Origin: a virus
IMG/VR virus record: IMGVR_UViG_3300002132_000024
Location: 1-64,000 of that record
Strand: one strand, 5' to 3'
DNA length: 64,000 bases
Shown: positions 1 through 64,000 of the stretch, piece by piece
Numbering within the stretch: the stretch's first letter is position 1
Layout of the letters: each line of letters opens with the position of its first letter
Notes under the pieces: generated by a model
Seen by the model: only the letters and a program-made list of their open reading frames with translations
Database searches by the model: none
Told to the model about the DNA's origin: nothing
Position numbers and translations under genes: made by a program

Positions 1-2621
1 TAAACTTTAGTATGTTTGAATACACCGGCTTATGGGACGGCGATAGTCTTGCTCCTGAGTGGAGTGACAGTATGCGTACACAATCAGGTATTCTTGCTAA
101 TAACCCATTGGGTTATGCATTGTTTAATACTTACATTGCACCAGTTATTAGTAAGCCTTCATTGGCAACTATTAACAGTATATTTGGCGATGGTAATACA
201 CCAGCACAAGATAATCCAGCACTAGCAGGCGTATCGGGTTATGTTGTCGACTTATTAGTTGGCGGCTCTCCTGCAGTAGATGACAATTCATCGTTGATTA
301 CAAATCCTAATGCAGAAATGCCAACATTTGTAGGTGACGGATTAAATGCAACTATTGATATTGGTTCCTTTATAGGAACTATCGATGGCGATACATTAAT
401 ATTCCGTCCTATTGAAAGCGACGGAGCAGTGACAATCACTGATGACAACTTGTTAGATACTGCAATCAGTGGCGGCTCGTTGTCAGCAATCAGTAATGCA
501 TATGTGACTGCAACAGGAACACTAGCAGAAGAAATAGCAATACTTGGCGGAAAGTTTATTGACCCAGACCAAGTACCAGCCCCAGAAGAAAATATTCCAG
601 GTCAAGTCCTTGATAGTGTTTCTATCAAAGTGTATAATAATACACCTTCTGGATCTGCTGCATTACAGTCTAAAATTTCTGAAGGCGACGGAACTACAAC
701 GGAGTATACAATAGGTCAAGCGGTTATTGAAAGCAATGCAGTCTTTGTGTACATTGATAAAATCAAACAAGATCTTAGTGTTAATTATACCTTAGACTTA
801 GAAAATTATAATGTAGAATTTACCACAGCACCTAGTGTTGGAACAATAGTAGAGATCCTATCACTAGGTATCGGCGGCCTTAAGATTCTCGATTATCAAC
901 AATTTGTCGCCGACGGCGCAACAAATTTATTCTTAACTAATGCAAATTATGATTATACATCAAGTATATTTGTGACAGTAAACGGAGAATATGTTGATAC
1001 AGGATTTAGAAACAGCACCGATGTAGTAGATGCAATTGGTAGAACATTGGTAGAATTCGGATTCTACCCAAATAATGGCGACATTATTAAGATTGTTTGT
1101 TTAGAAGCATCAAGTGATGTTGACTCTAGTGGTATTTCTATAGTAAAAGTTAACACACAAACTGTTTACTTTGAAGGTAGCACTAGAAGTTTTGACTTAG
1201 ATAGTTTCGTTGACTTATCAAGAGGATCAGCAGCAAACTCTATGATAGTCGAAGTTAACGGTTTAGTATTAAAAGGTGCAGATACTACTTATGCAGTATA
1301 CAACGGCACTACAAATGCGTTTACATTAGGAACAGATCCGTTTGAACCTGGTGGATCTATTCTACCTAGCAATATTAATGTATTTGTTAACAACGAATTA
1401 AAAGCATTTATCACTGACTACACATTTGAAGGCCCAACTAAAGTGTTAACTCTTAGTAATTTAACTATCGGCGATATTGTTAAAATTGAAAATGATCTAA
1501 GAGCTGAATATTCAATTGTTGGCAACAACATAGTGATTGATGGCGATGTTAATATATCTTCAGTTGACGAAACCGATAATGTTAGAATTGATGTGACATG
1601 GTTCTCTGAGTATCCGTCAATGGATATTATATCAGACGAAAAAGCAGGCGGTAAAGTACAATATCAATTAGCTAGAACTCCGATTTCTCCTAGCTATGTA
1701 TGGGTGTATAAAAACGGAGTGAGATTAACACAGGAACAAGATTATTATCTTTCATTGCCGAGAGGTGTTGTATATCTTAATGTTGATTCTACAGTAGATG
1801 ATAACATCAGAACTATTAGTTTCGCTACAGAAATATATCGATTACCTAGTGCTTATGAAATTAGCAAAGACATGTTAAACATATATCACTTTAAGCGATT
1901 TGCAAAAGGTGAAGTTAAATTAGCTAATGCTCTAAACTATTATGATACTACTATAACTGTTGATGATTCCAGCACATTAGCTGATCCTATTCCTAGCAGA
2001 AACGTACCAGGTGCTATTCATATTGATAATGAAAGAATCGAATACATGCAAAAGACTGGAAACGTTCTTAGCCAATTAAGAAGAGGAACCCAAGGTACTC
2101 CGATTAAAGAAGCATATGCTTCCGGATCAGCAGTAGTTGATGTTGGATACCAAGAAACTATTCCTTACAATGAGACCCAGGATAGATTTGACTTTTACAG
2201 TGATGGTAGCACATTAATAATAGGACCTTTGTCGTTTGCACCTTCTAAAGGATCAAGAAGTAGTACATGGTACCGAGATACTATACCTAGTACTTACGGT
2301 CCTTGCGACGAACTTGAGATTTTTGCTGCAGGCCGTAGATTGAAAAAGGATCCACAGTCTATATGGGTAGAGAATAACGGTGCGTACAGTCCAGATGCAG
2401 ATACTCAAGTAGAAGCAGAATTTTCCGTGGACGGTAGTGCTGCATATATACGTTTAACTAATATATTACCAGCAGGAACACGTATTACTTTAATTAGAAG
2501 ACAAGGAAAGACATGGTATGATAGAGGCGAAACAACCGCATCTAACGGTGTCACACTGCTTGAAAACGGTTCTCCGATCGCAAAATTCATTGCGCAAAAG
2601 AGCACGAGCATACCTGAATAA
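1..2621 (+). CDS. Large virion structural protein, 5'-truncated (tail/baseplate type)
   Basis: The reading frame is open from the window edge to the stop at 2619-2621. The first in-frame ATG is at 12, but the codons before it are also open, so the gene almost certainly begins outside the window. The 869 visible residues form a beta-rich, Gly/Asn/Thr-rich chain with few Cys or Lys clusters, made of loosely repeated segments of the form 'V-N-G-V-x-L...D-Y-x-Y...G-D-x-V-x-I', as in long phage tail and baseplate proteins. It is followed by further tail genes. The repeated Ile-Asp and Val-Asn-(G/N) pattern suggests stacked beta-sandwich modules. The structural role is inferred from composition and position; the exact T4 equivalent is not identified. 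Confidence 0.7.
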   Translation, partial: NFSMFEYTGLWDGDSLAPEWSDSMRTQSGILANNPLGYALFNTYIAPVISKPSLATINSIFGDGNTPAQDNPALAGVSGYVVDLLVGGSPAVDDNSSLITNPNAEMPTFVGDGLNATIDIGSFIGTIDGDTLIFRPIESDGAVTITDDNLLDTAISGGSLSAISNAYVTATGTLAEEIAILGGKFIDPDQVPAPEENIPGQVLDSVSIKVYNNTPSGSAALQSKISEGDGTTTEYTIGQAVIESNAVFVYIDKIKQDLSVNYTLDLENYNVEFTTAPSVGTIVEILSLGIGGLKILDYQQFVADGATNLFLTNANYDYTSSIFVTVNGEYVDTGFRNSTDVVDAIGRTLVEFGFYPNNGDIIKIVCLEASSDVDSSGISIVKVNTQTVYFEGSTRSFDLDSFVDLSRGSAANSMIVEVNGLVLKGADTTYAVYNGTTNAFTLGTDPFEPGGSILPSNINVFVNNELKAFITDYTFEGPTKVLTLSNLTIGDIVKIENDLRAEYSIVGNNIVIDGDVNISSVDETDNVRIDVTWFSEYPSMDIISDEKAGGKVQYQLARTPISPSYVWVYKNGVRLTQEQDYYLSLPRGVVYLNVDSTVDDNIRTISFATEIYRLPSAYEISKDMLNIYHFKRFAKGEVKLANALNYYDTTITVDDSSTLADPIPSRNVPGAIHIDNERIEYMQKTGNVLSQLRRGTQGTPIKEAYASGSAVVDVGYQETIPYNETQDRFDFYSDGSTLIIGPLSFAPSKGSRSSTWYRDTIPSTYGPCDELEIFAAGRRLKKDPQSIWVENNGAYSPDADTQVEAEFSVDGSAAYIRLTNILPAGTRITLIRRQGKTWYDRGETTASNGVTLLENGSPIAKFIAQKSTSIPE

Positions 2622-2624
2622 ATA
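2618..2624 (+). promoter_or_regulatory. T4-type late promoter element (ATAAATA)
   Basis: ATAAATA overlaps the stop codon of the upstream gene and lies just before a run of three ATG codons at 2626, 2629 and 2632. With T4 late geometry (last A at -6) transcription would start near 2630, excluding the first two ATGs as starts for this transcript. It matches the elements at 9918 and 13607 on the same strand. Confidence 0.5.
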
Positions 2625-2652
2625 CATGATGATGGAATCAAAAGAGACTAAA

Positions 2653-3300
2653 ATGCCGCAAAACACAGAAAACACATCCCAGAGTCCGGAAAAACGTCCA
2701 AACGAAGTTGGTGGATTCCACTTCGAAGGGCATATTAAAATATTTGATCCGGAATCTAAAGAAATTTACATCGACAAACGTAATGCAATTCATTATGAAA
2801 ACATGAGCGTAGCAATGGTGCAGAGCTTGAGTAATCAAGGGCAAGGCACTGTTTATCAAATGGCGTTTGGTACAGGAGGTACAATTGTTGATCCTACTGG
2901 ATTAATTACATATCTAACTCCAAACACCGTGGGTATAAATTCTAGTTTATATAATCAAACATATACAAAAGTTGTAGATCAAAACGCAATTGAAAACGTA
3001 GATCCTATTCGAAATAAAATGGAAATACGTCATATTAGTGGTGCAACATATAGTGACATCTTAATTAGTTGTTTGTTAGATTACGGTGAGCCACTTGATC
3101 AACAGGCGTTTGACAACTCTGTCGATATGAATGGAAACTTTGTTTTTGATGAATTAGGCTTAGTAGGTTATAATCCCAATGGAACAGGCAAACTATTAAC
3201 TCACGTTATTTTCCACCCTGTGCAAAAGTCATTGAACAGATTACTACAGATCGATTACACAATCCGTGTACAGAGCTTAACTGGTTTCACGGAGGTTTAA
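2653..3300 (+). CDS. Virion structural protein (tail/fibre-associated)
   Basis: The protein is about 215 residues from the ATG at 2653. In-frame ATGs at 2626, 2629 and 2632 would add up to nine residues. I prefer 2653 because the ATAAATA element at 2618-2624 predicts a start of transcription near 2630, giving a short leader with a weak purine-rich stretch (AAAGAGA). Visible features are an N-terminal EVGGFHFEGHIKIFD segment and an acidic, hydrophilic body; no signal peptide or membrane segment is seen. It sits between the large tail protein and the fibre array, and a GGAGG at its 3' end serves the next gene. A baseplate or fibre-attachment role is inferred from location; I do not recognise a named family. 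Confidence 0.65.
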   Translation: MPQNTENTSQSPEKRPNEVGGFHFEGHIKIFDPESKEIYIDKRNAIHYENMSVAMVQSLSNQGQGTVYQMAFGTGGTIVDPTGLITYLTPNTVGINSSLYNQTYTKVVDQNAIENVDPIRNKMEIRHISGATYSDILISCLLDYGEPLDQQAFDNSVDMNGNFVFDELGLVGYNPNGTGKLLTHVIFHPVQKSLNRLLQIDYTIRVQSLTGFTEV

Positions 3301-3303
3301 TAG

Positions 3304-5415
3304 ATGCCATATACCGTTAATTTTACAGACAGCGATAATAAAACTCCAATTACTGTATTTGATAATACTTCGAGTACAGATACAAGTTTAACATTTCCTG
3401 GCAGAAATGTCACAGGTTATGGTCAAATTATTGCAGAAAACTTTTTAGCATTATTGGAAAATTTTGCTAGCTCAACTCAACCAATTAATCCTATCGAAGG
3501 TCAAATCTGGTATGACAGTACGAACGGCGTACTAATGCTATGGGACAATACTGCATGGAAAGCAGCATCGGGTATCCAAAAAGGCCCATCAGAACCAGCA
3601 GTGTCTGATAGTAAAGTTGGAGAGTTATGGGTTGATACTACTAATCAACAACTGCGTATTTTTACCGGAACTCGATGGTTATTAGTTGGTCCGAGTGAAA
3701 GTTCAGTTGACGGTCTGCGATACGGCCCAGTGGTCGAAAGCATTGCTGACTCTGACAACTTAACAAAATATATTTTAACATTTTATATTGCAGACATTCC
3801 TATAATTGTTTTCTCAAAAGACAGCTTTACGCCTAAAGTTTTAATTTCCGGATTTGATATCATTAGATCCGGCATTAACGTTTCATCCCCAGCAACTGGT
3901 ACTGAAATTGCAGAATTTGTTGGCGGCTTTTTGCCAACACTATATGGCACAGCAAAAAATTCAGACGCACTGAATGTTGCAGGTGTTGCTGTTGCTGCCG
4001 GTAAATTTTTAAGATCCGATGTTATCAATACAACTGACTACGGATTTAACGTTAGGAATAACAATGGTATTACCCTAGGAGTTGACGGAACATTTAATAT
4101 TTCTAATACAACTACTGCTGCTAAAATTTACAACTCTGCAGCAGGTAGTTCGATTGATATTCAGACAAACAGAAATGGCATTCCGTCAACTGTTTTGAAA
4201 GTTGTTGATAATAGAATTGGTATCAACAAAGCAGATCCAACTGAAACATTAGACATAGATGGTAATATTACATTAACTGGTGCAGTTATTGTCACTAGTA
4301 CCACTTCTAGCACTAATCTTAATAACGGTAGTATTCGAACAGCAGGTGGCGCATCGATAACAAAGAATCTATTAGTTGGTGACGGCGCCGACATAACTGG
4401 TACATTGCAGGTCAACAACATTCAGCCTAAAACTACCGACACTTATGATCTAGGAACAAGTTTAAAACGCTGGGATACTGTTAGAGCAAAAACTATTATT
4501 GCTGACACTATTCAAGGTGTGCTAGAAGGCAACATCAGCGGAAATTCTAATACAGCTACTAGCTTACGCAATGTCACAAGTTTTCAGCTATCAGGAGATG
4601 TTATTTCTCCTGCAGTACAGTTTGACGGACAAGTAGGTAGCTATACAAAAGTATTCAACACGTCTCTTACAGCTAATATTATTTCTGGAAAAGACACTCC
4701 GTTTCCTAACGTATCTAAAACTTCAGACTTTATTCTAACTTATAGAGCTAGCGAAGCGGCGTCAACTTCCTCAGGTCTATTAAAACAAACAAGAGACACA
4801 TTTGTTGGAGACTTAGGAATTCCAATGGGAGCTATACTTCCGTATGCAGGATCATCTGCACCTTACGGGTTTTTATTCTGCGACGGATCCGAAGTAGAAA
4901 GAACAAAGTATTCCTCTTTATATGATACAATCGGAACAGCATACAACGGAATAACTGCACTTGTAGGTGTAGGTACGTTTAGATTACCAGATCTTAGAGG
5001 AAGATTTCCACTGGGACGTGATAACATGGATAATGCTGGAACTGTTCCTATTGCATCAGGTGGCTATGTCGATGCCGGTGGCGGCACGGCAAGTCGAGTT
5101 CCAGACATCAAAGCCCAAACACTAGGTGGTGATGCAGGACAGAGCTCGACTACACTAACACTAGCAAATCTTCCAGAACATAGTCACTCATTAAGTTCTG
5201 CAAGACAAGACTACGCAGCAGTAGCAGTCACAACAACAATTGATCCAGACGCAGTGACAGGACTAGGTCCTACTGCTCCGGGTCAGGCACAGTATCTGAA
5301 AGATTCTGGAGGAATTAAAAAGCCTTCAGGAACAACATTAAGCACTGCTGTTGGTATTATGAACCCATATCTAACGATTAATTATATCATTAGATCTGGA
5401 CCACCCGCATTCTAA
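3304..5415 (+). CDS. Tail fibre paralogue 1 with tail-collar domain
   Basis: This 703-residue protein begins with the N-terminal domain shared by the next three fibre genes (GYGQ...ENFLALLENF, GQIWYDS, GELWVDT, roughly residues 1-140). The middle is Thr/Ser/Asn-rich repeat typical of trimeric fibre shafts, including SLKRWDTVRAK, a motif common before fibre tips. Residues about 500-590 hold a phage tail-collar domain: PMGAILPYAG, GFLFCDGSEV and FRLPDLRGRFPLGRD are all present. It probably forms a distal fibre that contacts the host surface. GGAGG at the end of the upstream gene is the ribosome site. The different C-terminal domain compared with its paralogues suggests a separate receptor specificity or position. 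Confidence 0.85.
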   Translation: MPYTVNFTDSDNKTPITVFDNTSSTDTSLTFPGRNVTGYGQIIAENFLALLENFASSTQPINPIEGQIWYDSTNGVLMLWDNTAWKAASGIQKGPSEPAVSDSKVGELWVDTTNQQLRIFTGTRWLLVGPSESSVDGLRYGPVVESIADSDNLTKYILTFYIADIPIIVFSKDSFTPKVLISGFDIIRSGINVSSPATGTEIAEFVGGFLPTLYGTAKNSDALNVAGVAVAAGKFLRSDVINTTDYGFNVRNNNGITLGVDGTFNISNTTTAAKIYNSAAGSSIDIQTNRNGIPSTVLKVVDNRIGINKADPTETLDIDGNITLTGAVIVTSTTSSTNLNNGSIRTAGGASITKNLLVGDGADITGTLQVNNIQPKTTDTYDLGTSLKRWDTVRAKTIIADTIQGVLEGNISGNSNTATSLRNVTSFQLSGDVISPAVQFDGQVGSYTKVFNTSLTANIISGKDTPFPNVSKTSDFILTYRASEAASTSSGLLKQTRDTFVGDLGIPMGAILPYAGSSAPYGFLFCDGSEVERTKYSSLYDTIGTAYNGITALVGVGTFRLPDLRGRFPLGRDNMDNAGTVPIASGGYVDAGGGTASRVPDIKAQTLGGDAGQSSTTLTLANLPEHSHSLSSARQDYAAVAVTTTIDPDAVTGLGPTAPGQAQYLKDSGGIKKPSGTTLSTAVGIMNPYLTINYIIRSGPPAF

Positions 5416-5431
5416 TTAGGTCGATGGAAAT

Positions 5432-7261
5432 ATGGCATATCAAATAAACAAGACAGACGGAACTATTGTAGCAACGGTAGCAGACGGTCAAGTAGATAAT
5501 TTATCCACTGACCTTACTCTTATTGGTAAAAATTACAGCGGATTCGGCGAAGCATTTAATGAGAATTTAATCAAGCTACTAGAAAACTTTTCTAGTACGT
5601 CAGCTCCGACACATCCTATCAAAGGTCAAATTTGGTATGATACCAGCGAGTTAAAACTAAAGGTCTATAACGGCAGTAGTTTTATTCCTGTAAGTTCTGC
5701 TACAATTTCAAACACACAGCCTAGTACATTGGCAATTGGAGATTTGTGGTGGGACGACGTAGGCGGCCAGCTATATTTCTTTGACGGTACTACTCCGATC
5801 TTGATTGGTCCTGCTTATTCAAATACACAAGGATTAAGCGGACTAAAGGTAGATAGTATTCTTGATACACTTAACCAAACTCGAGTAGTCACATATCTTT
5901 ATAATAACGGTATCCTACTAGGAATATTTGCTAAAGATAGTTTTACACCTAAAAATGACATCATTGGATACAGTGGAAGCATTGGACCAGGATTTAATGC
6001 TGGTACATTAGCAGGAATTAAGTTTGATGTGACCTGTACCAATGCAGAGCAGTTAGGTGGCGCCGCAGCAACAATTTATATTCGAAGAGATACGTCAAAT
6101 GCTCTTGAGGGCCAACTACGTATTACTACAGACCTTGGTCTAGTTGTAGGTAGTGCAGGTCAGTTAAACTTGTATGTGACGGCAGGTGATGTTTACATGT
6201 CTAATGCATCAACTGATAAAAAATTAGTACTAAACGTTAGAAAAGGTATCGATCAAGAAGATGCTATTTCTATTAGTGCAGTTAATAGAACAGTTGATAT
6301 ATATGATGGCTTTACTGATAGTGTGACCACTATCGGCGGCGATTTAACAGTTATAGGCAACTTAACTGTTGAGGGAACACAGACGGTACTTAATACCGAA
6401 ACACTAACTGTTGAAGATACTAATATCATTATTGCTAACGTAGCATCTCCAACTGATGACACCGCAAACGGCGCAGGCCTTACAATCAAAGGCGCCACTG
6501 ATAAAACAATTGCTTATTCTACATCAGACAATTGGCTAGATATTTCAGAAACAATAAATTTAGCATCGGGAAAAGCACTATATATCGGAGATACATTAGT
6601 TATTAACGGAAATAGTTTAGGTTCTGCAATTACTAGTATTCCGGGTGTGACGTCTTTTGGTAAGCAAACTGTGGTTAACGTTGGCCCAGGTGGTGCCTTA
6701 GATCCTGCTTATTTGAGATTAGCAGATAACAGGATTTCTACATTGTCTAGCGATTTAGACATTGAGTTAGCACCAGACGGTGCTGGCAATGTTGCACTAA
6801 TTGGTAGTCCGAAAATTACAGGTCTTGCAGATCCTGCAGCTGAACAAGATGCAGCAACAAAAGAATATACTGACAATCGTATAGAAAGCAGACCTTTAGT
6901 ATTCAGTATTGATTTATCAGACGGTAAACCAAACACATACATTATTGCAAATATTTTAAATAATCTTGCTCCCCCTACAGAGTTTAGAACAGGAACTGTT
7001 GCAAGAGTGTTGTGTAATTTGATTAGTAATTCAAGCGTAAACTTAGCTATTAACTCTTTACCTCCATCACAGTCAACGGCACAGTTCTTAACAAACCTAG
7101 GCGGCGCAACTGCTCCGGCAGTCACTAATATCTCGTTCCCAACAGCTACTATTCCAGGGCAGTCGGTATCGACCACGAGAATTGTTAAACAGTTTTCAAT
7201 AGCAGGTCTTGCAGGATCTAGATATTGGCAACATGATAGCGATATAATTTTACCAGCATAA
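5432..7261 (+). CDS. Tail fibre paralogue 2
   Basis: A 609-residue fibre-like protein. Residues 1-140 repeat the shared N-terminal domain (GKNYSGFGEAFNENLIKLLENF, GQIWYDT, GDLWWDD), which is probably the attachment part. The middle is repetitive, with a segment around EGTQTVLNTETLTVEDTN that recurs in long phage fibres. Near residue 475 the sequence KITGLADPAAEQDAATKEY is a conserved fibre hinge seen before many tips. The last 120 residues are unlike those of the neighbours and have no collar domain. It follows the previous fibre gene by 16 bases and is probably co-transcribed. Function is inferred from shared architecture. Confidence 0.8.
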   Translation: MAYQINKTDGTIVATVADGQVDNLSTDLTLIGKNYSGFGEAFNENLIKLLENFSSTSAPTHPIKGQIWYDTSELKLKVYNGSSFIPVSSATISNTQPSTLAIGDLWWDDVGGQLYFFDGTTPILIGPAYSNTQGLSGLKVDSILDTLNQTRVVTYLYNNGILLGIFAKDSFTPKNDIIGYSGSIGPGFNAGTLAGIKFDVTCTNAEQLGGAAATIYIRRDTSNALEGQLRITTDLGLVVGSAGQLNLYVTAGDVYMSNASTDKKLVLNVRKGIDQEDAISISAVNRTVDIYDGFTDSVTTIGGDLTVIGNLTVEGTQTVLNTETLTVEDTNIIIANVASPTDDTANGAGLTIKGATDKTIAYSTSDNWLDISETINLASGKALYIGDTLVINGNSLGSAITSIPGVTSFGKQTVVNVGPGGALDPAYLRLADNRISTLSSDLDIELAPDGAGNVALIGSPKITGLADPAAEQDAATKEYTDNRIESRPLVFSIDLSDGKPNTYIIANILNNLAPPTEFRTGTVARVLCNLISNSSVNLAINSLPPSQSTAQFLTNLGGATAPAVTNISFPTATIPGQSVSTTRIVKQFSIAGLAGSRYWQHDSDIILPA

Positions 7262-7281
7262 TGAATTCAGGAGCGGCATAG

Positions 7282-9555
7282 ATGGCCTATATAATTAACA
7301 AATACAGCGGAGAACAATTAATAGTTCTTGAAGATGGAACTATTAATACCTCAACTAGTCTCGGCCTTGTAGGCAGAAACTATGTAGGATACGGCGAAAC
7401 GCAAAATGAAAATTTTGTATACCTATTAGAAAACTTCGCTAACGAATCTGCTCCGTCCCGGCCGATGCAAGGTCAGCTATGGTTTGATTCAGCCAACGGA
7501 GTGCTTAATGTATATGATGGTACTAGTTGGGCGATTGTTGGATCCGCAGCATTATCTGATATACCGTTAACAGATCCAAAACCGGGCGCATTATGGTTGA
7601 AGACTCCTGTTAATACACTAAATGTGTGGACAGGAACTGAGTGGAGATTTATTGGTCCAGAAGCAGTTGACGGATTCGGTAATACTAGAGCTAGGTCAGC
7701 ATCAGTTGATGACTATCTAGGAAATCCTAAGCCAGTTATAATTATAGAAACCAACGATACTGCGGTTGCTGTTATAACAGCAGAAGCATTTACAATCAAT
7801 CCTGCATTTTCAATTTTAGGTATTAGTAATAATTTAATTGCAGGTATTAACCTTGCTGACGGTAAAAAGATTAACGGCGATGTGACTGGTAGTGCAGCTA
7901 GCGCTGAAAAATTAACAAATAGCCGGTTTATCAACAATGTTGCATTTGATGGTCAACAAAATATAACAATTAGAGCATCCACAACTAATTCACTTATAAA
8001 GGGTGATTATATTACTGGAAGTAATTTTGATGGTACTACTCAACAAACGTGGTCAGTTGATGCTACATCCTCGAATGTAATAGGCAAGCTCGTTGCACGT
8101 AATGCTCAAGGCGGCTTTTCTGCAGGATTAATTACTGCATCATTCTCAGGAAACTTATCAGGGAATGTGACAGCAGACAGCGGCGTATCTACATTTAATG
8201 AAGTACGGGCTACTAACTTTGTTGGCGCAACACTAAGTGGAAATGCATTTAGTGCATCACAACTAGAAACAACTAGATCTATCAATGGGGTAAGTTTTAA
8301 CGGAACTAGTGATATAACAGTTCCAGCAGCAGCAAGCACAATTACCGGAACAACACTCAATTCTACAGTCACAGTATCTAGTTTACAACGAGTAGGTACA
8401 TTAATTGATGTATCAGTTGCAGACAGCGGAATTAGCATAGGTAGCTCAGGACAACTTAGATTACAAGTTGATTCGTCAATTCCTACTATTAGATCGCAAA
8501 CCGGTACATTGAATTTTGATATGGGGTCAACTGGTCCTGATATTTCGTTTGTAGATTCTGCAACTTCCTTATCGTTAGGCGGCCCAAGTGCTCCTGCAAT
8601 TATTGGAGACAATACAACAAACTTAGGTATCGTAGGATATAAGTTTAACAACATCTATGCTAACAGCTTAGTTGGAAATGCTGATACATCGACACTGGCA
8701 ACAACTGCAACTAACATTGTAGGCGGCGGCCTAGGTGCAATACCTTATCAGACAGCAGCCGGTACAACATCGATGCTAGGATTAGGAGCAGACAACTATG
8801 TACTACGAGCAAGGGCTAGTGGCCCATCTTGGGAATCGTTAACACTTGAACAGTTAACCAAGGGTAGTTATGTTAATATGATTAACACTTCTACTAGCGG
8901 TAGTGTTGATTCGTTTAGTTCAACAGTCGGAGTCACAATTTCAGTTGATGCTACTTCAGCAAACACAGCAAGTAAAGTAGTTGCTAGAGACAGTAGTGGT
9001 AATTTTGTAGCAGGTACTATCACTGCAAGTTTAACTGGTAATGTTAGTGGTAATGCTACAACAGCAACAACATTACAAACTGCTAGAAGTATCAACGGAG
9101 TTAGCTTTAACGGAAGTGCTGACATAACTGTGACAGCATCTGACACTACAAAAGTTCCGTTAGCTGGCGGAACAATGTCAGGGTATTTAACACTAGTTGG
9201 AGCACCTACTGCTGCTAACCATGCTGCTACTAAAACATATGTTGACGGTCGACTACCACAGTATACATTTACATACGGCAATACTGTTTACAGCACAACA
9301 GGATTCACTAATCAAGTTGGCTCGTTTAATAACGGTGCTAACTATTTTGACGTTTTTCCACCGGCCGGCAAAACAATGGGCAACCTAGTAGCATTTGTTC
9401 CGTCGATTGCAGTGATACATTATGCAGGCGGAGTTGATGGCAACGACTCGCTACGTTGTACCTGGAGTCAACTAGCAGATAGGGTTAGAGTTTATGTACA
9501 GAACACCGAACAACGCTCTACACCAGCGGCAAACTACATGGCAATTTGGAGCTAA
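7282..9555 (+). CDS. Tail fibre paralogue 3
   Basis: A 757-residue member of the four-gene fibre family. The shared N-terminal domain is clear (GRNYVGYGETQNENFVYLLENF, GQLWFDS, GALWLKT). The shaft contains an internal duplication: the sequence R-S-I-N-G-V-S-F-N-G-(T/S)-(S/A)-D-I-T-V occurs twice, near residues 334 and 613, each preceded by N-A-x-x-A-x-x-L-x-T. A hinge TLVGAPTAANHAATKTYVD lies near residue 640, followed by a short unique tip of about 100 residues. AGGAG upstream of the ATG at 7282 is a good ribosome site. The duplication looks like shaft extension by recombination between repeats. Confidence 0.8.
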   Translation: MAYIINKYSGEQLIVLEDGTINTSTSLGLVGRNYVGYGETQNENFVYLLENFANESAPSRPMQGQLWFDSANGVLNVYDGTSWAIVGSAALSDIPLTDPKPGALWLKTPVNTLNVWTGTEWRFIGPEAVDGFGNTRARSASVDDYLGNPKPVIIIETNDTAVAVITAEAFTINPAFSILGISNNLIAGINLADGKKINGDVTGSAASAEKLTNSRFINNVAFDGQQNITIRASTTNSLIKGDYITGSNFDGTTQQTWSVDATSSNVIGKLVARNAQGGFSAGLITASFSGNLSGNVTADSGVSTFNEVRATNFVGATLSGNAFSASQLETTRSINGVSFNGTSDITVPAAASTITGTTLNSTVTVSSLQRVGTLIDVSVADSGISIGSSGQLRLQVDSSIPTIRSQTGTLNFDMGSTGPDISFVDSATSLSLGGPSAPAIIGDNTTNLGIVGYKFNNIYANSLVGNADTSTLATTATNIVGGGLGAIPYQTAAGTTSMLGLGADNYVLRARASGPSWESLTLEQLTKGSYVNMINTSTSGSVDSFSSTVGVTISVDATSANTASKVVARDSSGNFVAGTITASLTGNVSGNATTATTLQTARSINGVSFNGSADITVTASDTTKVPLAGGTMSGYLTLVGAPTAANHAATKTYVDGRLPQYTFTYGNTVYSTTGFTNQVGSFNNGANYFDVFPPAGKTMGNLVAFVPSIAVIHYAGGVDGNDSLRCTWSQLADRVRVYVQNTEQRSTPAANYMAIWS

Positions 9556-9557
9556 TA

Positions 9558-9914
9558 ATGCACTACGTATGTATAGAAAATAACACAGTAATTAGTATAT
9601 TAAACTACGAACCGTCGGTTCCTGCAACAGTGACAGTTTCACCGATCACTGATGAAGAGTATACTAGTATAGAAGGTCAAACGCACTATTTTGATGTTGC
9701 ATCAAATAGTGTTTTACTGATGTCGTCTGAAATAACTGCACAGAAAGAAACTGAGCTAGCAAACGGCACAGAACGAGAATATTTAAACAGTACAGACTGG
9801 AAAGTGCTACGTCATATTAGACAAAAAGCATTGGGTATTACAACTAGTTTAACAGAAGAAGAATATTTAACACTCGAACAACAGCGAGAAGACGCTGCTG
9901 CTCGTATAGTTTAA
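9558..9914 (+). CDS. Tail-fibre assembly chaperone-like protein
   Basis: The start is placed at ATG 9558, two bases after the stop of fibre 3, rather than at an ATG 12 bases earlier inside that gene. The product is 118 residues. The C-terminal third (STDWKVLRHIRQKALG, then LTEEEYLTLEQQREDA) matches the pattern of phage fibre assembly chaperones, which end in a DW-x-x-x-R motif and a helix with conserved R and E residues. Its position between two fibre genes supports a role in folding or trimerising the fibres. The N-terminal half is variable, as in that family. It is not expected to be in the virion. Confidence 0.6.
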   Translation: MHYVCIENNTVISILNYEPSVPATVTVSPITDEEYTSIEGQTHYFDVASNSVLLMSSEITAQKETELANGTEREYLNSTDWKVLRHIRQKALGITTSLTEEEYLTLEQQREDAAARIV

Positions 9915-9917
9915 TAC

Positions 9918-9925
9918 AATAAATA
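9918..9925 (+). promoter_or_regulatory. T4-type late promoter (AATAAATA)
   Basis: AATAAATA lies 22 bases before the ATG at 9948. The predicted transcript starts near 9931 and carries AGGGG as ribosome site, so spacing is ideal for a late promoter of the fourth fibre gene. T4 late promoters are read by RNA polymerase carrying gp55-type sigma with the sliding clamp as activator. Confidence 0.65.
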
Positions 9926-9947
9926 ATAGACATTAGGGGCTAACAGA

Positions 9948-11750
9948 ATGGCATATCAAGTAGATAAATTTAACGGAACATTCCTAGTATCAGTAGCGGA
10001 TGGCACTATTGATACTACAACAGATCTTAGATTTGTGGGTAAAAACTACGCCGGTTATGGCGAAGTACAGAACGAAAATTTCTTGCACTTACTAGAATCT
10101 TTTTCAAATACTACAGCACCACCCAAGGTTGTGACTGGTCAGATATGGTACGATTCTGCAAATCAAAAGCTAAAATTTTATAACGGTTCTAGATTTAAAC
10201 TAGCCGGCGGCGCTGAAGTTAGTGCTACTGCTCCAAGCGGATTAGCGTCAGGTGATTTTTGGTGGGATAGTTCTGCAAAACAGTTATATGCATGGAACGG
10301 TGTAGACTTTACTCTTGTTGGTCCAGTTTCGAGCCCGGATCTAGGCACATCGACGGTGAGCCCGGATACTGTAAAAGGTACAGTGTCGACCACAGTTGGC
10401 CCTCACACTATTTTAAAAATTATTGCAGATAGCAAAGTAATTGGTATCTTTAGCAAAACTGCATTTACACTTGATAATGCACAGAATACAATTGAAGACT
10501 TTTCAGTTATTAAGAAAGGGTTTACCCTTGCTAAATCTCAAACAGGTGTTTCTACTGATGATTACATCATGTGGGGCACAACACAAAATGCAATTCAACT
10601 AGGAGGTGTTGGCGCTGACCAGTTCTTGAGAAAGGGCGACAATGCGTTCACTGAAGAAGTATCGTTTGCAGATACGGGCATACAAATTGGTGACGGCAAC
10701 GACATACGAATCCGTATTGAAAATGGTGACGAAGCTATTTTCGAGAACCGATTAGGCAATTCGATTACATTTAGAATTTCTGTTGCAGAAACAACAGACG
10801 AGCGAGACATTGCAGTTATTACCTCTACAGGAGTAGTACCAGCAGATAACAATGCTTATACATTAGGATCGTCACTATCTAAGTGGAGCAACGTTTATTC
10901 TACTGTGTTTACTGGTAATCTAACAGGCAATGCTACTGGTACTACTACAGGTAGTCATTACGGTAATGTTTATTCGTCTGACAGTCAGATAATGATTGAC
11001 GGAACAACTAAGCAAATTGGGTATGCCGGAGCAAACATTGTTGGTACACTCACTGGTTCTGTGACAGGATCAGCAGCAACAGCAACAAACTCTGGTAAGT
11101 TAAACGACTTAGAACCGTCAGTGGCAGTTCCGGGGTCAGCAGTTGCTACGATTCCGGTGCGTGATGCTACTGGCAACATATATGCAACTCAATTTATTGG
11201 TATTGCTGACAAAGTAGATAGAACATTTATAGATAAAACTGATGCATTATCAGACCCAACGTGGAATGATGGTACAACGAGTACCAAATACAGAACGGCT
11301 AGACTAAGTGCAACTGCATATAGTATTGCTGCTAGAGATTCTAGTGGAAATATTACTGCTAATTTATTCAACGGAACTGCAACCGCAGCTCGCTATGCTG
11401 ACTTAGCAGAAAAATACACAACAGCAATTGAACTAGTGCCAGGTACAGCAGTGGCAGTATGTACGTGTGAAGAGCATGAAGTAGAGCCAGCAACTGCAAG
11501 TAATCATTGTATTGGTGTTGTTTCAACAAACCCAGCAATTATGATGAATAGTGATGCCGAAGGGCAATATATTGCACTTACAGGTCGTGTTCCTGTGCGT
11601 GTTAAAGGTGCTGTTAAAAAAGGTCAAGTTGTGTATGCTTGGATCGACGGCGTATGCACAACAGTAGCAACAACTGCAATGGTTGGTGTTGCATTAGAAT
11701 CAAACGCAGACGACGCTGAAAAGTTAGTTGAGTGTGTACTTAAAGTTTAA
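9948..11750 (+). CDS. Tail fibre paralogue 4 with distinct C-terminal domain
   Basis: A 600-residue fibre protein with the shared N-terminal domain (GKNYAGYGEVQNENFLHLLESF, GQIWYDS, GDFWWDS). After a shaft with SLSKWSNVYSTVF and several glycine-asparagine repeats, residues about 480-600 form a different C-terminal domain: RYADLAEKYTT, then VVSTNPAIMMNS, ALTGRVPVRVKG, and a Cys-containing end (CTCEEHE). This kind of ending (YADLAE...GVVSTNPA...GRVPV) is frequent in phage and prophage fibres and may be a trimerisation or self-processing domain; that is inference. It has its own late promoter, unlike paralogues 2 and 3. Confidence 0.8.
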   Translation: MAYQVDKFNGTFLVSVADGTIDTTTDLRFVGKNYAGYGEVQNENFLHLLESFSNTTAPPKVVTGQIWYDSANQKLKFYNGSRFKLAGGAEVSATAPSGLASGDFWWDSSAKQLYAWNGVDFTLVGPVSSPDLGTSTVSPDTVKGTVSTTVGPHTILKIIADSKVIGIFSKTAFTLDNAQNTIEDFSVIKKGFTLAKSQTGVSTDDYIMWGTTQNAIQLGGVGADQFLRKGDNAFTEEVSFADTGIQIGDGNDIRIRIENGDEAIFENRLGNSITFRISVAETTDERDIAVITSTGVVPADNNAYTLGSSLSKWSNVYSTVFTGNLTGNATGTTTGSHYGNVYSSDSQIMIDGTTKQIGYAGANIVGTLTGSVTGSAATATNSGKLNDLEPSVAVPGSAVATIPVRDATGNIYATQFIGIADKVDRTFIDKTDALSDPTWNDGTTSTKYRTARLSATAYSIAARDSSGNITANLFNGTATAARYADLAEKYTTAIELVPGTAVAVCTCEEHEVEPATASNHCIGVVSTNPAIMMNSDAEGQYIALTGRVPVRVKGAVKKGQVVYAWIDGVCTTVATTAMVGVALESNADDAEKLVECVLKV

Positions 11751-11759
11751 GGATAACAA

Positions 11760-12656
11760 ATGGCGTCTTCAGGATCTCAAATAACAGCAGCCGACTATAT
11801 TACTATTCAGGATAAAGCTCAGTCTTTGTTAGGAACAGGTACTGGCACCCGAGGTTATGGTCAAACCGTACAATCAGCTGACGTTTTTACAGGTAATAAT
11901 ATCACTAAAGCTCAATGGGATCTATTGAGATATGATGTCACTAGTATTCGATATCATCAAGACGGAGTTATGCCAGCTATTGTCACTGTTAATGTTGGAG
12001 ATCCAATAGGCTATGGCGGATCATCACCTAATAGCAACTATGACACTTTATTAGATCAGGCTATTGCAAACAGGTTTGTACTAGCAAATAATCAATCTAT
12101 TGTTGCAAATGCAGCATCTACTTCGTATTCGTCTACTTGGTCGTTAACAGCTACATCTGAGTTAACTGTGACATTTTCCACTCCTACTGAAGCTAGATAC
12201 TTTTTTAATAGTGGAGGCACTGTTAGGATTAATTCTATTATATCCGGGGGGTCGACAACTGCACAAGTCAATGCGTGGAAAACATTTTTATCTAGTGTAG
12301 GAACTAGAGCGTTTGGAGCTAATACTGATCCGGCTATTAACTATTATACACTTACTAACGCATATCAAACATATTATCAAAACTCATTGTCTACGCCTTA
12401 TTCTGCGAACAACTACGTACTAGAGGCTAAAACTGATGTTGCAGATAATTCATCTGGAACAGCAACAGTGTTGACTATAAAGATTACATTAAATGATAGC
12501 TATGTTGATCCACATATAGATCCCCCAGGCGATAGTGTAGACGGAACATTAACAGTTTCAGTTGCCGAAGTCAAAGCCGCTGGATCATTATTTCCTAGCG
12601 GAACGTTTGCTATAACTAGTCCTTCGTACTCACTTTCGAGTATTACAGCATCGTAA
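11760..12656 (+). CDS. Virion structural protein, paralogue A
   Basis: A 298-residue protein with AAGGA 5 bases before the ATG. It is a paralogue of the next gene: both have an N-terminal ITAADY/IKYTDY segment, GYGQT near residue 35, LRYD near 60, and a central ARYFFN-(S/A)-GG block near residue 140. These features and the Ser/Thr/Asn-rich beta composition fit a tail or fibre component that forms a homo- or hetero-oligomer with its neighbour. The enzymatic function, if any, is unknown. It lies at the end of the fibre array and is probably expressed with paralogue 4. Confidence 0.65.
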   Translation: MASSGSQITAADYITIQDKAQSLLGTGTGTRGYGQTVQSADVFTGNNITKAQWDLLRYDVTSIRYHQDGVMPAIVTVNVGDPIGYGGSSPNSNYDTLLDQAIANRFVLANNQSIVANAASTSYSSTWSLTATSELTVTFSTPTEARYFFNSGGTVRINSIISGGSTTAQVNAWKTFLSSVGTRAFGANTDPAINYYTLTNAYQTYYQNSLSTPYSANNYVLEAKTDVADNSSGTATVLTIKITLNDSYVDPHIDPPGDSVDGTLTVSVAEVKAAGSLFPSGTFAITSPSYSLSSITAS

Positions 12657-12692
12657 GATATTAAATAGAAACTCATATAGAAGAATATATTC

Positions 12693-13583
12693 ATGGCCGT
12701 TAACGACACAATTAAGTACACTGACTACAATAACATTAGAAATGCTGTCATTGAAGTACTCGGTGCAGGCTCAGCAACTTATGGGTATGGACAAACTCCG
12801 ATAAGTGCAAGTGTTGCTATAGGAAATAAAGTCACAGTCAACGAATGGAGTAATTTAAGATACGACATTTTAAATGCTTCATTGCATCAGAATGGTAGCT
12901 ATGCAACAGTTCCTAGTAAAACCGAAGGTCAAACAGTTGCATTTAATGCATCTACCGAACCAGTCACTTATTATAGTACGTTAGCAGCGACTCTTGCATC
13001 TAACAGATTTAATGTCGGATCTGGTCAATTTGGAGTTGCCACCGCCGTTCCAAAAACATTTACTAGTGCTTGGTCGGTGCAATTAAGGACAACAGTGACA
13101 GCTATTTGGGCAGATGCTAATGCTGCAAGATACTTCTTCAATGCAGGCGGCCAAATATTAATAAGTGCTGCTAGAGCTGGTGGAACTGCTACATCTCAAA
13201 ATACAAGTTGGTCGTCGCTATTAAGTTCTGCGGGCACACAAGGCATTGGCGGCAACAATCCAGGCGCAGGCACATCACCGACAGACGGTACTAATTGGTA
13301 TAGGACAGATAGTAATTATAGAACATTTTATTCAACCTCTGCCTCCAGCCCGTACGGATCAAACACATATTCTCTTTCAGCTAGATCAACTGCATCAAGC
13401 CTAGAAATTTTTGTTGATTTGCAAGATGGCCATACTGCTACGGGCGCTGGCCCAGATACTGTTGACGGTATACTAACAATATCAGCATCTTATAAATATC
13501 CAACTGGAACGTTGTTGCCTGCTTCGAGCACCTGGCTACAGTATGTTCCTACTTCGTTAACTGTAGCCAATATAGGCGGATAA
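12693..13583 (+). CDS. Virion structural protein, paralogue B
   Basis: A 296-residue paralogue of the preceding gene with the same order of blocks: YTDYNNIRNAV, GYGQTPISA, WSNLRYDIL, ARYFFNAGGQILISA. It also has a PYGSNTYSLSARS stretch that matches PYSANNYVLEAKT in paralogue A. The 36-base spacer before it contains TATTAAATA (12659-12667), a weak late-promoter-like element, and AGAAG before the ATG. The pair probably arose by tandem duplication and makes related subunits of a tail structure. Function beyond that is not visible. Confidence 0.65.
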   Translation: MAVNDTIKYTDYNNIRNAVIEVLGAGSATYGYGQTPISASVAIGNKVTVNEWSNLRYDILNASLHQNGSYATVPSKTEGQTVAFNASTEPVTYYSTLAATLASNRFNVGSGQFGVATAVPKTFTSAWSVQLRTTVTAIWADANAARYFFNAGGQILISAARAGGTATSQNTSWSSLLSSAGTQGIGGNNPGAGTSPTDGTNWYRTDSNYRTFYSTSASSPYGSNTYSLSARSTASSLEIFVDLQDGHTATGAGPDTVDGILTISASYKYPTGTLLPASSTWLQYVPTSLTVANIGG

Positions 13584-13606
13584 ATTTTTCCTTGAAACAG
13601 CTGGCC

Positions 13607-13614
13607 GCTAAATA
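13607..13614 (+). promoter_or_regulatory. T4-type late promoter (GCTAAATA)
   Basis: GCTAAATA precedes the ATG at 13642 by 27 bases. A start of transcription near 13620 gives a leader containing AAGGAG 7 bases before the ATG. CTAAATA is the variant reported for T4-like phages of aquatic bacteria. It appears to drive the whole sugar cassette down to 22.6 kb, because no other promoter was seen in that stretch. Confidence 0.6.
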
Positions 13615-13641
13615 AACAGCGCAGTTAATTAAGGAGAAAAC

Positions 13642-13992
13642 ATGCAAGAGCAACTCAAACGAGCTCTGGAGTTTGCTAATTACAAGCAAACATTTTCAAT
13701 CCAACGTAAAACTCTTAAAGAAAAAGCAGAAGCTAGATTAACCTACGGGTTTAATGGCGGCTTGTTTCACATTGACCAAACTCTTTTAACATTTGTCGAA
13801 ATGTTGTGTAATAAAGGCCGCACTAGCGGCGTTGTACTGCTAGATGTAAATGATAATCCTATTCTTATAGAAGATGTAGAAGCGTTTAAAGATGAAGTGT
13901 TTAGTAGATATTTTGAAGCTACAAATGAATACTTCGAGCATTATCAAAAATTAAAGAAGAGTCGTTCTGTAGAGAAGATGCTAGAACAATGA
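13642..13992 (+). CDS. Conserved phage protein of unknown function
   Basis: A 116-residue soluble, charged protein with a strong ribosome site (AAGGAG). Recognisable blocks are LTFVEMLCNKGRTSGVVLLD and a C-terminal helix rich in Glu, Phe and Lys. It is the first gene after the late promoter at 13607 and overlaps the next glycosyltransferase gene by four bases (ATGA), so it belongs to that operon. I do not know its function; small proteins of this look occur beside fibre genes in T4-like phages, so an adaptor role is possible but unproven. Confidence 0.6.
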   Translation: MQEQLKRALEFANYKQTFSIQRKTLKEKAEARLTYGFNGGLFHIDQTLLTFVEMLCNKGRTSGVVLLDVNDNPILIEDVEAFKDEVFSRYFEATNEYFEHYQKLKKSRSVEKMLEQ

Positions 13993-14849
13993 CACGTGGA
14001 ATTTTAATCTATGCTCATAACAATCGAACAGTTGATTATGCGCTGATGGCTATTATATCAGGCGGCCTTGCAAAAAAACAGTTAATGGTACCTGCATCTT
14101 TAGTGACTGACCAATCGACAGTTGATTGGTTAGCTGAATCTAATATGTTAGACACAGCATCAGCTGTATTTGAAAACATCATAGTTGTAGATCGTCCACA
14201 AACAGACAATCAACGAAGATTACACGATGGTGAATCTAATATGGTTGTGCCGTTCATAAATTCAAACAGGGGATCAGCATGGGACCTAACTCCGTATGAT
14301 CGTACACTGTTAATTGACAGTGACTTTTTAATTTTTTCTAATAGACTAAGTGAATATTGGAATGTTGATGCTGACGTACTAATCGGCGAATCGATAAATG
14401 ATATATATGGTCAAGAACGATTAGGATATAACGATGTTTATATTTCAGAAGTTGGAGTAAAACTTTACTGGGCCACTACAGTTATGTTTAGTAAAACAAG
14501 TGACGCTAAGTTATTATTTGACACAGTAAATTTTGTTAAAGACCACTATCAGTACTATGCTGATATTTTTAGATTTGACAGCAGACAGTTTAGAAACGAT
14601 ATTGCATTTAGTGTAGCCAAACATATACTAGGTGGATTTGAAGAAGACGAAAATGGAATATTACCCCCTGTATTGTCTTTATTAGATAAGGATGTACTAC
14701 ATGAGGTTATTGGAGATCGCCTAACGGTGTTAGTTAGTTCCAGGTTAGGATCTGATTATTGTGCAGCAGCATTATCAGGAGTTGATGTTCATGTAATGAA
14801 TAAGCAAAGTATTATTCGTAATAAAGATAAATTACTGGAGCTAATATGA
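13989..14849 (+). CDS. Glycosyltransferase-like protein (GT-A/GT8 type)
   Basis: A 286-residue protein. After an N-terminal strand-turn (GILIYAHNNRTVDYALMA) comes the core metal-binding signature LLIDSDFLIF near residue 108, a DxD motif preceded by hydrophobic residues as in GT-A glycosyltransferases. The following gene is a divergent relative with the same order of elements. These enzymes transfer a sugar from a nucleotide donor; donor and acceptor cannot be read from sequence. The two coupled genes (ATGA overlap) suggest consecutive steps on one glycan. Confidence in the fold is moderate, in substrate nil. Confidence 0.6.
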   Translation: MTRGILIYAHNNRTVDYALMAIISGGLAKKQLMVPASLVTDQSTVDWLAESNMLDTASAVFENIIVVDRPQTDNQRRLHDGESNMVVPFINSNRGSAWDLTPYDRTLLIDSDFLIFSNRLSEYWNVDADVLIGESINDIYGQERLGYNDVYISEVGVKLYWATTVMFSKTSDAKLLFDTVNFVKDHYQYYADIFRFDSRQFRNDIAFSVAKHILGGFEEDENGILPPVLSLLDKDVLHEVIGDRLTVLVSSRLGSDYCAAALSGVDVHVMNKQSIIRNKDKLLELI

Positions 14850-15685
14850 ACTTTGGATATCTTTTAATTGTTGCCGAACACAAGTCTGTAGATTATCTAC
14901 AATTAGCGTATGCATTAGCATTAAGTATTAAGAATACACAAAGAGAAGGCTACGACAAAGTTGCATTGGTAATTGATAGCAAAGACAAGCTAGCTAAGTT
15001 AAAGAGTCCTTGGGTATTTGATCATGTTATTGAATGGGATCAAGAAACATTCTGGGATGGTCGTAGTTGGATGGATGAACTAACACCTTTTGAGCATACA
15101 GTATGTCTAGATGTTGATATGTTGTTTACAAGAGATTATAGCCACTGGGCAGAATATTTTATTGAGAATAGTGAATTGTACGTTGCTAACAAAGCGTACA
15201 CTTACAGGGGTGAGCTAATTACAGGCACTGATTATAGAAAAACATTCGTCAGAAACGAGTTGCCTAATCTATATTCATTTTATACATTTTTTAAGAAAGA
15301 TAGCAAGCTAGTAAAAGAGTTTTTTAATCTTGGCAGAGAAATTATTAAAAACCCTATTGAATTCTCTAATATGTTTTTGTCAGCAGGCAAGCCTAAAGTT
15401 ATAGGAACAGACGAAGCATTTAGTTTATCGGCAAAAATTCTAGATATTCAAGATGATATTGCATATCCTTTAGAATTTCCTAGAGTAGTACATATGAAAC
15501 CGCTAGTACAAAATTGGCCCTGGCCTGCCACTAAGTGGAGCGACCATGTTGGATTTTATTTTGGTAAGGGCGGACAATTGAAAATTGGAAATTATCAACA
15601 GCACGACATCGTTCATTATGTAGAAAAAGATAAAATTACAGATGAAGTTATAAGTGTGTTAGAGGAAATAGCATGGAAAAAATGA
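14846..15685 (+). CDS. Glycosyltransferase-like protein (GT-A type), relative of the preceding gene
   Basis: A 279-residue protein starting with a strand and an Asp-Tyr-Leu helix (NFGYLLIVAEHKSVDYLQLA) like its neighbour, and carrying HTVCLDVDMLF near residue 88, a DxD-type metal and nucleotide-sugar site. A second conserved block is GTDEAFSLSAKIL near residue 189, reminiscent of the acceptor or donor-side Asp-Glu of GT8-like enzymes, and HMKP near 217 resembles the C-terminal metal-ligand His of that family. It overlaps both neighbours, so translation is coupled within the cassette. The glycan target is unknown. Confidence 0.6.
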   Translation: MNFGYLLIVAEHKSVDYLQLAYALALSIKNTQREGYDKVALVIDSKDKLAKLKSPWVFDHVIEWDQETFWDGRSWMDELTPFEHTVCLDVDMLFTRDYSHWAEYFIENSELYVANKAYTYRGELITGTDYRKTFVRNELPNLYSFYTFFKKDSKLVKEFFNLGREIIKNPIEFSNMFLSAGKPKVIGTDEAFSLSAKILDIQDDIAYPLEFPRVVHMKPLVQNWPWPATKWSDHVGFYFGKGGQLKIGNYQQHDIVHYVEKDKITDEVISVLEEIAWKK

Positions 15686-16290
15686 TAGACTTTGACGAAT
15701 GGTTAGCTAATTATATTCCTGAGCCAACCAAGTATGTTGCAGTGTTTGATCCTGAAACAGGCGCAGTAAAATCAGTTGGCCCGGATCATGCTTTTACAAC
15801 AGAGAAAAATAAGATTTCTTTAGATACAGAAACTGCAGAATCTATTATCAACAGCGAAATTATGATTCATAAATGCTTTGTTGACATAGATTCGAGTAGT
15901 TTAGAAATAGCTGAAACAAAAAGCATTTTTAAAATTGATGATGTTTTACATAGAATCTCGTCAATTGAATTTTCGGATATTATAAAACCTGATGTTTATT
16001 TGGCATACTCATCAAAAAATAAAACTCTAAAAATTCAATTGTCAGCAGAACTAGGCGGAACTAAAAAAGTAAAAGGTGATATCAAAAAAAGAAAAATTGT
16101 TTGGGATGGTGACACTGAAATGAATTTTTTAATTACCGAATACAACGATCCGAACTTGATCTTTGAGATGTTTTCTGTTAAAATTAATGAACTAGTAGGT
16201 AAAACTAAAACATTAAAAGATATTGATTATGAAAATTTCAGTGTGTATACTAGACGCTTATTTAAAAATTATGTAATAGAGTATAAATGA
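15673..16290 (+). CDS. Hypothetical protein in the sugar cassette
   Basis: A 205-residue acidic protein with alternating Lys and Asp/Glu and no recognisable catalytic motif. It begins MEKMIDFDEWLANYIPEP, where the first helix is amphipathic, then has strands such as YVAVFDPETGAVKSVGP, a pattern found in small phage structural or adaptor proteins. It overlaps the glycosyltransferase genes on each side by a few bases and is therefore a regular member of the operon. It may hold the acceptor or present it to the transferases, but nothing in the sequence proves it. Confidence 0.5.
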   Translation: MEKMIDFDEWLANYIPEPTKYVAVFDPETGAVKSVGPDHAFTTEKNKISLDTETAESIINSEIMIHKCFVDIDSSSLEIAETKSIFKIDDVLHRISSIEFSDIIKPDVYLAYSSKNKTLKIQLSAELGGTKKVKGDIKKRKIVWDGDTEMNFLITEYNDPNLIFEMFSVKINELVGKTKTLKDIDYENFSVYTRRLFKNYVIEYK

Positions 16291-17180
16291 AAACAGTAGA
16301 ATTTGACGTTATATTTTTAAGTTATGATGAGCCTAATGCTGATCTGCATTATGCTGACTTGTGTAATAAAGTACCATGGGCAAAACGAGTTCACGGCGTC
16401 AAAGGCAGTGATCATGCACACAAAGCCGCAGCTGAACTCAGCGATACTGAATGGTTTATTACTGTTGACGCTGATAACATTGTTGATCCTGCTTTCTTTA
16501 ATCTAGAATTAGACATGAGCGATCCTAAGATACAAGTCTATGGATGGTGCGGCCGCAATACTATTAACGGATTGCGATATGGCAACGGCGGCGTGAAAAT
16601 CTGGAAGAAAGATTTTGTACTCGATATGCGTACACACGAAAATTCGGACAGTGATAGAGGTCAAGTAGACTTCTGTTGGGAAGATGGCTATAAAAACTTT
16701 CCTAGAGTTTATAGCGAAAGTATTATTACAGGAAGTCCGTTCCAAGCCTGGCGTGCTGGATTCCGTGAAGGTGTTAAAATGACTCTACTTGACGGAGTTA
16801 AAGTTCCACCTCAGGAAATTAAAGAGAGTATATGGTGGCACAATATCCATAGATTACGTATGTGGTCAACTGTAGGCATGCATGAAGAAAACGGAGTGTA
16901 TGCAATCCTTGGCGCCCGTATGGGAACGTACATGACTAATTGTACAGATTGGAATTACATTGACGTTAGAGACTTTGAAATATTAAGAGACATCTACGAA
17001 GAAAAAGTTAATCATACTAATCCCGAAGCTGATGCACGAGCGTTAGGCGTACAACTTAAACAGCAACTTGGACTAGACTGGCCTAACTTTGATTCACAAC
17101 AGAGCAAATATATTTTAGATCTGTATGACGAAACAATTAATCTAGGCTTAACGTATTATCGGATGCCCGATAATGTATGA
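16287..17180 (+). CDS. Glycosyltransferase-like protein, pair member 1
   Basis: A 297-residue protein with an N-terminal nucleotide-sugar fold: DVIFLSYDEPNAD at residues 7-19, then WFITVDADNIVDPAFF near 52-67 with a DAD metal motif. Directly after comes R-N-x-x-N-G-L-x-Y-G-N-G-G-V-K near residues 90-104, shared almost exactly with the next gene. Such a Gly-rich loop after DxD could bind the acceptor. Later features are FQAWRAGFREG and WWHNIHRLRMW. The shared core with the next protein shows a duplication. Substrates are unknown; the cassette context suggests decoration of a virion or surface glycan. Confidence 0.6.
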   Translation: MKTVEFDVIFLSYDEPNADLHYADLCNKVPWAKRVHGVKGSDHAHKAAAELSDTEWFITVDADNIVDPAFFNLELDMSDPKIQVYGWCGRNTINGLRYGNGGVKIWKKDFVLDMRTHENSDSDRGQVDFCWEDGYKNFPRVYSESIITGSPFQAWRAGFREGVKMTLLDGVKVPPQEIKESIWWHNIHRLRMWSTVGMHEENGVYAILGARMGTYMTNCTDWNYIDVRDFEILRDIYEEKVNHTNPEADARALGVQLKQQLGLDWPNFDSQQSKYILDLYDETINLGLTYYRMPDNV

Positions 17181-18225
17181 TATTTTTTATGTCGGAAAAG
17201 GATCAGTAGATAACGATGCTTGGGAAAGATTCAAACATCGGTTTCCTAATGCACAGAAACTTGAAAATATAAAAACATTTGAAGAAGTTAAATCTAAGGC
17301 ATTTACTAAATTTTTCTGGGTAGTGTGGGATTATGTTAATCTTAAAGAAGTTTTTAATTTAGATTATCGTATTCCTAAATGGGACGAAGAATACATTCAT
17401 GTTTTTAAAAATGGTGATTATTATGATGGTATTTGTATATTTCCTAAAGCCGCACGTATACTACAACGTGAATGGGATTATAGATTTTTTACTAAAAAGA
17501 AAGAAATAGAATATCAAGCCAGCATACCGCAGATGTCTGATGTTGTGTTTATATCCTATCACGAACCGTTTGCAGTTGAACGATTTGCAGATCTGGTTCC
17601 TAGATTAAGAGGAAATAAAATCTTCTGGATTAAAGATATTAAAGGTATACATCAAGCACACATTGAAGCAGCAAAGACAGCTACTACTGACATGTTTTAT
17701 GTAGTTGATGCAGATGCGATTATTGAGAATACGTTTAAGTTTGATCACTACATTCCGCACTATGACTTTAATGCAAAGCAAACAGTGCATGTATGGCAAA
17801 GTAGAAACCCGGTTAACGGTTTAGAATATGGTAATGGTGGAGTTAAACTATTACCTAGACAACTAACTATAGACATGGATTTATCTAAACCAGATATGAC
17901 TACAAGTATTAGTAAATGGTTTAGGCCTATGCAATCAGTATCTAACATAAACGGATTTAATACTGATCCGTTTAATACTTGGAAAAGTGCATTTAGAGAA
18001 TGTGCCAAGCTAGCTAGTCGTGTGATTGAGCGACAACAAGACGAAGAAACGCAGTATAGATTAAAAGTATGGTGTGAAGACTCAAGTGACGAAAATGCAA
18101 TCGATGGTGCCAATGCTGGAAAAGAATACGGTATTAAACACAAGACAGATTTAGAAACACTTAAAAAAATCAACGACTTTGCTTGGTTAAAGGAACAGTT
18201 CGATGGACGACTTAGAAAGAATTAA
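17173..18225 (+). CDS. Glycosyltransferase-like protein, pair member 2, with N-terminal extension
   Basis: A 350-residue paralogue of the preceding gene. Residues about 120-280 repeat its core: DVVFISYHEPFAV, DMFYVVDADAIIE, SRNPVNGLEYGNGGVKLLP, and FNTWKSAFRECAKLASR. The first 115 residues are extra and form a separate small domain (FYVGKGSVDND, FWVVWDYV), possibly a degenerate second copy of the same fold, since FWVVWDY lies where the DxD strand would be. It overlaps the gene before it by 8 bases and the radical SAM gene after it by 23 bases. A sugar-transfer role is inferred from the DxD core. Confidence 0.6.
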   Translation: MYDIFYVGKGSVDNDAWERFKHRFPNAQKLENIKTFEEVKSKAFTKFFWVVWDYVNLKEVFNLDYRIPKWDEEYIHVFKNGDYYDGICIFPKAARILQREWDYRFFTKKKEIEYQASIPQMSDVVFISYHEPFAVERFADLVPRLRGNKIFWIKDIKGIHQAHIEAAKTATTDMFYVVDADAIIENTFKFDHYIPHYDFNAKQTVHVWQSRNPVNGLEYGNGGVKLLPRQLTIDMDLSKPDMTTSISKWFRPMQSVSNINGFNTDPFNTWKSAFRECAKLASRVIERQQDEETQYRLKVWCEDSSDENAIDGANAGKEYGIKHKTDLETLKKINDFAWLKEQFDGRLRKN

Positions 18226-19576
18226 AAAGTTCATTCCTATTATGAATGAAGTTTCGCCTACGTTCTGTATGGCTAAATGGCATCACACGACAATTTACTT
18301 AGGTACAGGAGAAACACATAGTTGTTATCATCCCGCCCCGCACAAGATTCCTATGCAGGAAATCTTTATTGATCCTAGTGCGCTACATAATACTGAACAG
18401 AAAAAACTTGAACGACTAGAAATGCTCAACGGTGGTAAGCCCGCTGGTTGCAACTACTGCTGGAAAATCGAAGCAATGGGCGATAGCTACGTTAGTGATC
18501 GCAAGGAACGCAATAGTACAATTTATACTCCAGAAAGATTTGAACAAATTCGAGACGGTGACTGGGATCAGAATATAAACCCGCAATACATTGAAGTTAG
18601 CTTTGGCAACGAATGTAATTTTAAATGCGGGTACTGCCATCCTAAGCACAGTAGCTCGTACTACAAAGAGATTAAAGATCACGGCCCCTACGACATGGTT
18701 AAGAATCACCGCAACGACATTGACTGGTTTAAGATTTATGAAGAAGATAACAACCCTTATGTTGATGCCTGGTGGCGTTGGTGGCCCGAAGTAAAGAAAA
18801 CTTTAACCATCCTTCGTATCACCGGAGGCGAACCGTTGCTTCAAAAATCAACATGGAAGCTATTAGAAGATCTTGAACAGAATCCTCTGCCTAACTTAGA
18901 ACTTAATATCAATACTAATTTCGGAGTTAAGCCAGTACTAGTAGAACGATTGGTTGAAAAGGTAAACAATCTAGTTAACAACGGAAAGATCAAAGACTTT
19001 AAAGTTTTCACGAGCATTGATACATGGGGTCCAGCAGCAGAGTACATACGTACTGGCCTAGACTTGAATGTATGGGAACAGAATTTAGATACATATCTAA
19101 CAAGAACATCTCTACCTATTACATTCATGATAACGTTTAACATACTATCAGTGACAAACTTTCAAAGTCTGCTAGAAAAGATTTTAGAATGGCGTGAGAA
19201 GTACAATGGATCTACGCAAAGCAAATGGCAGCGTGTACGCTTTGATACACCGTTCCTAAAAGAACCGTTGCAATATGATATGAATATATTGCCTAAAGAG
19301 GAGTTTATGCCATACATGCAAAGTCACCTAGACTTCATTCTAGCCAATTTAGACGATAAAAACCGCTTTAAATTCAACGACTTAGAGTATGCTAAATTTG
19401 AAAGAGTCGTTAAATACATGGAATCAGCTATCTATGCCCCAGAGAAGATTAAAGAAGGCAAACTAGACTTCTTTAATTGGTTCACTGAACATGACCGCCG
19501 TCGTAATACCGATTTCTCTAAGACTTTTCCAAGACTAGCAAATTTCTTTGAAAGCTGCAACAGTGAGATGCTATGA
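18203..19576 (+). CDS. Radical SAM protein (twitch/SPASM-like)
   Basis: A 457-residue radical SAM enzyme. The cluster-binding motif ECNFKCGYC (CX3CX2C) lies near residues 138-146, followed by the SAM-binding RITGGEPLL near 206-214. A second Cys pair before it (CNYCWKIEAMGD near 89) and Cys near the N-terminus suggest extra metal binding, as in twitch-domain radical SAM proteins. The reaction is unknown. Embedded among glycosyltransferases and SGNH-like genes, it may modify a sugar or peptide side chain before or after glycosylation. Its reductant could be the ferredoxin encoded at 57.3-57.6 kb; that link is inference. Confidence 0.85.
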   Translation: MDDLERIKKFIPIMNEVSPTFCMAKWHHTTIYLGTGETHSCYHPAPHKIPMQEIFIDPSALHNTEQKKLERLEMLNGGKPAGCNYCWKIEAMGDSYVSDRKERNSTIYTPERFEQIRDGDWDQNINPQYIEVSFGNECNFKCGYCHPKHSSSYYKEIKDHGPYDMVKNHRNDIDWFKIYEEDNNPYVDAWWRWWPEVKKTLTILRITGGEPLLQKSTWKLLEDLEQNPLPNLELNINTNFGVKPVLVERLVEKVNNLVNNGKIKDFKVFTSIDTWGPAAEYIRTGLDLNVWEQNLDTYLTRTSLPITFMITFNILSVTNFQSLLEKILEWREKYNGSTQSKWQRVRFDTPFLKEPLQYDMNILPKEEFMPYMQSHLDFILANLDDKNRFKFNDLEYAKFERVVKYMESAIYAPEKIKEGKLDFFNWFTEHDRRRNTDFSKTFPRLANFFESCNSEML

Positions 19577-20865
19577 TTTTTCTATTTCAAAATAAAAAAG
19601 AATTAACAAATTTTTCTAATTGTGATGATGTTAATTCGTCTGGAATCAATCGATTTACTGCTAGTCCTCTTGTATCAACTTTAAGATATAGTTTTTCAAA
19701 GTCTGCAACATTTGATTCATTCAATAACAGAACAAAGTACAAAAGTTATATTGTTCCATCTGGAGTGACGCATTCGCCCTGGGATTGGGCAGGCCATGCA
19801 GAACTAGAAAAAAATTATATGACGTCTAATAGAAATAGTGTATTCTTTTATATAGATCAAGAACTACTAACTGATTTACAGTCAAAGAAAGCATACTTAC
19901 TTTTAGATCAAAGTCACGAAGGGTACCATGAAGAATGGTTGTTTTATTGGTTTCATTATTGTTGTACAGTTTATAAAATTCCTGTTAGTCAGATAATATA
20001 TGTCACTGGAAACTTGTCAGTAGAAACACAATATGCAGATTGGTGCAAACGTAATAATACATCAGAACGTATGTGTGTTATACCCCATATACAGTTTGAA
20101 AGATTTACCTATGATTCGGTCACACAGCAACTAAAGATATTGCCAACAGTTAGTGAACATATACGTTATAAGACAGCTAATGAGTCAACCTTATTAACAT
20201 ATAACTGTTTTCAAAAACGTGCAAGGCCTCACAGGATCTGGTTATTTCATGCATTATGGAAAAACAATTTACTTTCAGATGGTATTAATAGTATGAATAG
20301 TTTTTTTAAAAATAATTCATACTATGAAGAAAAATCAATAACTGATGAAGATTACGAGCAAATGGTTAAGTTGTTGCCTATGTTTCCTAGATCTAATATG
20401 GATGATACATTAAAACAAGATTTCAAAGGCACATCAGCCGACTCGTTTGTAAGAGATTTATATCATATAGAAACACGTAATTCTTGGGTGAGTATAGTAA
20501 GTGAAGCATCTTTTGCAGAACGCACATGCTTTATAAGTGAGAAAACATTTAAACCGATCGCTGCTAGACACCCTTTTATATTATACGGTAATAAACATAG
20601 TCTGAGATATATTCGAGAACTAGGATACAAAACTTTTGATGGTGTTATTGACGAATCATATGACGAGTTAGATTCTTGGGAACGATTAGACGCTATCATT
20701 AAACAGATACAAATAATAAAAAATATGTCTCACAGTAAAAAAATAGAATGGTTCGAATCGATGAGAGCTATCTTAGATTACAACTTTGAAGTTTTAAAAA
20801 ATAATTCAATAAAGCAGCCTAGCTCAGTTTCAAAGGTACGAGAATATGTATTACAACCAAATTAA
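19573..20865 (+). CDS. Putative glycosyltransferase-like protein
   Basis: A 430-residue protein overlapping the radical SAM gene by 4 bases. The most telling block is in the C-terminal half: SFAERTCFISEKTFKPIAARHPFILYG near residues 312-338. A motif of the form S-E-K-x-x-K-P-(I/L)-x-x-x-x-P-F-(I/V) is typical of the nucleotide-sugar binding half of GT10-like fucosyltransferases and related phage proteins. The N-terminal half has LLLDQSHEGYHEEWLFYWF and no clear motif. The C-terminal block therefore supports a GT-B-type sugar transferase, with no evidence on the sugar. Confidence 0.5.
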   Translation: MIFLFQNKKELTNFSNCDDVNSSGINRFTASPLVSTLRYSFSKSATFDSFNNRTKYKSYIVPSGVTHSPWDWAGHAELEKNYMTSNRNSVFFYIDQELLTDLQSKKAYLLLDQSHEGYHEEWLFYWFHYCCTVYKIPVSQIIYVTGNLSVETQYADWCKRNNTSERMCVIPHIQFERFTYDSVTQQLKILPTVSEHIRYKTANESTLLTYNCFQKRARPHRIWLFHALWKNNLLSDGINSMNSFFKNNSYYEEKSITDEDYEQMVKLLPMFPRSNMDDTLKQDFKGTSADSFVRDLYHIETRNSWVSIVSEASFAERTCFISEKTFKPIAARHPFILYGNKHSLRYIRELGYKTFDGVIDESYDELDSWERLDAIIKQIQIIKNMSHSKKIEWFESMRAILDYNFEVLKNNSIKQPSSVSKVREYVLQPN

Positions 20866-21862
20866 AGAAATAAATCAAAGTTTAAAAAGAACTAAGAAAG
20901 CTATTATAAGTCTCGGGTGTTCGTTTGTCGAAGGTCAAGGCGCAATTGATCAGGAATTATATGATAGGTTAGAGTGGACAATGGAGCGTACAGGAGTTCC
21001 TATGGAACCTAATCTTAGTCGTAGCGATATGATTGATATTGTAAAACAATATCCTGAACTGTATATAGAACATAATAAAATAAATTGGACACACATGCAA
21101 CACAACAATGCATTTGTGAATGTTCTTTGTAAAAAATATTTTGAAGGAGAATATACCCCAATTAATCTAGGTAGAGCAGGTAGGGGCAATCGAGCAACTA
21201 TTAAAAGTTTATATACATGGCCGCAGTTAAATTGGGGAGATATAGAAGAATTGATGGTGTTGTATGTCCCCAGCGGCCAAGAGAGGTTTGATTTAGTATC
21301 GGATCAATTTAATGATTTTAATCAGTTTCAATGTATGTGGCCTCACTGGAAAGATCAACTAGAGAATACACCTCGTAGGATGTTATGGCAAGGATACGGA
21401 GAGGCAGTTTACTCTACTAAATCAGCTGCAATAGAACAGCTATTGCATGTCCAAGAATTAATCAACTGGTGTAAAGTACATAACGCTAAACTTGTGATAA
21501 CTCCAGCATTTGATAAAACGTATACTCGTGATTATTTCAAAGCATTTTTAAAACAAGGCTTTGAACGTGATATAGATCAAACTCTTATTTCTAACAAGGC
21601 CGATGTATCGAAAGATCAAGTTAAACACTTAGAAATGATGGTAGATCAATGGCCATGGGATAGTATGTTTCTTCCACAACAGTGTCCTACATTTATAGAC
21701 CTGTGTTTAAAACAAGAGAATATATCTAACGTTGGGTTCTGGGATTTTAATGGAGTAGGAACAGAAAATAATTGGATAACAGTATGTTGTCACCCTAGTG
21801 CAAAAGCTCACGACTTATTTGCTAGCGAATTGCACAAGCACATCAAGGATATACACAAATGA
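20846..21862 (+). CDS. SGNH/GDSL hydrolase-like protein 1
   Basis: A 338-residue protein overlapping the previous gene by 20 bases. Residues 19-31 read AIISLGCSFVEGQ, where the Ser after G-C would be the block I nucleophile of an SGNH fold (the usual G-D-S replaced by G-C-S). Residues near 108-113 (GRAGRG) fit block II Gly, and a C-terminal CCHPSAKAHDLFASEL near 312-327 supplies a His in an H-P-(S/N) context, as expected for block V. Such proteins often add or remove acetyl groups on glycans. With the next gene it forms a two-gene SGNH pair in the sugar cassette. Confidence 0.55.
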   Translation: MYYNQIKEINQSLKRTKKAIISLGCSFVEGQGAIDQELYDRLEWTMERTGVPMEPNLSRSDMIDIVKQYPELYIEHNKINWTHMQHNNAFVNVLCKKYFEGEYTPINLGRAGRGNRATIKSLYTWPQLNWGDIEELMVLYVPSGQERFDLVSDQFNDFNQFQCMWPHWKDQLENTPRRMLWQGYGEAVYSTKSAAIEQLLHVQELINWCKVHNAKLVITPAFDKTYTRDYFKAFLKQGFERDIDQTLISNKADVSKDQVKHLEMMVDQWPWDSMFLPQQCPTFIDLCLKQENISNVGFWDFNGVGTENNWITVCCHPSAKAHDLFASELHKHIKDIHK

Positions 21863-22617
21863 ACTCTAGATCGCACATGCCAGGCTACTTTTCCGAAGAT
21901 AATCTGTTTAAAGTAAATTGGTTAACACTTGGCAACAATCGATTCTCTGGAACAGATGATGAAGCTGCTCTAGCTAGAAACTTGATCAGTCAACCAGACA
22001 CATGGCATTATAGAACTAAAAAGATTGAATATAAAGTGAATTCTCTTGGATATCGAACTAGAGAGTTTGCTGATATCTATTGGAAAGAGTCTATTGTTAT
22101 TATAGGATGTTCAATGGTAGCAGGAGTTGGCGTTGCTGAAGACGAAACTATAAGTCACTACTTAGAAAAATTATCAGGTCGTCCTGTTATCAACTTAGGA
22201 GTACCTGCGGCAGGTATTGATTTTGCATTGTATAATAACTTTCTTCTTAAGAAAAATTATCCAACACCATGGGCTGTTGTAAATGTATTTTCTAATATCA
22301 ATAGGCTAGTCACATTCAATGAAACACATATGGAGTTTAAAGGATTGTGGTCAGAAAGTGATGACTATTGGAAAGGCCACATGAAAACTATTCATAATTC
22401 TCTGATAAAGGGAATATTGGATTCTCAGCAAATACAGTATATGTGGAAAGATGCTAAATCTTTTAATGCGTCTTGGTTTGACGATACTGTACAATATTGC
22501 GAGGTTGACAAACTATATTTTACAAATACAGCAAGAGATTTAATGCATTGTGGTGCTGAATCTAACAACCACAATGCAGAAATCATTTATTCAAAATTAA
22601 AAAATAGTATCTGTTGA
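21859..22617 (+). CDS. SGNH/GDSL hydrolase-like protein 2
   Basis: A 252-residue protein with an SGNH-like block I at residues about 76-88: IVIIGCSMVAGVGV (G-C-S again in place of G-D-S), and block II NLGVPAAGID near 111-120. The region before it (VNSLGYRTREF) is a common lead-in to phage-encoded SGNH-like domains. A C-terminal ARDLMHCGAESNNHNAEII contains His residues that could complete the triad. It starts inside the end of the previous gene (ATGA) and its 3' end runs 21 bases into the convergent gene at 22597. Likely last gene of the + strand operon. Confidence 0.55.
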   Translation: MNSRSHMPGYFSEDNLFKVNWLTLGNNRFSGTDDEAALARNLISQPDTWHYRTKKIEYKVNSLGYRTREFADIYWKESIVIIGCSMVAGVGVAEDETISHYLEKLSGRPVINLGVPAAGIDFALYNNFLLKKNYPTPWAVVNVFSNINRLVTFNETHMEFKGLWSESDDYWKGHMKTIHNSLIKGILDSQQIQYMWKDAKSFNASWFDDTVQYCEVDKLYFTNTARDLMHCGAESNNHNAEIIYSKLKNSIC

Positions 22618-22902
22618 ATCTTTAATATCAGATTTAAGACGATTTATATTAACTTTAAAATCTATTTTAACTATTTCGTCTTTATATTCTGTTAGTGTGT
22701 TAAGCAGTGTATCTGCGATAGATTCTGGATCTTTCTTAGTTAGTTCTGTTTTAATATCAATCTCCCACACCCTGCCGTCTTCAAATACTAGATGTATAAA
22801 GTCTAGATATGCTACAGGCATGGTATTCATATAGAGATCATCAAAAACCTCCGGCCATTCTTTTACAAGATGACGCGGAGGTTTAAACAGTGGATTAGGC
22901 AT
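22597..22902 (-). CDS. Conserved small phage protein, unknown
   Basis: A 101-residue protein rich in Asp, Glu and Lys with an N-terminal basic and aromatic segment (NPLFKPPRHLVKEW). No motif of known function is visible. It overlaps the upstream gene by 8 bases and its 3' end overlaps the convergent sugar-cassette gene by 21 bases, with no terminator hairpin between them, so the two late transcripts may run into each other. Likely expressed from the promoter at 24078-24085. Confidence 0.6.
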   Translation of the reverse strand: MPNPLFKPPRHLVKEWPEVFDDLYMNTMPVAYLDFIHLVFEDGRVWEIDIKTELTKKDPESIADTLLNTLTEYKDEIVKIDFKVNINRLKSDIKDSTDTIF

Positions 22903-23548
22903 CAGCAGGTTCTTCTACTTTTTTAGATGCTTTCTTAACTGCAGGATCTAAAAGGTCTGCTTCTTTACGTAAACGTGCTGCTTCTTTGTACATAGCATCA
23001 GCTTGACTGCGATACGATTTAGCAATATCCTTATCAGATAATGCTTCTGCACTTGATGCTTGTGCTCTTACTGGTGCAGGAACATCTGGATCAACTAACG
23101 GTTGTGCTTCTGCATTAGCAACTACAGGGGCATTTGGATCTTTCTTAGGAGCACCTTTAACAAATGTAGTAAGATCATCAACTGTGCAATTCTTCTGTTC
23201 AGCAATAAGCACGTTTAACTGAGATAGTAAAATAGTATCGTTAGTAGTTGGAGTCATTGTGATAGCATCAGTTGCAACTTTCTGCAATCTTCCATCTGCT
23301 TGCATTGCTTGAAGCATAGGTCGTCCATCTGGAAACGGTCTGATGAACATAATCTCACCAAATTCAAACGCTTCTTGTGATTGATCACTTTCTACTGTAG
23401 TCATGATAGAATCATGATATACGTCTGGCAAGTTGTGAACTGGTAATACCAATGCCATATTCGATTCGCCCGGTAGTGTTCTAAAAACAACCAATACTTT
23501 TACGCCTGTGTTGTTAATTCTACCAATGTGTTTTAATGTTCCGGCCAT
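22895..23548 (-). CDS. Conserved phage protein with C-terminal charged helix
   Basis: A 217-residue protein in two parts. Residues 1-90 form a compact beta-rich domain (GTLKHIGRINNTGVKVLVVFRTLPGE, ALVLPVHNLPDVYHD). Residues 130-217 are low-complexity, Ala/Pro-rich then strongly charged and probably coiled (AKSYRSQADAMYKEAARLRKEADLL). This two-part design and the late promoter upstream point to a virion or assembly protein. No T4 equivalent is assigned; a DNA-binding or scaffolding role is possible but not shown. Confidence 0.6.
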   Translation of the reverse strand: MAGTLKHIGRINNTGVKVLVVFRTLPGESNMALVLPVHNLPDVYHDSIMTTVESDQSQEAFEFGEIMFIRPFPDGRPMLQAMQADGRLQKVATDAITMTPTTNDTILLSQLNVLIAEQKNCTVDDLTTFVKGAPKKDPNAPVVANAEAQPLVDPDVPAPVRAQASSAEALSDKDIAKSYRSQADAMYKEAARLRKEADLLDPAVKKASKKVEEPADA

Positions 23549-23551
23549 GAT

Positions 23552-23797
23552 TTAGCCCTCCTTTTTAGCGACAGCTTCTAAGAAAGCACTTAGTTTGTTG
23601 AATGTCTTACCAACTGCTTCGTATTCGGCTGCTTTAAACGCTCCACGTGATGTTGCAACTTCGATAATGCTCTTTAGAGCAGTTAAATCGCTGATATTTA
23701 AATCTGCAGGACCTGGCTGCGGCGCAGCATTTGTTGCCTGAGTAGATTCGGGTGCTGCTTGTTCAGCAATTTCTGTTTCTTTAATTTCTTCAGTCAT
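23552..23797 (-). CDS. Small conserved phage protein, probable structural or assembly role
   Basis: An 81-residue protein. I place the start at 23797, preceded by AAGGAG and sharing one base with the stop of the upstream gene (TAATG). The first half is acidic and Ala/Pro-rich, probably disordered; the second half is a helical domain (DLTALKSIIEVATSRGAFKA, then GKTFNKLSAFLEAVAK). That domain occurs in small proteins of T4-like aquatic phages, but its function is not known. Its position in a three-gene late operon suggests it works with the proteins encoded on either side. Confidence 0.6.
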   Translation of the reverse strand: MTEEIKETEIAEQAAPESTQATNAAPQPGPADLNISDLTALKSIIEVATSRGAFKAAEYEAVGKTFNKLSAFLEAVAKKEG

Positions 23798-24072
23798 TAG
23801 TTTCTCCTTAATAATGGACATGCTAGCATAAAGTATGTTAGTTCTTTTGAATCTTCAAACCCGACAACTGTAGCTGATCGCACACGACCTGTACGATCTA
23901 TACCAGGTTGTCTTAAAAGATAATATCTACCTTTTAATTTATTCCTAATCCAGTCGTCAATGCTGCTGTCGAAAATAGTAGACTCTGGCACTTCAGCTTT
24001 TTTAAAGTGCGGAGGAGTAGTACTTAGTTTTCGTTGTTTTAAAACGTCTATTGGGTTTAGATCGAACATCAT
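23797..24072 (-). CDS. Hypothetical protein, leaderless late gene
   Basis: A 91-residue basic protein beginning with two Met codons. The T4-type late element TATAAATA ends 5 bases before the first ATG, so the predicted transcription start falls exactly on the A of that ATG. A compact C-terminal half (WIRNKLKGRYYLLRQPGIDR, TGRVRSATVVGFED) suggests a small folded domain. No catalytic motif is seen. It leads the operon that continues through 22597. Confidence 0.6.
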   Translation of the reverse strand: MMFDLNPIDVLKQRKLSTTPPHFKKAEVPESTIFDSSIDDWIRNKLKGRYYLLRQPGIDRTGRVRSATVVGFEDSKELTYFMLACPLLRRN

Positions 24073-24077
24073 GAAAA

Positions 24078-24085
24078 TATTTATA
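24078..24085 (-). promoter_or_regulatory. T4-type late promoter (TATAAATA), leaderless
   Basis: A perfect TATAAATA on the minus strand. Its last A (24078) at -6 sets +1 at 24072, the A of the start codon of the downstream gene. No ribosome binding site can be present on that message unless the second ATG or internal initiation is used. Confidence 0.65.
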
Positions 24086-24093
24086 TATGTAGT

Positions 24094-24498
24094 TTATTCT
24101 GGGAGTGATTCTTGGCTTAATCTTTTAGATAATGCTTTGTTATACCCTATTTTCCTTATATCGCCTGAAAATAGATAAAGTTCAAATGCTGCTTTTTCTT
24201 TCATTACAATGATATACTTCTTGGTTATAAAGAATGGTGAATCAATAAACTGATCTAACCATATCAAAACTTGTGGAGTTATTGCAAAATCTTTTGGAAA
24301 TTCTACTTTGTATGTTTTTATTTTAGCATGTTCTTCTATGAATTGCAATGCGTGTTCAGTAAGGCGTAGCCCGCCTGTTTCTTTTTGTCTAAAGTTCCAC
24401 CACCAAACTACGTTATACTTGTTTAGTGTTTCTTGATCTGTTTCTAAGTTTGCTGCTCGCAAGAATACTTTAGTGTAAGCATCCTTTGCATTGGTCAT
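24094..24498 (-). CDS. Conserved phage protein, unknown
   Basis: A 134-residue protein with an unusual aromatic run VVWWWNFRQKETGGLRLTEHAL near residue 30 and alternating hydrophobic strands later. The TGGLRLT segment and the Trp cluster are conserved-looking and may form a binding surface. It overlaps the upstream gene by 4 bases (ATGA) and shares its late promoter at 24810. Function is unknown. Confidence 0.6.
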   Translation of the reverse strand: MTNAKDAYTKVFLRAANLETDQETLNKYNVVWWWNFRQKETGGLRLTEHALQFIEEHAKIKTYKVEFPKDFAITPQVLIWLDQFIDSPFFITKKYIIVMKEKAAFELYLFSGDIRKIGYNKALSKRLSQESLPE

Positions 24499-24779
24499 TG
24501 AATCTCTTCGCCATTTGTTAGTTTAAACACAGAGAAGTCGGTACACTTAAACAACTGATTTAACTTTTTAGCTAAATTGTGTGCATGTCCGGGATTTGAA
24601 AAAGATACTTTTTTATACTTTGGCCCGGGATAGCTAGCAATTAGACTACCGCTCTTTAGATTAAACGGTTGACCTTTATAAAACACAGCCCAGATAGCAT
24701 CGGACTCTAAGATTTGTTCTATCTTATAGGTATCTTTATTGGCGTGCTCTAAAATAATTTTTGGTTTCGGTCTGCTCAT
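24495..24779 (-). CDS. Conserved small phage protein, late
   Basis: A 94-residue basic protein (PKPKIILEHANKD at the N-terminus, then KKVSFSNPGHAHNLAKKLN). It has a textbook late expression signal: TATAAATA at 24810-24817 and a 25-base leader containing AGGA. No membrane segment or catalytic motif is seen. It is translationally coupled to the next gene. Function is unknown. Confidence 0.6.
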   Translation of the reverse strand: MSRPKPKIILEHANKDTYKIEQILESDAIWAVFYKGQPFNLKSGSLIASYPGPKYKKVSFSNPGHAHNLAKKLNQLFKCTDFSVFKLTNGEEIQ

Positions 24780-24809
24780 ATATACGTGTTTCCTAATTAA
24801 CCACGTATA

Positions 24810-24817
24810 TATTTATA
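24810..24817 (-). promoter_or_regulatory. T4-type late promoter (TATAAATA)
   Basis: A perfect TATAAATA, with +1 predicted at 24804 and a 25-base leader to the ATG at 24779. The leader contains the second arm of an inverted repeat (ATATACGTG at 24802-24810, CACGTATAT nearer the ATG) whose first arm overlaps the promoter, so it is not a plain mRNA hairpin and could be a protein-binding site. Confidence 0.7.
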
Positions 24818-24821
24818 TGAT

Positions 24822-25070
24822 TTAGAAGTTCCCGCCGTCGAATTTAACGTCGATATTGGTAGTAGATTCTTTAATCTCTGCTAGGTATTGATGTATTTCA
24901 CCTACAGTACGGCCTAGTCTAGCAGTTAAGATAGCTAGTTCAGCAGTTAGATCTCTAGCTTCTTGTATAGTAATGCGTATTTCTTTCTGTTGACTTCTGT
25001 CGGCAATAGAAATACGTTGAATTAGTTTTTCAACTGTAGGTAATGTAGCAGGCAAATTATTTTGAGACAT
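24822..25070 (-). CDS. Small helical phage protein, unknown
   Basis: An 82-residue, mostly helical protein with heptad-like spacing (LIQRISIADRSQQKEI, LTAELAILTARLGRTV), suggesting a coiled coil. It ends in VKFDGGNF. It overlaps the upstream gene by 14 bases and lies just before the late promoter at 24810, so it probably closes an early operon. No function is assigned. Confidence 0.55.
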   Translation of the reverse strand: MSQNNLPATLPTVEKLIQRISIADRSQQKEIRITIQEARDLTAELAILTARLGRTVGEIHQYLAEIKESTTNIDVKFDGGNF

Positions 25071-25533
25071 TTGCTAGTACCTGTTTCATCTCAATGTCAG
25101 TTTTAAAAGGGCCTTTAAACGGATATCGTTCGAGTGTAATCTTTTTAGGACAAAAACTCTTTACCCAACCTTTATCAAACTTAATTGTATAATATCCAGC
25201 GCAGTATAAACTTTTTGAATCACTGCTCTTTGTAAACAGTGGAAGCTTCTTGCGAATATCAAACATAGCGTTATGCGGTTCGGTACTTGTAGGATAACCG
25301 TGAACTTCGTTAGGTAGTGCAGTATTTGCTTCTTTAACAATCTTAACAGTGAAAAATGTTTTACCAAACTCTCGAGTTAGGCTTTCTTTAGTATCGTAAA
25401 TTTTAACACCATCTTCATTGCTCATTACAAAACGATTATCTTCGTTCTTTCTTAGTGTAGCAATTTTAATTCCGTCTTGTTCAATAATCCAGAATTTATC
25501 TGCAATAATTGGTTTAGCTAAAAAGTCTGTCAT
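25057..25533 (-). CDS. Conserved phage protein, unknown (beta-rich)
   Basis: A 158-residue protein with the segment FWIIEQDGIKIATLRKNEDNRFV near the N-terminus and a Cys-containing C-terminal half (SLYCAGYYTIKFDKGWVKSFCPKK). It is the kind of protein found beside replication genes in T4-like phages of aquatic bacteria, but it matches no T4 gene I can name. It overlaps the flap exonuclease gene by 4 bases (ATGA), which suggests co-expression with DNA replication. Confidence 0.6.
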   Translation of the reverse strand: MTDFLAKPIIADKFWIIEQDGIKIATLRKNEDNRFVMSNEDGVKIYDTKESLTREFGKTFFTVKIVKEANTALPNEVHGYPTSTEPHNAMFDIRKKLPLFTKSSDSKSLYCAGYYTIKFDKGWVKSFCPKKITLERYPFKGPFKTDIEMKQVLANVSK

Positions 25534-26516
25534 TGTGTGTACCTCGCATTAAGTGGTTCTGCATAAGCCTGTGCTTGATCCGAAATCTTTTTAAGATCGT
25601 ATAGATTACAGAATTTAATAAGTCTAATACCAACCTGACTAATATTTTTATTAGCGCCAGTAGCATGTGCAATTGTTTCAAACATGATTTGTTTAACGTC
25701 CTCGGGCTGATGTGCAAGATCAATCAAACGACGATTACGTTCGTAATCTTCTAATACTCGATGTTCAAGCCCGTTATGATCAGTCCACCGTTGCAACATT
25801 AAGTTATTCCAGTTGAAGCCTTTAGTATTACGATCTTCAAATGCTTCAGTAAGGCCAACTTTCTTGCTAGTGCCTTTAGTGCGAACACCGGGATATGCAC
25901 TAAACACATTATCGCTCGTGTCGCCACGCATACATTTTTCAAACAACAGCCATTCTGGATTTGGGATTGCTTTAGGCTCTTGTGTTTTCTTATCGATCAC
26001 ACGTTTGCCTTTTGCATCAAAGATACCTTCGTGTGTAATAGTAGTTTCCATTACACCGTTGTACTGTTTCACATTAGGTGCAATTAGCTGTACGAAATCT
26101 GTGTCTGTGCTGATAATAACATGATCGTCATTAGGATGACTCTGAATCCAGCCAGCAATTAAGTCGTCTGCTTCTAAGCGAGAATTTTGCAAAACTGTAC
26201 AGTTTGTTTTATCTGCAATAAAGTCTTTAAACGTGTCAAATGCTTCCCAGAAGATTTTTTCTTCGTCTGCTTCTTTTTCTGTATGCGCAGCACGGGCGGC
26301 TGCACGTTGAGCTTTGTAAGGAGCATAGTAATCTTTGCGCCAGCTACGCCCTTCTAAACAGAAGATAACGTGACTGCCGTTAAAGTCTTGCCAAGCCTTC
26401 TTTACACTGTTGAGTGTAATATGAAAAGCCATGCCTAGTTTGATATCAGCATCGCCGTTAATAACGTGCCTTGCACGGAAGAATGTATTTGCCGTATCAA
26501 CTAAAATATATGTCAT
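25530..26516 (-). CDS. rnh: 5'-3' exonuclease / RNase H (FEN family, T4 Rnh-like)
   Basis: A 328-residue FEN-family nuclease that removes RNA primers and 5' flaps during lagging-strand synthesis. Metal-binding acidic motifs are in order: VDTANTFFRAR at residues 6-16, a helix with EADDLIAGW near 138, STDTDFVQLI near 161, and GDTSDNVFSAYPGV near 214 followed by the usual helix-hairpin-helix surroundings. The length is close to T4 RNase H (305). It is coupled to both neighbours by 4-base overlaps. The acidic residues needed for two-metal catalysis all appear present. Confidence 0.85.
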   Translation of the reverse strand: MTYILVDTANTFFRARHVINGDADIKLGMAFHITLNSVKKAWQDFNGSHVIFCLEGRSWRKDYYAPYKAQRAAARAAHTEKEADEEKIFWEAFDTFKDFIADKTNCTVLQNSRLEADDLIAGWIQSHPNDDHVIISTDTDFVQLIAPNVKQYNGVMETTITHEGIFDAKGKRVIDKKTQEPKAIPNPEWLLFEKCMRGDTSDNVFSAYPGVRTKGTSKKVGLTEAFEDRNTKGFNWNNLMLQRWTDHNGLEHRVLEDYERNRRLIDLAHQPEDVKQIMFETIAHATGANKNISQVGIRLIKFCNLYDLKKISDQAQAYAEPLNARYTQ

Positions 26517-26953
26517 GTGTTCTTCTTTTTAATTTCGTTAATGTCAAGTGAACCAGTCTTAATCGGACCACCAAAGTCGCCGTCAACAACTACGTTAGCA
26601 CAGAGTTCACGGAACCAACGATCTACAATTTCTTCCTCTAGATCGCCTTCTTCGCCGTATCCTTCTTGCCTTAATTGTAGCACAAACTGTGGGTTCCAGT
26701 CAAGTTCAAAGAAGCCGTTTCTAACATTTTCTTTGTTTACGTGAGTATTAACAACACCAACCCACGCTTCTTTTTTACGTGTAGCACGAGCTTTTGGATC
26801 TAGCTTTGCTAGTTCTTCTGCTTCCTTAGCACGATCCGCCTCCGCTGTTGATAGTTTTGCTCTTTCAGTCGCTTCAGCCGCTATTACTATTGAACGTTCT
26901 ACTTCTGCTCGAACTTTATCAATACCAAATAATTTTTCAATCCACTTACGCAT
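26513..26953 (-). CDS. Conserved phage protein with N-terminal coiled coil
   Basis: The start is at 26953, sharing one base with the queE stop (TAATG). The product is 146 residues. Residues 1-65 are a long Ala/Glu/Arg helix (VERSIVIAAEATERAKLS...), likely coiled coil with a basic end. Residues 75-146 form a compact acidic domain (VNTHVNKENVRNGFFELDWNPQFV, then REEGYGEEG-like stretch). The position between queE and the flap exonuclease suggests a DNA-metabolism context, but no motif gives the function. Confidence 0.55.
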   Translation of the reverse strand: MRKWIEKLFGIDKVRAEVERSIVIAAEATERAKLSTAEADRAKEAEELAKLDPKARATRKKEAWVGVVNTHVNKENVRNGFFELDWNPQFVLQLRQEGYGEEGDLEEEIVDRWFRELCANVVVDGDFGGPIKTGSLDINEIKKKNT

Positions 26954-27798
26954 TAAGTACCCCACTCGTTTTTAAATAAAGGCACTTGCAGTCTATCACT
27001 ATATCGCAAACCATGCTTCATTGCTAACAATGCTACATTCTTATTGTTTAATGCATAGACGCTTTCTACACCACCCACTGGCATTAAGTAAACGTGTCCT
27101 TTAAATCCTGCTGCACGATATTCCTCAACAGCACGTTCTGCATCAGCAAAGTCTTGTTCTGTAGCAATAACAAACTTCAAGTATGCTGTACCTACTTCTT
27201 CGTACTCACAAACAACTTCTGGAAGGATCGCTTCTTCCCACTTCTCGCCACTACATGGAAGTTTAGCACTTACACTAAATGTGACTTCATGTCCAACTGT
27301 ACTGTTCCACTTAGCTAACCAGCCTTTAAATTCCGGAGTAAGTTTCTGAGTACCATTTGTTTCAAATGTAATCTCTTTCAAGTCACGCATCTTAGGATTG
27401 TTTAGTAAATCTGGATAAGCACGTTGCCATCCTAGTAAAGGCTCACCGCCTGTAATAACCAGGTGCTCGTCCTTCCAGTGATCTTGCGGAAGAATTTCCA
27501 TAATACGATCTACAATAGCTTCACTAGTAAGCATTGGACTTAAATGTTTAAAACGAGGATCCCAACTAGCATAGCTGTCACATCCTGTACTTACTAGTGG
27601 CAGTTCTTTATAATCTTTAAAGTCTGCAACACGAGATACTATTGCCTCAAGTTCGTTTGAAAGTTCTCCTCGAGGCATGCCGAATCCAGCACATTTAAAA
27701 TTGCATCCGAAGACACGTAGGAAAACAGAAGGAACGCCCATGTAGCGTCCTTCACCTTGAATGCTGTAGAACAGCTCTGCTATTTTTAATTTGCTCAT
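26953..27798 (-). CDS. queE: 7-carboxy-7-deazaguanine synthase-like radical SAM enzyme (QueE)
   Basis: A 281-residue QueE-type enzyme that ring-contracts 6-carboxy-tetrahydropterin to 7-carboxy-7-deazaguanine (CDG). Visible are the QueE start signature ELFYSIQGEGRYMGVPSVFLR (residues 8-28), GCNFKC (Cys32, Cys36), VITGGEPLL and FETNGT. The third cluster ligand is not at the usual CX2C distance; the next Cys is Cys73 in TGCDSYASW, after an insert. I start at 27798 because the sigma70 promoter at 27805-27834 sits immediately upstream and the QueE family begins with this motif. With folE, queD and the DpdA-like gene it predicts a 7-deazaguanine pathway. Confidence 0.85.
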   Translation of the reverse strand: MSKLKIAELFYSIQGEGRYMGVPSVFLRVFGCNFKCAGFGMPRGELSNELEAIVSRVADFKDYKELPLVSTGCDSYASWDPRFKHLSPMLTSEAIVDRIMEILPQDHWKDEHLVITGGEPLLGWQRAYPDLLNNPKMRDLKEITFETNGTQKLTPEFKGWLAKWNSTVGHEVTFSVSAKLPCSGEKWEEAILPEVVCEYEEVGTAYLKFVIATEQDFADAERAVEEYRAAGFKGHVYLMPVGGVESVYALNNKNVALLAMKHGLRYSDRLQVPLFKNEWGT

Positions 27799-27804
27799 GT
27801 TATT

Positions 27805-27834
27805 ATTATACACTCTTTTCTGAATCGTTGTCAA
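27805..27834 (-). promoter_or_regulatory. Sigma70-type promoter for queE (TTGACA-18-TATAAT)
   Basis: Perfect -35 TTGACA (27829-27834) and -10 TATAAT (27805-27810) with an 18-base spacer. Six bases separate the -10 from the queE ATG at 27798, so the transcript is predicted to start at or next to the start codon. It lies inside the 3' end of the preceding gene. Confidence 0.7.
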
Positions 27835-28006
27835 CCTTTTTTGACAATATAAATGTGCCGTCTTTACCTTCATCCCAAATTAGGGTATCTCCAAAATCCC
27901 AACCTACTTGTGCTAGCAGGTCTGGAGGAAATGGAAGAACCAAATCACCGGTATCTGGATCTTCCTCGAGTTTTATTGTCCATGTTCGCTGAGCATTATC
28001 TTGCAT
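27806..28006 (-). CDS. Small AbrB/MazE-like phage protein
   Basis: A 66-residue acidic protein with the pattern WTIKLEEDPDTGDLVLPFPPDLL, QVGWDFGDTLIWDEGKDGTFIL. The order (strand, L-P-x-P-x-x-L-L, G-W-x-x-G-D-x-L-x-W) resembles the swapped-hairpin AbrB/SpoVT fold of small DNA-binding or antitoxin proteins. It is short and lacks a toxin partner nearby. A regulatory role is possible; I base it only on the pattern. It overlaps the gene before it by 34 bases. Confidence 0.5.
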   Translation of the reverse strand: MQDNAQRTWTIKLEEDPDTGDLVLPFPPDLLAQVGWDFGDTLIWDEGKDGTFILSKKVDNDSEKSV

Positions 28007-28164
28007 AAAAAAGCATCCTTTTCATCTTTAAAAATAAATTCCATCCAATTAGTATCTAGTTTAGTAGTATACTTGCCGCCTGGAAGTCCGTAATGTTCTA
28101 ATACCCTAATACACAATTCGTTCCAGTTTATACTAGAAGTCCAGCGAATATGTACTGTATTCAT
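27973..28164 (-). CDS. Hypothetical small protein
   Basis: A 63-residue protein with a central LGYP-like turn (HYGLPGGKY) and hydrophobic strands at both ends (VHIRWTSSINWNELC, MEFIFKDEKDAFLCKIML). Two Cys residues flank the fold. Its size and content suggest a ferredoxin-like alpha/beta mini-domain. It overlaps its downstream neighbour by 34 bases and is one base from its upstream neighbour. No function is assigned. Confidence 0.5.
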   Translation of the reverse strand: MNTVHIRWTSSINWNELCIRVLEHYGLPGGKYTTKLDTNWMEFIFKDEKDAFLCKIMLSEHGQ

Positions 28165-28374
28165 TTAGTCTTTAAAAAATTTATCAAGTACTTCGATCTG
28201 ATCGTGATAATCGGCTATAGCTTTAAGCTCGTGTTCGATGGCTTCAATAATATCAGAATGCTCGCCAATACCAACGGGATTAGCAAGATATACTTCTACG
28301 TTAGCACGATGTTTTTCAATAAGACCCCACGCATGATTACGCACAGCTTGTAATAGAGTTTCTCTCATTTCCAT
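28165..28374 (-). CDS. Hypothetical small helical protein
   Basis: A 69-residue helical protein (ETLLQAVRNHAWGLIEKHRANVEVYL, then HSDIIEAIEHELKAIADYHDQIEVL). It may form a helical hairpin. It overlaps the HIT gene by 10 bases and is part of the same compact early operon. A TATAAATT near its start resembles a late promoter but deviates at the last base and lies in the HIT coding sequence, so I do not call it. Confidence 0.5.
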   Translation of the reverse strand: MEMRETLLQAVRNHAWGLIEKHRANVEVYLANPVGIGEHSDIIEAIEHELKAIADYHDQIEVLDKFFKD

Positions 28375-28754
28375 AATTTATAATTTCCTCTTTCTGGTAT
28401 AACGTGACGTACCCCGCCACGAGGGTCTTCCATGTCACCTTTCCTTCTTGGAATTAAGTGAACATGTGGCCAAGAGCAAGTTTGTCCTGCAACTTCACCA
28501 ACGTTGAGACCGATATTAAAGCCGTCCCACTCTCCGTCTAACATTCCTTTAAGACCTCGATCAACTGCATCGTTAAACGCATCTTTTAGAACATCAACAT
28601 TATTATACTTAGGTACAAACAGTCTGTGACCTTCTGTGACCGGATAGCTGTCTTTGTACACAGCAACATGAAAGTCGTCGTACTCTAATTCTGTCCAAGG
28701 AGCACCGTTGCTATCTTCCTTGTCCATTACTTCTGAAAAAATAACTTTTTTCAT
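28365..28754 (-). CDS. HIT-family nucleotide hydrolase
   Basis: A 129-residue HIT (histidine triad) protein. The signature is near residues 97-103: WPHVHLIPR, with His-x-His as the first two triad positions, followed by RRKGD. A preceding LNVGEVAGQTCSWPH fits the G-x-x-A-G-Q segment that binds the nucleotide. These enzymes cleave nucleotide-phosphate or nucleotide-sugar bonds. Its place among purine and 7-deazaguanine genes suggests nucleotide housekeeping during phage synthesis, though its substrate is not evident. Confidence 0.8.
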   Translation of the reverse strand: MKKVIFSEVMDKEDSNGAPWTELEYDDFHVAVYKDSYPVTEGHRLFVPKYNNVDVLKDAFNDAVDRGLKGMLDGEWDGFNIGLNVGEVAGQTCSWPHVHLIPRRKGDMEDPRGGVRHVIPERGNYKLWK

Positions 28755-28984
28755 CGCTTTCTCGCATATTCTCGTTGTTCGTCTGGCAAGTCACGGTCCT
28801 TTACGATAAACTCGTAGCCAGCCATATTGCCTACATAGTGAGCATGTTTAGCTTCAAATGCCATCTTAACTTTCACAGTGTTAATGGCAACTTCTAGAAA
28901 CTTTCCCCTATTGACATTTATAATATATCCGTCAACATTTTTATTTTTATCTGTGCAGTACACATCGATGCGTGTATCAATCAT
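28751..28984 (-). CDS. Hypothetical small protein
   Basis: A 77-residue protein with beta-strand character: DVYCTDKNKNVDGYIINVNRGKFLEVAINTVKVKM. It resembles small barrel or SH3-like domains but has no diagnostic residues. It is coupled to HIT (4-base overlap) and to the phosphoribosyltransferase (8-base overlap), so it is expressed with them. Confidence 0.5.
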   Translation of the reverse strand: MIDTRIDVYCTDKNKNVDGYIINVNRGKFLEVAINTVKVKMAFEAKHAHYVGNMAGYEFIVKDRDLPDEQREYARKR

Positions 28985-29534
28985 ATTGACCTACCTTCTC
29001 CCACGGGTAAACTAACCAAGTATCTTCTTCTAACTTGTTTACAGCGTGTGAATAGTACGAAACATCATCAAAAGAACTAGATCCGTTTTCAGTTAATACT
29101 GCAAACCGAACATTGTTGCCCCAAACAGTGTTCCAAGCTGCTTCGTCGGGCAAACAACTACCCTGCCAATCTTCTTTAATCCAGTTAAATGTAGCACCGC
29201 TATCGTTAATATCATCTACAATAAGAATATTCTTACGCAGCGAAATATCCCAACGTGATCCTGTGATGCCATTCTTGGGAGGATCGTTATATCCAAATGC
29301 ATCTTCGGCCATCCATAAATTGCTTTCTGGCCCTTGTTCGTCGTCACGTAGGCTAACTTTAAGTGCTTCGCATCGAACGCCGAGCATATTGCTGAGAATA
29401 GTAGCAGGAACATTACCACCACGAGTAATACCTACAATATAATTAGGACGCCAGTTGTCTTGATACATCTGCAACGATATATCAGTACACATTGTTTCTA
29501 CGTCTTGCCAGCTGTAATAATGTTTTTTAATCAT
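28977..29534 (-). CDS. Phosphoribosyltransferase (purine type)
   Basis: A 185-residue type I phosphoribosyltransferase. The PRPP loop NILIVDDINDSGATFNW is near residues 99-115, the hydrophobic strand YIVGITRGGNVPA near 33-45 supplies the second PRPP site, and the overall length matches xanthine-guanine or hypoxanthine transferases. It would make a purine nucleotide from base and PRPP. A flap over the active site contains Trp and Asp residues. In this region it could recycle guanine or hypoxanthine for nucleotide or 7-deazaguanine synthesis; substrate is not determined. Confidence 0.8.
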   Translation of the reverse strand: MIKKHYYSWQDVETMCTDISLQMYQDNWRPNYIVGITRGGNVPATILSNMLGVRCEALKVSLRDDEQGPESNLWMAEDAFGYNDPPKNGITGSRWDISLRKNILIVDDINDSGATFNWIKEDWQGSCLPDEAAWNTVWGNNVRFAVLTENGSSSFDDVSYYSHAVNKLEEDTWLVYPWEKVGQYD

Positions 29535-29719
29535 TTTCCATCCTTTGCGGATTTCTCCGCTTTAGTAAGTTTATTATTCCAAGTGTAGTTGCTAATGCCT
29601 AATTCATTTGCCATGGGCTTAGTTTTGCCTTTAGTGACCGCACCGCCCTTGGCTAAAAATTCAGCCATCAGTCGTTCTGTTTCTGCGTCTTTAGATTTTG
29701 CATCATGATTCATTGCCAT
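29531..29719 (-). CDS. Hypothetical small protein with helix-turn-helix-like segment
   Basis: A 62-residue charged protein. Residues 8-55 read as two or three short helices (ETERLMAEFLAKGGAVTKG, ANELGISNYTWNNKLTKAEK) in an arrangement like a small helix-turn-helix. The middle helix with G-I-S-N-Y-T-W looks like a recognition helix. A DNA-binding role is plausible but weakly supported. It overlaps the cupin gene by 17 bases. Confidence 0.45.
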   Translation of the reverse strand: MAMNHDAKSKDAETERLMAEFLAKGGAVTKGKTKPMANELGISNYTWNNKLTKAEKSAKDGK

Positions 29720-30167
29720 GTATTCTTCTTCCTTCTAGATACTGTTCATTGTGTACCCATTTATCCTTAACTAAAAATCCCCACTCACGTTTGTGAGGAC
29801 CAGGCATGAACAGTGTCCAAGCAGTGATACCTGGTTCTAATTCAATTCTATGATAGCTGTTTGGTTGGCACGTTCTAAAATGTCCAGGGCCACGCCAGTG
29901 TTTTTCTTCCCCGACCATTGTGCCATCGTCTGTAAACACTGGAGTGTATTCCCAGTAGCCCCCACGTAATATTAGTGTAGCATAAGGCCAAGGATGATCG
30001 TGAACATCGTCCGGATCACCTTTTAAGAACTTGTGTAAGAATACGTTAAAAGGAAAACTCTTACGCTCTTTAAGAAAGAGGTAGTAGCGTTCTAAGTAAG
30101 GTTCATTATGCACACGGTCGTAGATGATACGCTTTCGACCGACTCTTTCTAAAAGTTTAAGCAGCAT
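29703..30167 (-). CDS. Cupin-domain protein
   Basis: A 154-residue protein with a cupin core: H-D-H-P-W-P-Y near residues 56-62 and a second H in YHRIEL near 105-110, separated by strands including TLILRGGYWEYTP. The two His-containing blocks are the metal site of cupins. Function could be binding or modification of a small molecule. It lies one gene from the MBD4-like glycosylase and overlaps it by 11 bases. A sigma70-type promoter lies inside that gene at 30290-30318. Confidence 0.65.
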   Translation of the reverse strand: MLLKLLERVGRKRIIYDRVHNEPYLERYYLFLKERKSFPFNVFLHKFLKGDPDDVHDHPWPYATLILRGGYWEYTPVFTDDGTMVGEEKHWRGPGHFRTCQPNSYHRIELEPGITAWTLFMPGPHKREWGFLVKDKWVHNEQYLEGRRIHGNES

Positions 30168-30582
30168 AGATATAATACACCTCTTCTTCTAAATAACGTT
30201 TTAGTTCTTTGTCAGTAGGTTCTACATTATAGTTGTTCTTAAAAAAGATTTCATAACTATCAGAACCATACTTTCCAATGCCATACAATATTGTAGCATC
30301 ATTTCTGTCCCATGTCAAGAAGTCTTGGGTCATTCTAAACAAACGAGTATAGCGAACATTCACCATTCCTAACGGGGCGATAATACTCTTAACAAACTCT
30401 TCGTCAGCATCTAGCAGATTTTGTGGCATAGGAAACCAATATAAGAATTCGGGCAGTGTTAGTTTCACTGCCTTCCTTCCTGTTTGATTTAACATAATCA
30501 CACCAACCATGTGTTGCCATGCGCCGTCGATCTGCTGTTGTACCATTAGATTATCTTTAAGCGGCGCAAACCAAGTACTCAT
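30157..30582 (-). CDS. MBD4-like HhH-GPD DNA glycosylase
   Basis: A 141-residue protein resembling the glycosylase domain of MBD4. Matching blocks, in order, are a helical start with MLNQTGRKAV (MBD4 has a FLNRTSG-like segment), a central APLGMVNVRYTRLFRM (compare PLGLYDLRAKTIVKF), the helix-hairpin-helix YGIGKYGSDSY (residues 100-110), and VEPTDKELKRY at 120-130 where Asp124 fits the catalytic Asp. HhH-GPD enzymes remove damaged or mismatched bases such as U or T opposite G. No [4Fe-4S] Cys motif is present, as in MBD4. It sits between folE and a cupin gene. Confidence 0.7.
   Translation of the reverse strand: MSTWFAPLKDNLMVQQQIDGAWQHMVGVIMLNQTGRKAVKLTLPEFLYWFPMPQNLLDADEEFVKSIIAPLGMVNVRYTRLFRMTQDFLTWDRNDATILYGIGKYGSDSYEIFFKNNYNVEPTDKELKRYLEEEVYYIYAA
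30290..30318 (-). promoter_or_regulatory. Sigma70-type promoter inside the glycosylase gene (TTGACA-17-TACAAT)
   Basis: TTGACA at 30313-30318 and TACAAT at 30290-30295, spacer 17. It would drive the cupin gene and those after it. It is inside a coding sequence, so support comes from sequence fit alone. Confidence 0.45.
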
Positions 30583-31325
30583 CTTGAGGCAAACTCCTGT
30601 TGTAGTTTAATGTTGTCAAAGAACTCTTTCTTTGTGCTTTGATCTGTATTGAACGCACCTTTCAATACTGTAGTTTGTGTTAGACTACTATGCGCCATAA
30701 TTCCACGATTCTCACAACATCCGTGTACTGCTTGAATGTAAACTGCTACATTTTCACTATCAGTTGCCTTACTGATCTCACGAGCAATGTCGTTGCAGAG
30801 TTCTTCTTGTAGTGTACCTCGTCTAGCACACCACTGTGCAATGCGAGTATATTTGCTAAGACCAATTAACTTTTGAGCAGCAATAATTCCAATGTAGGCA
30901 ACCCCAGCGACAGGCTGATGGTGATGACTACACATACTACGCAACTCACTACGTACAACCAACATGCCTTCATATCTGTCCTCGGTGTCATTTGGAAACG
31001 CTGTTGCGTCTGGTGCAGATTCATAACGCCCTGCCATAATTTCGTTAAAGTACATCTTGGCAAGTCTACGTGCAGTACCTTGCGAGTTAGGATCATTCTC
31101 ACGATCGATTAACAGTGCATCAAGTACGCCTTCAAAGGCGACGGTAGCTTCGTCAACAAGTCTATCAAAATCTGTAAAATGTACATACTCGCTGATGTTG
31201 TCGCCTGCCCAGAAACGCTTTTTATCACGTTTCATTCTAGCACGAATGTTATCGCCTAGATATCCTTCACTATAGCCACCATCACCTGCCATAGCGTCTA
31301 GTCCTGTTTCTTTTTTATCTGTCAT
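30579..31325 (-). CDS. folE: GTP cyclohydrolase I (FolE)
   Basis: A 248-residue GTP cyclohydrolase I, the first step from GTP to dihydroneopterin triphosphate, used for folate or for 7-deazaguanine. The N-terminal 50 residues are an extra tail. The catalytic core has GTARRLAKMYFNEI near 83-96, the zinc ligand SMCSHHHQP (Cys132, His134/135), IGLSKYTRI near 154, and AVHGCCENRGIMAHSS (second Cys, 203/204). The Zn and pterin-binding residues look intact. With queD, queE and the DpdA-like gene it supplies the pterin precursor. It is coupled to its neighbours by 4-base overlaps. Confidence 0.9.
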   Translation of the reverse strand: MTDKKETGLDAMAGDGGYSEGYLGDNIRARMKRDKKRFWAGDNISEYVHFTDFDRLVDEATVAFEGVLDALLIDRENDPNSQGTARRLAKMYFNEIMAGRYESAPDATAFPNDTEDRYEGMLVVRSELRSMCSHHHQPVAGVAYIGIIAAQKLIGLSKYTRIAQWCARRGTLQEELCNDIAREISKATDSENVAVYIQAVHGCCENRGIMAHSSLTQTTVLKGAFNTDQSTKKEFFDNIKLQQEFASR

Positions 31326-31714
31326 TGAATTACCTCAAATAGCGAATCAAAGTGAGTGTCTACTTTTTCTTTCTTAGATTGAAAGATGTCTATTTTTGAA
31401 AATGTATACCCGTGTTTCATTCCAACTAATACAGCTAACTTTTCAAAGTTGGTTAGATTTTGATTAGATACAGCAATAATGTATCCGTGTACCCAGTCTT
31501 TATTGTTATGGATGTTGTGTAGTTTTGCAGGACCGAATCCCATACCTCGCAGTTTTCTAAACCACTCGTGATGATCGATGTCGTTGATGACATCAATTAG
31601 ACCGTGATCGTCGAGGTCTTTTCCTTTGATAACAAATAAATGATCGGTATTATACAGCTCATTGTATTCGTCTTGATTAGAAGTAAGGTCTTCTAGTATT
31701 TTGACTAATTGCAT
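31322..31714 (-). CDS. Conserved phage protein, unknown
   Basis: A 130-residue protein without a recognisable fold motif. Residues near 40-75 carry HHEWFRKLRGMGFGPAKLHNIHNNKD, a turn-rich segment with His and Gly, and later a strand VHGYIIAVSNQNL. It is coupled to folE. The preceding 38 bases to the glycosyltransferase gene contain TTGCAA-17-TAAACT, a weak promoter-like pair I do not call. Function is unknown. Confidence 0.5.
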   Translation of the reverse strand: MQLVKILEDLTSNQDEYNELYNTDHLFVIKGKDLDDHGLIDVINDIDHHEWFRKLRGMGFGPAKLHNIHNNKDWVHGYIIAVSNQNLTNFEKLAVLVGMKHGYTFSKIDIFQSKKEKVDTHFDSLFEVIQ

Positions 31715-31752
31715 TTTTTCTCCGAGTTAAGGTCGAGGATGACCTGTTATAA

Positions 31753-32823
31753 TTAGTTTAACATCTTTAACAGCTGATTGCAACTAAAATAATCTTCTGT
31801 TAATAACTTTACTTGTTTATTTAGGCGAGGTAAGTAATCTTTATAATTTTCCATATAGTCGATGATCTTTTCGATTACCAACGGACGATACTTTATATAA
31901 GACTCAAACGATTCGGCCCATTCGCTAGGGTACTTAAACGCCTCAAACGCCATTTCGCTGTAGCTTAGTCTATCTGGCACCATAGGAATAGCATCAACTA
32001 TTGCACCTTCATACCAACTAATACCCAGTGTTTCTTGTAGGTTAGCACTGAACACAAGTTTAGCTTCACCTAACAAATTATGATATTCATTCTTTGTTAG
32101 CTGTTGATCCTGGCACACAACAAACTCATACTGCGGCAAGTGTTCTTTTAAGTCACGGAAGATTTCAACCTGCTTCTCTGGAGCAATACGATGCGGAAAC
32201 AAAATAAGATCACGCTTGGGCATGTTCTTATACATTGCTAGTGTATTCTGCATATACTCCATAGGCCAACCTGTGCGTACAATTTTGTTATTGGCGTGAT
32301 TCTCACGTAAGCCAACAATACAGCCTAAAAGTTCTTCGCAAAACATTTCAATGTGAAAGTCTGTGGCAAAGTAGTTGTGGTCAAATGCGTAAAAGAAACT
32401 CTTCTCAGCATGTCTAACCCAAGGCTTATCTCCAACAAGACGTCCTAAGAAGTCTTGTGGATCATAACTACCAGCATGCCATAAGCCGTGTGTGACTACT
32501 GGAATGCCCAGCAATTCACTCATGTACTTTAAGTTGATAATACCCGGGTGCCAAGCATCAGTAAAAATAAAATGATCGCCGGGGCGAACGGCTCCGTTGC
32601 AAAAAAGCCGACCCATCTGCTCAACTTGGCTAGCCTTATATATATTAGTGCCGCCAAAGTTAAGGAAAGCCCCAGGCGTAGTCGCACTAGGGATATCCGT
32701 AGGCCCTGATATAACATGAACATCGTGTTTGTTCCTTTCAAGAAGTAAAGGCAAGTGAGTTTTCCACTGGCCCGTATAGCGAGTTTCAACTGCTTCTAGG
32801 TCAATAAGGAAAACTCTTGCCAT
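31753..32823 (-). CDS. Glycosyltransferase (GT-B fold)
   Basis: A 356-residue GT-B-like glycosyltransferase. Evidence: a C-terminal Rossmann half with LILFPHRIAPEKQVEIF near residue 206, YEFVVCQDQQLTKNEY near 233, and LVFSANLQETLGISWYEGAIVDAIPMVP near 256, where Q-E-T-L-G-I-S-x-x-E is the usual nucleotide-sugar loop of GT4-type enzymes. The N-terminal half has THLPLLLERNKHDVHVISG. It may glucosylate modified DNA, as in T4, or a surface glycan; nothing in the sequence tells which. Close to the DNA-modification genes, the DNA role is attractive but unproven. Confidence 0.8.
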   Translation of the reverse strand: MARVFLIDLEAVETRYTGQWKTHLPLLLERNKHDVHVISGPTDIPSATTPGAFLNFGGTNIYKASQVEQMGRLFCNGAVRPGDHFIFTDAWHPGIINLKYMSELLGIPVVTHGLWHAGSYDPQDFLGRLVGDKPWVRHAEKSFFYAFDHNYFATDFHIEMFCEELLGCIVGLRENHANNKIVRTGWPMEYMQNTLAMYKNMPKRDLILFPHRIAPEKQVEIFRDLKEHLPQYEFVVCQDQQLTKNEYHNLLGEAKLVFSANLQETLGISWYEGAIVDAIPMVPDRLSYSEMAFEAFKYPSEWAESFESYIKYRPLVIEKIIDYMENYKDYLPRLNKQVKLLTEDYFSCNQLLKMLN

Positions 32824-33117
32824 TTATCGAGTACCTCGTTCAAAGCGTGGACTGTTGTTATCAAACCTTGGCTTGTTGTTATCAAACCTTGGCTTGTTGT
32901 TATCAAACCTTGGCTTGTTGCCTTGGTAAGGGCGACGTGGTCGTTTACTTGCCAGATACGCACCATAGTTCTGTGAATCTCTACGATAGAGGTCCGCAGG
33001 ATTGAACTCTCGGAGTTCGAATCTACACCAATCTAGATACGCTTCGAGATCCTCCCACACTTTAACAACGTCTGGGCGATTTGCGAAATAGGAATAATCC
33101 TTGTAGTTCTTAGCCAT
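32824..33117 (-). CDS. Basic protein with C-terminal KPRFDNN repeats
   Basis: A 97-residue protein. Residues 1-62 form a folded N-terminal part (YFANRPDVVKVWEDLEAYLDWCRFELREFNPADLYRRDSQNY). Residues 67-97 are a disordered basic tail of seven-residue units K-P-R-F-D-N-N, encoded by exact 21-base DNA repeats. It resembles RNA- or DNA-binding tails. It sits between queD and a glycosyltransferase gene. The function is not known. Confidence 0.6.
   Translation of the reverse strand: MAKNYKDYSYFANRPDVVKVWEDLEAYLDWCRFELREFNPADLYRRDSQNYGAYLASKRPRRPYQGNKPRFDNNKPRFDNNKPRFDNNSPRFERGTR
32853..32915 (-). repeat. Tandem repeat, three exact 21-base copies
   Basis: Three perfect copies of a 21-base unit encode the repeated K-P-R-F-D-N-N tail of the 97-residue protein. 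A fourth, degenerate copy follows at the 3' end of the gene (NSPRFER). The perfect identity at DNA level, including silent positions, means the copies are recent or kept homogeneous. Confidence 0.85.
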
Positions 33118-33129
33118 TATAGCTTTCCT

Positions 33130-33519
33130 TTAGTACTTAATAAATGAACCATTTTCTCCGTCTTCGGAGACCTCAATCCAAACCTCACGGCCTGGATACT
33201 TTTGTGAAATGCTGTCGTATAAATCACCTGACATCATTTCGCAACTCTTAAAATCAAGTTGGAGTGTACCTTCTTTGTACAGATTTTCCAACCAGCGTTT
33301 AAATTGAATGAACTCAATATCGCGATCATCGTGCGTAATACCAATCCACACTTTAAAGTGGAAGATATGACGATGCGGATAGCCTAGAAAACTTACATCA
33401 TACTCATCGCCTGTAGCTAGAGCAGGATCAGTTAGTGCGGCAGGATACTTGTGCATACCCTCTTTTCGAAATGTCACCCAAATCATTTTGTTAGGGCGAA
33501 CGTCTTGCTTAATAATCAT
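33130..33519 (-). CDS. queD: 6-carboxy-tetrahydropterin synthase-like protein (QueD)
   Basis: A QueD-family enzyme. From the start at 33519 it is 129 residues. Key features are H-R-H-I-F-H near residues 50-55 (metal-binding His), a Cys in LDFKSCEMM near residue 94 that fits the catalytic Cys region, and VWIEVSEDGENGS near residues 112-124, the family's C-terminal Glu motif. A longer start at 33594 is open but its first codons are the -35 box of a sigma70 promoter (33559-33587), so the shorter start is favoured. It converts dihydroneopterin triphosphate to 6-carboxy-tetrahydropterin for QueE. Confidence 0.7.
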   Translation of the reverse strand: MIIKQDVRPNKMIWVTFRKEGMHKYPAALTDPALATGDEYDVSFLGYPHRHIFHFKVWIGITHDDRDIEFIQFKRWLENLYKEGTLQLDFKSCEMMSGDLYDSISQKYPGREVWIEVSEDGENGSFIKY

Positions 33520-33558
33520 TTTATTATCTTCTTCTTTAGATCTACGTTGTATATACTT

Positions 33559-33587
33559 ATAATACGACTCTTGTTCATCGTTGTCAA
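33559..33587 (-). promoter_or_regulatory. Sigma70-type promoter for queD (TTGACA-17-TATTAT)
   Basis: TTGACA (33582-33587) and TATTAT (33559-33564), spacer 17. It predicts transcription from about 33552 and decides the choice of the queD start at 33519 over 33594. Confidence 0.6.
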
Positions 33588-33594
33588 GTGACAT

Positions 33595-33987
33595 TTACTT
33601 CAAACTTTCCATAGTGAGAATCTTTCCGATTTCGTTTCCAAGATCCATTTCTTCTGTAATAACATACATTGAGGTAATGTTCTCATCTTTACGGCGATCA
33701 TATTTTCTAGTTTCAATAACAAATCCGCCCGACGCTGAATATATTTGTAAACGCATGCCTTCGGAATGAAGCTTAGACTCATCAACTGAGACAGAGTGAT
33801 TACTGTAGTCATCAGCTTCTGCTTTTTCTTCAAAAAGCCAGTTGAGGAATCGTTGTCTAAATGTTAATTTCATAGTTTTTACTTTTTTAATTGCTTTACG
33901 GGATTGAAGTGGAATGCCTATTCCACGTGATATACGAGTTGACGCTCTACTAGAAGCAGTTGCGTATGCTGGACCGTGTGTTCCCAT
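33595..33987 (-). CDS. Conserved phage protein, unknown
   Basis: Residues 40-130 form a well-ordered domain (KLTFRQRFLNWLF, SEGMRLQIYSASGGFVIETRKYDRR, ITSMYVITEEMDLGNEIGKILTMESL) which I associate with a protein common in T4-like aquatic phages, function unknown. The first 38 residues are basic, Ser/Arg-rich and less certain; a start at 33873 (Met 39) is possible. I keep 33987 because it shares one base with the upstream stop (TAATG). The C-terminal part ends in the pattern I-L-T-M-E-S-L, as expected for this family. Confidence 0.55.
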   Translation of the reverse strand: MGTHGPAYATASSRASTRISRGIGIPLQSRKAIKKVKTMKLTFRQRFLNWLFEEKAEADDYSNHSVSVDESKLHSEGMRLQIYSASGGFVIETRKYDRRKDENITSMYVITEEMDLGNEIGKILTMESLK

Positions 33988-34520
33988 TATTTGATAATCT
34001 CATCTTTGCCATATTGATCCCAGCTAGTGAATCTTTCACGATCCATCATGTCTGCAATCAAGTGACACCACACACCGGGATTAGATGCTTTAAAACCGGT
34101 ATCGTCAATTTTAATTGTAGCATTGTATCCTAGTTGCTGAATGTATGGGATCTTAACACTAAGTTGCGGAATGAACTGACGTTTTTCTGTAAGACCACTT
34201 TCTAGTAGTCCTTCAACTTGTGATACATCGAGGTCTAGTGTACACCAAAACTCGTCATCTGCATCTAAACATACATAGATCATGTTTTCCCACAGTGCCC
34301 AACCTGCTGCATCGTTGGTTTCGAGTTTAGGAAAACTTTGATTAGCACCAAAGTATATATGAGTGCAATTGTGTTTATTAGCTTCTGCCATGACTTGATA
34401 AGGATCATGTACACCTACTACGAAAAGAGTTTTCTTTCCGTAAGCAGGAGTTGTTTCGATTTCAATACCTGTAAAGAAGCTAATACTATCAGCAACACCT
34501 GTTTCATAATTACGTTTCAT
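33987..34520 (-). CDS. Conserved phage protein, unknown
   Basis: A 177-residue protein with an alpha/beta pattern: SFFTGIEIETTPAYGKKTLFVVGVHD, HIYFGANQSFPK, MIYVCLDADDEFWCTLDLDV. The strand-loop-strand order with many Asp and Trp may reflect a nucleotide- or carbohydrate-binding fold. It is a member of the 7-deazaguanine region by position and is coupled to its neighbours (ATGA, TAATG). No catalytic motif is recognised. Confidence 0.55.
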   Translation of the reverse strand: MKRNYETGVADSISFFTGIEIETTPAYGKKTLFVVGVHDPYQVMAEANKHNCTHIYFGANQSFPKLETNDAAGWALWENMIYVCLDADDEFWCTLDLDVSQVEGLLESGLTEKRQFIPQLSVKIPYIQQLGYNATIKIDDTGFKASNPGVWCHLIADMMDRERFTSWDQYGKDEIIK

Positions 34521-34948
34521 TCTTCTAACCCCGATACTTTCATTTCTTGTGTACGTTTACGTTCTTGCAGTTCTTCTTCATGGAGATCGCACAGCGTACG
34601 AATCCAACCACTATTACGCTTTTTACCAGCGCCACCGCATGTTTCACAAGCACGGTCTGCCCACGATTCTGCCATGCTAACTAGTCCGCGAATGTAGTCA
34701 TCGCCGCCATCGTAGTAAAATCGCAAACCACCAAACTTTTCTTTAATCTGTGCTACGACAACTTGTGGCACAACTAGAGTTTCTCTGTTCTTCCAATCAA
34801 CATGATTTTGAATGTTATCACACAGCTTTTCTAAAATGGGATACCAGCCAGCACCTACAGCAAATCCACCGTATGGACTACTAAACATTTTTGGAAAACG
34901 TTCTTCCATGTTTTTAGTAAATTGTTCGTATTCTTGATCTTCACTCAT
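34517..34948 (-). CDS. Conserved phage protein with Cys pairs, unknown
   Basis: A 143-residue protein started at 34948, which shares one base with the upstream stop. Its C-terminal third has a Cys-rich segment ACETCGGAGKKRNSGW with Cys spaced C-x2-C and a later Cys in TLCDLHEEE, so it could bind zinc. Before it lies KFGGLRFYYDGGDDYIRGLVSMAE. The zinc-ribbon-like arrangement suggests DNA or RNA contact, but no family is assigned. Confidence 0.55.
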   Translation of the reverse strand: MSEDQEYEQFTKNMEERFPKMFSSPYGGFAVGAGWYPILEKLCDNIQNHVDWKNRETLVVPQVVVAQIKEKFGGLRFYYDGGDDYIRGLVSMAESWADRACETCGGAGKKRNSGWIRTLCDLHEEELQERKRTQEMKVSGLEE

Positions 34949-35154
34949 TACCATGTACTCACATCTGTAATATCAACGGTAGTGTCGTTATCTTTGTCAT
35001 TATCGTTGAAAAGGTTGAATTTAACAGTGACCGTAGGGCCAATGCCGCTACAACGTGTTTCTTCCAAAGTAAACCATTCTACTTCTTTGAAGTGTTGAGT
35101 CATCTTAGCAAGTTTTTCAACTTGTGTTCGATTGAGTGTAAATGTAGAGGACAT
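34948..35154 (-). CDS. Small conserved phage protein
   Basis: A 68-residue protein with VEKLAKMTQHFKEVEWFTLEETRCSGIGPTVTVKF followed by an acidic Asn/Asp-rich end. Conserved small proteins like this are frequent in T4-like aquatic phages, function unknown. It is driven by the sigma70-type promoter at 35193-35221, which lies in the gene upstream. Confidence 0.5.
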   Translation of the reverse strand: MSSTFTLNRTQVEKLAKMTQHFKEVEWFTLEETRCSGIGPTVTVKFNLFNDNDKDNDTTVDITDVSTW

Positions 35155-35161
35155 AGTTGCC

Positions 35162-35344
35162 TTAGTTCAGGGTGTTGTTTTGCTTATGTATTAGTATAGC
35201 AAGTTCATCTTTCATTGTCAACTTCTTTTTCTTCAAATCGGTGATTCTCTCGCTAGTAGCATCACCGCTTTTTTCTAAAGAGATAATTTGTTTATCCAAC
35301 ACTCGATGTGTTTCTTCTAAGAACGCAATTCTTCTTTCGTACAT
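35162..35344 (-). CDS. DUF465/YdcH-like small helical protein
   Basis: A 60-residue protein that folds as a helical hairpin: FLEETHRVLDKQIISLEKSG then ERITDLKKKKLTMKDELAIL. This matches the DUF465 (YdcH) pattern of L-x-x-x-H-x-x-L-D-x-x-I followed by a basic K-K-x-x-L-x-x-x-D-E-L helix. In bacteria these are small proteins of unclear role. Its gene carries a sigma70 promoter for the next gene in its 3' half. Confidence 0.55.
   Translation of the reverse strand: MYERRIAFLEETHRVLDKQIISLEKSGDATSERITDLKKKKLTMKDELAILIHKQNNTLN
35193..35221 (-). promoter_or_regulatory. Sigma70-type promoter (TTGACA-17-TATACT)
   Basis: TTGACA at 35216-35221, TATACT at 35193-35198, spacer 17. It lies within the DUF465-like gene and would drive 34948-35154 and downstream genes. 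Confidence 0.55.
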
Positions 35345-35355
35345 AGTAAGTTTCC

Positions 35356-36894
35356 TTATTCGGCTACAAGTTTATCCAATTCGGTATCTTCTCGATCGTC
35401 ATTCCACGAATCTTTATCTTCTTCACCTTCTTCGTAGAACAAGTCATTTGAGATATTAGTGACACCACCACGCAAGCGTGAGCCTTCCAAATTCTGCATA
35501 AAGCCTCTAGTTTCAGCTTCTTTAATCATATCAAATGCAGATTCTTTGTCCGGGCAGTCAAACAGTTCTTCAACAAAGCGATCAAAGTACAAGATGTTCC
35601 GTGGAACCCAATCACTGTACTCATCGCTCATATCACGATCTTTGTTCTTCTTCCACTGTCTCCAGTCTGGACGAATCTTAGCAAGCTCGATATCTGCCAA
35701 ATTGTTAGCACGTTGTACAGCAACAATGTGTTGATACACATTATGACCCATCATTAGAGCATAACCAAAGCTATCCCACGATGTCTTGCCTTCTTTGCCA
35801 ATCTTGTTTAACATTCCTGGCTTGTAATGACAGATATCAGAGATGTTTAGTCTACGACCAATTTCGCTTTCGAATGGAAACGGAATGTCTGGACGTGATG
35901 CAAGTGCTTTATTGTCCGGAGCCTTGTCCATGATAACACTCCATCGCTTGGCTGTATGCTGACTATTAGTGTAAACAAGTCCGTGTGCAGTTGCAATGAA
36001 CGGTGACGCACAGTCAAAGCTGATTGTAAAGTTAGGATTAATATGTTTACGGACCTGACGTTGAATACTAGTCAAGTAGCACGACCAATCTAACTGTGCA
36101 GTACCCAAGAAGTGCATCCAATCCTTGCCTTCTAACATACCATCAAAGCGCATAGTGATTAATCGACGTAGAGTAATATGCATCTTGCACATATTAGCAC
36201 CACCCATTGCCCAACCTTCAGCGGCTTTTTCGCCCCAAACTTTAGTGTCACTGAACTCTTTAACACCTTCGTACCACGCTTCCGCAGTATCCCAGTTGCT
36301 TCCTTGTAAAACGTTTAAGAACTTAGTAGCACCTAAGCGATTTTCTAAGAAGTACTTGTTGTTGTGACGAGTTTTATCCAGGCAGTCTTCAAATGACTTC
36401 AATCCGGTCTTAGGACTGTGAATATGATCACATGCCCAAGTCGGAACGTCTAGCATCATGGACCAGTCAGCAGTTAGTTCAAGCCAGTTAAGAATATCAT
36501 CACGTGTCTTATTAGCTGCTTTGCCTTCAAAGTCAAGCCAATCAAACTTAAGAATGCCTTTACCGATCTGATATCCGCCTGAGTCGCCTAAGATCATAGT
36601 CTTGCTACGATCACGTTGCTGTACCATAGCATCATGATCCATAGTCTTGTTAAGGTCTAACTGTGCATGACCAGCTGAATACAAACCAAACTTGTAATAG
36701 AAGTAGCCTTGTTCTGGGTTTAAGAAGTTCATACCTTCGATACCACGATCAAATCCTGCTGGGATACGATCCTTGGGTACAAACTCTCCTTTACGTTGCT
36801 TGGCAATGTATGTTGAGTAAAAAGAACTGATAGCTGGTAAGTATACCGCATAGTCTTTCTGTAGGGGTGTTAAATCAACTGGTTGTTTGCTCAT
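35356..36894 (-). CDS. dpdA: DpdA-like DNA 7-deazaguanine transglycosylase (TGT superfamily)
   Basis: A 512-residue protein of the tRNA-guanine transglycosylase fold, of the phage type that puts 7-deazaguanine bases into DNA. In order: DSGGYQ at residues 104-109 (TGT DSGG motif), NVLQG at 194-198 (TGT uses VQG), EGWAMGG at 226-232 (TGT G-x-A-x-G-G), and ISFDCASPF near 291-299 with Asp294 in the position of the catalytic nucleophile. The length is greater than bacterial TGT (about 375), as in DpdA. It overlaps the upstream gene by 20 bases. With folE, queD and queE it predicts modified DNA. Confidence 0.8.
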   Translation of the reverse strand: MSKQPVDLTPLQKDYAVYLPAISSFYSTYIAKQRKGEFVPKDRIPAGFDRGIEGMNFLNPEQGYFYYKFGLYSAGHAQLDLNKTMDHDAMVQQRDRSKTMILGDSGGYQIGKGILKFDWLDFEGKAANKTRDDILNWLELTADWSMMLDVPTWACDHIHSPKTGLKSFEDCLDKTRHNNKYFLENRLGATKFLNVLQGSNWDTAEAWYEGVKEFSDTKVWGEKAAEGWAMGGANMCKMHITLRRLITMRFDGMLEGKDWMHFLGTAQLDWSCYLTSIQRQVRKHINPNFTISFDCASPFIATAHGLVYTNSQHTAKRWSVIMDKAPDNKALASRPDIPFPFESEIGRRLNISDICHYKPGMLNKIGKEGKTSWDSFGYALMMGHNVYQHIVAVQRANNLADIELAKIRPDWRQWKKNKDRDMSDEYSDWVPRNILYFDRFVEELFDCPDKESAFDMIKEAETRGFMQNLEGSRLRGGVTNISNDLFYEEGEEDKDSWNDDREDTELDKLVAE

Positions 36895-37243
36895 ATTCTC
36901 TCGCTAATTTTGCTGTTATGTCTAACTGTTGTCTTGCCTGTTCTAGATTGTCTAATGCTATTTTAACAGCCTTATTGTCTGTTGCCAAGCTCTGCCACAT
37001 CATTTCTTCATCACGCTTCTTACGTGCCCACTGTACTATGTCTAGTACATCTTGATCAAGGCCTACAGTAGCATAGCTAGTAGATAGCATTTGCCAACTA
37101 GATCCGTTAAACACTTCCATCTCTGTACCGTGAATACGTAGCATACCCGTCATCGGGTTATTAGGGTTTGGACCAACATACGGCAGGGCAGTGTTGCCAC
37201 CTTCGACCGAAACGCCTGTAATACCTTGTAGACCTTTAATCAT
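36875..37243 (-). CDS. Hypothetical protein with fibre-like N-terminus
   Basis: A 122-residue protein. Residues 28-52 read NNPMTGMLRIHGTEMEVFNGSSW, a segment like the N-terminal domains of the fibre proteins in this same window (TGxLRxxGxxxExxNGxxW). Residues 60-122 are a helical, Gln/Arg-rich coiled coil (DILDIVQWARKKRDEEMMW, LDNLEQARQQLDITAKLAREY). Together it looks like a small trimeric or oligomeric structural protein, unusual next to the sliding clamp. No function is assigned. Confidence 0.5.
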   Translation of the reverse strand: MIKGLQGITGVSVEGGNTALPYVGPNPNNPMTGMLRIHGTEMEVFNGSSWQMLSTSYATVGLDQDVLDIVQWARKKRDEEMMWQSLATDNKAVKIALDNLEQARQQLDITAKLAREYEQTTS

Positions 37244-37245
37244 AT

Positions 37246-37983
37246 TTAGGCCGCTTGTGCTGGAATGATATATTTGTAAGTTGCTAGACCACTGTCTAAA
37301 GTAATCTGGATAGCACCTTCATTACTCAACGACATCTTAGTGTTATTAACATCGGCAATCTTAAGAATACTCAAGATCGGCATCACTGGCCAAGTCCAAC
37401 CACGATCCAACTTACCGTCAACACCCGTAGCAAATACAAACTCACCACCATGTGTGCTAGCATCACCAAAGATAAACTTTAAGTTGCCGCTATCTGTCTT
37501 AGCTAAGAACGTAGGATGTTCGTTGTTAGCGCCTGCTTGAAAGTTAAAGCGTTGTACTGAACTAACTGTAGGCTCAATCTCTACATCCCACTTAACACCA
37601 CGGAACTTGACAGTCTTCATCTTTTCGTTGATAATTTCTGTATTCATAAAACGGTAGTCGTTTTTAAAGTCGCCGTCTTTGTTTTCAAAGTGTAAACCCA
37701 CTGGCAATGTGTCGCCATTACGTTCTGCTGTAGTAATTGTAATCTTAGCGTTGTCTTTATACTCAGCGCCGTCTAGCAAATACTTCAACTTGTTAAGTTG
37801 CGGCATACCAAAGACACCGATCATATCTGGATACGGACCAGCAGTAGTAGCTTCCATAATAACAGAACGATCGTCTGCCATTGAGTTAATAGATGTACCG
37901 CTTTCTGTGCCTGTGACTTTAACTGTAGTTAAGAAGCCTAGGTTTTGTGTATGCGACACAATGTCTTGCAAAATATCTTTCAT
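37246..37983 (-). CDS. gp45: Sliding clamp (gp45)
   Basis: A 245-residue sliding clamp of the T4 family, the processivity factor that also activates late promoters with gp33 and gp55. It has the T4-type two-domain start (KDILQDIVSHTQNLGF), and the interior region KTVKFRGVKWDVEIEPTV and FVFATGVDGKLDRGWTWPV, which resemble cyanophage gp45. GGAG is present 8 bases before the ATG. A perfect sigma70 promoter (38008-38036) supplies it early. It lies next to gp43, as in T4-like phages. Confidence 0.85.
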   Translation of the reverse strand: MKDILQDIVSHTQNLGFLTTVKVTGTESGTSINSMADDRSVIMEATTAGPYPDMIGVFGMPQLNKLKYLLDGAEYKDNAKITITTAERNGDTLPVGLHFENKDGDFKNDYRFMNTEIINEKMKTVKFRGVKWDVEIEPTVSSVQRFNFQAGANNEHPTFLAKTDSGNLKFIFGDASTHGGEFVFATGVDGKLDRGWTWPVMPILSILKIADVNNTKMSLSNEGAIQITLDSGLATYKYIIPAQAA

Positions 37984-38007
37984 TTAGAAATCTCCATGTA
38001 TGTTAAT

Positions 38008-38036
38008 ATTATAATTGGACTTGATGTGAATGTCAA
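38008..38036 (-). promoter_or_regulatory. Sigma70-type promoter for gp45 (TTGACA-17-TATAAT)
   Basis: TTGACA at 38031-38036 and TATAAT at 38008-38013, spacer 17, a full consensus match. A transcript from about 38001 gives an 18-base leader with GGAG before the ATG at 37983. Confidence 0.75.
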
Positions 38037-38044
38037 CCATGAAT

Positions 38045-40714
38045 TTACTCAAAGTCAAATAGTTTACCGAAGGTATTATCATTTCTTGTAGAACTGATAT
38101 CCCATTCTAGTACTCCAATCAAGTTTCCTAGCTTTTCATCAATGACAGCAGTTTCCATTTCTGCATCATTGAATGGTAAGTCTTTAAACCATTGCGGCAA
38201 CCGTAGTTCATCTACAGGGTATGCAACACTAGTATACCCCATTGGATTATCTTTGACCTTACAGACAATAACTTTAGCACCATCTATAATAGCCACAGAA
38301 TACTTGTCAGAGTTTAACCGTTTCAAAGTGTTCCAGTTCAAACTAGCACGGACATGCCCGGGCATGTTAGTCTTGCCTGCTTTCTTTTCTTTGTCTCGAT
38401 ACTCTGAAATCTTGTTTGCACGTTTAGGACTGCCTTTCTCCCAACCTGGACGAAGTTTAAACTCAGTTCTAAACTCAGTAATGTACTCTAGAATAGATTC
38501 TTTAGTCTCACCGTTTAGTACACGAGTCAATACTTCACTTAAAAAGTCTTGGATAACAACAGGGGTATCTGACCGCTTGAGATCGAGTCCCATTGCCTTG
38601 ATCTTTCCGCCGTGTCCTTCTTTGTCTGCTCGCTTACCTTCTTTGTCGTAGTAGAGAACTGCGTATCGCTTCTTGGTGATGAATAGTCCCTTGGAAGCAA
38701 CAATCTCGCGACCTGCCTTAATGACCTCTCCTCGAGTCTTGGGGCAGTGGAAAGCATCTTGCATAAATTTTGGGAATGTGTCATTTACAGTTTCTCCTAT
38801 AGTATCGTAAAGTTCAATTACACTCTCTCTTGTCCAAGGCAGTGCGCCCTTGTCAATTTCTTTTCTTAGCGTGGCATACGCTGAGAAATAACAGGAGTCT
38901 GTATCACCATAGATAATTGCTTTACCTGTGTGATCAAATTCGCCTGTGATAATTTCATTTACTTTTCCAGCCATGTGTTGTGCAATAGCACGACCAGTTA
39001 GTGTAGTTGATTGTCCAATACGGTTATCAAAGAATCTGCAACCAGCATTAAGGATAGCACCGTACAAACTATTCAAGTTAATCTTCTTAACTAACTGACG
39101 CTTGTCCCAATACTCTTCTTCAATCTTGTTGCCGGCAGCAATACATTCTTTGAGTTTTTTCTGCATGTCTTTACGTTCAGCATACCAACGCTTGAGCAAG
39201 CCAGGAATAATACCTTCCTTTTCGTAGGTAAAGATAGTACCGTTAGCACTAATCATCCAAGGTTGGTTGCTTTCAAATATCAAGTCGTATGCTTGTGCAG
39301 CACTTAATGTATCGCTTCCACCATCTTCCCAATCAATTGTAATATCTCGACTGACATTTCGTTCCATTACAGCAGTATATTCTAAACTTCCGAAGATACC
39401 TTCCCAAGCACCTGCGAATGACTTACCCTTGCCCATTTGAGCAGCAACAAAGTCGTTAGTACCATCTTGTCGCAACTGTCCAACAATAGTCTCTGGACCC
39501 ATGTTTAATGCACGAATCGCAGATGGATACAGTGAATTAATATCCAGTGAGCCAATCCACTCGTGAATTCCTTTCTTAGGAAACGCAACATATGCACCCG
39601 CAGCCTGTGTATCAACGTTCTCATCACGGCTAATACGATTAGGAACAATCATGCCACGCTTGTGAGCTTCGTTAATAATAGCCTGCTCGGTCACAGCCAC
39701 AGCACCCATGGTAGTCATTAGCAACACAGTACACTCATGTGCTAGTGTGTTAGCAAGATCCATAAACTTTAACTTCTTGTCAAGTTTCTCAAGAAGCATA
39801 GTATCCTGTCTGTTATATTCAATAAACTTTTTAAAGTCATTGTTGTATAACTGATCAAGTGAGCCTTCGTAGACGGTCTTGTTCTCACCTACTTCGATCT
39901 CACCAATAGCATCTAGTCGATAGCTGTGACGTTCTTCATAGGTGTACTTACGATACAAGTTCAAACTATCCAAGTGTACACGACCCACGAAGTCGTATGT
40001 AATAGCAGTCTTGCCGTACTTTTCGTATTCACGTTTCTTCGGCAACTGATTCCACAAGCAGAATCGTCTAGTATCTTCTTTGCTTAGAACTTTAGTGACA
40101 CGGTTAACAGTATACGGAATATCGAATCCTTCACTGTTCCAGCCACTTAGTACGTCTGCATCTTGAATTAAGTCTAAGAACGTATCTAACATATCTGCTT
40201 CGTTCTTAAAAAGCATTGTGTTGGGAAACTCTGCTACTTGCTTTTCAGCTTCTTCCATTGATAATGTCTTAGGAGGAATTGCTAAACATACCATAGTCTG
40301 CATCCATTGTAGGTAGACAGCGATAGCAGTAATTGGCATGAATGCATCTTCTGGTGAAGCATAGCCACGTTCTGGATCAAAGTCTACCTCAATGTCGAAC
40401 CATGCTACGTTTAGCTTGGGGGCATCTTGATTAAGATAGTTGTCTTCTAGACAACGGAATACAGGCTTAATGTCTGATTCATATAGTTTTTTGTTTGAAT
40501 AAATTGCAAGTTCTTTGCGGTGTTCTTTAACATTCCTAGAAGTCACTCTAGTTAATGGTTCACCTTTAATTGAAAGGAACTTGCCCTTGGGGTCTTTATA
40601 ATAAAAGATGTGTCTGGCAGGATAATCTTTATAATGCCTTTCACCTTTGTCATTGCGCTCGACGACACGTATAATGTCCTCGTCGCGATCATAGAATGCG
40701 TCAACGTAGCTCAT
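38045..40714 (-). CDS. gp43: Family B DNA polymerase (gp43)
   Basis: An 889-residue replicative polymerase with 3'-5' exonuclease. Exo I is VAWFDIEVDF with Asp107 and Glu109; Exo III DTMLLEKLDKKL is near residue 303. Polymerase motif A is SLDINSLYPSAIR, motif B is VKKINLNSLYGAIL and motif C is IIYGDTDSCYF. All catalytic acids are present. The length matches T4 gp43 (898). GGAGAA precedes the ATG. It is 61 bases downstream of the clamp's promoter region and is transcribed toward it. Confidence 0.95.
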   Translation of the reverse strand: MSYVDAFYDRDEDIIRVVERNDKGERHYKDYPARHIFYYKDPKGKFLSIKGEPLTRVTSRNVKEHRKELAIYSNKKLYESDIKPVFRCLEDNYLNQDAPKLNVAWFDIEVDFDPERGYASPEDAFMPITAIAVYLQWMQTMVCLAIPPKTLSMEEAEKQVAEFPNTMLFKNEADMLDTFLDLIQDADVLSGWNSEGFDIPYTVNRVTKVLSKEDTRRFCLWNQLPKKREYEKYGKTAITYDFVGRVHLDSLNLYRKYTYEERHSYRLDAIGEIEVGENKTVYEGSLDQLYNNDFKKFIEYNRQDTMLLEKLDKKLKFMDLANTLAHECTVLLMTTMGAVAVTEQAIINEAHKRGMIVPNRISRDENVDTQAAGAYVAFPKKGIHEWIGSLDINSLYPSAIRALNMGPETIVGQLRQDGTNDFVAAQMGKGKSFAGAWEGIFGSLEYTAVMERNVSRDITIDWEDGGSDTLSAAQAYDLIFESNQPWMISANGTIFTYEKEGIIPGLLKRWYAERKDMQKKLKECIAAGNKIEEEYWDKRQLVKKINLNSLYGAILNAGCRFFDNRIGQSTTLTGRAIAQHMAGKVNEIITGEFDHTGKAIIYGDTDSCYFSAYATLRKEIDKGALPWTRESVIELYDTIGETVNDTFPKFMQDAFHCPKTRGEVIKAGREIVASKGLFITKKRYAVLYYDKEGKRADKEGHGGKIKAMGLDLKRSDTPVVIQDFLSEVLTRVLNGETKESILEYITEFRTEFKLRPGWEKGSPKRANKISEYRDKEKKAGKTNMPGHVRASLNWNTLKRLNSDKYSVAIIDGAKVIVCKVKDNPMGYTSVAYPVDELRLPQWFKDLPFNDAEMETAVIDEKLGNLIGVLEWDISSTRNDNTFGKLFDFE

Positions 40715-40784
40715 ATTTCTCCTTTATGCGAATTGCGGCTCGCAAATACCAATACAATCAATTGTGGCTGATCAAACCTTTCTC

Positions 40785-41075
40785 TTACATACTTATCAAG
40801 CGAATCAATGCTATAATATCAATAGTGACTAGCAGTAAGTAGTTAGCAACCATTCCTGTACTTTTACGAGTCCAAGCAGCCCATCCAAATACAGCACATT
40901 GCATAATAAACAACGGATATAAAATTAGAAACGGAGGATTAGGTAAAGTTAATCCCATCCACACTGCGCAAACAATGCTCATAAACCAAGCTGAGATTTC
41001 TAAAATAAACCTTAGCGGCCATTCTTTGTAATCTCGTTTAGCCCAACGATATGTTCCAGAAAATAGTTCTATCAT
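40785..41075 (-). CDS. Small integral membrane protein
   Basis: A 96-residue protein with about three membrane segments: FILEISAWFMSIVCAVWMGL (near 23-42), PFLILYPLFIMQCAVFGWAAW (near 48-68) and VANYLLLVTIDIIALIRLI (near 76-94). The cytoplasmic loops are basic (KRDYKEW, TRKSTG). It is likely in the inner membrane. Its role is unknown; similar small membrane proteins accompany replication genes in T4-like aquatic phages. It is coupled to dsbA by a 4-base overlap. Confidence 0.6.
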   Translation of the reverse strand: MIELFSGTYRWAKRDYKEWPLRFILEISAWFMSIVCAVWMGLTLPNPPFLILYPLFIMQCAVFGWAAWTRKSTGMVANYLLLVTIDIIALIRLISM

Positions 41076-41338
41076 TCAGACTCTGGAAGATTCTTAGTGA
41101 CACCTAGAATCATTTCAATTTCGTTCCACTCTTCTTCATGCGATGCCCAATTGTCCTTACGGGCAATTCTAATTGCTTTGTTAATCCAGCTAGGTTTAAT
41201 TTGAAGTTCTTCGGCAACTGCTTTAACAGTTTCTTTAAGACCTTCAGTTAGGTCTTCAACTTCTCGCAATACATTAGAACCCTCGTTAATAAGTCGTTCC
41301 AACTTTGCTTTTTCTTCAGGTCCGTACATCTTTGCCAT
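41072..41338 (-). CDS. dsbA: DsbA-like double-stranded DNA-binding protein
   Basis: An 88-residue acidic-basic helical protein resembling T4 DsbA (89 residues), a dsDNA-binding protein that helps late promoters. Its core reads KAVAEELQIKPSWINKAIRIARKDNW, a helix-turn-helix like the T4 protein. The gene is transcribed from the composite terminator-promoter at 41366-41411, with AAGGAG before the ATG, so it is early. It opens the operon that continues to gp43 and gp45. Confidence 0.6.
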   Translation of the reverse strand: MAKMYGPEEKAKLERLINEGSNVLREVEDLTEGLKETVKAVAEELQIKPSWINKAIRIARKDNWASHEEEWNEIEMILGVTKNLPESE

Positions 41339-41365
41339 ATAATAATCTCCTTAGGGTTAATCTAT

Positions 41366-41394
41366 ATTATACAGCCATAAAAAAAGCCAGTCAA
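41366..41394 (-). promoter_or_regulatory. Sigma70-type promoter (TTGACT-17-TATAAT) embedded in a terminator
   Basis: -35 TTGACT at 41389-41394 and -10 TATAAT at 41366-41371, spacer 17. It drives dsbA and downstream replication genes. The -35 box lies in the hairpin of the terminator for the upstream late operon. Confidence 0.75.
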
Positions 41395-41411
41395 CCTATG
41401 ACTGGCTTTTT
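41381..41411 (-). terminator. Intrinsic terminator of the head-protein operon
   Basis: A 12-base inverted repeat (AAAAAGCCAGTC / GACTGGCTTTTT) with a 7-base loop, followed by T residues on the minus strand. It closes the late operon ending at 41429 and is immediately followed by the early promoter of dsbA, whose -35 lies in the hairpin. Because the arms are flanked by A and T runs, it may stop transcription from both directions. Confidence 0.8.
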
Positions 41412-41428
41412 ATTAGTAATTGGAGGAA

Positions 41429-42469
41429 TTACTTTGAGTCTTCGCTTAGTACATCGTACATTTCAAATACGCCACCGTTGCGCTCGTAGATCAAACCTGC
41501 AAACAATTCTGCTTTCATGCCTTCACCTAATTTAGATTTAGCAACACGCTCGGCCCAGTTGAACAATGCTTTGTCCATTGGATCGATTTGTTGTTGGCCA
41601 CCGCTTTCTTGTACTAGTTGAATCATTTGTTTGAAAGATAGTTTTTGTTCTACGCTTTCTTTAACTGGACGCTTTTTACCTTTTGGCATCATTGCACTTT
41701 CAGTTTTCTTAGCAAATGGGTTAACACCTTTCTTAGGACCTGCTTTTTTATCAGCAACTGCTTTCTTCATTGGCTCTTTCTTGTCGCCGTCTTTGTCCAT
41801 GTCTAGGAAGTCTGGCTTAGCCCCTTCTTCCAATTTGCTTTTGCAATCAGAAATCATCTGTTTTAATTCTTTTTGGTTGCAATCGGGATGCATTTTACAA
41901 ATTTCTGCTACAGATTTTCCATCCTGGCACATTTTCTTAATGTGTGCCATTGATGGTAATTTGCCGTCAGCTTCTTTCTTACTTTCTTTAACAGACTCAT
42001 CTTTCTTGTCATCCCAAGGAGCTTTCTTAAGTGAAACTTTCTCTTTAGGTTGTGCTTTGGCAGTGGATAGAGCAGCTTGACCTTTTTTGCTTTTTACCAT
42101 GTCCATGAACTTAGAACGAGCAGCTTTTTGTGCATCGGAACTTTCTTTAACTGCTTCGTCTTTCTTCTTTTCGTCTTTTTCAGCAGCTTTACCACTGTAG
42201 TTCTTGCCCGCAGTGTGCTTAATTCCTGTAGCAGTTTTTTCAATAGTGCCACCAGTAGCAGACTTTTTCTTATCTCCCACTTTCATTTCTTCAGCAACTT
42301 CTTCATCGGCTTTTTTCTTAGCTTCAGCAACGTAAGTAGTACGTCCGCTTAAAACACGTAATTGAGCGTCTTCGTTAAGCTGTACAGCTTTATCTAATTG
42401 CGGCGCAGCTGGTGTCGATTTTGGCGCTTCCATACTGTCTAATTTGTTAAGTAATGACTTGAAGTTCAT
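41429..42469 (-). CDS. Lys-rich phage head-type protein with N-terminal leader
   Basis: A 346-residue protein starting MNFKSLLNKLDSMEAP, similar in style to the other leaders in this cluster. Most of it is a disordered Lys/Ala/Glu-rich body (KKADEEVAEEMKVGDKK, AKAQPKEKVSLKKAP) with a short motif KPDFLDMDKDGDKKEPM that I associate with structural proteins of T4-like aquatic phages. A folded end (LSFKQMIQLVQESG, ELFAGLIYERNGGVFEMYDVLSED) closes it. It has its own late promoter and a 21-base leader with AGGA, and ends just before a strong terminator. A role as internal head protein or scaffold is inferred. Confidence 0.65.
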   Translation of the reverse strand: MNFKSLLNKLDSMEAPKSTPAAPQLDKAVQLNEDAQLRVLSGRTTYVAEAKKKADEEVAEEMKVGDKKKSATGGTIEKTATGIKHTAGKNYSGKAAEKDEKKKDEAVKESSDAQKAARSKFMDMVKSKKGQAALSTAKAQPKEKVSLKKAPWDDKKDESVKESKKEADGKLPSMAHIKKMCQDGKSVAEICKMHPDCNQKELKQMISDCKSKLEEGAKPDFLDMDKDGDKKEPMKKAVADKKAGPKKGVNPFAKKTESAMMPKGKKRPVKESVEQKLSFKQMIQLVQESGGQQQIDPMDKALFNWAERVAKSKLGEGMKAELFAGLIYERNGGVFEMYDVLSEDSK

Positions 42470-42495
42470 TTTTTGATTCCTAATGGTCTATAATG

Positions 42496-42503
42496 TATTT
42501 ATC
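42496..42503 (-). promoter_or_regulatory. T4-type late promoter (GATAAATA)
   Basis: GATAAATA, with +1 near 42490 and a 21-base leader containing AGGA to the ATG at 42469. It drives the Lys-rich head-type protein and lies within the end of the small gene upstream. Confidence 0.65.
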
Positions 42504-42732
42504 TTTTGATAATATTACCTTGCCCTGTCATGAGGCCGGTTTTGCTGTTAAGTGCGTTATCTGTTGGCTTTTGCATCTTCACTTTACCTTGTTTAGGTGC
42601 TTTTGTTCCAGGCTTGCCAGGTGAGCCTGTGTATGATTTATCAGCTTTAAAGGCAGCGACAGGTCCCGTTGCAATATTGCCTGCGGACGTTGCACCTGTT
42701 GTAGCTGTTTCTAATAATTCATGTATTCTCAT
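42499..42732 (-). CDS. Small basic protein with capsid-type leader
   Basis: A 77-residue basic protein beginning MRIHELLETATTG, in the manner of T4 internal head leaders. The rest is Gly/Lys/Ala-rich and probably disordered (YTGSPGKPGTKAPKQGKVKMQKP). TATAAATA ends 7 bases before the ATG, so the message would have a two-base leader. It sits in a run of genes with similar leaders, consistent with a packaged DNA-binding protein. Confidence 0.55.
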   Translation of the reverse strand: MRIHELLETATTGATSAGNIATGPVAAFKADKSYTGSPGKPGTKAPKQGKVKMQKPTDNALNSKTGLMTGQGNIIKR

Positions 42733-42739
42733 AGTGTAT

Positions 42740-42747
42740 TATTTATA
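42740..42747 (-). promoter_or_regulatory. T4-type late promoter (TATAAATA), near-leaderless
   Basis: A perfect TATAAATA directly after the stop of the upstream 50-residue gene. Predicted +1 is 42734, two bases before the ATG at 42732, so the message would be nearly leaderless. Confidence 0.65.
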
Positions 42748-42900
42748 TTATCCGTGTTCAAATCTTGCTTGTGATTGCGGTACATAGTCTTTACGTTCTG
42801 CATGTTGTTGCCAATAAGCATTGCGCTCATTGGTACTTGCTCTACGTGCTTCGTGCTCTTTATATTTTTTTATATAATGAATTAGATCTGCTTGAGTCAT
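42748..42900 (-). CDS. Small hypothetical protein (50 residues)
   Basis: A 50-residue coding region that fills the gap between two genes. It starts in an ATGA overlap with the stop of the upstream gene and ends one base before the late promoter at 42740. The sequence begins MTQADLIHYIKKYKEHEARR and is basic and helical, ending YVPQSQARFEHG. The tight coupling and the absence of any other use of this stretch make it likely real. Function is unknown. Confidence 0.55.
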   Translation of the reverse strand: MTQADLIHYIKKYKEHEARRASTNERNAYWQQHAERKDYVPQSQARFEHG

Positions 42901-43097
42901 TTTTTCTTAGCTTTTCCTGCTTTCATATTAGCAAGCCAGTGTGCCATCCTTTGCTTTTCACCACTTGAACTTTTAGCAGTCTTTCTTAAACTGCCAACAC
43001 TTGCTTTAGTATTTACACCACTGCGTTTTGCTAGACCCTTACGGCCTGGCTTCTTACCATCCGCAAAGTTTTCGGTAATAAACTCATGAGCTTTCAT
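42897..43097 (-). CDS. Small basic head-type protein with T4-like leader
   Basis: A 66-residue, very Lys/Arg/Gly-rich protein beginning MKAHEFITENFADGKK. This start is close to the capsid-targeting leaders of T4 internal proteins (MKTYQEFI-(A/T)-E). The remaining GRKGLAKRSGVNTKASV...KQRMAHWLANMKAGKAKKK is a known style of short DNA-binding protein in T4-like aquatic phages. It is probably packed with the DNA. It is coupled to the genes on either side by ATGA overlaps. Confidence 0.6.
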   Translation of the reverse strand: MKAHEFITENFADGKKPGRKGLAKRSGVNTKASVGSLRKTAKSSSGEKQRMAHWLANMKAGKAKKK

Positions 43098-44062
43098 CTC
43101 ATAGCTACCTGCATATAATTATTGAAGTTATCTTTACGATCAGCTAGACCGTTCATTCTAGGATTAATAGGCTTAGTGACTGCTTCAACATCTTTGAAGT
43201 TATCTACTCTCGGCTGTACACGATGTTGCCAAAACCATACTGCAATCTTAGCAGCAACTTCTGGTTTTTCTGCTAGTTCGGGATTCTTGATTAAATCCAT
43301 ACCGATCGCTTTACCTGCAATGCCGTAGTTGTAGCGACCTGTGATTTGTATAAAGCCTCTGCCTTTGAATCTAGCACCATCACCTACTTTGGTGTTGCCC
43401 AGTGTTTTAGCTTTCTTAGGAGCATACTTGGGATCATACTTACGGAAGTCTAAACTGCCACCGTATTCTACCATAGTCTTAAAGTCATGCGACTCGTGTG
43501 CGCACTGTGCTAAGAACGCAGCAAGCTCTGTACTTTTAATGCCAGCAGCTCTTGCAGTTTTCATTAGCAGTGCTTCTGCAGGTGTGCCTGTAGCACTAAC
43601 AATTTTAGGTTGGCCTAGGTCTTTTGGACGAGACTTTGGTTTAATGCTAGTCTTGGGAGCAAGTTTAGACTGCTGTTTAATTTGTTGTTGTTCTTGTTTT
43701 ATCTCGCCGATTAGTTTTTCAATGGCGGGCTGTTCTAGTTTAGCCTGCTGTACAATTTCAATCTTTGTTGCAGTAGGAATAGTTGGACTAGTTAGAGCTT
43801 GCTTAATAGTTAAACCGCCCATTGCACCACCTGCTATAGCAGCACTGATGCCTAAATTTATTAAAGTATCTTTAATGCCTTCGTCAAACTCGATGCTTTC
43901 GCCACCACCGCCTCCGTCGCCACCTGCAGCGGCCCCACTACCATCTCCGCTGTATCCTGTAGCAAAGCCGTAGCCGCCGTAAGGACCTGGACCCCATGCA
44001 GCACCGCGAGCCTTACGCTTTTTGCGTTTTTTCTTTTCTATTACAAATTCACTAGATTTCAT
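43094..44062 (-). CDS. GH19-type muralytic protein with head-type leader
   Basis: A 322-residue protein. The first 20 residues MKSSEFVIEKKKRKKRK resemble a capsid-type leader with a basic run, then a long Gly/Ala-rich spacer and a Gln/Lys coiled coil (residues about 95-150). The C-terminal 170 residues are a glycoside hydrolase 19 domain: AQCAHESHDFKTMVEYGGS, then RFKGRGFIQITGRYNY (compare the lysis endolysin at 53.1-53.9 kb), then WFWQHRVQPRVDN. It could be an injected or virion-borne muramidase-like enzyme that acts on the peptidoglycan. It is in a late operon with internal-head type proteins. Confidence 0.7.
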   Translation of the reverse strand: MKSSEFVIEKKKRKKRKARGAAWGPGPYGGYGFATGYSGDGSGAAAGGDGGGGGESIEFDEGIKDTLINLGISAAIAGGAMGGLTIKQALTSPTIPTATKIEIVQQAKLEQPAIEKLIGEIKQEQQQIKQQSKLAPKTSIKPKSRPKDLGQPKIVSATGTPAEALLMKTARAAGIKSTELAAFLAQCAHESHDFKTMVEYGGSLDFRKYDPKYAPKKAKTLGNTKVGDGARFKGRGFIQITGRYNYGIAGKAIGMDLIKNPELAEKPEVAAKIAVWFWQHRVQPRVDNFKDVEAVTKPINPRMNGLADRKDNFNNYMQVAMR

Positions 44063-44262
44063 ACAGGCTTCTCTCCTGTTAGATATGGCTTGCTAAACCA
44101 CAACTTAAACCATTCGGGCGTTCCGGGCTTGATGTTGTGCTTTTTCATTAACTCGCCTTTTTCGTTTCCAGTGACGCTAATATTACTACCGCCGTAGGGC
44201 TGTAGACCTTTAAACTCAGTAATGCCTGCTAGGCGTCTAATATCAGCAAGTTCGTCTATCAT
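44059..44262 (-). CDS. Small protein with IRRLAG leader
   Basis: A 67-residue protein. It begins MIDELADIRRLAGITEFKG, where the (D/E)-L-x-x-I-R-R-L-A-G-(I/L) pattern is typical of leaders of virion proteins in T4-like aquatic phages. The rest is a short folded region (ELMKKHNIKPGTPEWFKLWFS). It is coupled by 4-base overlaps to its neighbours. It may be a small head component; function is not shown. Confidence 0.55.
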   Translation of the reverse strand: MIDELADIRRLAGITEFKGLQPYGGSNISVTGNEKGELMKKHNIKPGTPEWFKLWFSKPYLTGEKPV

Positions 44263-45935
44263 TTTGTTGCCGGTTCACCAGTAATATGTACTTCCCACTT
44301 CTTGCCAGACTCTTGAGACTTACGTTGCGCCATAGCTTGCAATCTAGCAAACTCTCTACGCTCTTCCGGACTATCTGCATATGCACCTGCTGGCCCTGGA
44401 AGTACTTTCCATTTCTTACCATTAATGTATACTGCAAAATTATTACCTGGCTCAGTATTACCTTCGTCCCAATCTTCTGGATCTCTTACTCTTTCCGCCA
44501 CACCTTGCTCTCCAAATCTTGTTCGATAAGAATTAGAGGATGTACTGTTTCTGCTTCCAATAACTTTATGTCCTTCGCCTGCAAGCATCAAGTCATACAT
44601 CATTCTAATAACGGCTGACGGGTTTTTAAGAGTATCAATATGATTGTAGAACCATCTAATTTTTTCCGCCTTCATTCTACGAGCAGGCTTGCCCTTGACC
44701 AATTCTTTAGCCTGTGCCTTAAGTGTTTCAAGATCTCGAATTCTTTCTAATTTTTTAATATCATCAATTGTAAAGTTATCTTCTTTTCCGTCGTTGGGGC
44801 CTTCTGCTATACTTTCTTCTTTAGTTCTATCAAACTTAGTTTTATATAGATACTCCATTACGGAGTATAACACAGTTGCAATTTGATTTCCGAATCTTGC
44901 ATTACTACCTGAACCTGGGGTCATTTCCATGCCTTTTGCTTCTTTACGTAGGTCCATCATTGCATCAATTGCAGCCATTGCATTTTTGTCAACGTCTCTA
45001 AAGCCTTTAGTCCTTGCTTCAATAAAACTGTATACGTCCCAAACATCGTTAGCATATTCGTTTGCTAAGTTGCCTTTATAACTGCCTTGGCCTCGTTCGA
45101 TCGACTTACCAATCTTACGTAGATTAGCTAACACTTCAACAGCATCATTGCTAGTGTTAATGTATGCTTCATCTAAACTAATGCCTTCCATAGGAATCTG
45201 TTTAGCTTTATGCTTAAGGTCACCTTGCTTCTCTGCCTTCTTTTTATCTCTATGTGCGCCAGCGCCGCCCATCTTAGCGTTCTTTGCCACAAAGTTTCTT
45301 GGCTTAACTTCAAATTCTTTAGCTCTCATAGTATTTTCCTCTACGCTGTCGCTAATACCCAATCCTTTGCGTACAGCGTCAAACAACGGTTTAGCTAACT
45401 CGCCTGCACCTGTATGTTCTGCAAATTTTTTCAAGTCGTTGTTAGCAGCATCTTCTCTAGCAAGAGTTCCACTAATACCAGCAACGCCTTCAGCCCCGTC
45501 TTCTCTTTCACCACTTGACTTAAAGTCTAGTACATCAAACTTATAGTATCCGTGACTCTTGCCTTCCACACCATTATAATCTTTTAATAGCTTACTCATA
45601 TCGTCTATGCGATCGCTACCCGCTACAAACGTAGCATCTCTGTAGCCACGCTCATAAAGATAGGTAGCAACTTTTACAATAGTGTTGAGACTAGTGTCTT
45701 GAACAATACTCTCTGCATACTGTGGAAATAGTTTTCTTAAAAAGTTTACTTTAGTAGGATAATCTAATGGATTCTTTTTCTTATCTTGGCTCATGCTGGT
45801 GAAGATTCGCATCTCACCACCTTGGCTTTTCATAGTTTTGAAAACCTGGTCGTGACCTAGTGTTGGTGGATTAAATCTACCAAAGCAAAATGTGACATGC
45901 TTGCTGCCACCTTCAAATAGTTCTCTTAACAGCAT
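44259..45935 (-). CDS. Nucleotidyltransferase-domain protein with head-type leader
   Basis: A 558-residue protein with three parts. Residues 1-10 (MLLRELFEGG) are the shared leader. Residues 14-190 are a nucleotidyltransferase of the HxGH superfamily: FCFGRFNPPTLGHDQVF with the T-x-G-H motif, GYRDATFVAGSDR, and GISGTLAREDA in place of the family's I-S-x-T-x-x-R. The rest is a helical middle and a C-terminal small domain (YINGKKWKVLPGPAG...WEVHITGEP). Enzymes of this superfamily join a nucleotide to a phosphate or a vitamin precursor. A packaged, injected enzyme would be unusual. Confidence 0.7.
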   Translation of the reverse strand: MLLRELFEGGSKHVTFCFGRFNPPTLGHDQVFKTMKSQGGEMRIFTSMSQDKKKNPLDYPTKVNFLRKLFPQYAESIVQDTSLNTIVKVATYLYERGYRDATFVAGSDRIDDMSKLLKDYNGVEGKSHGYYKFDVLDFKSSGEREDGAEGVAGISGTLAREDAANNDLKKFAEHTGAGELAKPLFDAVRKGLGISDSVEENTMRAKEFEVKPRNFVAKNAKMGGAGAHRDKKKAEKQGDLKHKAKQIPMEGISLDEAYINTSNDAVEVLANLRKIGKSIERGQGSYKGNLANEYANDVWDVYSFIEARTKGFRDVDKNAMAAIDAMMDLRKEAKGMEMTPGSGSNARFGNQIATVLYSVMEYLYKTKFDRTKEESIAEGPNDGKEDNFTIDDIKKLERIRDLETLKAQAKELVKGKPARRMKAEKIRWFYNHIDTLKNPSAVIRMMYDLMLAGEGHKVIGSRNSTSSNSYRTRFGEQGVAERVRDPEDWDEGNTEPGNNFAVYINGKKWKVLPGPAGAYADSPEERREFARLQAMAQRKSQESGKKWEVHITGEPATK

Positions 45936-46270
45936 TATTCGTAATCGCCTTTACCAATAAACTTTTCTTGATCTTCAGCGAAGTGCCTAGCAAGGTCTAT
46001 TAGTTTTTCTTTAGGAAACTTTTTTTCACGGTCGTCAATGTCATATTTTTGACAGTAATGATCTAGGCAATGTTCGATAGGTCTAATATAAACCTTGAAT
46101 GCATTGGGATTTCCCTTGTGTTCTTTATGTCGCTTTACTGCTGGAAAGAAATATCGATTTAACATTTTATCATCGTTGTCGATATAAAACTTTAAATCGT
46201 CGAGCCAGTTTATTTCTTCGGTCTCATCTTTAGGTGCGCCAATAGGCGAAAACATTTCACGTAATAGCAT
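45935..46270 (-). CDS. Small head-type protein with leader
   Basis: A 111-residue protein whose start MLLREMFSPIGAP is almost the same as that of the next gene (MLLRELFEGG). The body is charged and includes HCLDHYCQKYDIDDREKKFPKEKLIDLARHFAED, which looks like a compact helical domain. It is joined to both neighbours end to end. The near identity of the first residues with its neighbour is the strongest sign that these leaders are functional signals rather than chance. Confidence 0.6.
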   Translation of the reverse strand: MLLREMFSPIGAPKDETEEINWLDDLKFYIDNDDKMLNRYFFPAVKRHKEHKGNPNAFKVYIRPIEHCLDHYCQKYDIDDREKKFPKEKLIDLARHFAEDQEKFIGKGDYE

Positions 46271-47100
46271 TACCAGCTCCTACAAGACCAATATCTTGCT
46301 TTATGTCTTGGCCCTGGATTAGAGCAGTTATGTCTGGCACGGAAACTCTTTCTACGTGCTGGATTGGATTTTTTAATGCGCATCTTCTTGTCGCCAAAAT
46401 TTACTTTGACCACATTGCCCTGTGGATTCTTTACATATACTTTTGATTTTTTAACATCGCCTGCCATTTTTTTGCCTAGTTGTACCTTGCGTCCTTGATA
46501 CTCAGCTTCTGTTTTAATGCTTTCGTTGTTTCTAGATTCTTCAGAAGCCATGTAATCCCAAACGGTGACTAGCATGGATTTTGCGACTGCAATCTTTTCT
46601 TGGACCCATTCTGGGAGATTATCGCCTGCATGAATGATGTTGTCGATACCTTGAACAGCACGTTTCATCGTTTCTAGGTTATTGTCAGCCATTCCTGCTT
46701 CGTCGTCGTATTCAGGATTAGAACCTTCCCCAATTTTTTCGCAGTCGTTTACACGCTTCCCTGCGTTTTTACCAGTTCCTGCTTGTGTTCCAGTTTTTCT
46801 GTAGCCCTTCCAACATTTTTGTGGACCGGCAACGCCTTCTACTAGTTCGCCTTCTAAAAACTGTAGGCCTTCGTTGGTTAACATTTCTAAAGCATGATCG
46901 TCTAGTTCGATAACAATGCCGTCTTCCAGCATGTCTACAATAGTAGTGGCAATTTCGTGATCTTCTGAAAAGCTGATGCCAAACTCGTCACCGATTTCAA
47001 ACTGTTCTAAATCAGTGTTGCGCTTTGCTTGTATGGTGTCGTTGTCTGTTAGTGCAGTTTCGCTAACGATAGCATCTAATTTTGATAAAATATCTCTCAT
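46270..47100 (-). CDS. Head-type protein, first gene of the late operon
   Basis: A 276-residue protein starting MRDILSKLDAIVSETAL, again leader-like, followed by a folded acidic region (IGDEFGISFSEDHEIATTIVDMLEDG, ALEMLTNEGLQFLEGELVEGV), then GPQKCWKGYRKTGTQAGTG and a basic Arg-rich C-terminus. The CWKGYRKTG and NDCEKIGEG segments look like a small Cys-containing domain found in virion proteins of T4-like aquatic phages. The gene has a good late promoter (47126-47133) with a GGAAGA leader. Packaging in the head is inferred. Confidence 0.6.
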   Translation of the reverse strand: MRDILSKLDAIVSETALTDNDTIQAKRNTDLEQFEIGDEFGISFSEDHEIATTIVDMLEDGIVIELDDHALEMLTNEGLQFLEGELVEGVAGPQKCWKGYRKTGTQAGTGKNAGKRVNDCEKIGEGSNPEYDDEAGMADNNLETMKRAVQGIDNIIHAGDNLPEWVQEKIAVAKSMLVTVWDYMASEESRNNESIKTEAEYQGRKVQLGKKMAGDVKKSKVYVKNPQGNVVKVNFGDKKMRIKKSNPARRKSFRARHNCSNPGPRHKARYWSCRSW

Positions 47101-47125
47101 ACGTATCTTCCATAAGTTGATACTA

Positions 47126-47133
47126 TATTTATC
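47126..47133 (-). promoter_or_regulatory. T4-type late promoter (GATAAATA)
   Basis: GATAAATA on the minus strand. +1 near 47120, giving a 20-base leader with GGAAGA before the ATG at 47100. It starts the cluster of leader-bearing head-type genes. Confidence 0.7.
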
Positions 47134-47145
47134 GTTTAACGCAAC

Positions 47146-47520
47146 TTAGGAATTATAACGGACACTGATGATTTCACCGTCTTCGATGTGGTATGCAGCA
47201 CGTATAAACACAAACTTGCCTGTGATTGTTGTGCTTCTGCTGGAGTTTGAGCTATCTACATCAAATGTTTCTGTATGTACGTCAACCCAGTCACTGTCAC
47301 CCGGATAAAGTTCTAGTGTAGCTTGTATAGTGATAGTTCCTAGCAAGCCTTCTGCGTGGAATAACAAGGTGTGTATACCATCGCCGTTTTTATAATATCC
47401 TGCTCCTCTGTTTTTATCGGAGTAAAATACAGTGTCTGCGTCAGACCCAGCTTGATAGTCTCTACCGTATGCAGACGATACAGTGATATTTTCTAATAAT
47501 TTTAATGTTTCGAAGCCCAT
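47146..47520 (-). CDS. Hypothetical late protein, leaderless
   Basis: A 124-residue protein with a beta-rich, Ser/Thr-rich composition (GTITIQATLELYPGDSDWVDVHTETFDV) as in small virion or fibre-like proteins. It carries MGFETLKLLENITVSSAYG at the start. GATAAATA ends exactly five bases before the ATG, predicting transcription from the A of ATG. Function is not known; the beta-sandwich look suggests a structural protein. Confidence 0.6.
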   Translation of the reverse strand: MGFETLKLLENITVSSAYGRDYQAGSDADTVFYSDKNRGAGYYKNGDGIHTLLFHAEGLLGTITIQATLELYPGDSDWVDVHTETFDVDSSNSSRSTTITGKFVFIRAAYHIEDGEIISVRYNS

Positions 47521-47524
47521 ATTA

Positions 47525-48190
47525 TTATTTATCGGAAACTACAAACTTGTATATCCGCCCTAAAACTGTTGAATCACGCAACTTTAGCATAAGCAATGTT
47601 GCTTCATCTTGCACCAATACATATCTTCTATCCCAATTCCAGTCAGTGTGCATAAACCATGACTGCAACGACTCAGTACAGGTAATTCTAGTAGATTGCG
47701 ACTTGATCCAATCGAGATACTTTTGTTTAGCCTCTTTATCTCCTGCCATTTTATGTGGAAGGAGATAAGCTCTGTACTGATACTGATTCTTAGGTAGCTT
47801 TTTAACCATAATAGTAGATGCATCTAACAAGTCGATGTTTGCACCTGGTTCGAATCTATGAACAACATACGATTCAAATTTTTCAGATATAGCATCATAG
47901 AACAATTTATCGTTTGTATAATAGTCGATCTGTCTACTTTCTATCCTAGTAGCGTAGTCGCTTTTGTTGTATGGCAATAAAAAGTTGCAGATGTTGTCTA
48001 TCAACTCTTTATTATGCCATACTGATTGACGAAACGCATGTAAGGGCGCCTCTGTAAGATTACATAATAGTTTTATGTCTCCTAACGCCGCCATTCTAAA
48101 GATACCAGCACCACTAACTTGTAGAGTAGTCTTATAAAGCCACTTATTGTAGAACTTCTTATTAGTTGTCTTGGTTTTCGTTGATAACAT
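47525..48190 (-). CDS. Conserved phage protein, unknown
   Basis: A 221-residue protein. I start at 48190 (Met of MLSTKTKTTNKKFYNKWLYK), a short overlap into clpA, rather than at the earlier ATG. It is basic at the N-terminus and has aromatic strands: KFYNKWLYKTTLQVSG, RYVLVQDEATLLMLKLRDS, IYKFVVSDK. No catalytic motif is apparent. It overlaps the clpA 3' end by 29 bases and could be a partner or substrate adaptor for ClpA, though position is the only support. Confidence 0.5.
   Translation of the reverse strand: MLSTKTKTTNKKFYNKWLYKTTLQVSGAGIFRMAALGDIKLLCNLTEAPLHAFRQSVWHNKELIDNICNFLLPYNKSDYATRIESRQIDYYTNDKLFYDAISEKFESYVVHRFEPGANIDLLDASTIMVKKLPKNQYQYRAYLLPHKMAGDKEAKQKYLDWIKSQSTRITCTESLQSWFMHTDWNWDRRYVLVQDEATLLMLKLRDSTVLGRIYKFVVSDK
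47526..47533 (-). promoter_or_regulatory. T4-type late promoter (GATAAATA), leaderless
   Basis: GATAAATA. Predicted +1 is 47520, the A of the start codon. The same geometry occurs at 24078-24085. Confidence 0.65.
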
Positions 48191-50531
48191 CTTGTTCCTT
48201 GGACTGTGCAGCATCTAACGCTCTCTGAGCTTTCATTGCTTTTTTCTCTTCTTTAGTTAATGGCTTAGGAATTTCAGAAATTATAAAGTCGAGTTTACCT
48301 TCAACAATATCGATGGTCACACGCCCACCTTCGATAAGATCACCAAACAATACTCTACGGCTTAACGGACTTTTAACTTCATTGTCAATCAACCGTGCTA
48401 GCGGACGAGCACCCATCTTTTTATCATAGCCCTTGTCTGCTAACCACTTAGTAGATGCGTCTGTAAGAACGATTTCAATGCCTTTGTCTTTAAGCTGAGT
48501 ATTAAGTTCGCCTACAAACTTTCTAACAATCTGATGTATAACTTCAGTGCCTAGTTTAGTAAACTTGATAACAGCATCTAAGCGATTACGGAATTCTGGA
48601 GCAAAGAACTTCTTAACTGCTTTGTCATCTTCTCCGTCTCTCTCCATTTCACCAAATCCGATATTGTTATTCTCGTTATCACGGGCACCTAGGTTTGATG
48701 TCATAAGCAGAATACAGTTTCTTCCGTCTGCTTGTTTTCCGTTTGAACCAGTGACAAAGCCATTGTCCATAAATGCTAATAGGATATTCATAACATCTGG
48801 GTGTGCTTTCTCAACTTCGTCAAGCAATAGTACAGCATTAGGATGTTCTTGCAGCTTAGTGATCAACATACCTGCATTGTCTTCGTAGCCGACATATCCA
48901 GGAGGAGCACCAATCAAACGTGAAACGCTGTGCTTTTCTTGATACTCGCCCATATCAAATCGTATTAACTCCATGCCCATCTTTTCTGCTAGAGTTTTAG
49001 CAGTTTCTGTTTTACCTGTTCCAGTTGGGCCAGATAATAGGAAGCTACCGATAGGCTTGTTAGGTGATTTCATACCTGCTTGTGCAACAAAGATTTTATC
49101 AAGTAATGTTTCTACAGCAGTATCTTGTCCGTACACAACTCCTTTCATTTGTTTCTCTAATGAAGCAAGATTTTTGCTTTCTTTTTGAGCTACAGTTTCC
49201 AAAGGCATGTTAATCATCTTACTAAGTTCGTAAGTGACTTGTTCGATGTCAACAATTTGTTCTACGCCTTCCATCTCTACATCGTCTTTCAACTTGTATC
49301 TTGCAGAAGCACAGTCTATGATGTCAATAGCTTTGTCTGGAAGTTTCTTGTCAGCCATATACTTAATAGACAACTTAACTGCTTGTTCGATAGCAGCATC
49401 GCTGATCTTAACATTGTGATGTTGTTCATAATGCTTCTTAAGACCTTTGAGAATCTTAACAGTCATTTCTGCACTAGGCTCGTCGATGTTAACACGCTGG
49501 AATCGACGCATTAATGCACGATCACTTTCAAAGTGCTTGCGATATTCTTCCCAAGTAGTTGATGCAATTAGTTTAATAACACCCTTGGTAAGGATAGGCT
49601 TTAACATATTAGCCATATCGTTTGAACTATTACCACCGCCTGCGCCTGCACCATTCATCATGTGTGCTTCGTCGATAAACAAAATAATATTGCCCTTACG
49701 CTCAAGTGCAGCAAGTACACCCTTAACACGTTCTTCAAAGTCACCGCGATATTTAGAACCTGCTAGCAACGAACTAATATCAAGTGTGTATACTTGGTGG
49801 TCTTGGATAAACTTAGGTACTTTTTTATTAAGAATCTTAAGTGCAATACCTTCAGCAATAGCAGTTTTACCAACACCTGGATCACCTACCATTAATACAT
49901 TGCTCTTATTTCGACGAGCAAGAACTAGCTGAATTTTTTCAATTTCTTCTTCACGTCCAATAACCGGATCAATTTTACGCTGCTTGGCTTTCAATGAAAG
50001 ATTTGTGCAGAACTGATTTAAAATCCTATCGGCTTGACTTACATTAGCTACTCGGTTTTCTGACACTTGATGATCTTCTTCTTCTTCGGGCTGCGGCATT
50101 ACATTTTCTTGGAAATACTTAACAAACTTTTCTTTTGTCACTCCTCCCTTGGTAAGGAAATAGTAAGCGAAACTATTTTTTTCACTGAGTACGCTGATAA
50201 TAACATCAGCAACTTCCATACGCTGCCGTCCACTGAACAATACCTGCGTAAAGCAACGGTTAAGCACACGCTCAACACTGTTAGTCTTTTTAGGTTTGAC
50301 ATTAGGATTACTAGTTTTAATGTCATTGAGATTGTTTTTTAGATAATGCTCTAAATTTGTTTTAATAAAATCAGCATCTGCCCCGTATGACTTTAGAAGT
50401 TCAAAGGAATTCTTGTCACTCAAAATGCCGAAGACGATATGCTCGATAGTAATGTATTCGTGGTCAAGTGCTTTAGAATGCTCTACTGCACCTTCAAATA
50501 TTTCTTGTAAATCTTTGCTTGGTTCGATCAT
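48162..50531 (-). CDS. clpA: ClpA-type AAA+ unfoldase
   Basis: A 789-residue HSP100 protein. Residues 1-150 form a Clp N-domain (FEGAVEHSKALDHEYITIEHIVFG), followed by two AAA+ modules: Walker A GDPGVGKTAIAEGIA with Walker B FIDEAHMM, and GPTGTGKTETAKTLA with LLLDEVEKAHPDV. A loop NIGFGEMERDG between the second Walker B and the arginine finger region resembles the IGL/IGF loop that docks ClpP. It has no middle coiled-coil domain, as in ClpA and unlike ClpB. It would unfold proteins, alone or with host ClpP. Few phages are known to carry it. It is one base after peptide deformylase. Confidence 0.9.
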   Translation of the reverse strand: MIEPSKDLQEIFEGAVEHSKALDHEYITIEHIVFGILSDKNSFELLKSYGADADFIKTNLEHYLKNNLNDIKTSNPNVKPKKTNSVERVLNRCFTQVLFSGRQRMEVADVIISVLSEKNSFAYYFLTKGGVTKEKFVKYFQENVMPQPEEEEDHQVSENRVANVSQADRILNQFCTNLSLKAKQRKIDPVIGREEEIEKIQLVLARRNKSNVLMVGDPGVGKTAIAEGIALKILNKKVPKFIQDHQVYTLDISSLLAGSKYRGDFEERVKGVLAALERKGNIILFIDEAHMMNGAGAGGGNSSNDMANMLKPILTKGVIKLIASTTWEEYRKHFESDRALMRRFQRVNIDEPSAEMTVKILKGLKKHYEQHHNVKISDAAIEQAVKLSIKYMADKKLPDKAIDIIDCASARYKLKDDVEMEGVEQIVDIEQVTYELSKMINMPLETVAQKESKNLASLEKQMKGVVYGQDTAVETLLDKIFVAQAGMKSPNKPIGSFLLSGPTGTGKTETAKTLAEKMGMELIRFDMGEYQEKHSVSRLIGAPPGYVGYEDNAGMLITKLQEHPNAVLLLDEVEKAHPDVMNILLAFMDNGFVTGSNGKQADGRNCILLMTSNLGARDNENNNIGFGEMERDGEDDKAVKKFFAPEFRNRLDAVIKFTKLGTEVIHQIVRKFVGELNTQLKDKGIEIVLTDASTKWLADKGYDKKMGARPLARLIDNEVKSPLSRRVLFGDLIEGGRVTIDIVEGKLDFIISEIPKPLTKEEKKAMKAQRALDAAQSKEQDVINENQDN

Positions 50532-50532
50532 A

Positions 50533-51027
50533 TTATTTGTTTTTCCTAAGTTTCTTCATAGCTAATTTTAACTTCACTTGACCTACTTTGTCAACAAAGC
50601 AGATGCCGTTTAGGTGATCTAACTCATGCTGAAAGCACTTTGCTAAGTATCCATCAAACTTGGCTTCGATAGTATCACCGTTGCTGTTTTGATATTCTAC
50701 AATTATCCAACTAGGACGTTTTACTTTTAAAAACAATCCCGGATAGCTAAGACAACCTTCTTCGTCTAGAACTTCTTCTTTGCTTGCTTCTAGTATCTTA
50801 GGATTAAACAAGGCGAACGGTTCTGGAAAGCCCGCTATACTATAGCTGCCCATAACGAATACTTGCTTAGTTAATCCTAATTGATTAGCAGCAAGCCCTA
50901 TGCCTTTTGCTTCGATCATAAAAGAACACATTTGTTTTTCTAGATCTTTTGCACCGATATCACTTGCAAAGTCCCAAGGAGTACTTTGTTCTACTAAAGA
51001 ATTGTGCGGTCCTAGTTTAAATTCCAT
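50533..51027 (-). CDS. def: Peptide deformylase
   Basis: A 164-residue peptide deformylase that removes the N-formyl group from new proteins. All three conserved motifs are present: GIGLAANQLG near 42-51, EGCLSYPG near 94-101 (metal Cys), and QHELDHLNG near 133-141 (two metal His and the catalytic Glu). The length is typical of the family. The C-terminus is basic and short. It overlaps dnaJ by 11 bases and is one base from clpA, suggesting one early operon. Phage deformylases are known mainly from aquatic T4-like phages. Confidence 0.9.
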   Translation of the reverse strand: MEFKLGPHNSLVEQSTPWDFASDIGAKDLEKQMCSFMIEAKGIGLAANQLGLTKQVFVMGSYSIAGFPEPFALFNPKILEASKEEVLDEEGCLSYPGLFLKVKRPSWIIVEYQNSNGDTIEAKFDGYLAKCFQHELDHLNGICFVDKVGQVKLKLAMKKLRKNK

Positions 51028-51856
51028 GTTGCACCTGTTGAATTTTTTCTAACTGTGCTTGAGTTAAATCTTTCGGGATTTTAACTTTAATTTTAATAAG
51101 AAGATTACCTCTTCGTCTAGTTCTCATATCTGGCAATCCTTCGTCTGGTATTCTAAATGTAGTATCAGGCTGTGTGCCTTGCGGTAAGTTAACCGACAGT
51201 GATTTTCCGCCCAGTGTTTTTATCTCTATGGATGTTCCGAGAATAGCATCCCATGCATTGATTTCTTTATCGATAGTTAATGACGTGCCCTCTCTTTTAA
51301 AAGATCTATGAGGAAGCACATTCACATTAACTATAAGATCTCCTGGCATCAGATTAGGTATTGCATTATCTCCCATACCTTCATATCGAATTTGTTGACC
51401 GTGTTCTATACCCGGGGGTATTTGAATATTAATCATCTTCTTCCTACCGGTCGGAAGCCCTAGCTCTGCTGCAATGTCTTTGCCAGTTAATACTTCTTCT
51501 AGAGTAATTTCTACAGAAATATTCAATGATTTATTCTTACGAAGATTTCGATTGAACCCACTAAAGCCAAAGTTGTTGAATATGTCTTCCATATTACCTG
51601 TGCCAAAGTGAAATTCAAATGGATTGCCTTGATTGGGATTGTTTCGACCGGGTTGTGCATTAGGATCACCACCCATATCAATGATATGTCTTTTCTGGGG
51701 ATCAGTTAATGCTTCGTATGCCGTTGCAATTTCTTTAAATTTTTGTTCATCACCACCCCTGTCGGGATGATGCTTCATCGCCATAGTGCGATATGCTTTC
51801 TTGATATCGGCGTCTGATGCGCCACGTGTTAATCCGAGTGTAGAGTAATAATCCAT
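51017..51856 (-). CDS. dnaJ: DnaJ-type co-chaperone (type II, CbpA-like)
   Basis: A 279-residue DnaJ-like protein, started at 51856 because the family begins with M-D-Y-Y-x-x-L-G and the promoter TATAAT lies just upstream. The J domain holds the HPD motif (KHHPDRGG), then a Gly/Asn-rich linker (NPNQGNPFEFHFGTGN), then two C-terminal substrate-binding domains (LTIDKEINAWDAILGTSIEI). There is no zinc-finger, so it is type II. It probably directs host DnaK. It is the first gene after a composite terminator-promoter. Confidence 0.85.
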   Translation of the reverse strand: MDYYSTLGLTRGASDADIKKAYRTMAMKHHPDRGGDEQKFKEIATAYEALTDPQKRHIIDMGGDPNAQPGRNNPNQGNPFEFHFGTGNMEDIFNNFGFSGFNRNLRKNKSLNISVEITLEEVLTGKDIAAELGLPTGRKKMINIQIPPGIEHGQQIRYEGMGDNAIPNLMPGDLIVNVNVLPHRSFKREGTSLTIDKEINAWDAILGTSIEIKTLGGKSLSVNLPQGTQPDTTFRIPDEGLPDMRTRRRGNLLIKIKVKIPKDLTQAQLEKIQQVQHGI

Positions 51857-51862
51857 AGTATC

Positions 51863-51891
51863 ATTATACAATAAAAAAAGGACTGTGTCAA
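51863..51891 (-). promoter_or_regulatory. Sigma70-type promoter (TTGACA-17-TATAAT) with -35 in a terminator loop
   Basis: TTGACA at 51886-51891 and TATAAT at 51863-51868, spacer 17, a full consensus. The -35 lies in the loop of the terminator of the lysis operon. Predicted +1 falls about on the dnaJ ATG at 51856, so the message is predicted to be leaderless or nearly so. Confidence 0.75.
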
Positions 51892-51902
51892 GCAGTCCTT
51901 TT
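51873..51902 (-). terminator. Intrinsic terminator of the lysis operon
   Basis: A 10-base inverted repeat (AAAAGGACTG / CAGTCCTTTT) with a 7-base loop (CTTGACA on the minus strand) and a T tract on the minus strand. It follows the holin stop by 33 bases. The loop sequence is the -35 box of the dnaJ promoter. The A and T flanks would allow some termination in both directions. Confidence 0.8.
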
Positions 51903-51934
51903 ATTTAAGTTTATTTTTAACTCAGTAAAAATTT

Positions 51935-52342
51935 TTATTTTCTTGGTGAACTACCTAAGTATAAACCAAACCATGCTGCACCAGCACCAACAATAATTGA
52001 TACTAATCCAGATTGTTCTAGATTAGGTGTTGGTACAGTCATAAACCAAGTCACAACTTTGTATACTAAAATAATGTATATACTCATAAATGCCCTTGGC
52101 CAAATCCTCCAGCTATCAACTGCTGCTGCTAGATAAATCCATTTTTTAAATGGGTTGCCTTCGACGTCTTTCATTACAGCTGACGAGTTTAACGGACTAT
52201 CGCCTGCTGTTGGGGTTTCTGGTATTTGAATGCTCATTTGTGATAACGCTCCTGTTTGCGATGTTGCTACAGGAGAGGCCGCCGCCGCAGGTGCAGCTAC
52301 CGGTGTTGGACTTTGTAAATCTGAAGGATCTAATCTAGGCAT
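51935..52342 (-). CDS. Holin-like membrane protein
   Basis: A 135-residue protein with an N-terminal Pro/Ala/Ser-rich tail (residues 1-60), a short amphipathic region (FKKWIYLAAAVDSWRIW), and two membrane segments: PRAFMSIYIILVYKVVTWFM (82-101) and GLVSIIVGAGAAWFGLYLG (112-130). The two-segment topology with a short basic end fits a class II-like holin. It is the last gene of the lysis cluster, with its own late promoter (52368-52375) and AGGAG. Function is inferred from topology and context. Confidence 0.7.
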   Translation of the reverse strand: MPRLDPSDLQSPTPVAAPAAAASPVATSQTGALSQMSIQIPETPTAGDSPLNSSAVMKDVEGNPFKKWIYLAAAVDSWRIWPRAFMSIYIILVYKVVTWFMTVPTPNLEQSGLVSIIVGAGAAWFGLYLGSSPRK

Positions 52343-52367
52343 AACTTCGCTCCTATGCTAACTTAAA

Positions 52368-52375
52368 TATTTATT
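52368..52375 (-). promoter_or_regulatory. T4-type late promoter (AATAAATA) for the holin
   Basis: AATAAATA on the minus strand overlapping the stop of the o-spanin gene. +1 near 52362 gives a 20-base leader with AGGAG. It allows the holin to be expressed independently of the endolysin and spanins. Confidence 0.65.
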
Positions 52376-52748
52376 TAGATATTGGTTTTATGTCTTCTGC
52401 TTTAGTTGCTTCTTCGTAATAAACAATTATTTCTTTTTGTTGATTAAGATATCTTCTTAGCTCTGCTATGTTTAACGATAAATTTTCATAGTCTTTAACA
52501 CTAATAGCAATATATACTAGTTCACCATTTTTCTTAGTGAATTCTTCAACGAACAGATCATAGTTGTCTTTATTAACAACATAGATTTTAATATTGTTCA
52601 TCTGTACAGGCTTAGGCCTTGCAGCCGGAGGCACTGTAGTTTTTACAGTATTAGTTACCGTTATTACTTTTGCTTCCGGGCGCAGGAGACTGCACCCTGC
52701 TAGGGTCAGTATCAGTAGTGATGTCAGCCCAAATCTTAGTAGTTGCAT
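52371..52748 (-). CDS. o-spanin (outer-membrane lipoprotein, Rz1-like)
   Basis: A 125-residue lipoprotein. A signal peptide (LLRFGLTSLLILTLAGC) ends in the lipobox L-A-G-C, with Cys19 as the lipidated residue. The mature protein is Pro/Val/Lys-rich at first (VPPAARPKPVQMN), then forms a helical region with charged residues. It starts inside the i-spanin gene and overlaps it by 98 bases in another frame, the usual Rz/Rz1-type layout. It would join the i-spanin through the periplasm to fuse inner and outer membranes. Confidence 0.75.
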   Translation of the reverse strand: MQLLRFGLTSLLILTLAGCSLLRPEAKVITVTNTVKTTVPPAARPKPVQMNNIKIYVVNKDNYDLFVEEFTKKNGELVYIAISVKDYENLSLNIAELRRYLNQQKEIIVYYEEATKAEDIKPISK

Positions 52749-53073
52749 CTTGCATCCTTTGTTCGATCATAGCAGGCTTTTTTAGAGCCAGCATAGTTAG
52801 GTTGTGCTTCTGTAGAGTAGCACGAAGTTCATCCCCATACTTCTCTGCTTTCTGTAAATCGCCTTGCAACTGCATGTTAAGCTCGCTTGTACGCTTGATA
52901 TCTGTTTCCATCATCTTAATACTTGCTTCGCTAACTTGTATAGCAACTTCCATCTTAGCAACGTTTTCTCTTGCAGTCTGTAAGTCACCCTCAATCTTTT
53001 TTACATACATATATCCTGCTCCTGCAGATGCAAGAACAAATAACGCCAATGCGATTTTAATAGAGCTAAACAT
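52651..53073 (-). CDS. i-spanin (inner-membrane, Rz-like)
   Basis: A 140-residue protein, started at 53073, two bases after the endolysin stop and with AGGATAAC upstream. A single N-terminal membrane segment (IKIALALFVLASAGAGYMYV) is followed by a long coiled coil (KIEGDLQTARENVAKMEVAIQV...DIKRTSELNMQLQGDLQ) and a charged C-terminus. It would form the inner-membrane half of the spanin complex. The last 98 bases are shared with the o-spanin gene. A longer start at 53148 is open but lies within the endolysin. Confidence 0.75.
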   Translation of the reverse strand: MFSSIKIALALFVLASAGAGYMYVKKIEGDLQTARENVAKMEVAIQVSEASIKMMETDIKRTSELNMQLQGDLQKAEKYGDELRATLQKHNLTMLALKKPAMIEQRMQDATTKIWADITTDTDPSRVQSPAPGSKSNNGN

Positions 53074-53075
53074 TG

Positions 53076-53924
53076 TTATCCTAGTAGTTTTCCCAGAGTC
53101 TTTGGACCAGCTATACCATCGGCTGTTAGGCCTTGTGCTGTTTGCCACGCCATCAGTGCTTTTTCGGTTCCAGGACCAAAATCTCCATCTGCGTTCAAGC
53201 CCAAAGCCTCTTGCATCTTTTTTACTACGGGGCCCTTAGATCCTTTACGAACAGTTTCTAAAACTAATGCAGGTTCTGCAGGCGCAGTCCAATGAGGATC
53301 AAACACATGCAGAGCATGTTCCCAATGTTGCTTACGATCTTCTAATCCAATAGTACCACCATTGATACGCTTGGTCATAGTAATAATGTCGCCACTATCG
53401 CAGTACTGATTGATATTGTTCTCGTCCCAGAACCAGCAAGCACTGTCAAGTGCGCCTTTCTTAGTACGAACATATTCACAGGCTTCTTCTAAGTTCATCT
53501 TCATAGCAGCAGCGAATTTTGTATAGTTGTGACGACCAGTTAATTGGATCAAGCCGCCGCCACGGAATCTCCAACCATCACCACTTGCTTCATCACCGTT
53601 GTCCATGCGTCCTGCATAAACTACATTGGCAATCTTTTCTGGTTGACGATTGTATGCTTGAGCATCACGCCCTGCTTTAACAAAATACTTTGGAAATATT
53701 TTGTTTAACCCGTCAGCACTATAATTTAAGTTTTCTGTTAAAACTTTAAACCCAGCACTTTCGTGGCCGCATTGTGCGATGAATCCTGCAACACGAGCAG
53801 GTGTATCAATTTGCCACAGTGGCAACACCTCACACATTGCTTCATACCAAGCATCTGATTCTGTTTTGATTAGATCTCTGATTTGGTCTTTTGTGAATGT
53901 AAATTTAAAATGTTCTGCACTCAT
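53076..53924 (-). CDS. Endolysin (GH19 + peptidoglycan-binding domain)
   Basis: A 282-residue endolysin. The N-terminal catalytic domain is GH19-type: FIAQCGHESAGFKVLTENLNY (Glu55 and Glu64 as candidate catalytic residues), WRFRGGGLIQLTGRHNY and an Asn/Trp-rich C-terminal half (ACWFWDENN). A peptidoglycan-binding type 1 domain fills residues about 223-282 (VRKGSKGPVVKKMQEALGL, DGDFGPGTEKALMAWQ, GIAGPKTLGKLL). No signal sequence is seen, so it depends on the holin for release. Confidence 0.9.
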   Translation of the reverse strand: MSAEHFKFTFTKDQIRDLIKTESDAWYEAMCEVLPLWQIDTPARVAGFIAQCGHESAGFKVLTENLNYSADGLNKIFPKYFVKAGRDAQAYNRQPEKIANVVYAGRMDNGDEASGDGWRFRGGGLIQLTGRHNYTKFAAAMKMNLEEACEYVRTKKGALDSACWFWDENNINQYCDSGDIITMTKRINGGTIGLEDRKQHWEHALHVFDPHWTAPAEPALVLETVRKGSKGPVVKKMQEALGLNADGDFGPGTEKALMAWQTAQGLTADGIAGPKTLGKLLG

Positions 53925-54661
53925 TATTCTGTCCTTTGTAATAACATAGCTCTATCACCGTTTGTGAATAGAAACTTATTTCCAAACTTGCTAATGTTGT
54001 AGTCACCTAATACTTTAGTTAACCAAAACATTTCAGCGGTAGCTGTTTCGTCTAAGTCCATGGCACCTTCTACCACTGCCTGAGGATCCTGCTCACTTAG
54101 CCACCGCAGCTTAACTTGTTTGTCAAACGGTTTGTGAATAGTAATAATATCGTTATCTAGACTTAGACTGTCCATTAATGTTTTATTGAAAAATGATTTA
54201 ACACTTTCAACTTTCATTTTATTAACAAATCCATCGTAAGCATTGGCTGTGGAAGGAATATGTTGTGAAAGATTTTCACCTGTTGCTTCGTGTACTTGAG
54301 ACTCTTTATAATATTTAAATTTGAAACCCTCGATACCAGTTAACTTAGTCACACCGTACATCAAGTCTTTGATGTTTTCTGATAACTGCGGAGTCCTAGA
54401 CATTTCAACGAAAACAGAATATTCACCTTTGTTGTCCTCACCTGAACTAATATCAGCATCTAAAACAAACGGATATCCTTTCTCAATGAATTCCATCATG
54501 TCCTTGGCAGGACTACGATCTTTAACTTTGAAACTTACAACACAAACATCTCGGTCTTCGCCCATCTTGGACTTAAAGCTGTCAATTTCAAAAACGGAGT
54601 GGACCATTTCTTGTAGGTCCATAGGACGAAGTCCTTCATCAAGCTGCTGGTTGTTCTGCAT
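53924..54661 (-). CDS. Conserved phage protein, unknown
   Basis: The start is taken at 54661, with AGGAG 9 bases upstream, inside the previous gene's end. The product is 245 residues. It is acidic, with DVCVVSFKVKDRSPAKDMMEFIEKGYPFVLDADISSG near residue 38 and NISKFGNKFLFTNGDR near 220. It lies between a structural-like gene and the endolysin in one late operon. No motif of known activity is recognised. Confidence 0.55.
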   Translation of the reverse strand: MQNNQQLDEGLRPMDLQEMVHSVFEIDSFKSKMGEDRDVCVVSFKVKDRSPAKDMMEFIEKGYPFVLDADISSGEDNKGEYSVFVEMSRTPQLSENIKDLMYGVTKLTGIEGFKFKYYKESQVHEATGENLSQHIPSTANAYDGFVNKMKVESVKSFFNKTLMDSLSLDNDIITIHKPFDKQVKLRWLSEQDPQAVVEGAMDLDETATAEMFWLTKVLGDYNISKFGNKFLFTNGDRAMLLQRTE

Positions 54662-55169
54662 TTGCCATCTCCTGTGCTTGTTGTTCTGCTGGATCAATAT
54701 GTGCGTTAACTCCGGATGAGCTAACAATATCTTCAATCTTGTTCTTATCTAATTCTGTGTAGCCACGGTTAATATCTTTCATTAACTTCTTTGGCATCTT
54801 GATTTTGATCATCCAAACTTTCTTGTGATCAATCTTTCCTTTTTTAGTGCCAGGACGTATGTCTTCTGGCTTCTTAATTTTCCTTACAACTGACAACATG
54901 TCTTCAGCGACTTGTACTTTACATCCGTATTCTAATAGACGCTGACCACCTTTGGGTTCAGGCATCTTATCTTCAGGCCACATAAAAGTACATTCAACAA
55001 AGTACCGGCTTTCGTACGGACCACTAACTAGTTCGCCGTCCAGCCAGTTATCGTAGACGTACACATCTAGTTCGTCGATAACACGTTCGAAATCTTTGAG
55101 CAAACCTAGGCTGTTATTAGAGCCGTAAATTTGTTCGATGTTTGTAATAATATCTTTAATATCTGCCAT
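54639..55169 (-). CDS. Conserved phage protein, late operon start
   Basis: A 176-residue protein, started at 55169, with GGAG 7 bases before the ATG and a GATAAATA late promoter. It is acidic in the middle, rich in charged and aromatic residues (VYDNWLDGELVSGPYESRYFVECTFMW) and ends in an Ala/Gln-rich tail. I do not recognise its family, but proteins of this type lie beside lysis or structural genes in T4-like aquatic phages. The first gene of the lysis-proximal operon, so it is expressed late. Confidence 0.55.
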   Translation of the reverse strand: MADIKDIITNIEQIYGSNNSLGLLKDFERVIDELDVYVYDNWLDGELVSGPYESRYFVECTFMWPEDKMPEPKGGQRLLEYGCKVQVAEDMLSVVRKIKKPEDIRPGTKKGKIDHKKVWMIKIKMPKKLMKDINRGYTELDKNKIEDIVSSSGVNAHIDPAEQQAQEMANAEQPAA

Positions 55170-55185
55170 GATTAATCTCCATTTG

Positions 55186-55193
55186 TATTTATC
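55186..55193 (-). promoter_or_regulatory. T4-type late promoter (GATAAATA)
   Basis: GATAAATA on the minus strand. +1 near 55180 gives an 11-base leader that begins with GGAG before the ATG at 55169. It starts the operon that includes the endolysin and spanins. Confidence 0.65.
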
Positions 55194-55256
55194 GCGGAAA
55201 TTTAAACATAACATATATCATTTCCTCTAGACTGTTAAATACAGTTGTGTTCGGGT

Positions 55257-55285
55257 ATCGGACACTAGTGAACTTAGGGTCCGAT
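55257..55285 (+). promoter_or_regulatory. Inverted repeat in the phoH leader
   Basis: ATCGGAC (55257-55263) and GTCCGAT (55279-55285) form a 7-base inverted repeat with a 15-base spacer, 30 bases before the phoH ATG. It could be an operator or an RNA hairpin in front of the AGGAGG ribosome site at about 55300. No clear promoter boxes are seen for phoH. Support is sequence symmetry only. Confidence 0.4.
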
Positions 55286-55315
55286 CCAGCACAATACTAG
55301 GAGGGAAAGCCTTAT

Positions 55316-56056
55316 ATGAAGCGAAAAAGAGCGCAAGTGCAGCGAAAAGAGCAATATGACCCACGTTTTGACAGCAACGTTATAAATATTGACCGCAGAT
55401 TGAACGATAAAAGAAAACGAGTTCAAATCTATCCTAAGAATTTAAGTCAAGAGACTTACTTATTCAAACTGAATGATCCCAATAAAATGATAGTATTTGC
55501 AATAGGGCCCGCGGGTACCGGCAAAACCATGTTGGCTGTTCAGTGGGCAGTGGATCAATTAAAGAGTGGCGCAGCTGAAAAAATCATCATAACGCGACCA
55601 GCTGTATCAGTAGACGAGGAACACGGTTTCCTACCAGGCGACTTAAATGAAAAGATGGCGCCATGGACGAGACCAATTTTTGATGTACTCGCCGAAAACT
55701 TTAATGCTAGAGAAATCGAAAACTTTGTAAGAGAAGGAGTAATCGAAACCAGTCCTTTAGCATATATGCGTGGTAGAACATTTAAAAATGCAGTAGTTAT
55801 TGCAGACGAGATGCAAAACACAACACCTAGCCAGATGAAGATGTTGTTAACTCGTCTAGGAACAGACAGCAAGATGGTAGTCACAGGAGACCTACAACAA
55901 GCTGATCGTCCTAGCAATAATGGACTGTTAGAGTTTTTAGGACTTTATCGTAATTTTGAAGGACATCAATACGTTGACCTAGTACAATTTGATGTACAGG
56001 ATGTAGAACGTCATGAAGCAGTAAAGGAGATACTAGCAATCTACGGCGACACTTAA
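55316..56056 (+). CDS. phoH: PhoH-like ATPase
   Basis: A 246-residue PhoH-family P-loop ATPase, common in marine phages. The Walker A is GPAGTGKTMLA near residue 65, followed by PAVSVDEEHGFLPGDL and the Walker B-like VVIADEMQN near 157. A basic N-terminal tail (KRKRAQVQRKEQYDPRF) precedes the domain. Its role in phage is unknown; in bacteria it relates to phosphate stress or RNA metabolism. It is the only + strand gene in the right part of the window and its 3' end overlaps the next gene by 4 bases. Confidence 0.9.
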   Translation: MKRKRAQVQRKEQYDPRFDSNVINIDRRLNDKRKRVQIYPKNLSQETYLFKLNDPNKMIVFAIGPAGTGKTMLAVQWAVDQLKSGAAEKIIITRPAVSVDEEHGFLPGDLNEKMAPWTRPIFDVLAENFNAREIENFVREGVIETSPLAYMRGRTFKNAVVIADEMQNTTPSQMKMLLTRLGTDSKMVVTGDLQQADRPSNNGLLEFLGLYRNFEGHQYVDLVQFDVQDVERHEAVKEILAIYGDT

Positions 56057-56295
56057 TCTTTAGGGAGATGGGGGGTCAACCGATCCCCTATCATCCGCTT
56101 GTAAAATTCGAGCATATCCTCATAGCCAGCATTGGGGTTAAGTAAGTTTTTAACACATTTCTTTTCTTTGAAGTCTAAGATGACCTTGGCGGTCTGAGTG
56201 TGCTTCATCTTTATGCTGTTTTTAAATTCAGTGATTTCGTCCCATTTGCCGTTGGCTTGTTGATAATAGCTAACGATCATATATCTTGCACTCAT
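56053..56295 (-). CDS. Small conserved phage protein
   Basis: An 80-residue protein (YMIVSYYQQANGKWDEITEF at the start, then DFKEKKCVKNLLNPNAGYEDMLEFYKRMI). The content suggests a small alpha/beta fold. It is convergent with phoH (4-base overlap) and coupled to the deaminase gene. Function is unknown. Confidence 0.5.
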   Translation of the reverse strand: MSARYMIVSYYQQANGKWDEITEFKNSIKMKHTQTAKVILDFKEKKCVKNLLNPNAGYEDMLEFYKRMIGDRLTPHLPKD

Positions 56296-56819
56296 TCTTC
56301 TTCTTCTCCGAATTGTTTTACATTCACTCCGGACTTTTGCAAAAACGCAATACCACTAGTATCCCTATAAGCGTTCCTATATAGAACACTGCTAATACCA
56401 CTTTGGTATATAAGTTTGGCACAGTCCAAACATGGAGCATGGGTAATAAACATGCTAGCACCCAAACCACTGTTAGTAGACTTAGCCAATTTTGCAATCG
56501 CATTGCTTTCCGCATGAAGCACCTCAGGTTTAGTTTTTAGTCGATACCGGCCTTGCATTTCATTACCATCAGCATCTAAGTAAGTACCTTCGAATGGCCA
56601 ACCTGTTTCGATCTCTTCAGGATCAAGCCACCCACCTGCACTGCACCATTCTACATTTTCACAATTGTTGTCCCAGCCTGCAGGCATACCATTGTAGCCG
56701 TAGCTGATTACAGTATCATCTTTGACGATAACAGCGCCTACTTGTAGTCTCTCAGCATGACTGAGTTCGGCAGTACGTCCTGCCCAGTCCATATATAATT
56801 TTACAAACTTTTCTTTCAT
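56292..56819 (-). CDS. dCMP deaminase
   Basis: A zinc dCMP/CMP deaminase of 175 residues from the start at 56819, which overlaps the upstream stop by 4 bases (ATGA). The zinc ligands and catalytic Glu are HAESNAI and APCLDCAKL. The N-terminal part GAVIVKDDTVISYGYNGMPAG is the substrate pocket. dCMP deaminase feeds dUMP to thymidylate synthesis, and no other pyrimidine gene is in the window. The long insert between the Asn-Gly loop and HAE is typical of phage forms. Confidence 0.85.
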   Translation of the reverse strand: MKEKFVKLYMDWAGRTAELSHAERLQVGAVIVKDDTVISYGYNGMPAGWDNNCENVEWCSAGGWLDPEEIETGWPFEGTYLDADGNEMQGRYRLKTKPEVLHAESNAIAKLAKSTNSGLGASMFITHAPCLDCAKLIYQSGISSVLYRNAYRDTSGIAFLQKSGVNVKQFGEEEE

Positions 56820-57289
56820 TCTATTTCCAACCATGTGTGGTCGCCCATATATTTTACTTGTGTTTGATAGTCGTACCAATCAGGGGGACTACTAGACCAA
56901 TCAGTAGGACCTCCTAGTACTAGCCTCATCTTTTCTTTGCGAGTATCCCAAACCAACCAGTACTCTTTACCCATCACAGGCTGAAATTCATATTCAGCAG
57001 CATGTACTGCATCTGTAATATCCAATCTACGTTTAATCTGTGCAGCCTGCTTTTCTAATACACTAACAAGTTCCATGATACGATCATATTCTTGCTGGGC
57101 ATACATCCTAGCATGATTGATCATTAGATCTTTCTGCTTAGTCACAGGGACTAGGTCAAAGTTAGGGCCGCCTGCTTCGGTGGGATATTTAGATACATTC
57201 CTATTAAAAAATGGAATTAGCGTACCACCAACGTCGGCATCAAAGCTGTGTCGTCCCTTGGCTAGATTAGACTTTTTCTTATCGGTCAT
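56816..57289 (-). CDS. DUF2452-type phage protein
   Basis: A 157-residue protein. The middle reads [50 protein letters not shown], which I recognise as the DUF2452 pattern: GGP-(x)-F-x-(L/V)-V-P-V followed by a long Gln/Arg-rich helix. Its role is not known. It lies between ferredoxin and deaminase and is coupled to both by ATGA overlaps. Confidence 0.55.
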
Positions 57290-57609
57290 TCTTCAAGAAG
57301 TTTAATTTTGTTAGGTACCCCATCCCACTCTGCCGCGTTAGGCAATGCATCTTTTTGTTGAGTAATAACAGGCCATTTATTGCTTAGTCTAGTATTAATA
57401 TCTAACCAAAAAGCAATATCAGTATTAGCATCGTTATCGGCTACAATAGCCCCAACCGGACATTCAGGAACACATACACCGCAATCAATACACTCGTCGG
57501 GATTAATTACTAAGAAGTTAGGACCTTCGTGGAAACAGTCTACAGGACAAACACTAACACAGTCTGTATGTTTACACTTAATACAATTATCAGTGACTAG
57601 ATATGTCAT
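57286..57609 (-). CDS. fdxA: 7Fe ferredoxin (FdxA type)
   Basis: A 107-residue ferredoxin, started at 57609 (ATGA overlap with gp44). The first 25 residues match the [3Fe-4S]/[4Fe-4S] FdxA pattern exactly: Cys9, Cys12, Cys17, Cys21 and Cys25, and the second motif has Cys40, Cys43, Cys46 and Cys50. The spacing is the same as that of Azotobacter ferredoxin I. The C-terminal extension ([21 protein letters not shown]) is also of that family. It would pass electrons to redox enzymes, most plausibly the radical SAM proteins QueE and the sugar-cassette enzyme, which need a reductant. Confidence 0.9.
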
Positions 57610-58523
57610 AGAAGTTTTGCTAACCTCACTAATGTTGCTGCTAAGTTGATTTCCGGATCTGCACAAATTGTATGATCTACAAGGCCCTGCTTGATAACAA
57701 GTATAGCTTTATCTTGATTGTCATCAGTACCGAAGATTTCGATGTTGTCATACAACCAACGATAAACTTCTTCCATTTCTTCTGCACGAATTTTACCACA
57801 TAGCATTTTACGTGCTTCTGTAATTTTGCCTGCCTTAAACAGCATGACCATGTCAAACTTCCAGTCAGCTGCACCCTGATCACCTTTGCTAGGTGCCGCA
57901 AGTACGCCTTCATTGACATTTTGTTGCACAAGGTTAATGCACTTACGGAGATCTGGATATGTCACTTTAACATAGTTGTCAAGTGTATCAAGATCAAACT
58001 CTATGTTTTCTTCAACAAGAATAGTAGCAACACGGGCAGTGAATTCATTATGATCAGTTCGTTCAACGTGGAACCCTTGACATCGACTATGGATTGCTGG
58101 AATAATCCTGTTAGGATAGTTGCATGTAAGAATGAATCTCGAAGTTGCATGATACTCTTCCATAACTCCACGCAACGCTGCCTGTGCGTTAGGACTCAAG
58201 TAATCAGCCTCGTCAAGTAGCACAACTTTAAATGGACCAAACGGAATCATCTGTACGAAGTTTGTAATCTTATCACGGACATCTTCAACACTGTTAGTAC
58301 GTGACGCATTGATTTCTAGTAAATCAAAATCTTCAATACCTAGTTCTTGAATAAGAACTTTAGCAAGGGTAGTCTTACCGATACCTGCACTTCCGCTTAA
58401 CAACAGATGCGGAATGCTTTGATCTTTGATCCAAGTTTCAACTTGTTTACGTTGATGTGCATCTCTAAACACATATCCGTCGACCTTCTTAGGACGGTAT
58501 TTCTCTACCCATAGTTCTTTCAT
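57606..58523 (-). CDS. gp44: Clamp-loader ATPase (gp44)
   Basis: A 305-residue clamp-loader large subunit that opens gp45 on primer-template DNA. It has an AAA+ core: [14 protein letters not shown] at the start, Walker [12 protein letters not shown] near 44-54, Walker [11 protein letters not shown] near 98-107, and SRCQ with the conserved arginine near 146. The C-terminal domain is helical. In T4 the partner gp62 usually follows; none of the small downstream genes clearly resembles it. It is coupled to ferredoxin by ATGA. Confidence 0.9.
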
Positions 58524-58762
58524 GTTAGTTCCTTAATTTTCTCATCTAGATCCCACAGGCTAACACCTGGTGGATTTGTTATACCAGTTGCACGAGCTTG
58601 ATCAAGCAAACTTCTTAAAAATGCTGCTTCATATCGCGAAATTGGTGCAATTTCAATATGCTTCTCGCCGCGTGATTCTAGTTCGTCTAACAAGTCTTCT
58701 GTGTCAAAGTCGCTAATATCAACCTCGACTTCAACTTCTGTGTAAACAGTTTTGTATACCAT
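58520..58762 (-). CDS. Small acidic protein, unknown
   Basis: An 80-residue protein started at 58762 (TAATG with the upstream stop). The N-terminal half is very acidic (YTEVEVEVDISDFDTEDLLDELESRG) and the C-terminal half is helical (RYEAAFLRSLLDQARATG). It could be a small regulator or a DNA mimic, but no function is assigned. It is coupled to gp44. Confidence 0.5.
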   Translation of the reverse strand: MVYKTVYTEVEVEVDISDFDTEDLLDELESRGEKHIEIAPISRYEAAFLRSLLDQARATGITNPPGVSLWDLDEKIKELT

Positions 58763-58965
58763 TATACTACTTCCTCTAAAATTCCCAACAGTTCTGCTAG
58801 GATAAGCAAACATCCACCTGCAAATACAGAGCCCCAACCAAATGCTGTTCCGGCAAATGCTACACCTGCTACAATACGTAGAGCACTCTTTACAAGACTG
58901 ACATAAAAATGGCCACGGCTTGGATCTTTTGCCGCAGGTACAAATACTTTTTCTGGAATAGGCAT
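58762..58965 (-). CDS. Small membrane protein
   Basis: A 67-residue protein with a basic N-terminus (PIPEKVFVPAAKDPSRGHFYVSL) and a long hydrophobic stretch (LRIVAGVAFAGTAFGWGSVFAGGCLLILAELLGI) which could form one or two membrane segments. It is coupled to its neighbours. Function is unknown. Confidence 0.5.
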   Translation of the reverse strand: MPIPEKVFVPAAKDPSRGHFYVSLVKSALRIVAGVAFAGTAFGWGSVFAGGCLLILAELLGILEEVV

Positions 58966-58966
58966 G

Positions 58967-59158
58967 TTATTTTAACTCCGGTAATGGTATTGACGATGTT
59001 GTATCATTATAATCGCCTGATTGCTGATATGTGCGTGTTGCAGTTTCTTTAATCAACACATCACTACGATATCGATAAGTTGTAATTTCTCTACGTACTA
59101 CACCTGAAAGATCGCTTTCAAATGCTTGTGTAAATGGTCCATCATTTTGTTTCGACAT
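58967..59158 (-). CDS. Small hypothetical protein
   Basis: A 63-residue protein started at 59158, with AAGGA upstream. It is acidic and Thr/Ser-rich (SGVVRREITTYRYRSDVLIKETATRTY). It overlaps its upstream neighbour by 17 bases. No function is recognised. Confidence 0.45.
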   Translation of the reverse strand: MSKQNDGPFTQAFESDLSGVVRREITTYRYRSDVLIKETATRTYQQSGDYNDTTSSIPLPELK

Positions 59159-59369
59159 TTTTCTTCTTTCCTTTTGCTGCACCCCATTTTCTTTTGTACT
59201 CTACGACTTCGCTTCGTTTGTACTTAGGGTATGTTGTCACGGTACCGCCATTTTCAAAGTATGCGCTTACCTCATTCGCTAGTTTTCCCGCAGCCTCTGC
59301 TGCTTTTTTCTTGCGTTCACTTTCAATCAATAGCTTGCTCTCTTCCTGCCACTCGTTTACGTAAATCAC
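59142..59369 (-). CDS. Small Lys-rich helical protein
   Basis: A 75-residue basic protein with a long helix (EWQEESKLLIESERKKKAAEAAGKLANEVSAYF) and a Lys-rich end. It overlaps the cytidylyltransferase gene by 47 bases in another frame; the start could be later. It lies about 100 bases downstream of a sigma70-type promoter at 59474-59502. Function is unknown. Confidence 0.4.
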   Translation of the reverse strand: MIYVNEWQEESKLLIESERKKKAAEAAGKLANEVSAYFENGGTVTTYPKYKRSEVVEYKRKWGAAKGKKKNVETK

Positions 59370-59745
59370 TTGAACTAAATCTATGATCTCGTTTATTGAA
59401 GTATAGTTCGATATCTCGTTTACGGCAAATGTCTTTACCAGTAAAATCTTTATCTCTATACTCCTCTCCTAATATTCTAACATCAATATGATACATTGTC
59501 AAGATATCTTCTAGATCTTGTTCAGTACCATACGGAATAATTTCATCTACATATCCTACTGCTTTAAGTTGTGTATAACGTTCAACAATAGTTTGTATAG
59601 GAGCATTTTTATTTGCACGATCAACGGACGGATCTACTTGTAATCCGCAGATAAGATAGTCGCACTGCTCTTTTGCTTCACGCAGCATTTGTACATGCCC
59701 GGCATGAAGTAAATCAAAAGTTGATGCAGTAAATCCTACTTTCAT
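59323..59745 (-). CDS. Cytidylyltransferase-like protein (TagD/glycerol-3-phosphate type)
   Basis: A 140-residue nucleotidyltransferase. The core motif is VGFTASTFDLLHAGHVQML with H-A-G-H, followed by LICGLQVDPSVD and RDHRFSSSDLRKRV, which fits the C-terminal R-x-x-x-(I/F)-S-(T/S)-(T/S) pattern. It resembles CTP:glycerol-3-phosphate cytidylyltransferases. It could activate a sugar or alcohol for glycan synthesis, matching the sugar cassette elsewhere. Substrate is not shown. Confidence 0.75.
   Translation of the reverse strand: MKVGFTASTFDLLHAGHVQMLREAKEQCDYLICGLQVDPSVDRANKNAPIQTIVERYTQLKAVGYVDEIIPYGTEQDLEDILTMYHIDVRILGEEYRDKDFTGKDICRKRDIELYFNKRDHRFSSSDLRKRVAGREQAID
59474..59502 (-). promoter_or_regulatory. 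Sigma70-type promoter (TTGACA-17-TAGAAT)
   Basis: TTGACA at 59497-59502 and TAGAAT at 59474-59479, spacer 17. It lies inside the cytidylyltransferase gene and could drive 59142-59369. Confidence 0.45.
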
Positions 59746-60107
59746 TTTACAAATGGTGATAGTTCAGGAGCAGTCCAACCTTCGGGCTTAAGAACTTTAC
59801 CATCTTCACGTTTACGTACTAGTCCAGTTTCCGGATCTACTTTAGCAAAGTTAGTTTTCATTACTTCGTTCCATGCCGCTTCGGCATCGAATCCGCCTGA
59901 ATGAATTGCTCCAACAGTCACAACTAGAATGTCAATTAATGCATCTAATTGTTCTACACGGTCGCTTGCAACAATAGCTTCTTTTAGTTCTTCGCGCTCT
60001 TCATCAATTAGATCCAAATACATTGCGTATTGAGCATTATTGATTTCGCTTACAGATTGACCGCAGGCAGTCATAAACTTCGCTTGATCGCGAAATGGAT
60101 TTGTCAT
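59742..60107 (-). CDS. MazG/HisE-like nucleotide pyrophosphohydrolase
   Basis: A 121-residue all-helical protein with the E-E-x-x-E-L-x-x-A motif: DLIDEEREELKEAIVASD near 32-49, and EQLDALIDILVVTVGAI near 52-68 (E-x-x-D-x-x-x-D in place of E-x-x-D). This is the metal site of the MazG/HisE superfamily, which cleaves dNTPs or phosphoribosyl-ATP. The C-terminal part VDPETGLVRKREDGKVLKPEGW is typical of phage forms. Its promoter is at 60137-60165. Confidence 0.75.
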   Translation of the reverse strand: MTNPFRDQAKFMTACGQSVSEINNAQYAMYLDLIDEEREELKEAIVASDRVEQLDALIDILVVTVGAIHSGGFDAEAAWNEVMKTNFAKVDPETGLVRKREDGKVLKPEGWTAPELSPFVK

Positions 60108-60117
60108 TCGTATCTCC

Positions 60118-60357
60118 TTAAGACTTTAATATCTTAAGTATACGCTGTTGTTCTTGTTTTGTCAACCACTCTTCTTCATCATTTCCGAAGGAAGGTGCTC
60201 GTTTTAAGGTATCGTTAATAATGGACTGAATTTGATATAGATCTTTCTTACATTCAAATGCAGTAAATCCATCGTTGTGCGGACTGGAACATTCTCTAGC
60301 AAGTGAATGTATCTGAGAAATGATCTCAGGAATGTCCCAGCCTTTTTTAAAACCCAT
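60118..60357 (-). CDS. Small hypothetical protein
   Basis: A 79-residue protein (FKKGWDIPEIISQIHSLARECSSPHNDGFTAFECKKDLYQIQ), helical with a Cys and a conserved-looking SSPHNDGFTAF turn. It shares one base with the cochaperonin stop and precedes the MazG-like gene. Function is unknown. Confidence 0.45.
   Translation of the reverse strand: MGFKKGWDIPEIISQIHSLARECSSPHNDGFTAFECKKDLYQIQSIINDTLKRAPSFGNDEEEWLTKQEQQRILKILKS
60137..60165 (-). promoter_or_regulatory. Sigma70-type promoter (TTGACA-17-TATACT)
   Basis: TTGACA at 60160-60165 and TATACT at 60137-60142, spacer 17. It is inside the small hypothetical gene and points to the MazG-like gene, whose leader has AAGGAG. Confidence 0.6.
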
Positions 60358-60779
60358 TACCCTGTTTTAGATAAGTTGCCTGGCATGAAGTCTTCTGGAT
60401 TAATATCCATACTGCTACCGTGAGTGTATTCTTTTCCGATATAAAAGTCATTGGGCTTTTCGTCGGCAACAATTATGATAGATTTTATTTCTACTTTTTG
60501 AAACTCTTTCTCACCATCGCCGTCATCGATCTTAATCTTACGAGTCCACCGACCGTGCTCAATTAATACCCATTGCCCTACCTTAACATCAATTCCGCAC
60601 TCACTGCCAACTTTATAAACTTCAGCCCAACGAGGTTTAACTCCGTGTGCTTTACCGTCATCACTGCCAACGATAATACCACCTTTGGTAAGTTGTTCAC
60701 CCATATCCATATTAATAACAAGGACATCCTTGGACATGGCACGGATTTTAACTTTTTTAGCTTCAAATGCAAAACTCAT
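60357..60779 (-). CDS. GroES-like cochaperonin (gp31 type)
   Basis: A 140-residue GroES-fold protein. The family core is KKVKIRAMSKDVLVINMDMGEQLTKGGIIVGSDDG (mobile loop between), then RWAEVYKVGSECGIDVKVGQWVLIEHG, which matches GroES strands and the Y-x-V-G turn. T4 gp31 replaces GroES to fold the capsid protein. The length exceeds GroES (97) as in phage forms, with a C-terminal acidic tail. It would use host GroEL. Confidence 0.75.
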   Translation of the reverse strand: MSFAFEAKKVKIRAMSKDVLVINMDMGEQLTKGGIIVGSDDGKAHGVKPRWAEVYKVGSECGIDVKVGQWVLIEHGRWTRKIKIDDGDGEKEFQKVEIKSIIIVADEKPNDFYIGKEYTHGSSMDINPEDFMPGNLSKTG

Positions 60780-60781
60780 AA

Positions 60782-61009
60782 TTAACCTTTCTTGCGTGAA
60801 ACAACTTCTTCTTTTGAAGCGGCTGGATTGATTGCATAAAAATCTTGCAGAACTTGTTCTCTAGTACGAGTGACTTTTCCGCCTTCGCCAATTTCGTCAC
60901 CACGAGCATTAACTCTCATGTTGCCTACTGCTGGAGTTTGTTCATTACGGAGAAATAGTTTCTCCATATCGATCTCTTTTCCTCTAACACTTGTGTATGT
61001 TCTTCCCAT
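60782..61009 (-). CDS. Small conserved phage protein
   Basis: A 75-residue basic protein (TPAVGNMRVNARGDEIGEGGKVTRTREQVLQDFYAI). The segment VGNMRVNARGD-(E)-(I/L)-G is conserved-looking and may be a small structural or regulatory domain. It lies between the cochaperonin and the polymerase-like gene. Function is unknown. Confidence 0.5.
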   Translation of the reverse strand: MGRTYTSVRGKEIDMEKLFLRNEQTPAVGNMRVNARGDEIGEGGKVTRTREQVLQDFYAINPAASKEEVVSRKKG

Positions 61010-61010
61010 T

Positions 61011-61472
61011 TTATTTCTCCTTAAAGAATTCTTCTATTGGTAAATTGTATTTAACACTGTCTACCTTGTGTACACCAATCAAGTATAACACATAACTTGC
61101 TACACTACTACCTCTGCCCACACCCCAAACTATGTTATTAGCTCTAAGGGTATCTACTACAAATTTCATTGCTAACAGCACTGGAATCATATTGTTTTTA
61201 CGAAAAAGCTCTAACTCAGTAATTATCCTATTATAATTTTCTTCCGGACATACCTGGACTACTAACTCTTCGATATCCATGTTTTTATATTCGTCTGGAA
61301 TAAACCAGTTGCTTGGATTGATTTTAGTTTTGGGGATTGGATAGTTTAGATGCTCGTCATGTAGTCGATTGATGTATTGACTTAAATCATCTGCAGAAAC
61401 ACATTCAGAAAGAATCTGAGGGCCATGTTTTATGACACCTTGTATTAGCTGCTCTGTTGTATTAGTCCACAT
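61011..61472 (-). CDS. DNA polymerase III alpha-like fragment protein
   Basis: A 153-residue protein whose C-terminal third, NIVWGVGRGSSVASYVLYLIGVHKVDSVKYNLPIEEFF, matches the conserved G-x-G-R-G-S-x-x-x-S-x-V-x-Y-x-L-G-I-x-x-V-D-(P/S) block of the DnaE/PolC palm entrance. The rest of a DnaE polymerase (about 1100 residues) is absent, and the catalytic Asp residues of the palm are not in this piece. It is not a frameshifted gene remnant with visible flanks: starts and stops are clean and it is coupled to the next gene. Its role is unknown. Confidence 0.65.
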   Translation of the reverse strand: MWTNTTEQLIQGVIKHGPQILSECVSADDLSQYINRLHDEHLNYPIPKTKINPSNWFIPDEYKNMDIEELVVQVCPEENYNRIITELELFRKNNMIPVLLAMKFVVDTLRANNIVWGVGRGSSVASYVLYLIGVHKVDSVKYNLPIEEFFKEK

Positions 61473-61692
61473 TAATCAATTGACCCATATCACTATCTGT
61501 ATCTTTCAGTCTACGAGTATGTCTTTTAGACATCTCCTCTCTGTATATTATAACAAATGTTGATAGTTGTGTCAAGAGATCTTGGTTGCCTAAACGTGCA
61601 ACTGTGTGATATTTTTTGGTTAATTCTAGAAGCTTCTGCTCAACCTCTTGGTCTTTGAGATTGGACAGATCTTCTTCAAGTGGATGGAACAT
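61462..61692 (-). CDS. Small hypothetical protein
   Basis: A 76-residue, charged helical protein (DLSNLKDQEVEQKLLELTKKYHTVARLGNQDLLTQL). It overlaps the previous structural gene and the polymerase-like gene. Its 3' half contains a sigma70-type promoter. Function is unknown. Confidence 0.45.
   Translation of the reverse strand: MFHPLEEDLSNLKDQEVEQKLLELTKKYHTVARLGNQDLLTQLSTFVIIYREEMSKRHTRRLKDTDSDMGQLINVD
61547..61575 (-). promoter_or_regulatory. Sigma70-type promoter (TTGACA-17-TATAAT)
   Basis: TTGACA at 61570-61575 and TATAAT at 61547-61552, spacer 17, full consensus. It is inside the small gene and drives the polymerase-like gene and the operon after it, separating late genes (61.7-64 kb) from early ones. 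Confidence 0.7.
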
Positions 61693-62264
61693 TAGCTAAA
61701 TGTACCTAGGTAGTTTATAAAGAAATTATCTTCGCTGTGGCGCCAAATTTCTAAAATAATCGGGTTAGCATCGGAAGCAACTGTTAGTGTTCCTGGATAA
61801 TCTGCATTAGTTTTAACAGCAGTAGCACCACTACCGGACAATGAGAAAGATACAGTGGTTGAAGTACTACTATATAGTTCAATTGTCATTTTGCCAACTG
61901 CTGTTCCTACCGCAGGAAATCCTAAGAAATCAAATGTAAATGCAGCAGAAGCAAATGTAAACACTTGGTAGCCGCCATTCTCAAAGTCTAGCGTGTATGT
62001 CACTTGCGCTACTTCAAATGACTGTGCAGGATTTAAGACTTCTCTGTTATTTTGTAAAGTAGCATTATGGATAAGATTGCCGTTTAGGTCGTTGTCCACA
62101 TCTGTTCTTACTACGTTGTCCTGCAGGTCTTCAATCTCAGTTTTTGCTGCTGAAAAGTTTGTTTTGATTGTATCAAAATTGTCTCGGAAGACTTGTGTAT
62201 CGTTGTCCTGTCCAGCTACAGGAAAGTTTTCGTTGATTGCTGCGGAATTAATGTTGCTTGTCAT
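61692..62264 (-). CDS. Virion structural protein
   Basis: A 190-residue protein with an N-terminal INENFPVAGQDNDTQVFRDNF and helix (TIKTNFSAAKTEIEDLQDNV), common in structural proteins of T4-like aquatic phages, then a Ser/Thr-rich beta body (TFTFASAAFTFDFLG-type strands). It has its own late promoter (62298-62305) and starts in an ATGA overlap with the big gene upstream. It is probably a tail or fibre-related component. Confidence 0.65.
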   Translation of the reverse strand: MTSNINSAAINENFPVAGQDNDTQVFRDNFDTIKTNFSAAKTEIEDLQDNVVRTDVDNDLNGNLIHNATLQNNREVLNPAQSFEVAQVTYTLDFENGGYQVFTFASAAFTFDFLGFPAVGTAVGKMTIELYSSTSTTVSFSLSGSGATAVKTNADYPGTLTVASDANPIILEIWRHSEDNFFINYLGTFS

Positions 62265-64000
62265 GGTAATTTTTCTCTCCGTTGTGGAAACGCAAGGTAT
62301 TTATCCTCTATTTCGCCGTCTATAATATCTATTATATATCTATCTGCTAAGAAGTCAAGTGATTTAAAATCAAATCCAGAGGCCTTTATCCTAGAAATAA
62401 TCCCTGCAGATTTACCCGGCAAGCAGTAGCACAGGGGCAGAGCTTTGGTAAATCCTAGCTCGTATGAAGCAGAATCTTGAATACTACGCATCCATTGCGG
62501 CAAAAATTCACGATCTCTGTCGCCTACTGTTTCTATTTGGGTTCGCATATTCTTTATACTATTTGGGAATATTCTTTGATGATCGCTGTCGCTTACAAAC
62601 GGTATATTGCTATCTACTTTAATTGCATCATAGCTGATTAGTACCTTACTGCTTATATCATTTCTTAATTCTACAGTGCTGCTAATGCTTTTACCATTTT
62701 TTTCAAGATCGTCGATGATATTTACATATATTATTTCGTATATTACTTCTTGTGTTGTAAGATCTTTAGCTTTAGCAGATAACACGTCTCCGAGTTTTAG
62801 ACGCTTATTATAATGATTCCTGCTCATAGCCTGTACATAATTTACAGCCGCCGTGCTTTCAATTCCGGCATATACTAATACCTTAAGAGCAGTTTGTATA
62901 CCGAAGTTGATGTCACCGTATCTATATAGTTCTGAATTTTTAAAGATTGTAGCATCGGTAATAAAGTTATACCATTCTAGTCTTTTACTTTTTATTTGGA
63001 AGGCTTTAAGGTATAAGTTAGCAAATGTTTTAGTCTGCTCAGACACAACAGTTATAGTAAATATTTTATTCAATACAGCAAAGTTTACACTATCTCGGGC
63101 TTTAATTGTAAACGTAAACTTTTTGTCGTATGTTGTGGTTTCACTATCGTATGTAGAAGTAAAATCTCTAGAAGCAGTAGAACTATCTTCTGCGCTGTCA
63201 GTTCTTTCAAAAAATCTTGTAAGTCCAGGACCTGCATTGTCCGCAAACTGCTTTACTTTTCCTTGTATGCTACCAGTTGGTAGGAATTCAAGGCCTGGAG
63301 GCAATTCTCCGCTGACGAATTCATAACCTACTCTACCGCCATATAATAGAGTTTCTGCCTCAACATATAGTTTACTTGGTTGATTAGGTTTGATAGTTCC
63401 TAGATCGCTTACGGAAATCCAACTTACAGCACTTTCGATCTCACCAACAATCTCAACTGAGAATGTTTTATCAGCAGACGAAGTACCTGCAATCCAATAT
63501 GCAGTATCTGTAGGCGATACATTTCTATTGCTCACATTACAGATATAGAGTAAACCGAGATATATAACTGCATCATTTACAGCATACGCAATTGATGCAT
63601 TCCAGTCGCCACGTAGAGTATATGTAGTATATGCCAGCGTTGCAGGAAAGTTCACAGCCCGCAGAGTAAATGAGTATGTTTTAGACACTCTTGCTTGATA
63701 GGGAACATTTCCTGCAACTTCCCCAGTGATGCTGTCTAACTCCATTCCTGGAGGCAATTCGCTTGCACTAGTGTCTGGATTTAATGGCAGTAGGAAATAG
63801 GTTATAGTTCCTTCTAAACTAGGAGGATCGTACACATCTAAAAATATAGTCACATAGTTGTTAGCACGGAATCTTCCTAGATTGCTTTCAGTGATCCAAA
63901 TAGGCGTTCTGCTACTTGAGGCGTCAGCTTGGAACAGATTTGTATCTACTTGTACAATACTATTGTCTGCTTGCAAAAATTCTTCAGTGACGACATAGAT
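62261..64000 (-). CDS. Large structural protein with Ig-like domains, 5'-truncated
   Basis: The reading frame runs off the window edge, so the N-terminus is missing; the in-frame TTG at 63976 need not be the start. The 571 visible residues contain cadherin/putative-Ig repeats: LPPGMELDSITGEVAGNVP (near 75-95) and LPPGLEFLPTGSIQGKV (near 230), the L-P-P-G-(M/L)-x-(L/F) pattern of He_PIG domains. The rest is beta-rich with a short helical segment. Likely a tail, baseplate or fibre-type protein. It overlaps the next gene by 4 bases. Confidence 0.7.
   Translation of the reverse strand: MYVVTEEFLQADNSIVQVDTNLFQADASSSRTPIWITESNLGRFRANNYVTIFLDVYDPPSLEGTITYFLLPLNPDTSASELPPGMELDSITGEVAGNVPYQARVSKTYSFTLRAVNFPATLAYTTYTLRGDWNASIAYAVNDAVIYLGLLYICNVSNRNVSPTDTAYWIAGTSSADKTFSVEIVGEIESAVSWISVSDLGTIKPNQPSKLYVEAETLLYGGRVGYEFVSGELPPGLEFLPTGSIQGKVKQFADNAGPGLTRFFERTDSAEDSSTASRDFTSTYDSETTTYDKKFTFTIKARDSVNFAVLNKIFTITVVSEQTKTFANLYLKAFQIKSKRLEWYNFITDATIFKNSELYRYGDINFGIQTALKVLVYAGIESTAAVNYVQAMSRNHYNKRLKLGDVLSAKAKDLTTQEVIYEIIYVNIIDDLEKNGKSISSTVELRNDISSKVLISYDAIKVDSNIPFVSDSDHQRIFPNSIKNMRTQIETVGDRDREFLPQWMRSIQDSASYELGFTKALPLCYCLPGKSAGIISRIKASGFDFKSLDFLADRYIIDIIDGEIEDKYLAFPQRREKLP
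62298..62305 (-). promoter_or_regulatory. T4-type late promoter (GATAAATA)
   Basis: GATAAATA on the minus strand. +1 near 62292 gives a 28-base leader with GGAGAG before the ATG at 62264. Confidence 0.6.

Follow-up and report, generated by a model that had tools for sequence, protein, structure and literature searches.

Why does a large uncultivated bacterial virus related to T4 carry, directly behind its fibre genes, a long run of genes for putative glycosyltransferases together with a radical SAM enzyme, and does this run serve the decoration of its own particles or the alteration of the infected cell? The DNA analysed here (the window, 64,000 nucleotides) covers positions 1 to 64,000 of the record IMGVR_UViG_3300002132_000024. 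The cassette consists of ten genes (c1 to c10) in a single plus-strand run at 13642 to 22617 (Table 1); the initial annotation had counted nine, although its own list of gene products adds up to ten. Its description of the genes as joined by overlaps and starting directly after the fibre genes agrees with the sequence, since every junction within the cassette overlaps, by 4 to 23 nt, and c1 starts 58 nt past the end of F4. No membrane-spanning segment was found in any of the ten proteins, and thus neither a flippase nor a membrane-anchored transferase is encoded in the cassette. Recognised nucleotide-sugar synthesis genes in the cassette of the window amount to zero. Upstream, F2 is a neighbouring candidate target outside the cassette proper. 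F3 had no match in the family search, and F4 is the most variable of the syntenic neighbours (38 to 51% identity across relatives).

Table 1. Features of the cassette and of the fibre-type genes preceding it in the window
Feature	Position	Strand	Basis
ATAAATA, late-type motif before F2	9919..9925	+	TAAATA 28 nt 5' of ATG; 25/26 loci
F2, fibre-type virion protein, 600 aa	9948..11750	+	PHROG tail fibre families
F3, fibre-like, 298 aa, candidate acceptor	11760..12656	+	synteny in relatives
TTAAATA, late-type motif before F4	12661..12667	+	TAAATA 31 nt 5' of ATG; 32/36 loci
F4, fibre-like, 296 aa, candidate acceptor	12693..13583	+	syntenic in relatives
CTAAATA, late-type promoter motif of the cassette	13608..13614	+	TAAATA kept before c1 in 48/48 loci
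c1, 116 aa	13642..13992	+	length conserved in relatives
c2, 286 aa, probable GT8-like glycosyltransferase	13989..14849	+	homology to c3; D110/D112; weak glycogenin match
c3, 279 aa, probable GT8-like glycosyltransferase	14846..15685	+	D89/D91; joint c2+c3 profile vs glycogenin
c4, 205 aa, mainly beta-strand (predicted)	15673..16290	+	AlphaFold2 pLDDT 82
c5, 297 aa, probable GT-A glycosyltransferase, highly conserved	16287..17180	+	Foldseek 2p72; D61/D63
c6, 350 aa, c5-like GT-A domain and variable N-terminal repeats	17173..18225	+	hhalign to c5
c7, 457 aa, twitch-domain radical SAM enzyme	18203..19576	+	NF033640; cluster cysteines
c8, 430 aa, variable module	19573..20865	+	unassigned; paralogues numerous in relatives
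c9, 338 aa, SGNH-like hydrolase or acyltransferase, variable module	20846..21862	+	S26, G109, H316, N107
c10, 252 aa, weakly SGNH-like, variable module	21859..22617	+	GDSL family matches below cut-off; Ser/His columns

A search for the same cassette in relatives, as proposed initially, recovered c1 to c7 in syntenic arrangement in dozens of independent IMG/VR contigs of uncultivated phages, at approx 43 to 88% protein identity. As gene content and gene order recur in these contigs, the cassette is not a series of chance open reading frames. For c5 and for c7, 500+ relatives each were found. The conserved core c1 to c7 is followed by a variable end: c8 to c10 are replaced in relatives by other tailoring genes, encoding a sugar epimerase, a UDP-glucose/GDP-mannose dehydrogenase, a B12-radical SAM protein, a 2OG oxygenase or extra radical SAM proteins, and up to four radical SAM genes stand consecutively.

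The single late promoter assigned to the run was supported as a motif by footprinting across relatives, in which TAAATA recurs upstream of F2, F4 and c1. It lies 33 nt 5' of the c1 start codon, at about the same distance in all loci. Upstream of the other genes it was found in 0 of 33 (F3), 0 of 51 (c2), 0 of 62 (c3), 0 of 70 (c4), 0 of 75 (c5), 1 of 78 (c6) and 0 of 75 loci (c7). An exact T4 consensus, TATAAATA at 13491, was rejected as the promoter in favour of CTAAATA at 13608, as it is located inside F4 and is not conserved. Sigma-70-type sites did not exceed their frequency in shuffled sequence. Late expression of the cassette is suggested by the type of the motif.

Approximately five glycosyltransferase-like proteins had been proposed, of which four (c2, c3, c5 and c6) are probably glycosyltransferases as judged from sequence comparison and predicted structure. 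The best Foldseek match of c5 is the PBCV-1 capsid glycosyltransferase 2p72 (E = 5.5e-4, probability 1.00, TM-scores 0.25/0.35, for a model with a pLDDT of 61), and most of its further top matches are GT-A enzymes as well (GtrB, ArnC, mannosyltransferases). With a median identity of 81% in relatives, c5 is the best-conserved of the four, and its acidic DxD-type motif (D61-A-D63) is invariant. The c6 protein is homologous to c5 (hhalign 99.9%), has an equally invariant motif (D179-x-D181) and varies in length between 221 and 669 aa in relatives. Profiles of c5 and c6 gave no match against PDB sequences. Profile comparison revealed c2 and c3 to be homologous to each other, and the acidic residues given for both in Table 1 are invariant. 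Their joint profile matched glycogenin, a protein-glycosylating enzyme, weakly (E = 0.005); PF01501 (GT8) matched one of 16 members searched (E = 0.013), while a PF01501 search of c2 and c3 in their own record was empty.

The remaining candidate, c8, matched no glycosyltransferase family, not even when searched as a 30-member set. Its assignment as a GT10-type fucosyltransferase was discarded, PF00852 giving no match at E ≤ 10. The two SGNH-like proteins announced by the initial annotation fared differently. There is good sequence evidence that c9 is an SGNH-like hydrolase or acyltransferase, with S26, G109 and H316 invariant and N107 conserved in at least 90% of 19 sequences (including c10 and two c10 relatives), even if its matches to GDSL chains are weak (E = 0.6 to 0.9). 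For c10, the GDSL family matches (E = 3e-4) are below the cut-off and the serine and histidine columns are kept in the c9/c10 alignment, so that an SGNH-like nature is weakly indicated. The two unknowns listed initially correspond to c1 and c4; a fold search with c4 returned uncharacterised viral proteins only and no solved relative at E ≤ 0.001.

By its sequence, c7 is certainly a twitch-domain radical SAM protein of NF033640, as had been recognised in outline before (E = 2.1e-96; 323.5 bits against a cut-off of 170; profile positions 1 to 398 of 398). The cysteines of the CxxxCxxC motif (C138, C142, C145) and four N-terminal ones (C22, C41, C83, C86) are invariant in 17 of 17 sequences. Together with chromosomal genes of Bacteriovoracaceae, c7 belongs to a longer NF033640 branch (approx 455 aa), apart from which the extra NF033640 copies of the relatives (390 to 410 aa) are placed. 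Orthologues of c7 share 78 to 86% identity, compared to 84 to 91% for DNA polymerase and 77 to 83% for ClpA in overlapping contig sets; being conserved about as well as these proteins, c7 looks like a gene with a core role, not like a transient accessory. A c7-type gene is located downstream of c5 in 37 of 37 loci with enough flank, and 31 of these genes are orthologous. The nearest cellular relatives are encoded beside other radical SAM/SPASM genes, with no recognised glycosyltransferase nearby, and the c5 profile, run without a positive control, found nothing in three MAGs holding c7-like genes. A ferredoxin considered as the dedicated electron donor of c7 found no support, since among 13 records, mostly fragments, it was present only in the near-identical contig. 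We know of no function for the NF033640 family.

Among 50,697 isolated phages, neither the whole cassette (megablast) nor c1, c3, c5, c7 and c8 (tblastn) gave a match at the limits used, and c7 produced only weak partial matches at E ≤ 10. The nearest isolates by DNA polymerase are Sinorhizobium phage Phosso (PV764938, 51%) and Agrobacterium phage Atu_ph07 (MF403008, 46%); the lineage is one of T4-superfamily phages distantly related to these jumbo phages. In both, the corresponding slot, which follows an F2-like fibre gene, is occupied by a radical SAM cassette. The radical SAM enzymes encoded there show hardly any similarity to c7 (best E = 0.007), are partly SPASM-type and are not orthologous to it, and instead of a recognised glycosyltransferase the slot holds a cupin and, adjoining the radical SAM genes, a protein with a CHxSCHxSCH tail. 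The suspicion that this Cys-tailed protein of Phosso is an F3/F4 homologue was not supported by BLAST, and a search for CxxxC-type substrate tails in F3 and F4 of the studied lineage found none.

Radical SAM genes in such a setting are less uncommon than the initial annotation assumed. Besides the consecutive copies in relatives, 12 radical SAM genes have been reported in one marine T4-like genome (PMC5332604), and T4-like pelagimyophages possess, between VrlC and gp14, a host recognition cluster with tail fibres, several glycosyltransferases (most commonly GT8) and inserted radical SAM cassettes (PMC7029224). The studied cassette, likewise a fibre-adjacent island with probable glycosyltransferases and radical SAM in a T4-like phage, is a variant of these published islands. 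It differs from the pelagimyophage cluster, described as a hypervariable island (PMC7029224), in that c1 to c7 form a syntenic core and mainly c8 to c10 vary. A conserved core common to all members also characterises the capsid glycan of the PBCV-1 type (PMC7826918, PMC5408694). Virus-encoded glycosyltransferases are shared with that system as well; PBCV-1, however, is an algal virus, and the likeness to c5 is one of predicted fold. To our knowledge, its glycosylation pathway includes no radical SAM enzyme.

Our preferred reading, held tentatively, is that of a late operon for the glycosylation of virion proteins, with the neighbouring fibre-type proteins as the most likely targets. It is supported indirectly by the TAAATA motif common to F2, F4 and c1, by the position beside the fibre genes, by the lack of membrane segments and by the fold match of c5, and the initial proposal of virion decoration is in part retained. 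During assembly, the cytosolic c2, c3, c5 and c6 would construct the conserved glycan core on a phage protein, and c7 would contribute one invariant radical step, for which a protein acceptor appears slightly likelier than a nucleotide-sugar. The proteins c8 to c10 may tailor the outer part of the glycan, c9 and c10 probably by transfer or removal of acyl groups; as this tailoring is swappable, the final surface would differ between phages, and altered adsorption or masking of the virion would be the likely use. A more speculative extension, which we consider doubtful, is that the modification by c7 on a fibre protein is, or accompanies, the anchor for the phage-built glycan, with radical SAM-only versions in the Sinorhizobium and Agrobacterium jumbo phages. 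The modest c5 model, the weak link to GT8 and the missing nucleotide-sugar synthesis gene speak against virion glycosylation, as do the cellular c7 relatives outside recognised glycan loci and the published reading of similar islands as host-surface change (PMC7029224); the sugar epimerase and dehydrogenase in the variable part of relatives speak for it.

That published reading, a modification of the O-antigen by the authors' account, would here mean that the infected cell's O-antigen or capsule is altered, which would keep sister phages from adsorbing or progeny from being trapped on debris. Variable tailoring genes with SGNH-type acyl enzymes fit a serotype change, and the epimerase and dehydrogenase of the relatives agree with it too. 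A late-type promoter shared with fibre genes, however, would leave little time for such a change, the ten proteins include no membrane protein, flippase or polyprenol-phosphate transferase, and a variable host surface as target would not predict a highly conserved core, all of which makes this explanation unlikely. Of somewhat better standing, though still on the unlikely side, is the initial suggestion that c7 makes an unusual sugar, by deoxygenation, epimerisation or oxidation of a nucleotide-sugar or growing glycan, and that the glycosyltransferases attach the product. The location of c7 inside the cassette, the variable sugar enzymes of relatives and the small-molecule substrates of some twitch-domain radical SAM enzymes (BtrN, MoaA) favour it, but it is weakened by the cellular relatives outside recognised sugar loci and by the positional counterparts in cultured phages without a recognised glycosyltransferase.

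The same counterparts, placed beside the Cys-tailed protein, and the radical SAM/SPASM neighbourhood of the cellular relatives would suit a c7 that acts apart from the glycosyltransferases and modifies a virion protein, whether a fibre or another, so that two separate maturation reactions would be combined in one operon. This is rather improbable, as F3 and F4 lack a Cys-type substrate tail, the Phosso and Atu_ph07 enzymes are not orthologues, and c7 has the glycosyltransferase-like c6 on one side and the tailoring genes on the other and occurs together with c5 in every locus with enough flank. Glycosylation of modified phage bases is very improbable: T4-like phages glucosylate their DNA, and QueE- and FolE-like genes in the studied phage suggest base modification, but the cassette has a late-type promoter and stands beside the fibre genes, away from replication genes, and several transferases plus SGNH proteins surpass what base glycosylation needs.

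If virion glycosylation is correct, a widespread group of uncultivated phages would equip its particles with glycans made of a conserved core and swappable additions, a radical SAM enzyme would be devoted to particle decoration, and NF033640-type enzymes would obtain their first function. Through the same-slot radical SAM cassettes of Phosso and Atu_ph07, part of the question is approachable in cultured phages; virions of Atu_ph07 have been analysed by mass spectrometry once (PMC6102473).

The cassette, located in a full virus record of 74,782 bases of which the window is part, lies directly after a set of genes for tail fibres and structural proteins of the virion. It comprises ten genes (c1 to c10), each junction being an overlap of 4–23 nt; the initial annotation counted nine, while its own list sums to ten. 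The sole intergenic gap, before c1, harbors CTAAATA, with TAAATA starting 33 nt 5' of the start codon. TAAATA is retained there at about the same distance in all 48 sequences (window and relatives), though the flanks of the gap diverge, and was also found 5' of the upstream fibre genes F2 (25 of 26 loci) and F4 (32/36). It was not found before the fibre-like gene F3 (0/33 loci) or, in the loci compared, before c2 to c7, with the exception of one of 78 for c6. The cassette is therefore very probably a single transcription unit with a promoter type common to two fibre genes. The late promoter of phage T4 is TATAAATA, and by likeness to it the cassette promoter may be read as late.

Gene order from c1 to c7 was constant in the loci examined as far as the contigs extend, whereas c8 to c10 were substituted by other genes in most of them. 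The substitutes include c8 paralogues, SGNH-like proteins, an NAD-dependent sugar epimerase, a UDP-glucose/GDP-mannose dehydrogenase, a B12-radical SAM protein, a 2OG oxygenase and extra NF033640-type genes, some of them fused (see table).

Coordinates of the cassette and of features in the window and related loci
Feature	Locus	Position	Strand
Cassette c1 to c10	window	13642-22617	+
c6	window	17173-18225	+
QueE-like radical SAM protein	window	26953-27873	-
GTP cyclohydrolase I	window	30579-31325	-
558-aa protein, cytidylyltransferase-like N-terminal domain	window	44259-45935	-
Peptide deformylase	window	50533-51027	-
7Fe ferredoxin	window	57286-57666	-
Gene for a ~820-aa fusion of two NF033640-type radical SAM domains	L062	11364-13814	
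Same fusion	L073	11364-13817	
Same fusion	L056	11349-13814	
Cys-tailed protein between radical SAM genes	Phosso, L162	21679-22599	
Cys-tailed protein between radical SAM genes	Atu_ph07, L163	22449-23339	

Among the glycosyltransferase-like proteins, c2 is homologous to c3 and both contain an invariant DxD; since their joint profile finds glycogenin (E=0.005), they are likely, but not certainly, GT8-like. The AlphaFold2 model of c5, of modest confidence (pLDDT 61), matched 2p72, a PBCV-1 major capsid glycosyltransferase, as top PDB entry and then mostly GT-A enzymes; TM-scores were low. At least 597 relatives of c5 are found in IMG/VR. A c5-like domain lies inside c6 (profile comparison, 99.9%), and ahead of it, at the N-terminus, relatives carry anything from zero to about four copies of a repeat (protein of 221–669 aa). 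SGNH residues are present in c9, c10 shows a weak similarity to SGNH families, and a search for relevant family matches gave none for c8. Predicted to be mostly beta-strand, c4 had no solved relative in the structure comparison. Hydropathy gave no transmembrane segment in c1 to c10.

The radical SAM enzyme c7 matches NCBIfam NF033640 over its full length, far over the cut-off, and has about 500 relatives in IMG/VR. Across 17 orthologues, the three cysteines of the radical SAM motif do not vary, nor do four N-terminal ones. A c7-like gene is present in every one of the 37 c5 loci whose downstream sequence reaches 4.5 kb or more (31 at >50% identity, six divergent). In overlapping contig sets, identity was 78–86% for c7 (where orthologous), compared to 84–91% for DNA polymerase and 77–83% for ClpA. 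Three c5 loci (L128, L131 and L135) carry a divergent c7-like gene instead of the orthologue. It follows that c7 can be replaced, because two of these contigs (L128 and L131) keep an 84% identical polymerase despite c7-like copies of 39–48%.

In the proposed mechanism, the operon would probably be expressed late in infection together with the fibre genes. A conserved glycan would be assembled on a virion protein by the soluble glycosyltransferases c2, c3, c5 and c6, with c7 contributing a single invariant radical step and c8 to c10 tailoring the outer part; all these substrates are presumed ones. The resemblance to chlorovirus capsid glycosylation (PMC7826918) lies in a conserved core with variable tailoring.

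The position of c7 within the cassette suggests that it may act on a sugar. It may instead act on a protein, as suggested by cultured phages and by its nearest cellular relatives, which are 38–41% identical, belong to three bacterial MAGs and lie among radical SAM/SPASM genes; no glycosyltransferase was recognised among the flanking proteins scanned there. Next to the rplU/obgE region, Bacteriovoracaceae and related MAGs (L159 to L161) have several genes of NF033640 and of other radical SAM/SPASM types. The phages in question, Sinorhizobium phage Phosso and Agrobacterium phage Atu_ph07, are the nearest isolates by DNA polymerase (51% and 46%) and carry, downstream of an F2-like fibre gene, a cassette in which a cupin is joined by three or four genes for radical SAM proteins; in Atu_ph07 the fourth is annotated as a shorter protein. 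Their 296–306-aa Cys-tailed protein (CHxSCHxSCH at the C-terminus) ends in DYCHTSCHASCHSSRSRR or DFCHSSCHASCHNSRSRR, looks like the tail of a radical SAM substrate and was not found in any other phage in the collection. Their radical SAM enzymes are not c7 orthologues, and the likeness to the window cassette is one of position and kind. Matches of c7 to isolated phages were marginal, and c1, c3, c5 and c8 had none at the limits applied. Virion proteomics of Atu_ph07 has been reported (PMC6102473). Since action on sugar and action on protein are both versions of a role of c7 within or beside virion decoration, confidence in the proposed mechanism overlaps with that in either.

Islands next to fibre genes that combine glycosyltransferases with radical SAM cassettes have been published for pelagimyophages (PMC7029224), as has a T4-like environmental genome with 12 radical SAM genes (PMC5332604). 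New points are that the cassette has a conserved core while the remainder varies, that its promoter footprint also precedes fibre genes, and that cultured jumbo phages have a counterpart in the same position.

Elsewhere in the window, the QueE-like and GTP cyclohydrolase I genes point to a possible 7-deazaguanine pathway for DNA; a cytidylyltransferase-like protein and a peptide deformylase are also encoded. The ferredoxin matches solved ferredoxin I at E=7.6e-43. Present among 13 related records only in the near-identical contig G008, it may have been acquired recently and may hint at the host.
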